Below, piece after piece: positions 1-33,748 of a stretch of 33,748 nt of DNA; the stretch's first letter is position 1, and each line of letters starts with the position of its first letter. The notes under the pieces are model-generated. The model was not told the DNA's origin and made no database searches. It saw only the letters and a list, made by a program, of their open reading frames with translations. A program made the translations under genes and the position numbers. Source of the DNA: Gemmatimonadota bacterium (lineage in GTDB: Bacteria > Gemmatimonadota > Gemmatimonadetes > Gemmatimonadales > Gemmatimonadaceae); NCBI GenBank assembly GCA_947463135.1, contig CANHTA010000014.1, forward strand, positions 1-33,748, in the 5' to 3' direction.

Positions 1-967
1 CAGCGGAGCCGGCGGGTGGGCGACCTATCGCGAGAAGATTCCCGCCGCGTACGCGACCTATGTGTACGAAGCGCCCACCGTCGAAGTAGAGGGTGGGCTT
101 CGCGTGGAGCAGCTGGTGCTGGATTATGACGTGAATCCTACCCACAACAGCTACCGCAGCGACGGCTATCGTTATTTCCAGCCGTTCCCCACAGTGCGGA
201 TCGCGTGGAAGCCGGCGGAGCATCACAAGCTTTCCCTCTTCCTCAACCGCCGTGTCGATCGTCCCAACGAAGTCGACATCCGCATTTTCCCCAAATACGA
301 TGAGCCAGAGCTGATCAAAGTGGGGAATCCCGGATTGCGACCGCAGTTCACCACCTCGGTGGATCTGGGATATCGCACCACATGGACGCGTGGCAGCCTG
401 TACGCCGCCGGGTATCACCGCATGGTAGACGCCACCATTACCCGCATTGCCACGCAGGCACCGGGGAGTCCACTGCTCTACCATGTGTTTCAGAACGCGG
501 GGCGTAGCCGGATCACCGGCTCGGAGCTGGTGTGGCAGCAGACCGTCTCGCGCCGTCTGACGCTCAGTACCAACGCCAATGTGTACCGCACCACCATCAA
601 CGCGTTCTCGGTACTGAACCGCTATCCCGTTCCGGTCACCTACACGGCCGCCACGGCATCGCTCATCTCCGGCAATGCGAAGGTGAACGCCAACGTGATA
701 CTCCCGCGTGGGGTTGAGGCACGGGTGTCGAGCATCTATCTGGCTCCGGATTTATTCCCGCAGGGGCGCATTGGCGCGCGGTATGCGTTGGACGTTGGGC
801 TCCGCAAGCGTGTGCAGCAGGGGCGCGGCGAGCTGGTGGTGAATGCCACCGATCTGCTGAACACCAATCAAGTACGCCGTACCATCACGGGCACCAATTT
901 CCGGTACGTGAGCACCGACTATTTCGAAACACAGGTGGTGCGGCTGGGATACACGCGGACATTCTGA
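1..967 (+). CDS. TonB-dependent / outer-membrane beta-barrel receptor, C-terminal part
   Basis: The reading frame is open from base 2, so the gene begins upstream of the window; about 321 C-terminal residues are present. The protein alternates short amphipathic strands with turns. It contains the barrel motif GNPGLRPQ, typical of outer-membrane beta-barrel (PF14905-like) and TonB-dependent receptors, and ends in an aromatic residue (GYTRTF), the usual last-strand signal for outer-membrane insertion. The plug domain and TonB box would lie outside the window, so the substrate cannot be told. The gene is followed by 147 bp before the next start and has no clear terminator. An internal GTG at 62 is not the real start. 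The barrel class is fairly sure; the exact family is less so. Confidence 0.85.
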   Translation, partial: SGAGGWATYREKIPAAYATYVYEAPTVEVEGGLRVEQLVLDYDVNPTHNSYRSDGYRYFQPFPTVRIAWKPAEHHKLSLFLNRRVDRPNEVDIRIFPKYDEPELIKVGNPGLRPQFTTSVDLGYRTTWTRGSLYAAGYHRMVDATITRIATQAPGSPLLYHVFQNAGRSRITGSELVWQQTVSRRLTLSTNANVYRTTINAFSVLNRYPVPVTYTAATASLISGNAKVNANVILPRGVEARVSSIYLAPDLFPQGRIGARYALDVGLRKRVQQGRGELVVNATDLLNTNQVRRTITGTNFRYVSTDYFETQVVRLGYTRTF

Positions 968-1114
968 GGGCACGCCTCTGGCCCTTGGGACCTCCGTGAG
1001 GACCCGGCACCCATTCATGGCGATGTGCCAATCAGGAGCGGGCGTGATCGCCATGTCGGCATTCCGCGAGGCATCTATGGCGCAGTGCGAACGTGGCAGT
1101 GCACTTTCAAGGGT

Positions 1115-1546
1115 ATGCGCCGTTCACGTTCGTTACGCCTTCTGCTGCTGACGCCCTTCTGGGCGCCACTCGCCGCCGCCCCTCGTCTGCACGACGTGTG
1201 GGCCGGCACCGCCATCGCTGTAAACGGCGGCGCCATGCGCGGTGACCTTGAGATGTTCGCCGGCAAGGCGCCCAACACCACCTTCGTGGAGTTGGCGCAG
1301 CGCAACGACGCCCCGGGCGCCGTGCGCAGCTGGCGGGTACGATACGGCACGTGCGCGAAGCCCGGTGAGGTATTCGGCGACGCCGCCGCGTACCCCACCA
1401 TTCGCATCGGCAAGGAGGGCAAGGGCGTGGGCACGGTGACGCTGCGCCTCGCCCTCCCCGACACCGGTGGATTTCATGTGGCCGTAACCGCATCACCACG
1501 CGACCCGCGCCCCGTGGCGTGCGGCGATCTCGTGCTCGAGGACTAG
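1115..1546 (+). CDS. Small secreted protein of unknown function
   Basis: This 143-residue protein has a basic start, a leucine-rich core and an Ala-X-Ala-like cleavage region, which together look like a Sec signal peptide; the mature part would begin near residue 25. I chose ATG 1115 because the signal peptide starts there; an upstream GTG at 1025 would add a 30-residue non-signal extension. Two cysteines (YGTCAKPG and VACGDL) flank a beta-rich stretch and may form a disulfide. The spacing (G-T-C, YP, a G-rich strand, then ACGDL) recalls CHRD or Cu/Zn-SOD-like secreted domains, but metal-ligand histidines are missing, so no function is assigned. The gene ends back to back with the converging operon: its TAG (1544-1546) directly abuts the stop of the minus-strand ORF. 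Confidence 0.7.
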   Translation: MRRSRSLRLLLLTPFWAPLAAAPRLHDVWAGTAIAVNGGAMRGDLEMFAGKAPNTTFVELAQRNDAPGAVRSWRVRYGTCAKPGEVFGDAAAYPTIRIGKEGKGVGTVTLRLALPDTGGFHVAVTASPRDPRPVACGDLVLED

Positions 1547-1801
1547 CTAAGTCCCGGCCGCCGCGGCGGCAGCCACCGAGTCCGCACGCGCGTCCTCGAT
1601 GGCTTCCTTGGCGAGTTCCTGCTTGAGCCGACCCATCTGTGTGAGTCCGATGCGACGGCCGATCCCCGTGGGATCGACGCCGTACTCGGCGGGGAGCACG
1701 GCGATCACGACCAGCACCACCGCGATCACCACGGCAATGACCGACGCGCGCCGCAGCGACGCGAGGCTTGGCCCCTCGGGGATGTGAGACGGAGCGGTCA
1801 T
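1547..1801 (-). CDS. Membrane-anchor half of a split 'transmembrane anchor protein'
   Basis: This 84-residue protein has one transmembrane helix (about residues 18-37) followed by the motif LPAEYGVDPTGIGRRIGLT, then a charged amphipathic tail and an Ala-rich end. From memory, that motif is the N-terminal signature of the 'transmembrane anchor protein' found beside Cus/Czc-type RND pumps and HupE-like proteins. In those proteins a beta-rich domain follows on the same chain; here that domain is a separate upstream ORF (1801-2235). ATG 1801 overlaps the upstream TGA (TGATG), implying translational coupling; a GTG three bases earlier is also in frame. Last gene of the metal-efflux operon. Biochemical role unknown. 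Confidence 0.8.
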   Translation of the reverse strand: MTAPSHIPEGPSLASLRRASVIAVVIAVVLVVIAVLPAEYGVDPTGIGRRIGLTQMGRLKQELAKEAIEDARADSVAAAAAAGT

Positions 1802-2235
1802 CACATCTTCTTGAGCGCGGAGAACTGCCCGCTCGCCTTCACCGTCACGGTGACCGGCTGCTCACCGGTGTTGCGCCACGACCAGCCGTGCACCCCATCG
1901 AACACCGCTTCGATGCTGCCCTTCTCGCCCTTCGACGAGCCGCGCTGATAGATGTGCGCCTTCACGCTGGGATCGGTGGGCACCTCGCCATGCAGGTTGT
2001 AGCCGACTTCGGCGCCGTTGGTAGACCACTCGAAGGTGGCCTTCTCGCCCTTCTTCATCACAAGCTTCACCTCGATGCGCTTGGCCGGCGCGATGGTGAC
2101 GGTCATCGAATCGCGCTTCGCCTGCGCAGCGACGGTTGCTGCGACATTGGAGAGTGACACGGCCGGCAGCGCGGCCGGTGACGACATGGAGAGCGACACC
2201 GGGAGGACCATCAGCCGGGAAAGGAGTGCGATCAT
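1801..2235 (-). CDS. Exported beta-rich half of a split 'transmembrane anchor protein'
   Basis: This 144-residue protein has an N-terminal hydrophobic stretch (about residues 2-30) that looks like a signal peptide or signal anchor, then a beta-rich domain. Segments such as KRDSMTVTIAPAKRIEVKL, KKGEKATFEWSTNG, DGVHGWSWRNTGEQPVTVTV and a Lys-rich end match, from memory, the C-terminal domain of the 'transmembrane anchor protein' of heavy-metal RND operons. The protein probably sits in the periplasm beside the pump. It is coupled to the next ORF by a 1-base stop/start overlap and lies 9 bp after the HupE-like gene. A separate signal sequence here and a separate membrane anchor downstream suggest real fission rather than a frameshift. 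Confidence 0.8.
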   Translation of the reverse strand: MIALLSRLMVLPVSLSMSSPAALPAVSLSNVAATVAAQAKRDSMTVTIAPAKRIEVKLVMKKGEKATFEWSTNGAEVGYNLHGEVPTDPSVKAHIYQRGSSKGEKGSIEAVFDGVHGWSWRNTGEQPVTVTVKASGQFSALKKM

Positions 2236-2244
2236 AACGGAACC

Positions 2245-2949
2245 TTAGGCTTGTGTGGAGAAGTAGCCCGTGAGCTGGTAGCCCACGAGCAGGAGACCGG
2301 CCACCAGCAACAGCATGTTGACCGTAAAACCGCTTCGGAGAAACGACGACGACCGCCGCCAGTAGCTCATCGCGAGAAGCACCACGGTAAGCGCGAGCAT
2401 CTGACCGACTTCAACGCCCACGTTGAACGCGAGCAGATTTTGCACGAGCCCCTCGGGGTCCATGTCGAAGTCGAGCAGCTTGGTGGCGAGGCCAAAGCCA
2501 TGGAACAGGCCAAACACCAGCGTCGCGGCCCGAGGGTTCGGCTGCACGCCAAACCACTTCTGAAACGCGCCCACATTGTCGAGCGCCTTGTACGCGACCG
2601 AGAACCCGATGATCGCGTCGATGAGGTACGGACTCACGCTGATCTTTGTGAGGACGCCCACGATGAGCGTACTCGAATGGCCCACCGCGAAGAGCGTGAC
2701 ATACGTAGCGATGTCGCGCACGCGGTACAGGTAGAAGATCACCCCGCACAGGAACAGGATATGATCGTAGCCGGTAACCATGTGCTTGGCGCCGAGGTAG
2801 AGGAACGGCACCAGACGTACCCCGAAGGTTTCCTGGATGTAGCCCTTGTCCCCGACGGAAACTCCGTGCGCGAGCAGCGCGCTCGGCAGAGTACTGAGCA
2901 TGGCCGCGGCGAGGAGGGGCGCCCAGCGCGCCCAACGTTCACGCGTCAT
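2245..2949 (-). CDS. HupE/UreJ-family membrane protein in metal-efflux operon
   Basis: This 234-residue integral membrane protein has an N-terminal signal-like segment ending in LLAHG, then about six hydrophobic helices. Family motifs are GYDHILFL, VGHSST, FGLFHGFGLA and FNVGVEVGQ; conserved His, Asp and Glu in these positions are typical of the HupE/UreJ_2 family, which is linked to Ni, Co or other metal transport. Start 2949 was chosen because its ATG overlaps the pump gene's TGA (ATGA, 2946-2949); a longer ORF to 2994 exists but would lie inside the pump gene. In related operons such a protein accompanies Cus/Czc pumps. The metal handled cannot be read from the sequence. Confidence 0.85.
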   Translation of the reverse strand: MTRERWARWAPLLAAAMLSTLPSALLAHGVSVGDKGYIQETFGVRLVPFLYLGAKHMVTGYDHILFLCGVIFYLYRVRDIATYVTLFAVGHSSTLIVGVLTKISVSPYLIDAIIGFSVAYKALDNVGAFQKWFGVQPNPRAATLVFGLFHGFGLATKLLDFDMDPEGLVQNLLAFNVGVEVGQMLALTVVLLAMSYWRRSSSFLRSGFTVNMLLLVAGLLLVGYQLTGYFSTQA

Positions 2950-5900
2950 ATCGCCGCCTCCGTGGTCGGCACGTCGCGCGCACCGTACAGCCAATAGAGT
3001 GCCGGCAAGACGATCATGTTGAGCACCGTGGCCGAGAGCAGGCCACCAAGGATGACGATGGCCATAGGGGTCTGCAGCTCGTTCCCGGGCTCGCCTCCGC
3101 CGAAGGCGAGGGGGATAAGCGCCAACCCCGCCGTGAGCGCCGTCATCAGAATCGGAGACAGACGCTCAAGAGAGCCGCGCGTGATGGCCTCCGCGAACGG
3201 CACACCCTCCGCGAGCAACTGGCGATAGTGCGCGACGAGCAGAATGCCGTTGCGCGTAGCGATCCCGAACAGCGTCACGAAGCCCACGAGTGATGCGATG
3301 CTCACCACTCCCCCGGTCAGCAACACCGCCACCACGCCCCCGATGAGCGCGAGCGGTAGGTTCGCCATCACCAGGCCGGCGGTCCGCGCGGAGCCAAACT
3401 CACCGTAGAGCAGCAGGAAAATAGCCGCCACCGACAGCAGCGAGAGCGCCAACAGCGCGCGCGTGGCCTCCGCCTGCGCCTCGAATTGCCCACCGTACTC
3501 CACGAAGTACCCTGGCGGGAGCGTTACCCCCGCGCGCACCGCGCGCTCGATGTCCGCCACGGTGCTGCCGAGGTCCCGGCCAGCGACGTTGGCCTGCACC
3601 ACGATCTTGCGCTGCACGTTCTCGCGAGAAATGGTGTTGGGGCCACGGTCAACCGTTACGCTCGCAAGCTGTGACAGCGGTACATGCTGGCCTGTGGGCG
3701 TGTCGAACGAAACCGCCGCAATGGCCTCAGCATTGAGGCGGTACGCCTCCGGGTAGCGTACAACGAGATCGACGCTGCGCCCCTCTTCGAGCACCTGCGA
3801 AACCGCTTCGCCGTTCAGTGCCACGTCGATGGCGTCGGCGAGTTGCCCCACTGTCATGCCGTACCGCGCGAGCGCCGCGCGGTCGGCCGTGATGCGGAGC
3901 TGCGGCACATCGGACTGTTGTTCGAGCTGCAGGTCCGCCACGCCGGGGACGCCCGCCATCACGTCGCGAATCTGCGTGCCGATCTGCCGGAGCTGATACA
4001 AGTCCGGCCCGAACAGCTTCACCGCGATGTTCGCCCGTGTGCCCGACAGCATGTGGTCGATGCGATGCCCGATGGGCTGTCCGATGGTGACGTTCGTGCC
4101 GGGGATCGCCGTGAACTCGTTGCGGAGTTCCTCAAACAGCGCCTCCTTGTCGGCATCGTCGCGCAGCGTGACGTCGATTTCTGCCGCATTCACGCCTTGC
4201 GCGTGCTCGTCGAGCTCGGCCCGCCCCTGCCGACGATCCGTGTTGATCACCGCAGGTTTGGACTTGAGGATCTGCTCCACCCGCAGACCAATCATGTTCG
4301 ACTCCTCAAGCGACGTGCCGGGGACGGTGACCACGGAGACCGTAAGCGCCCCTTCGTTGAACTCCGGCAGGAATGCGGAGCCGAGGATGGGAATGGCCGC
4401 CATGCTCAGGAAGAGGGCGATCACGGCGCCACTGAGCACACGTTTGGGGTGCGCCAGCACCGGCGTGAGCACGCGGGCATACCGCGCCTTGAGCCACACC
4501 ACGAGGCGGCTTTCCTCTTCGCGCCGCACTGCCTTGGAGTTCGGCAGCAGGTACGCGCACAACACCGGGGTAACCGTCACCGCCACGAGGAGCGAAGCGA
4601 GAATGGACACCACGTAGGCGAATCCGAGCGGGCGCAGCAGGCGCCCCTCTACACCGCCAAGGAAGAACAAGGGGATGAACACCACGATGATAATGAGCGT
4701 GGCGTTCACGATACTCGCCCGAATCTCCTTCGATGCATCGTACACCACGCGTAGGGCCGGCTGTTGCTCGGCGGCGGGGCGACGATAATTCCCCTTGAGC
4801 CGACGAAACACATTCTCCACGTCGATGATGGCATCGTCTACCAGGGCACCGATAGCGATGGCCATGCCGCCCAGCGTCATGGTATTGATGCTGATGCCGA
4901 GCAGCTGCATGGCGAAGATGGCCACGACGAGCGAGAGCGGAATGGCCACGAGGGAGATGGCCGTCGCCCGCAGGTTCCACAGGAACAGGAAGAGCACGAC
5001 CACGACGAGCACGGCGCCATCACGCAGCGCCTTCACCACGTTGTCCACCGCAACCCGAATGAAGCTCGCCTGCCGGAAGAGTTCCGCGTGCACCTTCATG
5101 CCGGCCGGCAATGTGGCTTGAATGGTCGCGAGTTCCCGCTCGATACGCTCCGTGAGTTCCAAGGTGTTCGCACCCGGCTGCTTCTGCACCGCAAGCACCA
5201 CACCGGGCTGCGCGTTCACACTGCCGTCGCCGAACGTGGGAGCCATACCCACCGTCACATCGGATACCTGCCCCAGCGTGACCGGCGTACCACCACGCAC
5301 GGCAACAACCGTACTGGCGATTTCCGCCACCGACTGCACACGGCCGATGCCGCGCACCACGTATTCCTGCCCGCGATCCATGTACACGCCGCCCGACGCG
5401 TTGGCATTCGAGCCGCGCGCCGCGCGCACGACCTGCTCGAGCGATACACCGGCCATCATCATGCGCGCTGGATCAGCGAGCACCTGATACTGCTTCACGG
5501 CTCCACCGATGGGGATCACTTGCGCCACACCGGGCACCGCAAGCAGGCGACGGCGGATGGTCCAATCCGCCACCGTGCGCAGCTCCGTTGGCGACTGCGT
5601 GCCGGTAAGCCCGATCATGAGGATCTCGCCCATCACACTCGACACGGGCGCCAATACCGGTGCGGAGATACCCGTGGGGAGTGCCGCCGCCACCGTCTGC
5701 AGCTTCTCTGCAACGATTTGCCGCGCGCGGAAGATGTCCGTTCCCCAGTCGAACTCGACCCACACCACCGAGATGCCCTGCGCCGTGGACGAGCGCACGC
5801 GGCGCACACCCGTGGCGCCATTCACCGACGTTTCGATGGGGAACGACACCAACGCTTCGACTTCTTCCGGCGCCATGCCGTGAGCTTCGGTAAGCACCGT

Positions 5901-6041
5901 CACCGTTGGCGCCGTGAGATCGGGGAACACATCCACCGGCATACGCCACGCGGTGTAGGCACCGCCGATCAGCATGAGCACGGACGTGGCGAGCACGATG
6001 ACGCGATTGACCAACGCCCACGCGATCAAGCGATTCAACAT
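2946..6041 (-). CDS. Heavy-metal RND efflux pump, inner-membrane subunit (CusA/CzcA family)
   Basis: This 1031-residue protein has full RND length: one N-terminal helix, a large periplasmic loop (about 35-335), a cluster of helices (335-500), a second loop (560-860) and a C-terminal helix cluster. Signatures are MPVDVFPDLTAPTVTV (34-49), GALVDDAIIDVENVF (398-412, the central-helix acidic region of the proton relay), FLPEFNEGALTVS (568-580) and GHRIDHMLSG (658-667), where the methionine lies near the position of a substrate methionine in CusA. It forms the proton-driven trimer that pushes metal cations through the adaptor and TolC partner. Its start lies 7 bp after the adaptor stop, and its end overlaps the HupE-like gene by ATGA. 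Mono- or divalent specificity is undecided, so no symbol is given. Confidence 0.95.
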   Translation of the reverse strand: MLNRLIAWALVNRVIVLATSVLMLIGGAYTAWRMPVDVFPDLTAPTVTVLTEAHGMAPEEVEALVSFPIETSVNGATGVRRVRSSTAQGISVVWVEFDWGTDIFRARQIVAEKLQTVAAALPTGISAPVLAPVSSVMGEILMIGLTGTQSPTELRTVADWTIRRRLLAVPGVAQVIPIGGAVKQYQVLADPARMMMAGVSLEQVVRAARGSNANASGGVYMDRGQEYVVRGIGRVQSVAEIASTVVAVRGGTPVTLGQVSDVTVGMAPTFGDGSVNAQPGVVLAVQKQPGANTLELTERIERELATIQATLPAGMKVHAELFRQASFIRVAVDNVVKALRDGAVLVVVVLFLFLWNLRATAISLVAIPLSLVVAIFAMQLLGISINTMTLGGMAIAIGALVDDAIIDVENVFRRLKGNYRRPAAEQQPALRVVYDASKEIRASIVNATLIIIVVFIPLFFLGGVEGRLLRPLGFAYVVSILASLLVAVTVTPVLCAYLLPNSKAVRREEESRLVVWLKARYARVLTPVLAHPKRVLSGAVIALFLSMAAIPILGSAFLPEFNEGALTVSVVTVPGTSLEESNMIGLRVEQILKSKPAVINTDRRQGRAELDEHAQGVNAAEIDVTLRDDADKEALFEELRNEFTAIPGTNVTIGQPIGHRIDHMLSGTRANIAVKLFGPDLYQLRQIGTQIRDVMAGVPGVADLQLEQQSDVPQLRITADRAALARYGMTVGQLADAIDVALNGEAVSQVLEEGRSVDLVVRYPEAYRLNAEAIAAVSFDTPTGQHVPLSQLASVTVDRGPNTISRENVQRKIVVQANVAGRDLGSTVADIERAVRAGVTLPPGYFVEYGGQFEAQAEATRALLALSLLSVAAIFLLLYGEFGSARTAGLVMANLPLALIGGVVAVLLTGGVVSIASLVGFVTLFGIATRNGILLVAHYRQLLAEGVPFAEAITRGSLERLSPILMTALTAGLALIPLAFGGGEPGNELQTPMAIVILGGLLSATVLNMIVLPALYWLYGARDVPTTEAAI

Positions 6042-6048
6042 GCGCGCC

Positions 6049-7560
6049 TCAATGCTCGTGACCGTGCGCGGGCACGGCCGTGGAAAGCGATGCCAGCCGC
6101 ACCTGATACGCGGCGCCGGTCACCACGCGCTCGCCCGCGCGGATGCCGTCACGCACGAGGACGCGGCCGCCGTCGCGAGCGCCGAGGGTGAGCACGCGCT
6201 TCTCGAAGGTCTCGCCTTCCACCTGCACGTAGGCGATTGGGCGACCATCTTCATCGAGCACGGCGGAACCGGGTACAGTCACCCCCGACGTGCGCTGCCC
6301 GTTGCGCACGGCTACGCGCGCACCGGCGCCAATTTTCAGCGTACCGTCGCTGTTCGCCACCTCGAGCAACAGCGGTACCGAGCGCGACACGCTGTCGATC
6401 ACGCTGCCGAGGGAGACCACGCGGCGCGCCGTGTACACGCGCTCAGAGCCTTCCACGCGGAACTCCACGCCGGACGTACGGGATACCGTGGCCGCCTGCG
6501 CGGCAGGCACGTTCACGCGGAGCCACACGACAGACGGATCGACGACTGTGAAGAGCAGCGTCCCTGCCTCGACCCGACTGCCCGGTGTCACGCGCCGGTC
6601 GGCAATCACACCCGCGACGGGCGCGCGCACGGCAACGCGTCCCCCCAACAACTCACCGCCACTGTAGCCAGCGAGCGCCTCACGCGCCGCCGCGAGACGA
6701 ATCTCGGCCTCGTGCACCCGACGCTGCGGCACGGCCTCGACCGCATAAAGCCGCACCGCGCGCGCATGTTCGTCTTCCGCCTCAGCCAGGCGTGCGCGGG
6801 CTTCAGCATAGGCTGCGCTCCCGGCATCGCCGAGGGACGGCATCAGAAGTGCCAGCGTCTGTCCGCGCGACACGCGCATGCCGGGTGACGGCGCATTGGC
6901 CACACCCGACGCGTCGACGAGTCCCGAGATGGGAGCACTCACTTGCGCGAAGCGACCGGCGGCCGGTTCGATTACGCCGGGCGCCTCGAACGTGCCCGCC
7001 AGCTCACCATCGGTCGCGAACGCTGAGCGGAACCCCGGGGTCTTCCACGCCTGCTCCTTGAGAAAGGAGATCCCGCTCTCGGCGCCGCCGGAGTCGCGCG
7101 GGGCGGCCGCCGCATTCGCGTAGACCGTCAGCCCCGGCACGTTGAGACGGTCGCGTGCCTGCGGGCTCTCCACACGAATGACGAGATCGTACACGCCTGG
7201 GGTGGTGAACGTAGGGCTCGGCCCATAGATGCCCGGCGAACGCGGGGCGTCCTGCACCACCACCACCGGCGCTCCGCCACCACGCGGCGTGAACGTCAGG
7301 GTGATACGTCCCGAGCGCAGCGGCGCGAAATCCGTGAGATCGGTGAGATGCACGGCGAACTTGTCGGGCGCGCCCACGATGAGCGCGGGATGCTCCATGA
7401 AGAGCTCCGTGCTGTCGGTCCACTGCGTGATGGCGCCTCCCGCCGGCTCGTCAGCCGACACGGCGGCGTTGCTCGCGCTGTTCGATGCACCGCACGCGGC
7501 CAGCACGGCAGCGGCCACACTCACGGCAGCGATCGTTTGGAATAGAGAGGGGGCAGTCAT
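6049..7560 (-). CDS. RND efflux periplasmic adaptor lipoprotein (CusB/CzcB-like)
   Basis: This 503-residue protein starts with a lipoprotein signal peptide (AAVLAACG, lipid Cys at 23). A beta-rich Ig-like domain follows (about 48-147: TELFMEHPALIVG, GVYDLVIRV), of the kind found in metal-efflux adaptors. The KEQAWKTPG segment (168-176) leads into the lipoyl half-domains (about 200-240 and 305-345), with a short alpha-hairpin (245-298) between them that should dock with TolC. The C-terminus is His-rich (HGHEH), a possible metal-binding tail. The gene overlaps the TolC-family gene by ATGA (7557-7560) and precedes the pump by 7 bp, as expected for a tripartite system. Confidence 0.92.
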   Translation of the reverse strand: MTAPSLFQTIAAVSVAAAVLAACGASNSASNAAVSADEPAGGAITQWTDSTELFMEHPALIVGAPDKFAVHLTDLTDFAPLRSGRITLTFTPRGGGAPVVVVQDAPRSPGIYGPSPTFTTPGVYDLVIRVESPQARDRLNVPGLTVYANAAAAPRDSGGAESGISFLKEQAWKTPGFRSAFATDGELAGTFEAPGVIEPAAGRFAQVSAPISGLVDASGVANAPSPGMRVSRGQTLALLMPSLGDAGSAAYAEARARLAEAEDEHARAVRLYAVEAVPQRRVHEAEIRLAAAREALAGYSGGELLGGRVAVRAPVAGVIADRRVTPGSRVEAGTLLFTVVDPSVVWLRVNVPAAQAATVSRTSGVEFRVEGSERVYTARRVVSLGSVIDSVSRSVPLLLEVANSDGTLKIGAGARVAVRNGQRTSGVTVPGSAVLDEDGRPIAYVQVEGETFEKRVLTLGARDGGRVLVRDGIRAGERVVTGAAYQVRLASLSTAVPAHGHEH

Positions 7561-8972
7561 CGATTCGATTCAGTAGTGGGGAAGAGCGAGAGACCGACCG
7601 CGCGCGCGAGTTCGGCGCGGCGCAGCGCGATGTCGGTGGTCAAGATCAACACGGCGAGCTCCGTCTCCTGCCAAGCGCGCACGGCCTCTAGCCACTCGGC
7701 CAGCGTGATCTCACCCTCAGCATACGCGGCCTGCACCGCCCGTAACGCGAGGCGCGATTCAGCACCAACGAACGGCTGGAGGGCGGCATGTTCCGCTTCG
7801 CTGCTGCGAAGGGCGCTCAGGGCGTCGAGCACGTCTCGCGACACCCGACGTCTCGCCACGTCGGCATCGGCGTCCATCTGGCGGGCGGTGGCATCGGCCG
7901 CGGAAACGGCACCGGCGCGGCGGTCGAGCAGCGGAAGCGGGAGGGAGAATCCTGCCACAAAACCGTAAAGCGAAACCCCTGACATGCTGGCGCCACTTTG
8001 CACTCGCTCACCCTTGTAGCCGGCGGAAATCGCAGGCAACGGGATGCGCTCGCGTGACGCGAGGCGCGCATCGGCCTGCGCCGCTTGGGCTTCGCGCTGC
8101 GCGATCAGCACATCGGCGCGATTCGCGAGTGCACGCGCGACCAGCGAGTCACCCGCATCAGGCAGTGCGCGCAGGACGGCGGTGGCCGACCCAAGCGCCG
8201 ACGACAGCAGCGCGCTGAAGGCGGTTCCGGTGCTATCGGATGCAGAGACCATGGGTACGGGAACCTGCGCGGTAGGCAGCCCGGTGATCAGCGCCAGCCG
8301 CTCGAGCGCTGCGCGCGCCTGCACGGCGGCTTCGGCGCGGCGCGCCGCGTAACGACCGGCCTCAAGGCGAAGGCGTCGACCGGCATACCCGGCGACATCG
8401 CCGTCACGCACCCGTTCATCGGTGACGCGCTGCGCCTCGCTCGCGGTACGAAACACGGCGTCGGCGAGCTGCACCCGATGCGCCGCACTGACCGCGTCCA
8501 CGTACGCGCGGAGTACCGCCGCATCGAGTGCCTGCGTAGCGGCGGTCAGACGCGCTTCGGCCGCTTCGCGGCGAAACCGTGCCGCAGCGACGCGGGCCCC
8601 GCGCTGGCCAGCGATGTCGAGCGGCCACTCCATCTGGGCGATGTCCTGCGCATTGGACTGCCCGGCGCGCGACGTCTGCTCGTGACCGTAGTTGAGCGTG
8701 GGATTGGCGAGGGCGGCGGCTTGTCGCTCGCGCGCCGCGGCGGCCGATACCGCTTCGCGTGCCGCACGGATGGCGGGATCGAGGCGGATGGCGGCGGCGC
8801 GGACATCCGCGAGCGCGCGACCATCCTGGGCCCGGAGTGTCGATGCGACGACAGCTATTAAGAGGAATGCGGCGGCATGCAGATGCCGGCGCCGAAAACA
8901 CAACGAGACCACGAGAACGAGGGCTGACGTTCCCGAGAGTACTGCGACGTCGGCCGCATGCGCGAGCCGCAT
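7557..8972 (-). CDS. TolC-family outer-membrane factor of metal efflux system
   Basis: This protein of up to 471 residues has two long helical, Ala/Arg/Glu-rich halves with the alternating pattern of outer-membrane efflux proteins (two OEP repeats). Segments include NPTLNYGHEQTSRAGQSN, EWPLDIAGQRGARV and FSLPLPLLDRRAG. A signal peptide is evident around RRRHLHAAAFLLIAVVASTLRAQ, which lies about 27-50 residues into the longest ORF. The real start is therefore probably GTG 8912 or TTG 8903 rather than ATG 8972. It forms the outer-membrane exit channel. It is the second gene of the operon, downstream of the His-rich ORF and overlapping the adaptor gene by 4 bases. Confidence 0.9.
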   Translation of the reverse strand: MRLAHAADVAVLSGTSALVLVVSLCFRRRHLHAAAFLLIAVVASTLRAQDGRALADVRAAAIRLDPAIRAAREAVSAAAARERQAAALANPTLNYGHEQTSRAGQSNAQDIAQMEWPLDIAGQRGARVAAARFRREAAEARLTAATQALDAAVLRAYVDAVSAAHRVQLADAVFRTASEAQRVTDERVRDGDVAGYAGRRLRLEAGRYAARRAEAAVQARAALERLALITGLPTAQVPVPMVSASDSTGTAFSALLSSALGSATAVLRALPDAGDSLVARALANRADVLIAQREAQAAQADARLASRERIPLPAISAGYKGERVQSGASMSGVSLYGFVAGFSLPLPLLDRRAGAVSAADATARQMDADADVARRRVSRDVLDALSALRSSEAEHAALQPFVGAESRLALRAVQAAYAEGEITLAEWLEAVRAWQETELAVLILTTDIALRRAELARAVGLSLFPTTESNR

Positions 8973-9055
8973 CCCTCGGGGACGGTCGCGCAGGGCGCGA
9001 CCGCGTACACGTCACGCGGACGTGCGCGGAGGGCGCACGACGCGCGACGTCGAGG

Positions 9056-9493
9056 TCAGCAGGTCGGAGGAGCTCGCAGGGTGGGTGGAGGCCCAGTGTC
9101 CGGCGCAGGGCGCGCCAGGGCCACGGAGTCCCAGCGCGTGAGCGGCGGCAGTTTGTGTGTCGCCAACGGCATCACCACCGCGGCCGGGGAATTGATCACC
9201 GGGGCCTCCAACCCGTGTCGGGTGTCGACGCGGCCGGTGGGGACCGACTCGACGCGGGCATGATCGTGCTGATGACTGTGCTCCTGACCGGCCAACGTCG
9301 CAGCGCTACCCGTCAGGGGAACAGCATCCGGCACATCGTGATCATGGTGGTCGTCGTCGTGCTCCCCAAGGTGATGCGCCTCGGCCCCATGCGCGTGCGC
9401 CATTCCGTGCGCCACGGCCAAGCCGGGCGACGCGAGGCTGGCGACCAGCGCCAGCAGGATGACGGTCCAGCGGGACCAGGAGGATCGGGCCAC
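9056..9493 (-). CDS. Histidine-rich exported protein leading the metal-efflux operon
   Basis: This 145-residue protein starts at GTG 9493, where a basic stretch and a hydrophobic core (WTVILLALVASLASPGLAVA) form a clear signal peptide; a longer ORF to 9547 adds residues ahead of it. The mature N-terminus is packed with His and acidic residues (HGMAHAHGAEAHH, HDDDHHDHD, HSHQHDHA), a metal-chelating composition. The C-terminus is Pro-rich (PAPDTGPPPTLRAPP). No named domain is recognised. It precedes the TolC-family gene on the same strand, so a role as periplasmic metal sponge or chaperone is a reasonable inference, not shown. A TATACA hexamer lies 8 nt before the GTG and could be the operon's -10 box. 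Confidence 0.7.
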   Translation of the reverse strand: MARSSWSRWTVILLALVASLASPGLAVAHGMAHAHGAEAHHLGEHDDDHHDHDVPDAVPLTGSAATLAGQEHSHQHDHARVESVPTGRVDTRHGLEAPVINSPAAVVMPLATHKLPPLTRWDSVALARPAPDTGPPPTLRAPPTC

Positions 9494-9568
9494 AGCGGAA
9501 ATGTATACCCACGACGGGGTGCGCCGCGCGAGTGCGACCGCGGTCAACGAGGAAACGGGTTCTCCGTT

Positions 9569-9610
9569 TGCAATGGCCCCTGCAGGGGTCGAAGCTGCAA
9601 CCTTCGGATC
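9569..9610 (-). pseudogene. tRNA 3'-half remnant (tRNA-Gln-like)
   Basis: An ungapped comparison with the 3' half of the intact tRNA-Gln (13973-14045) gives about 35 matches in 42 bases by eye. These cover the acceptor GCCCCT, the TCGAA of the T-loop, AACCTTC of the variable region and GATC of the anticodon arm. Some T-stem changes (CCAGG to GCAGG and CCTGG to GCTGC on the plus strand) look partly compensatory, so the source may have been a related tRNA rather than this one. The 5' half does not fold and no complete tRNA is present. It could be a relic of an old integration at a tRNA gene. Confidence 0.5.
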
Positions 9611-10109
9611 GGAACCTTCCTATACAGCGTCGCTTCCCTGGGATGTTTTGGTGGACTCGCTTGCAGATTCGGCCAACCGATTTTGCTCAACGGCAAAGCC
9701 GCGAATGCCAAGACGCAAACTACGCGCGTCTAGTGGAGAAGCGCGGCGGAGTAGGACAGCGCTGACGGCACGTCTGTTGTCCAAGGAAACATCACGCGGC
9801 CATCGGCGCTCAGCAGAGATAATGTCGGCATACCCCATTTGTTGAATCGGGCAACGGCGGCGCCGCCTCGACGGCCGGCCCAAATAGCGGAGACCAGAAG
9901 ACCACGACGAGGCCCCTGCCCTTCGCCAAGCCGCGCAGCGTATGGCGCTGACCATTGAGCGCAGCCCGACCGGCAGGGCGGCGAGTCGCCTCTCGAGATC
10001 AAGCAGATCGATTCACTGGTCCGCATGAGAGGCCGCGACCGGGGCATCCTGATCGAGCACGGCTGTAGGCGAAGCGGTCAGTATCGTCACGAGCAGGGAA
10101 TGCCGCGGG
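9611..10109. other. Gene-poor stretch with probable decayed coding sequence
   Basis: No intact gene is recognised here. On the minus strand one frame (about 9730-10020) reads ICLISRGDSPPCRSGCAQWS, then FNKWGMPTLSLLSADGRV. The C-x3-C pair and the WG-M-PT strand loosely resemble thioredoxin-like redoxins. A neighbouring frame just upstream (10030-10100) reads a signal-peptide-like LLVTILTASPTAVLDQDAPVA. Together these suggest a frameshifted, truncated exported protein, but the match is weak. Nothing else is evident between the tRNA relic and the DUF4160 gene. Confidence 0.3.
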
Positions 10110-10349
10110 ATGCCGCAACGGTACCATCGTGAAGAGCCCTTTCGCTTGTTCTTCTTCTCGCGTGAGGAACCGCGGATGCACGTACATGTATCCCATCCGG
10201 ATGGCGAGGCCAAGTTCTGGCTTCAGCCAGAACTTGCCTTGGCGGAGTCGGTGGGATTATCGGCTCGTCAGCTTGCCGACGCTCAGGACATTGTCAATCG
10301 CCATACGGGAGAGGTCCGAGATGCCTGGATTCGCCACTTCGGCGCCTGA
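10110..10349 (+). CDS. DUF4160 family protein
   Basis: This 79-residue protein spans the whole family: an N-terminal FRLFFFSREEPRMHVHVSH strand pair, GEAKFWLQPELALAESVGLSARQL, and a C-terminal helix ending in the family-typical pattern I-V-x(n)-W-x-x-H-F. The conserved H-V-H and KFWL residues are present. Members are usually encoded directly beside DUF2442 genes, as here (29-base overlap), and the pair is suspected to be a toxin-antitoxin-like module; its activity is not established. ATG 10110 matches the usual family start. It lies between two tRNA-like remnants, so it is probably mobile cargo. Confidence 0.85.
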   Translation: MPQRYHREEPFRLFFFSREEPRMHVHVSHPDGEAKFWLQPELALAESVGLSARQLADAQDIVNRHTGEVRDAWIRHFGA

Positions 10350-10599
10350 GGTCACGAACGTGTCCCGGCACGGCTTCTGGCTGCTGCTGGATGACGCAGA
10401 GTTGCTCGTGCGTTTCAGCGACTTCCCATGGTTCCGACAGGCCACCATCGACGCCCTCACCCAGGTGGAGCGGCCGAGTCCCGATCACCTGTACTGGCCA
10501 CAGCTGGACGTGGACCTCTCCGTCCGCTCGATCCGCTCGCCGGCCGACTTCCCGTTGGTTTCCCGCGCGCTTTCAAACGACACCGCCGGCGAAAACTAG
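10321..10599 (+). CDS. DUF2442 family protein
   Basis: This 92-residue protein shows the family landmarks FPWFRQATIDAL, SPDHLYWPQLDVDLSVRSI and the closing PADFPLVSRAL. ATG 10321 is in a different frame from, and 29 bases inside, the DUF4160 gene, giving the standard paired layout. The longer frame back to 10129 is only the shadow of DUF4160. The family is small and of unknown activity, often thought to be the partner or antitoxin of DUF4160. A hairpin that is a copy of the tRNA-Gln terminator follows 33 bases after the stop. A truncated second DUF2442 sequence lies at 11622-11770. Confidence 0.85.
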   Translation: MPGFATSAPEVTNVSRHGFWLLLDDAELLVRFSDFPWFRQATIDALTQVERPSPDHLYWPQLDVDLSVRSIRSPADFPLVSRALSNDTAGEN

Positions 10600-10627
10600 G
10601 CATCCGCGTCGGCTGTGACGGGCAACG

Positions 10628-10683
10628 ACAAACGCCGCCATCACTCGTAAGTGACGGCGGCGCTTGCGATGGCCCCTCCAGGT
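10628..10683. repeat. 56-bp direct repeat, left copy: tRNA-Gln 3' end plus terminator (attachment-site-like)
   Basis: These 56 bases match 13931-13986 at 54 positions by direct reading. They include the perfect-arm hairpin (10633-10662) and the last bases of tRNA-Gln (CCCCTCCAGGT). The following bases to about 10735 still align loosely with the rest of the tRNA (CTGAT, ACGCTCTG) but are badly decayed. A displaced tRNA 3' end in direct orientation is the expected mark of a tRNA-targeted integration. No integrase gene is present between the copies. Confidence 0.8.
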
Positions 10684-10819
10684 AGCGTGGTGCCGACTGC
10701 TGATTCGGGAAACATCACGCTCTGTGCGCAACAGGCCTTTGTGATTAATCTCCGCGACACCAGGGCGGTTTTTTGGAAAATGCGCGCATTTCCCGGTCTA
10801 AGAAAAAGAGACGACGCCA

Positions 10820-11479
10820 TTGCCGAACAAGTTCGTATTCGCTGATGAGGCGGGGAATTTCGACTTTTCACGTAAGAACGGCGCAAGCCGCTACTTCCTT
10901 CTTACCACCATTACCACAGTCGATTGCTCTGTAGGTGAAGCAATTCTGAGTCTGAGGCGCGACTTGGCGTGGAAGGGCCTTGATGTCGGGGATGGTTTCC
11001 ACGCCACTGAAGACCAACAGGCCGTACGTGACGCCGTTTTCGGTCTGCTCGCTCAGCATAGCTTCCGTGTCGATTCAACGATTCTTGAGAAGCCCAAGGC
11101 CCAGCCGCATCTTGCCGCTGACGAACACGCGTTCTTCAAGCTGGCTTGGTATCTGCACTTCAAGCACGTAGCCAGGGACATTGTGCAACCGGGCGATGAA
11201 CTACAGATCGTCTCTGCGTCGCTCGGGACGAAGAAGAAGCGTGCCCAATTCTGCGCGGCTGTTGAAGAAGTTGCCAAACAAGTCGTGCCGCTCAACACAA
11301 AATGGCGGGTGAGTACCTGGTCAGCGGCATCAGACCCATGTCTTCAGGCGGCCGACTACTGCTGCTGGGCAATTCAGCGCAAATGGGAACGGGCGGATTT
11401 GCGCTCACACGGGCTGATCGCCGGGAAGATCCGCACGGAGTTCGATTGCTGGCGAACAGGCACTACCAATTTCTACTAG
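10820..11479 (+). CDS. DUF3800 family protein (predicted RNase H-like nuclease)
   Basis: This 219-residue protein carries the DUF3800 hallmarks: FVFADEAGNF (5-14, the acidic D-E motif on the first strand), DGFHATED (58-65) and CLQAADYCCWAI (174-185, the conserved Gln and Asp near the end). The family is predicted to adopt an RNase H-like fold and is common in phage, plasmid and defence contexts; the activity is mostly unproven. The start is TTG 10820: an in-frame stop lies at 10799-10801, the family begins right at this strand, and an AAAGAG stretch about 10 nt upstream may serve as ribosome-binding site. AT content just upstream is higher than in neighbouring genes. The gene lies between the two 56-bp repeats. 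Confidence 0.85.
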   Translation: MPNKFVFADEAGNFDFSRKNGASRYFLLTTITTVDCSVGEAILSLRRDLAWKGLDVGDGFHATEDQQAVRDAVFGLLAQHSFRVDSTILEKPKAQPHLAADEHAFFKLAWYLHFKHVARDIVQPGDELQIVSASLGTKKKRAQFCAAVEEVAKQVVPLNTKWRVSTWSAASDPCLQAADYCCWAIQRKWERADLRSHGLIAGKIRTEFDCWRTGTTNFY

Positions 11480-11621
11480 GCACGAACGCGAAAGACGGCC
11501 GACTAGCCTGCCCGAGATGGGAAGGCAGAGCCCAGGGGCTCTTATCGCCGGCCGCCTCACTTTACGCTTCTGAACAATAAGACGCTCGCGAAGTCCCGCA
11601 AGTTTCAAAGATAGAAGCAAC
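11480..11621. other. Intergenic, no gene seen
   Basis: The bases between the DUF3800 stop and the DUF2442 relic hold no recognisable gene or strong terminator. The frames are short and show no family motif. The stretch is probably degraded cargo. Confidence 0.5.
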
Positions 11622-11772
11622 ACCGCACGTGGACCTGTCCGCCCGTTCGATCCGCCGACCAGCGGAACTTCCCTTGGTCTCCAAGGCGCTTGCAGACGAC
11701 ACGTCGGTTGCGCTACCGGGAATCGCCACCGTTTTGCTCACCAAAACACAAACACCGCCGTTCACGTAAGTG
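11622..11772 (+). pseudogene. Truncated second DUF2442 gene
   Basis: One frame reads VDLSARSIRRPAELPLVSKA, then LADDT. Against the intact DUF2442 end (VDLSVRSIRSPADFPLVSRA, then LSNDT), 18 of 26 aligned residues are identical by eye, and the changes are mostly conservative. The N-terminal two thirds are missing, and no start codon or ribosome-binding site precedes the fragment. The frame runs on to a TAA inside the hairpin at 11755-11780. The divergence shows that this is a separate old homolog rather than a recent copy. Confidence 0.7.
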
Positions 11773-11780
11773 ACGGGCGG
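11755..11780. repeat. Degenerate third copy of the tRNA-Gln terminator hairpin
   Basis: The core (ACCGCCG, TTCACGTAAGTGACGG, GCGG) resembles the hairpins at 10633-10662 and 13936-13965 but has an internal mismatch pair. Upstream bases AAAACACAAAC are shared with the 13.9-kb copy, as is GGAATCGCC further left. Its position shortly after a DUF2442 tail mirrors the arrangement at 10.6 kb. No tRNA sequence follows it. Confidence 0.6.
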
Positions 11781-11954
11781 CGCGCGCAAATTTCTCGCGC
11801 CGGCTTGTCCTGAACGAGCGGTCCCGCGGCAAAGGCTCCGAGTTGGGCCGTGGCACGGTGACGATGCCCTTCTACAGGGAGCGGCCGCCCTGGCGAACGG
11901 GGCGATTCTCGATAGAGGACATCGCCGGTAAGGCGACAGCGCCGGACTGCGCGC

Positions 11955-12024
11955 TCAACTAACCCCGTAGTTGACAAATCCCTAGCACCGCCCAATACTC
12001 AACTAACCACATAGTTGAGGAGAG
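11955..12024 (+). promoter_or_regulatory. BlaI promoter with two palindromic operators
   Basis: Operator 1 (11955-11974) has arms TCAACTA and TAGTTGA with a 6-nt spacer. Operator 2 (11998-12019) has arms CTCAACTA and TAGTTGAG with a 6-nt spacer. Centres are 44 bp apart. Between them lie TTGACA (11971-11976) and AATACT (11994-11999) with 17-bp spacing, a good sigma-70-type promoter. Operator 1 overlaps the -35 box and operator 2 follows the -10 box and touches the AGGAG ribosome-binding site (12018-12022). This is the expected arrangement for autorepression by a BlaI/MecI/CopY dimer; binding itself is inferred. Confidence 0.85.
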
Positions 12025-12027
12025 ACG

Positions 12028-12414
12028 ATGGAGCCGGTTTCGCTGGGCGAACGCGAATTAGACATCATGACGGCGCTCTGGACTGGGGGTCCCGGCACCG
12101 TGGCGGAGGTGCGGGACCGACTCCCCGTCACGCTCGCATACAACACGGTGCTCACCATCCTCCGGAACCTCGAGAGCAAGGGGCTGGTCGACCACCATCC
12201 GGAAGGTCGGGTTTTCCGATACTTCCCGGTCGTGAGTCAGGACGCCGTGAAGGGCAACGCGGTCTCGCGGCTGGTCGACAAGTTTTTCGGAGGCTCACCG
12301 GTGAGCGCAATGACGCATCTGCTGGAGCACGAGCAGCTCGGGCCGGACGATTTGAAAGCGCTGCATGCGCACCTCAACAATCGATTGGCGGACATGGAGA
12401 AGACGCAGCCATGA
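12028..12414 (+). CDS. BlaI/MecI/CopY-family transcriptional repressor
   Basis: This 128-residue protein has the N-terminal winged helix (about 5-75: LGERELDIMTALW, YNTVLTILRNLESKGLVDH, GRVFRYFPVVS) and a C-terminal dimerisation helix region (FFGGSPVSAMTHLLEHEQL). Family repressors bind palindromes and are inactivated by cleavage through a partner M56 protease. ATG 12028 has a strong AGGAG 6-10 nt upstream. The stop overlaps the start of the partner gene by ATGA (12411-12414). Two palindromes upstream point to autoregulation. No beta-lactamase or copper gene adjoins the pair, so the regulated target is unknown. Confidence 0.93.
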   Translation: MEPVSLGERELDIMTALWTGGPGTVAEVRDRLPVTLAYNTVLTILRNLESKGLVDHHPEGRVFRYFPVVSQDAVKGNAVSRLVDKFFGGSPVSAMTHLLEHEQLGPDDLKALHAHLNNRLADMEKTQP

Positions 12415-13781
12415 TCAGTGCACTCGTACTCTACGCCCTTCTGGTCAGCGTGCCCATTGGCGCGGTGGCGCGGCTTCTCGAATGGGGACTACGGCGCTTA
12501 CGGCGCCCAACACGCTTTGCCTGGGCCGGCGCGATGCTGCTCATGCTGGGCATCCCAGTGACGGGCGTGGTGTTGAGCGCGCCCGCGGAAATAGCGGACT
12601 CGCCCAGCTACGATCTCCTTCGCGCGCTGCCGTTCGCCGAGTTCAACGAAGCGTCGCGGCCGTACTCGAACACGGCAACCATCTCTGCGTTCGCCCCTGA
12701 GTTGCTGCAATCGCGTCTACTCGATGCGTTCAGCACCGTGATAAGCGCCACACAGGAATTCGATGGGCTGCTCCTCGGTCTCTGGGCGACCTGCTCCGCC
12801 TTTCTGCTCGGCATGACACTGTACGCCATGTCCGAGGCGCGACGCCTGGTCTTGGGGCTTGCGACGCAGGTGATCGACGGTACGACGGTGCTTGTCTCTG
12901 AAGCGCTGGGTCCGTCTGCCGCCGGCGGGGCCGCCGGCACCATCATCCTGCCGCGCTGGGTGCTCACCCTCGATCCGTCGCTCCGTGACCTCATCCTCCG
13001 CCACGAGAAGGAGCACCTCGCCGCCCGCGATACGGCGCTGCTGACGACGGCCATGTTCATGCTCGTGGCAGTCCCGTTGCATCCGGTCCTCTGGTGGAGC
13101 TGGCGCAGGCTCCGTCTAGCTATTGAGGTCGACTGCGACGCACGGGTATTGCGCGCTCAGGACAGCCCAAAGACGTATGGTCAACTCTTGCTGCTGATGA
13201 CGCACCATCGCTCCATCTCACCGCTCGCTGAGCGCCCACTGTTGTCGCTGGCTGCACCATTTCACCCGTACGCCTCACAACTCAAGCAGAGGATTGACGC
13301 AATGACAACACGCTCGACAAAGTCCCCCTCCACAACCCTCGCGACGATGGCCGCCGGCGCCTTGGCCGCAACCATACTGCTGGGCGCCGTGCCCGCGCCA
13401 CCGTCCCCCGGTACTCCAGCAGCGCCGAGCGCATCCGCCGCTGGGGCGACCGTACGCATCACCAAGCTGGGGTTGAAGGGGATTGAGGTCGACAATCGCG
13501 GAGAAATGGTCGGCGAGATTCTTATCTATGGCAGCGGTCCGGTGAAAGTCGGCATCGGCACCAATAGTCCGCAGGTCGTGGCCGACACCATTCGCCTGAG
13601 AAATCTTCCGGCGTTCACCGCGGACGTCACCGATGGCGATGTCCACATTGAGCTCCGCGGCGCCGGTGAAATCGAGATCGGCGGTGATGTCACCGGTGGT
13701 CCGGCCGTGAGCCTCAGCGCCAGTGGCCGGCATCTCGTGCTGTTGAAAGGTGGAACCGGTATTCAGACCATGCGGCCGTAA
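12411..13781 (+). CDS. BlaR1/MecR1-like M56 membrane metalloprotease with unusual C-terminal domain
   Basis: This 456-residue membrane protein has N-terminal helices (from residue 1 and about 35-55), a helix near 120-140, then the zinc protease core. The core carries HEKEH at 198-202 and EVDCDARVL, whose Glu 239 is a likely third ligand. A further helix lies at about 308-327. Beyond it are a Pro/Ala linker and a beta-rich, probably periplasmic domain (about 345-456). The penicillin-binding sensor domain of BlaR1 is absent. It should sense a signal outside and cleave the BlaI-like repressor. A longer frame beginning at 12015 is only the shadow of the repressor gene. A strong terminator follows at 13824. 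Confidence 0.9.
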   Translation: MISALVLYALLVSVPIGAVARLLEWGLRRLRRPTRFAWAGAMLLMLGIPVTGVVLSAPAEIADSPSYDLLRALPFAEFNEASRPYSNTATISAFAPELLQSRLLDAFSTVISATQEFDGLLLGLWATCSAFLLGMTLYAMSEARRLVLGLATQVIDGTTVLVSEALGPSAAGGAAGTIILPRWVLTLDPSLRDLILRHEKEHLAARDTALLTTAMFMLVAVPLHPVLWWSWRRLRLAIEVDCDARVLRAQDSPKTYGQLLLLMTHHRSISPLAERPLLSLAAPFHPYASQLKQRIDAMTTRSTKSPSTTLATMAAGALAATILLGAVPAPPSPGTPAAPSASAAGATVRITKLGLKGIEVDNRGEMVGEILIYGSGPVKVGIGTNSPQVVADTIRLRNLPAFTADVTDGDVHIELRGAGEIEIGGDVTGGPAVSLSASGRHLVLLKGGTGIQTMRP

Positions 13782-13823
13782 GGGAGCGTCGCAAGAATTC
13801 CTCTACGGTCATCGCACAGGAGA

Positions 13824-13860
13824 GCCCGCCAGCGCGCATCGCCGGCGGGCTTTTTCTTCT
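13824..13860 (+). terminator. Rho-independent terminator of the BlaI/M56 operon
   Basis: Arms GCCCGCC (13824-13830) and GGCGGGC (13844-13850) are followed directly by TTTTTCTTCT. It lies 42 bases after the M56 gene stop, on the correct strand. Confidence 0.88.
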
Positions 13861-13930
13861 GTAGTGGGACCCTTCGGGCGGGGATTCTCTGACAACATGG
13901 AACAAGGAATCGCCCCGCTTCCCCGAAAAC

Positions 13931-13986
13931 ACAAACGCCGCCATCACTCGTAAGTGACGGCGGCGCTTGCAATTGCCCCTCCAGGT
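13931..13986. repeat. 56-bp direct repeat, right copy (tRNA-Gln 3' end and terminator)
   Basis: Partner of 10628-10683 (54 of 56 identical). It spans the tRNA terminator (13936-13965) and the last 13-14 bases of tRNA-Gln. Here the tRNA is intact, so this is the functional copy, equivalent to the attachment side that restores the tRNA. Confidence 0.8.
13936..13965 (-). terminator. Terminator of tRNA-Gln
   Basis: On the minus strand, CGCCGCCGTCACT and AGTGATGGCGGCG pair around a TACG loop (one G-T pair), followed by TTTGTGTTTT. It lies 7 bases after the tRNA 3' end. Confidence 0.85.
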
Positions 13987-14045
13987 TTCGAACCTGGAAC
14001 CTTCTGATCCAGAGTCAGACGCTCTGCCAGTTGAGCTAAGGGGCA
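13973..14045 (-). tRNA. tRNA-Gln (anticodon CTG)
   Basis: It folds into a full cloverleaf. The acceptor is TGCCCCT with AGGGGCA and discriminator A; the D-stem is GCTC with GAGC. The anticodon stem TCTGA with TCAGA holds loop CTCTGGA (anticodon CTG, reading CAG). The T-stem is CCAGG with CCTGG around TTCGAAA. The CCA end is not encoded. It is transcribed in the same direction as glnS and the Uma2-family gene, 48 bp downstream of the latter, and is followed by its own terminator. Confidence 0.97.
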
Positions 14046-14093
14046 GCTGGCTCCAACTGGCCGAAACCCGCTGGAGACCAAAATATAGAACAC

Positions 14094-14690
14094 TCACGGC
14101 TGGACGGTAGTGCCCCCGACGCCGTCCTCGTCCGTTCCGAGTATCGCCAGCATCAGCGCCGGCACGTCAACCTCGAGACGCTCCGCCGCCCCCGCCGGAT
14201 GCCACACCAGCCGCTCAGCACAGATCTCCGGGCGGTCCACATCAGGCGTCCAGCGCTCGATGAGTTGCGAGTCCAGGTCCACCAGCCAACACTCAATCGC
14301 CGCGCGCTGATAGCGTGGCCGCTTCCGCAGGCGATCGGCCCGCGCCGTACTCGGCGAAAGCACCTCGACCGCGAGATACGGCGGTGGGGGCGCTGCGCGG
14401 CCTCGTACGACGTCGAGGCCCACCGGGGCGATCACGAGCACGTCCGGCTGCATCAGCGTGAACGGATCCAGCACCACATCGTACTGCGAGAACATCATCT
14501 CGCCCACGCGCTGACGCTGCACATAGTCGCCGAGCATGAGCCCAAGTCGGGAGACCGCGCGTTGGTGCGCGAACCGCGGCATCGGGCTCACCAGCAGCTC
14601 TCCATCCACGGTCTCATAGCGCTGGTGTGGATCGCTGGGCAACGCCCAGACGTCCTCCACCGACCAGCGACGCGCGTGCGCGATTGGCAT
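14094..14690 (-). CDS. Uma2-family (DUF820) predicted endonuclease
   Basis: This 198-residue protein shows the Uma2 pattern of the PD-(D/E)XK nuclease fold: RYETVDGELLVSPMP (N-terminal helix and strand), QPDVLVIAP (catalytic Asp), PPPYLAVEVLSPSTARADR (catalytic Glu), and RYQRAAIECWLVDLDSQ. ATG 14690 is preceded by GGAGGAG with 6-nt spacing; two TTG codons just upstream are less likely starts. The gene begins 31 bp after the glnS stop and ends 48 bp before tRNA-Gln on the same strand. Uma2 proteins are multiplied in some phyla and their roles are largely unknown; no DNA target is implied here. Confidence 0.85.
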   Translation of the reverse strand: MPIAHARRWSVEDVWALPSDPHQRYETVDGELLVSPMPRFAHQRAVSRLGLMLGDYVQRQRVGEMMFSQYDVVLDPFTLMQPDVLVIAPVGLDVVRGRAAPPPPYLAVEVLSPSTARADRLRKRPRYQRAAIECWLVDLDSQLIERWTPDVDRPEICAERLVWHPAGAAERLEVDVPALMLAILGTDEDGVGGTTVQP

Positions 14691-14721
14691 CAACAACTCC
14701 TCCCCGGCTATCGGTGGTAAC

Positions 14722-16458
<1,737 letters not shown>

Positions 16459-16555
16459 CGTTCACGGAGCAACACGAATCCCGAAAACTAATCGCTGCCG
16501 ACCGCTTGCCGAGCCACGTAGCCCCGATGACTGTTCTGCGGTGTATTGGAATTCT

Positions 16556-17884
16556 ATGCAAACAGATCGATGCGTCGCGCTCCGGGTGGCAGCCCACGGC
16601 CGTGCGGCCGCAGTAGCCATCGCCCTGCTCGGCCTGCTGGCCCTCAGCGGGTGTCGGGCGGGTGTCATGGCCTACGGGCCCGATATGGCGTCGGCGCTGG
16701 GGCACGCCGATGGCTTTGCCGCAGCCATGGAGGCGCGATTTACCAACGTGGTGCGCACCCCGAAGTTCAGGGCAGCCCGACGGTCGCTGGCTCGCTATGC
16801 CTTCGCTCCCTCAAAGCTCGAGCGCGACAGCGCCCTGTGGACCGCCATGCGAACCTCGCGCACCGGCGCCGAGCGCGACCTTGAAGTCTTGGCCGGTCTG
16901 AATGGCGGTCAATATGTCTTTACCGCACGCTCGGCCGTACCGTTGCCCACCCGCACCGGTGACTCACGCCACTTCATCGCCCTCGACCAGCGTGGCGAGG
17001 ACGACTGGGCGTGGCGTACGCGCGTGGATCATGCCGTAGGTGCCATGCCACCGGGGCGGGCCGACGACATCATGCGGGCGCTTTTCATGTCTGCCGAACA
17101 ACCCGCCGCGGCGGTACGGGCCGACTATCGCGCCACCGTGCCGCGCACCACGGCCGCGCTGGGGCGCCTGCTCACCATGGACTCCATCACTACGGTGCCG
17201 CAGCGCGACGGGTCCACGCTGGTCACGCTACAAATCACCGTCAGCGGTGACGGCCTGCAACGCGGCTTCCCCGCGTTTGCCTCGTACATCCGCAAGTACG
17301 TTGAGCCGGCGCGGTACCGGTATCGCCTCACCGACCGCGCCGGCTCCGACTGGTTCGATGCCGAGGCGCGCGACCAACGGCTCACTGTGCGCTTCCGGTC
17401 TCATGACGGCCAGCTCCAGCCCCTCCTCGGCGCGGCCCGCCGCATGCCCGACACCTTGCAGTTGCACGTGGACGCGCTCGCCAAGATTTCGTTCTTTACC
17501 GTGGGCGTGACCAACATGGTGGGGAGCTTTGTGCACACGCGTTCGGCGCGTGAGCGCGGCTGGACCATGCACTTCGCGCAAGACCCCGAATGGCACCTGC
17601 CGCTTATCACCGAGCGACTCCTCCGCACGCCACTGCGTCGTCCCTTCGCCGGCACCGGGGTGCGTTTCACGTTGGGGTTCCGCGCCGGCCCCGGCGGACA
17701 GACGCTGCTCACCCGCGAGTTGGACTTCGCGGTGCGCGAGAGTGCCATCATGCGATTCCTCGGCAACCTCGGCTTCATCGCCATGAGCGATTACGCCGGA
17801 TCGGTGGAGGAAGAGGAGAGCCGCTTTCTTGCCGAAGCCATGGCGGCATTGCGCGCCGACGTGGCGGGGATAACGGCGAAGTAG
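16556..17884 (+). CDS. Lipoprotein of unknown function
   Basis: This 442-residue protein starts with a lipoprotein signal peptide (ALLGLLALSGCRAG, lipid Cys at 33). The rest is a mix of helix and beta strands, with no motif I recognise. Segments such as YVFTARSAVPLPTRTGDSRHF and QDPEWHLPLITERLLRTPLRRPFAG look structured and globular. ATG 16556 was chosen because the signal peptide begins there; the longer frame back to 16190 runs across the divergent glnS gene. It is transcribed away from glnS, with 97 bp between the starts. The stop codon overlaps a G-rich stretch (17884-17909). Confidence 0.75.
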   Translation: MQTDRCVALRVAAHGRAAAVAIALLGLLALSGCRAGVMAYGPDMASALGHADGFAAAMEARFTNVVRTPKFRAARRSLARYAFAPSKLERDSALWTAMRTSRTGAERDLEVLAGLNGGQYVFTARSAVPLPTRTGDSRHFIALDQRGEDDWAWRTRVDHAVGAMPPGRADDIMRALFMSAEQPAAAVRADYRATVPRTTAALGRLLTMDSITTVPQRDGSTLVTLQITVSGDGLQRGFPAFASYIRKYVEPARYRYRLTDRAGSDWFDAEARDQRLTVRFRSHDGQLQPLLGAARRMPDTLQLHVDALAKISFFTVGVTNMVGSFVHTRSARERGWTMHFAQDPEWHLPLITERLLRTPLRRPFAGTGVRFTLGFRAGPGGQTLLTRELDFAVRESAIMRFLGNLGFIAMSDYAGSVEEEESRFLAEAMAALRADVAGITAK

Positions 17885-17905
17885 GGAGTAAGGGGTAGGG
17901 AGTAG

Positions 17906-17932
17906 GGGGTACGGCGTGGCTGCTCGTACCCC
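17906..17932. other. Perfect inverted repeat beside a G-run cluster
   Basis: Arms GGGGTACG (17906-17913) and CGTACCCC (17925-17932) flank an 11-nt loop. The four G-runs at 17884-17909 (loops of 5, 2 and 4 nt) fit a G-quadruplex pattern on the plus strand and overlap the left arm. Both lie right after the lipoprotein stop. Whether they act as a transcript end is unknown; no T-run follows on the plus strand. Confidence 0.5.
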
Positions 17933-17935
17933 GAC

Positions 17936-17978
17936 CAAAAGAAGAACCCCTGGCAGCCACATGGGCTTCCAGGGGTTC
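17936..17978 (-). terminator. Terminator, minus strand (downstream of tRNA-Ala)
   Basis: Arms GAACCCCTGG and CCAGGGGTTC (17944-17953 and 17969-17978) are followed on the minus strand by TTCTTTTGG. It lies about 150 bp downstream of the tRNA-Ala gene and also faces the converging lipoprotein gene. Confidence 0.75.
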
Positions 17979-18127
17979 AAAGACTGCCGCGCACACCGTC
18001 ATTGGAACTCTCCGTCCTACCGAACGGCGGCGGGCTTCACTGTCTGTACACTGGACGATGCAGCGGGTTCCCGCGTCACACCAGCGCGGAGACCGTCACA
18101 AACCGGTCTCAAAATCGGACGAAAAAG
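17979..18127. other. Intergenic between terminator and tRNA-Ala
   Basis: No gene is seen. A small inverted repeat, GAGACCG (18089-18095) with CGGTCTC (18104-18110), lies between the tRNA and the terminator and might be a processing hairpin of the tRNA precursor. On the minus strand the tRNA 3' end is followed by CTTTTTC, which alone could give weak termination. Confidence 0.4.
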
Positions 18128-18200
18128 TGGAGCTGAGGGGGCTCGAACCCCTGACCTCTGCAATGCGAATGCAGCGCTCTCCCAGCTGAGCTACAGCCCC
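18128..18200 (-). tRNA. tRNA-Ala (anticodon CGC)
   Basis: Full cloverleaf: acceptor GGGGCTG with CAGCTCC (one G-T pair) and discriminator A, D-stem GCTC with GAGC, anticodon stem CTGCA with TGCAG around TTCGCAT (anticodon CGC, reading GCG), and T-stem AGGGG with CCCCT around TTCGAGC. CCA is not encoded. The gene stands alone. Confidence 0.97.
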
Positions 18201-18230
18201 GGGACCGTGACGGGCACGGTGATCACCTCG

Positions 18231-18263
18231 AAAAAAAGAGCCCCGCTCCTGTTGGCGCGGGGC
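18231..18263 (-). terminator. Terminator-like hairpin just upstream of tRNA-Ala
   Basis: On the minus strand, GCCCCGC and GCGGGGC pair around a 10-nt loop, followed by TCTTTTTTT. It is a good intrinsic-terminator shape but sits only 30 nt before the tRNA-Ala 5' end. No minus-strand gene is recognised upstream of it, because the photolyase is on the other strand. Confidence 0.65.
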
Positions 18264-18378
18264 CGATCGGGTAACATGGTGAAGGTAGCGGCCCGCGCAC
18301 CGGTGTCAAGCGGTGACGACGGTCTTTGCCTCCCCATGACGGGCACGTTCAACCGATGCCACGCGTTCCGGTTTTGCT

Positions 18379-19896
18379 ATGAGCTCTCCAACCATTCGCA
18401 CCGCCGACGCGCCGCACGCCCTGAGCGCTGATTTCGTCCGCGACCAATTAGTGGCGCGGACCGTCAACGTGAACGGGAAGGCGTACACCCCCGACGGGGA
18501 GTACGTGTTGTACTGGATGCAGTCCTCGCACCGCCTTGAGGAAAACTGGGCGCTGCGGGCCGCCATTCGGACCGCCGATCGCGTGAACCGGCCGCTGGTG
18601 ATCCACCAAGGGCTCGACCCCACCTATCCGTACGCGGCCGATCGGCATCACACTTTTATCCTGCAGGGCGCGCGTGATACCGCACGCGACGCAGAACGCC
18701 GCGGCCTCTACTATCAGTTTGTACTCCGGCCACAACGCGATGACGATCGCCGCGTGGTGGACCGCCTCGCGGCGCGGGCCTATGTCGTGATCACCGATCT
18801 CTTCCCCACCGCCGGCATTCGTGAGCGGGTGGAACGGCTGGCCGAACGCGTGTCCTGCCGCGTGCTGGCCGTGGACAGCGTGTGCACGGTACCCAGTGGG
18901 GTGTTCGAGAAAGCGGAATACGCGGCGCGCACCATCCGTCCCAAAATTGCCAAGCTGCTGGATCACAGCATCGAACCCGTTGCCGACGCCGTGCCGCGGG
19001 TGGCGGTGAGCGAGGCGTTGCGGGCGTCGCTGCGCGCCACCGTGGGGGAGCATGGGCTGCGCATTCTCCCCGTGGCCACCATGAGTGACCATGACATCGC
19101 GGCGGCCGTTGGGGGGTGCGACATCGACCACACGGTGCCTGCCGTTGCCTTACCCGGCGGGAGCGTCGCAGCCGCCGATCGGCTCTCCACGTTTGTCGCG
19201 CGCGAACTCGCCCCCTACGCCGACCAGCGCAATGAAGCGAGCGTGGCCGACGGCACGTCGCGTCTGTCCCCGTATTTGCATTTCGGCCAGATCGCCTCCG
19301 CGCGCGTGGTGCGTGAAGCGCGCGCGAGCGGTGCGTCGGCCGAAAGCCTCGACGCCTTTGTGCAACAGGTCACCACGTGGCGTGAACTGGCGTACAACTG
19401 GTGCGTCCGCACGCGCCACTACGACCGGCTGGAGGCGCTGCCCGCGTGGATTCACAAAACGATGGCGGAGCATGTCCACGATCCGCGCCCGATGCGCTAC
19501 GACCTGGCCACCCTGGAGTCTGCGCGTACGCATGATGCGCTCTGGAACGCGTCACAGCTGGAGCTGGTGCACCAGGGTGTGATCCACAACTACCCCCGCA
19601 TGCTCTGGGGGAAAACCATGCTGCTCTGGACCGCCGACTACGAGCAGGCGCGCTCCTGGCTGTATCTGCTGAATGACAAATACGCCCTCGACGGGCGTGA
19701 TCCCAACAGCGTGGGGGGCATCATGTGGTGCCTCGGACTCTGGGACCGCCCGTGGGGGAACAAGCCGGTGTGGGGTGGCATCCGCCCCATGGTCACGTCG
19801 CGGGCCAAATTGAAGTTTGACGTGGCGGGCTACATCCGGCGCGTGAGCCCACCCGCCGCGGTGCCCGGCACCGCCGGCGGCGGCCTCCTGTTGTAG
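18379..19896 (+). CDS. phr: Class II deoxyribodipyrimidine photolyase
   Basis: This 505-residue flavoprotein repairs cyclobutane pyrimidine dimers with blue light. Class II features are YWMQSSHRLEENWAL (45-59, N-terminal antenna-domain start), RLSPYLHFGQIA (about 294-305), TWRELAYNW (about 333-341), DALWNASQLELVHQGVIHNY (about 386-405) and LDGRDPNSVGGIMWCLG (about 438-454), ending with PVWGGIRPMV. Two Trp residues in the C-terminal part fit the class II electron-transfer path, but I did not map it. The start ATG 18379 precedes a serine-rich leader and has no clear ribosome-binding site. The threonine-dehydratase-like gene follows 26 bp later, but with its own promoter-like sequence. Confidence 0.95.
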   Translation: MSSPTIRTADAPHALSADFVRDQLVARTVNVNGKAYTPDGEYVLYWMQSSHRLEENWALRAAIRTADRVNRPLVIHQGLDPTYPYAADRHHTFILQGARDTARDAERRGLYYQFVLRPQRDDDRRVVDRLAARAYVVITDLFPTAGIRERVERLAERVSCRVLAVDSVCTVPSGVFEKAEYAARTIRPKIAKLLDHSIEPVADAVPRVAVSEALRASLRATVGEHGLRILPVATMSDHDIAAAVGGCDIDHTVPAVALPGGSVAAADRLSTFVARELAPYADQRNEASVADGTSRLSPYLHFGQIASARVVREARASGASAESLDAFVQQVTTWRELAYNWCVRTRHYDRLEALPAWIHKTMAEHVHDPRPMRYDLATLESARTHDALWNASQLELVHQGVIHNYPRMLWGKTMLLWTADYEQARSWLYLLNDKYALDGRDPNSVGGIMWCLGLWDRPWGNKPVWGGIRPMVTSRAKLKFDVAGYIRRVSPPAAVPGTAGGGLLL

Positions 19897-19910
19897 CCGC
19901 TGTTCGGTGC

Positions 19911-19925
19911 TATTCTACGGCCATG
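19911..19925 (+). promoter_or_regulatory. -10 box giving a probable leaderless mRNA
   Basis: TATTCT (19911-19916) is separated from the ATG at 19923 by 6 nt, so transcription would begin at or next to the start codon. No Shine-Dalgarno sequence is present. The -35 region is weak. Confidence 0.5.
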
Positions 19926-20915
19926 CCGACTCGCCCCAGCCCCGATCCACACATCATTCCTGCCATCGCAGCGGTGCGGACCGCCGCCGACCGCCTGCGC
20001 CCGGTGATGGCCCCCAGCCGCGTGGTTCGCTCCGACCTGCTGTCGGAGACCTTCGGCGTGGAGGTGCTGTTCAAGATGGAGCTGGAGAATCCTACGGGCT
20101 CCTTCAAGGTGCGCGGCGCGTACAACGTGCTGGCAGGACTCACCGACGAGGAACGGGCGAGCGGTGTGGTGGCGTCGAGCGCCGGTAATCACGGGTTAGG
20201 GGTAGCCTACGCCGCCAAGGCGTTTAACACGCCGGCCACCTTGTACGTCCCAACCACTGCCCCGCAGGTGAAGAAGGACGGTATTCGGGCCTTGGGCACC
20301 ACGGTGAATGACGACGCCGCCGACTACGATGCCGCCATGCTGGTGGCGAAGGCCCATGCCGCGCGCGAAGGGATCCGGTTTATCAATCCGTGCGTGGGGC
20401 TCGATCTGCTGGCTGGTCAGGGCACGGTGGCGTTGGAGCTGCTCGAACAGGTTCCGCAGCTGCACACCGTGGTAATCTGTACCGGCGGTGGCGGCCTCCT
20501 CGGCGGGATGGGCGCGGTGCTGCGAGCGCTCGCGCCCCACGTGCGCATTGTCGGCGCGCAAAGTGTGGAAACGTCGGCCATGGCGCAGAGCCTCGCCGCC
20601 GGACGGGTGATCGACACGGTGGTGACCCCGACGCTCGCCGATGGACTGGCAGGTCAAATCGACGCCGACGCGCTGCACATTGGACAGTATTGTGCTGACG
20701 AGATGGCGCTGGTGAGCGAAGTGCAGCTGGGAGAGACCATCGCGTGGCTGCACCGCACCACCGGATTGGCGGTGGAAGGGGCGGGTGCGGTAACGGTGGC
20801 GGCGCTCCGACACGGCAAGATTTCGGTATCTGAGGGCCCGATCGTGTTGCTGGTGAGCGGCCGCAACATCGATCCCGCCACACTCCAGGCGCAGCTGGAC
20901 CACTACCCCGCCTAG
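19923..20915 (+). CDS. Threonine/serine dehydratase-like PLP enzyme
   Basis: This 330-residue fold-type II PLP enzyme has ENPTGSFKVRGAYN with the Schiff-base Lys at 62, SSAGNHGLGVA (85-95, phosphate and carboxylate contacts), the glycine loop GGGGLLGG (188-195), and a C-terminal SGRNID with the Ser that meets the pyridine nitrogen. It lacks the ACT regulatory domain of long biosynthetic IlvA and so resembles catabolic threonine ammonia-lyase or serine racemase. It probably deaminates threonine or serine to the 2-oxo acid; substrate choice is uncertain. It starts at ATG 19923, 26 bp after the photolyase stop. A hairpin terminator follows. Confidence 0.88.
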   Translation: MPTRPSPDPHIIPAIAAVRTAADRLRPVMAPSRVVRSDLLSETFGVEVLFKMELENPTGSFKVRGAYNVLAGLTDEERASGVVASSAGNHGLGVAYAAKAFNTPATLYVPTTAPQVKKDGIRALGTTVNDDAADYDAAMLVAKAHAAREGIRFINPCVGLDLLAGQGTVALELLEQVPQLHTVVICTGGGGLLGGMGAVLRALAPHVRIVGAQSVETSAMAQSLAAGRVIDTVVTPTLADGLAGQIDADALHIGQYCADEMALVSEVQLGETIAWLHRTTGLAVEGAGAVTVAALRHGKISVSEGPIVLLVSGRNIDPATLQAQLDHYPA

Positions 20916-20928
20916 CCCGTACCCCAAC

Positions 20929-20964
20929 ACAAACGCCCCCCAGCTTACGCTGAGGGGCGTTTGT
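20929..20964. terminator. Bidirectional terminator hairpin
   Basis: Arms ACAAACGCCCC (20929-20939) and GGGGCGTTTGT (20954-20964) pair almost perfectly, with an inner CAGC/GCTG stem around TTAC. A-rich and T-rich arm bases give U-tracts in both directions. It separates the converging dehydratase-like and KGG genes. Confidence 0.85.
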
Positions 20965-20973
20965 CCATCGTGA

Positions 20974-21354
20974 TCAGCGAGCCGGCGCCTCGTCGGAACG
21001 AGGAGCGGCAGCTGCGCGGTCGGCCACCGGCGCCATACTCGGCGCCACTGGTACCGAGCGGTCGCCTTCACGGGCTACCTGCATCGGCACTTCCCGCTCA
21101 ACCTGCTGTCCGTGTAACCGCGCTTCCCGAGCCGCCGCACTGCGCGACTCGCCCCCTTCCCGGCCAATGGCCGCCATGTGGACCCGATCGCGACTCACGG
21201 ACACGCCACCCTTGCGGCCCGCATTCCGCGCCTCGTCGGACGACCATTCATGCGCCGTCCCCTTTTCATGGGCTGCACGCCCCCCCCGACTGGCGATCTC
21301 GCGCTGACGCGCGGGATCCATAGACGCGAATCCGCGTCGACTCTTTCCGGTCAT
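20974..21354 (-). CDS. KGG-repeat stress protein
   Basis: This 126-residue hydrophilic protein has three tandem KGG-type repeats: GFASMDPARQREIASRGG, HEWSSDEARNAGRKGG and RVHMAAIGREGG. These are the pattern of the small Con-10/GsiB-like stress-induced family. The remaining C-terminal half is Ala/Pro/Arg-rich and probably disordered. ATG 21354 was chosen because the repeat block starts directly after MTGKSRR; a frame reaching 21519 adds an unrelated leader. A G-rich run just upstream may be the ribosome-binding site. Such proteins are linked to desiccation or general stress; the role here is inferred. Confidence 0.8.
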   Translation of the reverse strand: MTGKSRRGFASMDPARQREIASRGGRAAHEKGTAHEWSSDEARNAGRKGGVSVSRDRVHMAAIGREGGESRSAAAREARLHGQQVEREVPMQVAREGDRSVPVAPSMAPVADRAAAAPRSDEAPAR

Positions 21355-21590
21355 AAGCCCCCCGGCTTTCCGGATGTGCTGAAACAGTGCGGATGAGCAG
21401 GATGGGGCGAATGGATTCCGCCACATCACCGGCACACCGCGGCGACACTTCATGAACCGTACTGCAAAGCTCAGGCCGCTTGATCTGCGCGAGCCTGTGC
21501 CCCAATGAAATGCAAGCATGGGGCCGCGTTCGCCGACCCCAGCGGCCGTTTTGTCATTGGCCAGACAACGCGACCGCCTATATTGCCGCC
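21355..21590. promoter_or_regulatory. Divergent promoter region between KGG gene and RNase Z
   Basis: This 236-bp spacer serves two divergent genes. Toward RNase Z, TATATT (21579-21584) stands 6 nt before the ATG, with TTGGCC (21557-21562) at 16-bp spacing as a possible -35. That predicts a leaderless message. No operator palindrome is evident. Toward the KGG gene I see no strong promoter. Confidence 0.5.
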
Positions 21591-22553
21591 ATGCCGCTGC
21601 TCGTCCGCTTCCTTGGAACCGCTGCCTCCCGCCCCACCGTGGAACGGGGGGTCAGTTCGCTTGCCATCATTCGGGAAGGCGAGACGCTCTTGTTCGATTG
21701 CGGTGAGGGCACCCAGCGCCAAATGATGCGCTACGGGATCTCGTTTGCCTTTGAAGACCTGTTCTTCACCCACGTCCACTCGGATCACATCCTGGGACTC
21801 ACCGGGCTCATCCGTACCATGGCGCTACAGGGACGAACGGAACCCCTGAGGCTGTGGGCACCCCGTGGCGCCGCGAGAACGTTGCGGCAATGCATCAGCT
21901 TGGGTGGCGAGCGCACCACGTTTCCGATTGACATCACGGAGCTGGACGCGGGTGAAGCGGTGAAGCGGCCGGACTATCGGATTGAGACCTTCCCGGTGTC
22001 CCACGGTCCATCCCAGTCACTGGGCTATGCCTTGGTGGAGGAAGAGCGACTGGGGCGCTTCAACCCGGATCGGGCGCGGGAACTGGGCATTCCCGAGGGC
22101 CCGCTCTGGGGACGCATTCATAAAGGCCAATCCATCACGCTCGATGATGGGCGGGTGATCGCTCCGTCGGAGCTGGTGGGGGAACGCCGCCGCGGCCGCC
22201 GCATCGTGGTAACCGGTGACACCCGCCCGTGCGATCACACCGTTGCCGCCTCCCGCGATGCCGACCTGCTCATCCACGAGGCCACCTTCGCCGACGACGA
22301 GGCCTCTCGCGCGTTAGAAACGGGGCATAGCACCGCGCGTGAAGCCGCCGACGTTGCCCGGAAGGCTGGCGTGCGCCGACTGGTGCTCACCCATATCTCC
22401 GCGCGCTACTCGCGCGACACGCACGAACTGGAGCGGGAGGCCCGTTCCGTGTTTCCGCGATCGAGCGTGGCCCGCGACGGTACGGAGATTGAGTTGTCCC
22501 TGACCGAGGAGTTGGCCGTCATGCCCGATGTCGAGGCGCACGCCGAGGCCTAG
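21591..22553 (+). CDS. rnz: Ribonuclease Z (tRNA 3'-endonuclease)
   Basis: This 320-residue metallo-beta-lactamase-fold nuclease cuts the 3' trailer from tRNA precursors. FLGTAASRPTVERG (7-20), LLFDCGEGTQRQMM, FFTHVHSDHILGL (58-70, the zinc-binding HxHxDH; the usual family form is HLHGDH), FPVSHGPSQSLGY, GIPEGPLWGRIHKGQSI (exosite/arm region), VVTGDTRPCD and EATF support the call, with the late zinc His in GHSTA. Both tRNA genes of this window lack an encoded CCA, the situation in which RNase Z and CCA-adding enzyme are needed. ATG 21591 is the family start; a frame reaching 21480 is spurious. Confidence 0.94.
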   Translation: MPLLVRFLGTAASRPTVERGVSSLAIIREGETLLFDCGEGTQRQMMRYGISFAFEDLFFTHVHSDHILGLTGLIRTMALQGRTEPLRLWAPRGAARTLRQCISLGGERTTFPIDITELDAGEAVKRPDYRIETFPVSHGPSQSLGYALVEEERLGRFNPDRARELGIPEGPLWGRIHKGQSITLDDGRVIAPSELVGERRRGRRIVVTGDTRPCDHTVAASRDADLLIHEATFADDEASRALETGHSTAREAADVARKAGVRRLVLTHISARYSRDTHELEREARSVFPRSSVARDGTEIELSLTEELAVMPDVEAHAEA

Positions 22554-22616
22554 GCGGCGCACCGGCGAGGGGACACGCGACACCGCACGCGCCACCGTGG
22601 TGCGATGACGCCGCCT
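22552..22616. terminator. Inverted repeat between converging rnz and MFS genes
   Basis: AGGCGGCG (22552-22559) and CGCCGCCT (22609-22616) are perfect 8-base arms that each overlap a stop codon, one for each converging gene. The 49-nt interior contains a further short stem (CGCAC with GTGCG). No T-run follows, so its use as a terminator is uncertain. Confidence 0.35.
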
Positions 22617-23874
22617 ATTTCGCCAACTGCTTGAGCCGTCGCAGACTGGGTACGCGCCACGCCACCGTGGCCACCACCACCAGCGTGGCCGCACCGCCTA
22701 CCACCACGGCGGTCACCGCACCCCACCAGCGCGCCGTGAGCCCGGACTCAAACGAGCCGATCTCATTGGACGACCCGATGAAAATCTGATTCACCGACGA
22801 CACCCGCCCCAGCAGCGCCTCTGGGGTGCGGATTTGCAGCATGAGACTCCGGATCACCACGCTCACCATGTCGAAGGCGCCGGCCATGGCTAAAGCGCCG
22901 AGGGAGAGCCAGAGGTGGCGACTGAGTCCGAACAGCATGGTACACACCCCAAACCCCGCCACGGCCACGAGCAGGTTCCGACCCGTGTGCGCAAAGGGGG
23001 GCCAGCGCGTGAGCGCAACACTGGTGAGCACCGCGCCAACGGCTGGCGCAGCACGCAGCAGCCCAAGCCCCGACGGGCCGGTGTGCAACACCTCAGCGGC
23101 GAACACGGGCAACAGCGCAATAGCACCGCCAAACAACACCGAGAAGAGGTCAAGCGTCAGCGCCGACAAGAGCAGCGGCTCCCCCATCACAAAACGAAGA
23201 CCACCGGTAATGGCGGTGAGGATGGGCTCATCAGTCACCGCACGCACCGGCGAGCGATGTCGCACCGAGACCAGGGCACCCACGGCACAGGTCATCAGCA
23301 TCGCATCCACAGCGTAGCCGAGGGTGGTGCCACCGATGGCGTACAAGGCGCCGCCCAACGCCGGGCCGATCACGGCGGCGAGTTGCCAGCTTCCGGTGCG
23401 CCAGGTAATGGCATTGCTATACAGCGTACGCGGAACGAGTTCCGCGCTCAACGCCTGTCGGGCCGGCTGTAAGAACGCCCGCGCCACCCCACTCAGCACA
23501 ATGACGCTATAAATCGCCCGAACACGCGCCGGTGCCGTGAGAGCGAGATCGCCAGTGGGCGCCGGATGTGCCAACCACCAGAGCCCAAGCGAACAGCCCA
23601 CCAGCACCACCAACGCGCTCACCGCAATCCGGCGCCGGTCATGACTGTCCGCCACATGTCCCGCAAACAAGGACATGCTGATCGCGGGCAGTGCTTCAGC
23701 CAATCCCACAATGCCCAATGCCAGCGCATCATGGGTCAGATCATAGATCTGCCATCCAACCACCGTGCCCTGAATCTGGATCGCCAGAGTGAGGGTGAAG
23801 AGCGCCAACAGATAGCGACGGAAGTTGGGAATGCGGAGCGCGGCGTAGCGGTCCGTGAGCGCAGCATCGCTCAT
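22615..23874 (-). CDS. Major facilitator superfamily transporter (EntS/MFS_3-like)
   Basis: This 419-residue protein has about 12 hydrophobic helices, with the loop 2-3 signature GHVADSHDRRRI and helix-5 type sequences (WRTGSWQLAAVIGPALGGAL). The order of elements and RTPEALLGRVSSVNQIFIGSSNEIG match the MFS_3/EntS exporter group. The exported compound is unknown. Start ATG 23874 overlaps the upstream lipoprotein stop by ATGA (23871-23874). It is the last gene of the four-gene operon. Confidence 0.88.
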   Translation of the reverse strand: MSDAALTDRYAALRIPNFRRYLLALFTLTLAIQIQGTVVGWQIYDLTHDALALGIVGLAEALPAISMSLFAGHVADSHDRRRIAVSALVVLVGCSLGLWWLAHPAPTGDLALTAPARVRAIYSVIVLSGVARAFLQPARQALSAELVPRTLYSNAITWRTGSWQLAAVIGPALGGALYAIGGTTLGYAVDAMLMTCAVGALVSVRHRSPVRAVTDEPILTAITGGLRFVMGEPLLLSALTLDLFSVLFGGAIALLPVFAAEVLHTGPSGLGLLRAAPAVGAVLTSVALTRWPPFAHTGRNLLVAVAGFGVCTMLFGLSRHLWLSLGALAMAGAFDMVSVVIRSLMLQIRTPEALLGRVSSVNQIFIGSSNEIGSFESGLTARWWGAVTAVVVGGAATLVVVATVAWRVPSLRRLKQLAK

Positions 23875-25121
23875 TGCCACGGGGTGAAGGCGGTCGCGCG
23901 CAGCAGTGGTGCGGCGTGCGCCCCACGCGGCAACCCATGTGCGCGCTGCACCATCCCGTCCAGCGAGGTCGACAGGTCAAAGGCCCGTGACAGCGCTGAT
24001 CGCGCCACGCTGTCGATGGGGGGCATATCAAGCGGAATCAGCTGATAGGCGGGCGCGGCCACCGTTGCAATCGGCCAGTCGCGCGCCCGCCCATTGCTTT
24101 TGCCGCGTAGCACCAACGCGAGGGATTCACCGTCTGGGGTTGGCCGGGCCGCGATCTCATAGTTGGCGCGCTCCCACACCACCCGCGCGGAATCCTTCGC
24201 CCACTGTGGCAGCGTGGCACGCACGGCGGTCCACCACGCCGGGGCCTTCACCAAAATCGGCGGCAGGTTTAACGCCAGCGGCTCACCGTCGGGACCGTGC
24301 CCCGGTACCATGAACGCCACCGCCGGATCGCGTCCGATGTCGGTGAGGCCAAAGCTGGTGGAGTCAAACTGGAAGCTATTCAGCGACTCGGTGGCAACCG
24401 ACGCGCGAGCATCACCGGCCGCGCCGGCCGTGCGAATGGAGTCAAGCAGTTGCGCAAGCGACGTACGCGCGGTGGCCGTGACACGCCGAGCTTCCGCCGC
24501 GCCAACGAGTTCATCCAACGACGCTCTGGCACCACTGCGCACATCCACCACCAGTCGACGCCCGTCATGTTGATGCGGCGGACCACCGTCGATGTCCACG
24601 TTGAGCAGATGCTCCATGGTAAGGAACGGTCCGTGCACATCAATAATGTCGATCTCGTCATTCACCTGCGTGCGGGGATCCTCCAGCAGCTCCTCATCGG
24701 CGGGATCCACTTCCTCCACCCGCGGATGCGTCCGGCGCCATGACACGAGCTCACGCAGCACCGTTGAATCGGCGAAGAGCAACGTGCTGTCACGTTGCCG
24801 AAGCTCACGGGCCCAAAGACGGGCCGTGACGAACGACGCGTCGGGATACTCCGCGCCGTCGTCCGCCAGAAAGATCTCGTACAACCGCCCATTCACATCC
24901 GTCAACAAAATGGGGGCACTCCGTACGCGCATCCCATCGGGACCACTACGCACCCAGTAGGTGGAGTCACCAGCCGCAAACAAGAACTCCGCAGGTGGCA
25001 GCGCCTCCGCACGCGTGGTACGATCGCCGCACGCCACGCCGCCAAACGCCAGCACCACGGGCGCAAGCAGCGTGGCCAGCGGCCGGTACCAGGGCCGTGT
25101 GCGCAAAGCCGGCACGCCCAT
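23871..25121 (-). CDS. Lipoprotein of unknown function in PLP-enzyme/MFS operon
   Basis: This 416-residue protein starts with a signal peptide that ends in a lipobox-like FGGVACGD (Cys 31). The mature part opens with AEFLFAAGDSTYWVRSGPDG and is rich in Asp, Val and Thr, with beta-like repeats; no domain is recognised. Its ATG (25121) directly abuts the TAG of the cysteine-desulfurase-like gene, and its end overlaps the MFS gene. The tight packing says that it is expressed with them, but its function cannot be deduced. Confidence 0.75.
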   Translation of the reverse strand: MGVPALRTRPWYRPLATLLAPVVLAFGGVACGDRTTRAEALPPAEFLFAAGDSTYWVRSGPDGMRVRSAPILLTDVNGRLYEIFLADDGAEYPDASFVTARLWARELRQRDSTLLFADSTVLRELVSWRRTHPRVEEVDPADEELLEDPRTQVNDEIDIIDVHGPFLTMEHLLNVDIDGGPPHQHDGRRLVVDVRSGARASLDELVGAAEARRVTATARTSLAQLLDSIRTAGAAGDARASVATESLNSFQFDSTSFGLTDIGRDPAVAFMVPGHGPDGEPLALNLPPILVKAPAWWTAVRATLPQWAKDSARVVWERANYEIAARPTPDGESLALVLRGKSNGRARDWPIATVAAPAYQLIPLDMPPIDSVARSALSRAFDLSTSLDGMVQRAHGLPRGAHAAPLLRATAFTPWQ

Positions 25122-26366
25122 CTAGGCCGTACCCTGCACGAGGGCACGCACGCCAGAGAGCAGCCGTGTGACCTCTTCAATGGTGGTGTAGCAGGAGCAC
25201 CCCGCGCGCACGAGCCCCTCATGCGCCAGCCCAAGCCGCCGCGCCACGGTCGTGGCGTAGAAATCGCCATGCGACACGTACACGCCGCGCGGCGCGAGGA
25301 AGCGCGCCACCTGCTCGGATGGGTGACCCTGCACATGAAACGACAGCGTTGGCGTTCGTGCGCTGCCCGGTGGTGGTCCGAACAGGGTGACACCATCAAT
25401 CGCCTCAAGCCCCGACCAGAGTGTGCGGAGCAGCAGCTCGCCTCGCTCGTGCAGCGCCTGCATCACCATGTCAAGTCGCTCGCGCCGCGAAGCGGTGGCA
25501 TCGGAGGCGAGATTGGCCAGGAAATCCACGGCAGCGGCCGCCCCCACGATCCCCTCGTGGTTTTGCGTACCCGTTTCGAGACACTCCGGTACGTAGTCGG
25601 GGGCCGGCTCCAATCGCGGGAGATCCAGCGCCGCCGTGGCCGCATGCCGGCCGTAGCAAATCCCGATATGCGGACCGTAAAACTTATACGCACTGCACAG
25701 CACAAAATCGGCACCAATGGCTTTCACATCCACCAGCGCGTGCGGTGCCAGGTGGACGGCGTCCACCACCGTGATGGCCCCGGCGGCTTTGGCGCAGGCC
25801 ACCATGGCCGCCACATCACTGATGGTGCCGAGAATGTTCGACGCCCCGCCAATCGCCACCACCTTGGTGCGCGACGACAGTAGCGACTCAAGCGCTCCCT
25901 CCTCATGACGATATGTGGCAAGGTTGAGGGGCAACCATTTCAGCACCGCACCGCACTCCTTCGCCAGCGCCTGCCACGGCGCCACATTGGCATGATGATC
26001 AAGTTCGGTAACAATGATCTCATCACCGGGCGTGAGCGTGCGGCCAAGAGCACGGGCCACATGAAAGAGTATCGTGGTCATGTTCGCGCCAAAGGAGATT
26101 TCGCCCGGGGTTGCCCCGAGGAAATCCGCGAGCGTGACCCGCGCGGCGGCCAACATGGCATCAGTTTCCACGCTGGTGGGATAGGCCCAATGCGTGTTGG
26201 CGTTGTGATGCAGCAGATACTCGGTCATGGCGTCGGCAACCACGCGCGGAACTTGCGTCCCCCCCGGTCCGTCAAAAAACGCCACCGCATGCGCACCGTC
26301 CCGACGCGCAAGCGCCGGGAACTGCGCGCGGATCTCGTCTACGGAAGCCACCATCAGGGCACTCAT
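25122..26366 (-). CDS. Cysteine desulfurase-like PLP enzyme (SufS-like, TIGR01976 type)
   Basis: This 414-residue class V aminotransferase-fold protein has FFDGPGGTQVPRVV (N-terminal signature), NANTHWAYPTS, TELDHHANVAPW, VVDAVHLAPHALVDV, and CSAYKFYGPHIG with the PLP Lys at 228; the later GTQNHEGIVGA block is also present. The C-terminal RAGCSC (387-392) has Cys 392 at the spacing of the catalytic Cys in SufS/CsdA (RxGxxC). Members of the TIGR01976 group, as I recall them, usually lack it. It may be a true desulfurase or a lyase. Start ATG 26366 overlaps the preceding dehydrogenase stop (ATGA). It is not next to SufBCD genes. Confidence 0.87.
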   Translation of the reverse strand: MSALMVASVDEIRAQFPALARRDGAHAVAFFDGPGGTQVPRVVADAMTEYLLHHNANTHWAYPTSVETDAMLAAARVTLADFLGATPGEISFGANMTTILFHVARALGRTLTPGDEIIVTELDHHANVAPWQALAKECGAVLKWLPLNLATYRHEEGALESLLSSRTKVVAIGGASNILGTISDVAAMVACAKAAGAITVVDAVHLAPHALVDVKAIGADFVLCSAYKFYGPHIGICYGRHAATAALDLPRLEPAPDYVPECLETGTQNHEGIVGAAAAVDFLANLASDATASRRERLDMVMQALHERGELLLRTLWSGLEAIDGVTLFGPPPGSARTPTLSFHVQGHPSEQVARFLAPRGVYVSHGDFYATTVARRLGLAHEGLVRAGCSCYTTIEEVTRLLSGVRALVQGTA

Positions 26367-27265
26367 GCGGGGCGACCGCCAATCTGTGCGCCACCGAGCC
26401 GCTCCACGACCTTGGCCGCCTCCACGTGATCAGCGTCCTCACCGAGTTCATTGTGCGCCATCCGGAACAGCTCCGCCGTTAACTGCAGCAAGGGTGACGT
26501 CACTTGATGTTCGCGGGCCAACTCCGCGGCGATCCCAACGTCTTTGTCCAACAGCGCCAGCCGGAAGGTGCGCGGGAACGCGCGCGTAAGCACGCGCTCG
26601 GGAAAGAGATTCATGCTGCTGTTGGAGCGGCCGCTGGAGGCGTTGATCACATCAAGGGCAATCTCGGCCTTCACCCCCGCCTTCTCGAGCGCCACCAACC
26701 CCTCAGCGGTGCCCCAGATGTGCATCGCCAGCAGAGCGTTATTCACCGCCTTCAGCGCATCACCGGCTCCCACCGCACCGCAATGGACAATGCGGGTGCC
26801 GAAGCAGGCCAACACGGGCTGAACGCGCTCCAGCGTGTCGGCATCACCGCCCACCATCACCGTGAGCGCCCCCTGCACCGCGCCGGCCACGCCGCCCGAC
26901 ACCGGCGCATCGAGAAAGCCAATGCCCCGCTCCGCCAACCGCGCCGCCATGCGGCGCGAGGTGGCCGAGTCGCCTGAGGTGCAATCCACCAACACGGTGC
27001 CCGGCGCCATGGTGGCCAGGAGTCCATCCGGACCATCAAGCAGCGCTTCCACATGCCGCGAGATCGGCAGGCAGGTAATCACCACCTCGCATCCCTGCGC
27101 CGCGTCGGCTGGGGTATGTGCGTGGCGCACGCCGAGCTCGCGGGCCAAGGCCTCCGCCTTGGATGCGGTGCGGTTCCACACGGCGAGCGCGAAATCAGGA
27201 CGCGCGAGGTGACGGGCCATCGGCGCGCCGATGGCACCCAGTCCGAGGAAGGCAACGCGAGGCAT
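26363..27265 (-). CDS. 3-Hydroxyisobutyrate dehydrogenase-family NAD(P)-dependent oxidoreductase
   Basis: This 300-residue protein has an N-terminal Rossmann fold, VAFLGLGAIGAPMARHL (glycine motif from residue 8), DCTSGDSATSRRMA, the substrate-binding DAPVSGGVAGAVQGALTVMVGG, and GDALKAVNN with the catalytic Lys at 172. The C-terminal all-helical domain follows. The family reduces or oxidises beta-hydroxy acids (3-hydroxyisobutyrate, tartronate semialdehyde, glyoxylate); the exact substrate is not readable. Start 27265 is the Met before the Rossmann strand; a frame up to 27397 adds an unrelated leader. It is the first gene of the operon and diverges from the HMA-like gene. Confidence 0.9.
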   Translation of the reverse strand: MPRVAFLGLGAIGAPMARHLARPDFALAVWNRTASKAEALARELGVRHAHTPADAAQGCEVVITCLPISRHVEALLDGPDGLLATMAPGTVLVDCTSGDSATSRRMAARLAERGIGFLDAPVSGGVAGAVQGALTVMVGGDADTLERVQPVLACFGTRIVHCGAVGAGDALKAVNNALLAMHIWGTAEGLVALEKAGVKAEIALDVINASSGRSNSSMNLFPERVLTRAFPRTFRLALLDKDVGIAAELAREHQVTSPLLQLTAELFRMAHNELGEDADHVEAAKVVERLGGAQIGGRPA

Positions 27266-27346
27266 GGGAGGACGAAGACGGGGAAAGGGACAAAACGCCG
27301 GCAAGGAGCCGGTTGAGGTCAACCGGTCGATGATGGAGATTGAAAG

Positions 27347-27586
27347 ATGCCACGTCAACGGATCCACGTGCAGCTCGACGGCCTGGTGGCGGTGCACGCC
27401 GTGCGCGCCGTGTGGACGGCACTGGGCGCCGTGCCAGGCGTGCTCAGCGCGGACGTGAGCATGCAGGGCGCGACCATCGAGGTGGAGGGCGTACTCGACC
27501 GGGCGGCGCTGGACGCGGCCCTCGCGATGGCGGGCGTGTCGGTACGGGCGCTGCGGGTGGAGGCCCGGGTCCTGCCAATCCTGTAA
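27347..27586 (+). CDS. Small HMA-like (ferredoxin-fold) protein without metal cysteines
   Basis: This 79-residue protein has a beta-alpha-beta-beta-alpha-beta rhythm: IHVQLDGLVAVHAVRAVWTALGAV, then GVLSADVSMQGATIEVEG, then the helix LDRAALDAALAMAGVSV. This resembles heavy-metal-associated (CopZ-like) domains. The CxxC that binds metal is missing; the loop reads GLVAVHAV. ATG 27347 has GGAG and GAAAG upstream. It lies 70 bp before mgtE on the same strand and may be co-transcribed with it. Function unknown. Confidence 0.65.
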   Translation: MPRQRIHVQLDGLVAVHAVRAVWTALGAVPGVLSADVSMQGATIEVEGVLDRAALDAALAMAGVSVRALRVEARVLPIL

Positions 27587-27656
27587 CCACCCGGGTGCGG
27601 CTTCTATCGGTGGGGGTGTCGCGCTAACTTGACCCCGTAACCGCCGCCCTTCGCCG

Positions 27657-29069
27657 ATGCCACCTCACTCGAAAGTAGACCGGCCGCTCGCGGCGCTGAT
27701 CGTTCCGGACCTGCTCGAGCTGCTCGAGGAGCACCCGGAAAGCATCGGACCGCAAACGGCAGAAATGCACCCGGCGGACCTCGCGGACATCGCGGAGGCT
27801 CTGCCGGAGGATATGGTGCGGGTGTTCCTCTCGGCATTGCCGAAGGAACGCGCCGGTGAGGTGCTCGAGTATCTCGACGAGCAGCTGCGCACGATGGTGC
27901 TGGAGGAGCTGACCGCCGTGGAAGCGGCGTCGCTCATGTCGGAGATGACCCCCGACGAACGCGCCGACGCGCTGGAAGAGCTCGACGAAGAAACGGCAGA
28001 CGACATTCTTGCCGAGTTCGAACCGGCCGAGAAAGAAGAGACCGAGCGCCTCCTCGAGTACGACCCGTACACCGCCGGCGGTCTGATGACCACCGAGTTT
28101 GTGTCCGTCGTCGAGAATCTCACCGCCGAACAGGCGTTGGTCGCGGTGCGTGCCATGTCGCGGGCGGGACGTCGCGAAGCGATGTACACCATTTACACCG
28201 TTGAAGGCTCGGGGCGGTTGCGTGGGGTGTTGTCGCTGCGCGAGCTGCTGGCCTCACCCGACGGCACACCACTCAGCGAACTCGCCTGGAGCGAGGTGGT
28301 GAGTGTCGCCCCGGATATGTCGCAGGAAGAGGTGTCGCAGATCACGTCCAACTACGACCTCGTTGCACTGCCGGTGGTCGATGCGGAGAAGCGACTCCTC
28401 GGGGTGGTCACCGTGGACGACGTCATCGACGTCATTCAGGAAGAGGGCACGGAGGACGCGCAAAAGGTTGGTGGTATGGAGGCGCTCGAAGAGCCCTACA
28501 TGCAAGTCGGCCTCTGGCAAAACGTCCGGAAGCGCGGCGGCTGGCTGGCCGTGCTGGCCGTGGGTGAGATGCTCACGGCATCGGTGATGGCGCGCTACGA
28601 AGGCGAGATCGGTCGGGTGCTGCTGTTGTCGCAGTTCATTCCGCTGGTCATGAGCTCGGGCGGCAACTCTGGATCGCAGGCCACCTCCCTCATTATCCGC
28701 GCCATGGCACTCGGCGAAGTGAGAATTGGCGATTGGTGGCGCGTGGTGTTGCGTGAAATTCCCGCCGGTTTCATTCTCGGCCTGCTGCTCGGCTCGCTCG
28801 CCTTTGTCCGTATTTTTCTGTGGCAACTGTTCGGGCTCTACGAATACGGGCCACACTCCACGCTCATTGCGTTCACCGTTGGGCTTACCCTGGTGGGCAT
28901 CGTCACCATCGGATCGATTACCGGTTCCATGTTGCCCTTCCTGCTCAAGCGGCTCGGCTTTGACCCGGCCAGTGCCTCGGCCCCGTTTGTGGCTACGCTC
29001 GTTGACGTGTCCGGCATCAGCATTTACTTCGGCTTTGCGTACCTCCTGCTGAGTGGGACGCTGCTGTAA
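27657..29069 (+). CDS. mgtE: Magnesium channel/transporter MgtE
   Basis: This 470-residue protein shows the whole MgtE layout. The acidic helical N-domain (about 20-140) has HPADLADIAEALP and repeated Glu/Asp helices, followed by tandem CBS domains (about 140-265: GGLMTTEFVSV, LRGVLSLRELL, ALPVVDAEKRLLGVVTVDDVIDVI). The membrane part (about 285-470) has SSGGNSGSQATSL and APFVATLVDVSGISIYFG, where the Asp of the pore is expected. Mg2+ binding to the N-domain and CBS closes the channel in known homologs. No Mg-sensing riboswitch fits in the 70 bp upstream. No terminator is seen before the epimerase relic. Confidence 0.96.
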   Translation: MPPHSKVDRPLAALIVPDLLELLEEHPESIGPQTAEMHPADLADIAEALPEDMVRVFLSALPKERAGEVLEYLDEQLRTMVLEELTAVEAASLMSEMTPDERADALEELDEETADDILAEFEPAEKEETERLLEYDPYTAGGLMTTEFVSVVENLTAEQALVAVRAMSRAGRREAMYTIYTVEGSGRLRGVLSLRELLASPDGTPLSELAWSEVVSVAPDMSQEEVSQITSNYDLVALPVVDAEKRLLGVVTVDDVIDVIQEEGTEDAQKVGGMEALEEPYMQVGLWQNVRKRGGWLAVLAVGEMLTASVMARYEGEIGRVLLLSQFIPLVMSSGGNSGSQATSLIIRAMALGEVRIGDWWRVVLREIPAGFILGLLLGSLAFVRIFLWQLFGLYEYGPHSTLIAFTVGLTLVGIVTIGSITGSMLPFLLKRLGFDPASASAPFVATLVDVSGISIYFGFAYLLLSGTLL

Positions 29070-29100
29070 CGACCTTTCCTTCCTGAATGGGAATCCGTGC

Positions 29101-29377
29101 ATGGCAAAGATTCTGGTTACCGGAGCCGCCGGCTTCATCGGCTTATAAAGAAAACAGCGAGCGATTGTTGGCGCGTGGTGACGAACTGCGCTTCTTCACC
29201 GTGTACGGGCCATAGGGCCGTCCTGACATGGCCATGTTCCTGTTCACCAAGGCCATTCTTGAAGGCAATCCCGTTGACGTCCCAACCCAATCGGAAGTGG
29301 AATTAATGCACCCCATCGAAACCGGTGTCGCGAACTTCGTGGCCTGGTACCGTTCGTACTTTCAGATTGGGAACTGA
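29101..29377 (+). pseudogene. Decayed UDP-glucuronate 4-epimerase-like gene
   Basis: Three blocks of an NAD-dependent epimerase survive. MAKILVTGAAGFIGL (29101-29145) is the Rossmann start, ending in TAA. ERLLARGDE is joined directly to LRFFTVYGP, then a TAG where the family has Trp, then GRPDMAMFLFTKAILEGNPV. The last block is HPIETGVANFVAWYRSY, followed by a stop. The first block is in another frame from the rest. Normal members have about 330 residues, so two large internal pieces are gone (NAD/catalytic YxxxK region and the region before the C-terminus). It has no functional product. Confidence 0.88.
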
Positions 29378-29403
29378 CAGGCACCCCGAACGCCCTAGGT
29401 CTC

Positions 29404-30146
29404 CTACTGATCCGACGCGGGCCCGCGACCACGTACCGGGCCCCACGTGAAGGCAGCAAACCCCACGAGAAACACCAGCGCAAAGCCAAACCACTGCAGC
29501 GCGTACGACTGATGTGCCCCCTCGGAGAGGGAAGGTGGCGGCACGCGGGTGGCTTTAAGGATATCCGTCATCGTGGTATCCCCAAGGGCGAGCAACACAA
29601 AGGGAGCCAGCGGCGCCCCCATCAACGCAGACAGGGTATCGCGATCCAACACGCGCACGGCACGCGTAGCCGTTGGCATCTGCACACGTCCCGGCGCGTG
29701 CGACGGAAACGACAGCATCAAGGCATCGAGGTCGAGGGTATCGGCTTCCCTCGCGGCCTCACGGTTAAAGGAGCGCCCATCGGGTGCGTACACGAAGCCT
29801 CGTAGCACCAGCACCGCCGTATCGCCCCACGCCCCGTCCAGCGGGCGTACCGGTGTAAGCAGATGCACCCCCGGCGATCCTGCCTGCGAGCGCGTGGCAT
29901 GCACCACCTCCGCCGGATAGTTCGCCACGCCACGAATACGGACACGACGCCAGTGCGTCTGCGTGGTATCGAGGCGCTGTAACGCCGACACGCTCACCAC
30001 GGGACGCTCGCCACGCATGCGCACGATCGCATTCTGCGTCCGTCGTTGGGCCAGCCGGTCCAGCTGCCAGATCCCCAACCGAACACAAACAGCCGCGGCG
30101 ATCACCGTGAGCACACCAAACAGCCACGTCCTCGTCGCTCCACCTT

Positions 30147-30150
<4 letters not shown>
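29404..30150 (-). CDS. SURF1 family protein (cytochrome oxidase assembly)
   Basis: This 248-residue membrane protein has an N-terminal helix (about 9-25) followed by RLGIWQLDRLAQR (SURF1 motif G-x-W-Q-x-x-R), a central beta domain (GVHLLTPVRPLDG, VLVLRGFVYAPDG), and a second helix near the end after HQSYALQWFGFALVFLVG (the Tyr-Ala-x-Gln-Trp motif). It helps to insert heme into cytochrome c oxidase. Its ATG overlaps the stop of the branching-enzyme gene by ATGA (30147-30150). No oxidase subunit gene lies nearby. Confidence 0.9.
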
Positions 30151-32540
<2,390 letters not shown>

Positions 32541-32543
<3 letters not shown>

Positions 32544-32555
32544 GCCTGAAGTATA
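32541..32555 (-). promoter_or_regulatory. -10 box giving a probable leaderless glgB mRNA
   Basis: On the minus strand TATACT (32555 down to 32550) is separated from the glgB ATG (32543-32541) by exactly 6 nt, and no Shine-Dalgarno sequence fits. No clear -35 box is visible. Confidence 0.5.
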
Positions 32556-32598
32556 TCGCTCACGGGCACGGAGGCCACACGGGGAACGCCGACGCCGC

Positions 32599-33748
32599 TT
32601 ATCGATAGGTCTCGAAGAAGCCGCGGCCGCGACCACGCAGCGGTTGGCCTCGCACGCGCCCTTCGATGCGGGCTTCCCCCGCCATCTGGACAAACCACGG
32701 ATGACGGAGCCCGCGTGCCTCAGCGCTCTTCCCTCGCTCCACCAACCCGATGCGCGTATCCGTAGCAACGGCATCATCAATGGTGAGCGTCATGCGGAGC
32801 GTATCGGCACCGCGGACATCAAACAAGACGGCCGTGGCTGGCACCTGCAGCACACCAAACGGCGTCGGTACGGTGCGCGCGTCATCGTAGCGAATCACCC
32901 GCGGCCGGAAGAGCGCCAGAAAGCCCTGCGCATCAGTGAGGTACACAAACAGGGGCGTGTTGCCGCTGGACGAGTCGTCCGGCGTGACCCGACCATACAG
33001 CACCGTAAACTCCCCGGCGCGCGCCGACCCCCATTCCCACGTCACTCCGCGCCATCCGCCCCAATTGTGATCATGATACGCCTGTGCGCCATCCACACGT
33101 TCACAGCGACTGGCCACACACCATGAACCCGACGCGTCGGCGCGAAGTGCGGGCACCACGTACCCCGATGTGAAGTCGCCGCTCACCATCGTTGCTCCCG
33201 GAAAATCCACCCGCGCCGCCGGGGAGATCACGAGATCGAGCGCCAGCGGTGTGCCCACGCCTTCTTCACGCACGTCGGCGTGCACCGCGTAGCGACCGTC
33301 TGGCAACACCTGCACCACATTGTCGCCGATCTCGAGATTCGCGTCGCGTGTGGAGAAGCGCACACGCTCCTTGGGCAGCGACCGGCTGAATCGGCGAGGG
33401 GGCCGCCCACGCTCATGCAGCGTGACGAGTACCTGTCCACCCCACTGGTCACCCGTGACATCGCCACCGACGATGAACGAGATGAACGCCCATCGTTTCG
33501 CATCCGGCGTGAGCACATTGAAATAGTGCCACTCCCCCCACGACTCACGATGGGCCATACCCGGTGTCGGTAGATGGAAGTGATCAAGATCATGTCGCAG
33601 TTCGGCTGGCGTGGGCGTCATCCATCGCCGATCGCCAGAGTCGTCCTCCCATGCGCCGGCGGCGATGTTGGGGAGCGCCCCCAGCGCGCGGGTGGCCGAT
33701 GGGATCTCCCCGCTGGCCCGCACGGGGTGCACCATACCGTCGCTGGTC
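32599..33748 (-). CDS. AttH/CrtC-like lipocalin-fold protein, N-terminus outside or at window edge
   Basis: At least 378 residues are present; the frame is still open at the window end upstream of ATG 33735, so a signal peptide may lie outside. It has the beta-rich paired-domain look of the AttH/CrtC superfamily: HRESWGEWHYFNVLTPDAK and WAFISFIVGGDV near the start, AYHDHNWGGWRGVTWEWG in the middle (the YHDHNWG signature), and WFVQMAGEARIEGRVRG near the end. CrtC members are carotenoid hydratases; others have unknown roles. Without neighbouring carotenoid genes I do not choose. It ends 55 bp before glgB on the same strand, so the two may be co-transcribed. Confidence 0.75.
   Translation of the reverse strand, partial: TSDGMVHPVRASGEIPSATRALGALPNIAAGAWEDDSGDRRWMTPTPAELRHDLDHFHLPTPGMAHRESWGEWHYFNVLTPDAKRWAFISFIVGGDVTGDQWGGQVLVTLHERGRPPRRFSRSLPKERVRFSTRDANLEIGDNVVQVLPDGRYAVHADVREEGVGTPLALDLVISPAARVDFPGATMVSGDFTSGYVVPALRADASGSWCVASRCERVDGAQAYHDHNWGGWRGVTWEWGSARAGEFTVLYGRVTPDDSSSGNTPLFVYLTDAQGFLALFRPRVIRYDDARTVPTPFGVLQVPATAVLFDVRGADTLRMTLTIDDAVATDTRIGLVERGKSAEARGLRHPWFVQMAGEARIEGRVRGQPLRGRGRGFFETYR

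Follow-up and report, generated by a model that had tools for sequence, protein, structure and literature searches.

A partly decayed array of probably non-autonomous integrative units at the tRNA-Gln gene of a Gemmatimonadota bacterium

Results

In the window, by which we mean the whole 33,748-nt stretch of Gemmatimonadota DNA analysed here, displaced copies of the 3' end and terminator of a tRNA-Gln gene recur between small groups of accessory genes. We consider it likely that what we see is an array in partial decay, whose units are integrative but non-autonomous and were put in place by integrases that islands supplied in trans. An earlier note, made from the sequence alone, had read positions 9569-14045 as two cargo segments left by site-specific integration at the tRNA gene; integration of this kind fits the tandem copies, the arms and the tRNA-side integrases that we find in relatives.

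ARAGORN places the tRNA-Gln(CTG), the presumed target gene (attB), at 13973-14045 on the minus strand, as had been read by eye. Its terminator hairpin and a spacer (13928-13972, minus strand; fold -34.7 kcal/mol) form part of the attachment block, and on the tRNA strand TTTGTGTTTT follows the hairpin. The 54/56 direct repeat described earlier at 10628-10683 (plus strand) was recovered by blastn against the tRNA-proximal block (96.4% over 56 bp, E 3e-21); this second displaced copy retains a complete hairpin (fold -33.7) and ~17 nt of the tRNA 3' end. The first displaced copy is the degenerate tRNA 3' half that had been placed at 9569-9610; blastn finds it at 9565-9610 (plus strand; 82.6% over 46 bp, E 1.2e-7), and folding indicates that the strong hairpin is gone. 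Fold energies are raw values without shuffled controls, and one mis-located row of 35 (L038 7325) was dropped. A third displaced copy at 11742-11789 (plus strand) consists of the terminator hairpin only, the tRNA half being gone (blastn, 83% over 48 bp, E 1.4e-6; nhmmer, 21.2 bits). When the window's own genome (3.55 Mb in 294 contigs, 91.5% complete) was searched with a 101-bp query, 10600-10700, only the query itself and 13931-13986 were found; the repeat is thus not shared by many terminators, and we rejected a common dispersed terminator on the same ground, both places being at this locus.

The domain identities proposed for the cargo were all borne out by Pfam. Unit 1 (9611-10627, plus strand, as are all features of units 1 to 3 below) is a DUF4160-DUF2442 unit, which we call type A, and homologous DNA is present in units of G028, G006, G005, G015, G012, G026 and G021. 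Its genes lie at 10110-10349 (DUF4160, PF13711, E 8.2e-14) and 10321-10599 (DUF2442, PF10387, E 2.3e-14; start chosen by eye within the frame 10129-10599). Unit 2 (10684-11741), delimited by blastn, Pfam and unit comparison, is decayed. It encodes a DUF3800 protein (10820-11479, PF12686, E 8.7e-8), which gives a weak PADLOC match to DUF3800_VII (E 1.1e-4). A second DUF2442 gene has left a trace of its 3' end at about 11627-11702, matching that of unit 1 at 79% over 77 bp. Unit 3 (11790-13972; blastn, unit comparison) adjoins tRNA-Gln and contains a BlaI-type repressor (Penicillinase_R, 12028-12414, PF03965, E 1.1e-29) and a BlaR1-type M56 peptidase (12411-13781, PF05569, E 1.9e-14; start chosen by eye within the frame 12015-13781). 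The tRNA 3' half itself (nt 30-73, to 14016) belongs to this last unit, as displaced copies in relatives stop at nt 30. A unit of another genome, G019a, carries related BlaI/M56 genes in reversed orientation, at 68-75% identity to unit 3. If array growth is polar, as we suppose, unit 3 would be the newest unit.

The DUF3800 and BlaI/M56 genes do lie between the second displaced copy and the tRNA gene, as the note stated. Because the hairpin remnant at 11742-11789 parts them, they form two segments rather than one, and the tandem segments, whose existence stands, number at least three rather than two. The window's units have in part lost their arms or tRNA half, so that att sites are partly gone, as would be expected of decaying CIMEs.

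In other Gemmatimonas genomes, a ~90-bp block made of the terminator and tRNA nt 30-73 is found in tandem beside tRNA-Gln every 0.7-5.5 kb, its copies being 76-95% identical to the window block (blastn). That the repeat runs past the tRNA through the terminator, previously singled out as unusual, is confirmed by this composition: it does so because every unit's attachment block holds both the tRNA 3' half and the terminator. Displaced copies stop sharply at or near the end of ...CAGAGTC, tRNA nt 30, and a conserved right arm (P') comes next. At least 9 of the 10 positions of the P' palindrome are present in 12 of 20 displaced sites and in 0.6% of 4571 control stretches, the motif having been picked after viewing the alignment of those same 20 sites. 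In unit 1, the P' arm (9653-9702; nhmmer, 9.3 bits) has imperfect TTG..CAA-type palindromes that reach at best 8 of 10 positions.

This arm lies within a match to R1, a model of the junction trained on 20 sites in other genomes and on none from the window. R1 takes 20 of 21 sites and leaves out L046 10323, a displaced site without a P' arm; att copies with no readable end (window 10622, L045 7846, L046 8109) were excluded ahead of all counts. The model matches the window at 9573-9702 (33.3 bits, E 1e-9, model positions 2-117 of 121), and its other matches outside the training set are G012:C5:87 and G015:C5:151637. Four weak matches that we fetched (G028, G001, G021, G025; such rows score ~27-32 bits over model positions 7-46 to 7-96) turned out to be tRNA-Lys(CTT) genes, and we therefore left all such rows uncounted.

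Where a unit or island lies to the left of a site, a left-arm motif (consensus GAACNNGGAATC) is present in 20 of 25 cases, in each of them 22-33 bp to the left of the block, and is absent at the other five unit ends; the denominator counts L047 as having a unit on the left. Of five tRNA-Gln genes at which no unit was detected, none has the motif, and of 4000 random stretches 76 contain it. In the window, the right end of unit 3 carries it as GAACAAGGAATC (13900-13911).

The left limit of 9569 probably does not hold, judging from the metal-operon junctions in G015. A heavy-metal efflux operon with its neighbours (1000-9564), which from the look of its proteins we take to be CusA/CusB/TolC-like, is probably a further unit, though a less certain one. 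The orthologous metal block of G015 has displaced junctions at G015:C5:151637-151740 and at 160.3 kb; because the operon there itself has a displaced junction beside it, the region may reach left to about 1 kb. The left arm is missing at all five sites adjoining the metal operon, and a left junction was found neither in the window (R1 without filters; alignment) nor in G028 (L070, L087). We abandoned the idea that the operon is a fixed left chromosomal anchor, as its cusB-region DNA is matched by 9 of 30 genus genomes and two displaced junctions surround the operon in G015. A two-segment island confined to 9569-14045 was likewise insufficient, given the third copy, the R1 match and the G015 junctions.

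Gene content at the locus differs between species, and gene orientation differs from unit to unit. Much of the cargo resembles toxin-antitoxin or defence genes; metal resistance and regulators also occur. Among the loci read, we noticed no relatives with the same genes in the same order and no repeat. The small units have no integrase; G006c holds only a recombinase fragment beside an att copy. Type B units (HTH plus nucleotidyltransferase-like) are ~1.5 kb long and have the same ends in several species with differing neighbours; end-to-end alignments pair G005 3-1571 with G015 3-1522 and G005 3-1519 with G026 3-1520. In the closely related species G005 and G015, units A and B stand in reverse order, with identities of 83.4% and 80.8%, and two host markers are 93.9% and 95.4% identical. 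The type A tree conflicts with the host marker tree (AU test rejects G005+G015, p 1.6e-5). The type B tree groups G005+G015 (100/99), with no such conflict, and part of the pattern may therefore be vertical descent.

The statement that the window lacks a local integrase was upheld, since none of the three PF00589 matches in its own genome (91.5% complete) is on the window's contig; an integrase matching the island type of the relatives was not found in that genome either. The suggestion of a helper acting in trans fits the integrase-bearing islands of G006 and G009. In these two, the only ones of 30 genus genomes in which a matching integrase was found, a tyrosine recombinase gene (PF00589 / phrog_1) lies beside tRNA-Gln, ~70-80 bp from the tRNA-proximal block. 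The G009 island begins with the P' arm of the units (34.1 bits; one of the arm model's own training sites), and in that genome the 36-kb island stands in tandem with a type B unit. The G006 island probably has the units' ends as well, its left end not being found within 19.9 kb.

Discussion

We propose that in a unit's attachment site the left arm is followed by the terminator hairpin and the tRNA 3' half, up to nt 30; next would come a short region of exchange, probably within the anticodon loop, and the P' arm with two TTGGC/GCCAA-type palindromes. A tyrosine recombinase from a large island with the same ends would act in trans, excising units and recombining their sites with the tRNA gene, and some units may still be mobile. 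Each arriving unit would restore an intact tRNA and terminator and shift older units outward, so that the array would grow as integrons do, the tRNA gene taking the part of attI. Because packets are reordered between relatives and two of these have a recombinase that may install them, the tRNA-Gln gene seems to be where the cassettes of an integron-like store dock.

The short remnants could instead have arisen by classical CIME accretion, in which full islands with their own integrase integrate serially and each decays in place to an att-flanked remnant. We regard this as unlikely, even though the mechanism is known (PMC5704250) and G006c, the degenerate units 1 and 2 and the unit ends lacking a left arm all agree with it, for arms are kept at most unit ends and type B units are equally compact end to end among differing neighbours, ends that independent decays would not be expected to yield. 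Less probable still is that related DNA was taken up and the arrays changed by RecA-type homologous recombination at the ~90-bp repeats, with no site-specific recombination of single units. The similarity of the repeats between units would allow it, and the type A right end following other cargo (G006e, G012a, G021a, G005b) resembles deletion fusions; it nevertheless leaves unexplained why arms are conserved to either side of the repeat and why an integrase-bearing island beside the tRNA has them too. That the repeat is a chance artefact, a dispersed terminator or REP-like sequence, we hold to be next to impossible: the hairpin does resemble a strong intrinsic terminator, yet the copies carry tRNA nucleotides and relatives have tandem copies at tRNA-Gln.

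Among known systems, additive flexible genomic islands (Ca. Methylopumilus tRNA-Lys, Ca. Actinomarinales, Alteromonas fGI1) are, in the portions of the papers available, similarly made of gene cassettes in variable number at a tRNA gene, with direct repeats of part of the tRNA in the first two (PMC10872708, PMC7771536, PMC4119200). The present locus likewise has a tRNA target at one end, recurring tRNA 3' repeats and content varying between species. Those islands belong to other phyla, and the same portions do not describe conserved attP arms, a repeat-borne terminator, ends shared with an integrase-bearing island or reordered unit families. CIMEs (PMC5704250) are also att-flanked, without integrase, stacked at one site and aided by an element with a matching integrase. 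The units here are att-flanked and have no integrase of their own, with att sites partly gone in the window. CIMEs are decay products of ICEs or IMEs; G006c looks like one, whereas the compact type B units, recurring with the same ends, do not. The arrays are a variant among tRNA-anchored additive islands and CIMEs and no separate category.

Integron cassettes are small and rich in toxin-antitoxin genes. Integrons and CALINs have attC sites with a folded single-strand structure, whereas the repeat here, tRNA half plus terminator plus arms, is presumably unlike attC; the recombinase here, which matches phage-type integrases, may differ from IntI as well, and gene orientation varies between units. 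Shared features are cassette arrays, some of them without an integrase and relying on one in trans (PMC11389934). Tycheposons are similarly tRNA-anchored cargo elements with a tyrosine recombinase; as described in PMC10872708 they span 4-200 kb and carry the recombinase, in contrast to the mostly shorter units here, which have none. The window's contig has no PF00589 match; the islands of G006 and G009 do have one.

For the "tRNA cassette" islands, a loosely defined group, these results offer an attachment site defined at sequence level and a candidate for the helping integrase, and minimal cassettes without a mobility gene become recognisable. Repeated hits on one tRNA gene without loss of its function would be understandable if each attachment block delivers a tRNA 3' half together with a terminator. 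Should the units be mobile in trans, similar toxin-antitoxin and defence stores that present annotation overlooks may be supplied by islands elsewhere. A bolder reading, which we offer tentatively and think rather doubtful, is a working analogue of the integron, in which tRNA-Gln serves as attI, the displaced tRNA half plus arms as attC, and circles of short toxin-antitoxin and defence cassettes pass between Gemmatimonas species through integrases lent by resident islands, with at least one other genus (G088) having its own version with a different arm.

The literature matches listed contain no account of such arrays in Gemmatimonas, and a 20-bp displaced-junction word has no match in viral contigs. 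In a genome-contig collection we obtained 11 stretches, nine from Gemmatimonad MAGs, one from a Nitrospira MAG and one from a Phycisphaera MAG. G088 has a six-unit array with toxin-antitoxin-rich cargo and a different arm, and its junction word (at most one mismatch) occurs in 3 of 178 family genomes.

Copies of tRNA-Gln in the window and its relatives

The intact tRNA-Gln(CTG) lies at 13973-14045, and its 3' end with the downstream terminator recurs as a displaced copy at 10628-10683 (54/56 identical), both as the earlier note had claimed; the tRNA gene is on the minus strand. The degenerate tRNA 3' half that it placed at 9569-9610 is also present, at 9565-9610. Although these three sites are real, the list was incomplete: a hairpin remnant of a further displaced copy at 11742-11789 had been missed. 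When the repeat was sought in the whole genome carrying the window (3.55 Mb, 294 contigs, 91.5% complete), the query 10600-10700 matched only two places. Pfam confirmed the cargo genes named in the note (DUF4160, DUF2442, DUF3800, BlaI and M56), and its statement that there is no integrase holds insofar as none of the three PF00589 matches in this genome sits on the window's contig. Directly behind tRNA-Gln lies a Uma2-type gene (14094-14696), of which relatives have none, one or two copies there in the loci searched.

Using the tRNA-Gln block as a query against 61 genomes, we observed that query positions ~3-92 (terminator plus tRNA nt 30-73) are multiplied in a number of same-genus genomes. 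The complete genome G028 has three copies ahead of tRNA-Gln inside 4.4 kb. In the relative G006, contig C7 carries five displaced copies plus one remnant reduced to the hairpin. At its end it overlaps with the beginning of C46, which holds two further displaced copies; the overlap (838 bp at 99%) falls within one unit, the cargo segment between copies. The end could be read in 21 displaced copies: it is exactly CAGAGTC in 17 of them, and in 14 the sequence goes on with G[AC]TC, at the point where the tRNA gene has AGACG. We infer that exchange takes place in the anticodon loop, within the ~7 bp CAGAGTC.

At locus L034 (oriented), the att copy at 7902-8016 has an internally duplicated core (two occurrences of ACCTTCTGATCCAGA), which may be left over from a misaligned strand exchange. 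At 14797-14895 of this locus, a displaced copy in G006 has a terminator near-identical to that of the G001 tRNA-Gln (L051 oriented 6714) and not the usual one, as if the unit had brought its terminator from another host.

The attachment site

Alignment of the sequence to the right of 20 displaced ends gave a consensus right arm (P') with two palindromes of the TTGGC-N-GCCAA type. The palindrome was present at 9 or 10 of 10 positions in 12 of the 20 sites, on which the motif had itself been defined, versus 0.6% of 4571 control stretches. A left-arm motif, GAACNNGGAATC (at most one substitution), was found in 20/36 sites, always 22-33 bp left of the block. With left contexts classed by our own judgement, these comprised 20 of the 25 sites with a unit or island to the left and none of the five tRNA-Gln genes at which no unit was detected (L048-L052), the five sites adjoining the metal operon (heavy-metal efflux genes) or the one site with unknown left context; the random rate was 76/4000 stretches, att sites included. 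At five sites (L033 8858, L035 8648, G009 41595, L042 14004 and L044 2086) the motif is doubled, 25 bp apart, and these pairs are possibly paired arm-binding sites. The hairpin is kept, folding at -21.7 kcal/mol or below, without shuffled controls, in 33 of 34 readable sites, a set that includes five tRNA genes without a detected unit and leaves out hairpin-only copies; the exception is window 9574. At some sites both sides of the stem have changed, e.g., GCCGCCGTCAC/GTGATGGCGGC versus GCCGCAACCAC/GTGGCTGCGGC.

A junction model of tRNA half plus P' arm (R1), trained on the sequence of 20 sites with the window excluded, matched window 9573-9702 with 33.3 bits (E 1e-9, model 2-117). Because tRNA-Lys(CTT) reaches ~32 bits on the tRNA half, the weight of this match lies in its reach through the P' arm to 117 at a place with no tRNA gene. 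Over 30 genus genomes, R1 found 23 displaced junctions extending to model position 88 or beyond, spread over 9 genomes; 20 of them had served for training and three are new (the window, G012:C5:87 and G015:C5:151637). Excluded from this count are tRNA-Gln(CTG) genes, two tRNA-Lys(CTT) matches (G001:C33, G021:C74) and a displaced copy in G010 that covers a shorter stretch, model 2-72 (33.6 bits), and does not lie at a tRNA gene.

Recombinases, islands and a proposed mechanism

Unit G006c (1.2 kb) of the G006 array holds a recombinase fragment. Starting from it, intact frames were found in two of the 30 genus genomes: G006 (497 aa, L035 7083-8576) and G009 (618 aa). Both frames end ~70-80 bp from the tRNA-proximal block, match the phrog_1 integrase and coincide with PF00589; the window's genome has no match to this recombinase. 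The G009 island, bounded by att copies at 31150 and 67595 (36.4 kb), starts with the same P' arm as the units (34.1 bits) and contains a metal-efflux operon, whose CusA-like protein is 37% identical to the window's, and, by first look, a restriction-type gene block. For the G006 island, no left end was found. Both integrase-bearing islands encode a 788-aa protein (L057:10758-13124, L058:12320-14686), probably island backbone; the G009 copy adjoins an RmuC-family gene and has no Pfam, PHROGs or PADLOC match. At L046:10224-11719 (G021:C30), a displaced tRNA half lacking the P' arm is separated by ~1 kb from a PF00589 frame missed by the G006 recombinase query, which suggests that a second type of integrase shares this tRNA target.

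In the mechanism that we consider the best reading, the island integrase would act in trans on the units, insertion would be polar, at the tRNA, and every unit would rebuild tRNA and terminator. The competing explanations are that full islands decayed in place, leaving att-flanked integrase-less segments (CIMEs), or that homologous reshuffling occurred at the repeats. In the favoured mechanism, window units 1-3 (9611-10627, 10684-11741 and 11790-13972) would be an old stretch, broken in part and lacking a helper.

Cassette islands that are anchored at tRNA genes and contain repeats of tRNA fragments (PMC10872708, PMC7771536), tRNA-targeted cassettes (PMC4119200), CIME accretion (PMC5704250) and CALINs (PMC11389934) have already been published. 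In the available parts of these five works and among the literature matches listed, we found neither a conserved terminator-carrying attachment site common to integrase-less units and an integrase-bearing island nor Gemmatimonadota as host of such arrays. As far as we have found, therefore, the novelty lies in these features, on a known kind of system.

Cargo and unit histories

Type A DNA, the window's DUF4160-DUF2442, occurs in eight genomes (G000, which carries the window, G028, G006, G005, G015, G012, G026 and G021). In 8/8 it forms the right end of the unit, even behind other cargo, a position that would fit an addiction role. Type B DNA, found in G005, G015, G017, G026, G006, G012 and G009 and as pieces in G028, encodes two proteins, one of the HTH type and one that matches AbiEii below the threshold; the G005 copies matched PADLOC PDC-M21A/B at 4e-34 and 1e-52. 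Other cargo includes an alpha/beta hydrolase, a protein matching TsiV below the threshold, an alkylmercury lyase (MerB) and a DUF6036 nucleotidyltransferase accompanied by an HTH protein. The BlaI/M56 pair seen in window unit 3 is also carried by G019a, in the opposite orientation.

The type B units of G005 align over their whole length with those of G015 and of G026. Unit order is opposite in the close relatives G005 (...B-A-tRNA) and G015 (...A-B-tRNA), and their units (A 83.4%, B 80.8% identical) are less alike than their markers (93.9% and 95.4%). In the type A tree G015 groups with G028, and constraining G005 and G015 together was rejected (p-AU 1.6e-5), which makes separate acquisition of type A in these two genomes most likely, judging from the trees. 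The type B tree keeps them together (100/99), as does the marker tree (98/98), so type B may have descended vertically with faster change.

Arrays beyond the genus

The family survey covered 118 genomes, 8 of them Gemmatimonas. Among the matches listed, at least 11 of the 110 others had two or more matches of at least 35 bits within 20 kb on one contig; of eight stretches examined among the 11, seven contain a confirmed tRNA-Gln(CTG) gene and that of G159 has none. G073, G083 and G159 each have one PF00589 match no more than ~1.5 kb away from a copy of the tRNA half.

G088, from another genus, has six displaced copies ahead of tRNA-Gln in a six-unit array (L088:4618-13169, G088:C150). Its cargo (MNT, HTH-like + Fic, SDR, RelE + HTH, HepT + MNT, RelE) is rich in toxin-antitoxin genes, and none of its three PF00589 matches is on the array contig. 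Five of the six junctions read GTGGCTGA[AC]C[AG]GA; because the junction word is present in just 3/178 family genomes, the arm is, in sequence, distinct from that of Gemmatimonas. In the same array, TCTTCTGATC (left) and GACCAGAAGA (right) resemble inverted core sites. A 20-bp displaced-junction word also occurs in a Nitrospira MAG (L064) and a Phycisphaera MAG (L067), where it could be real, chance or contamination.
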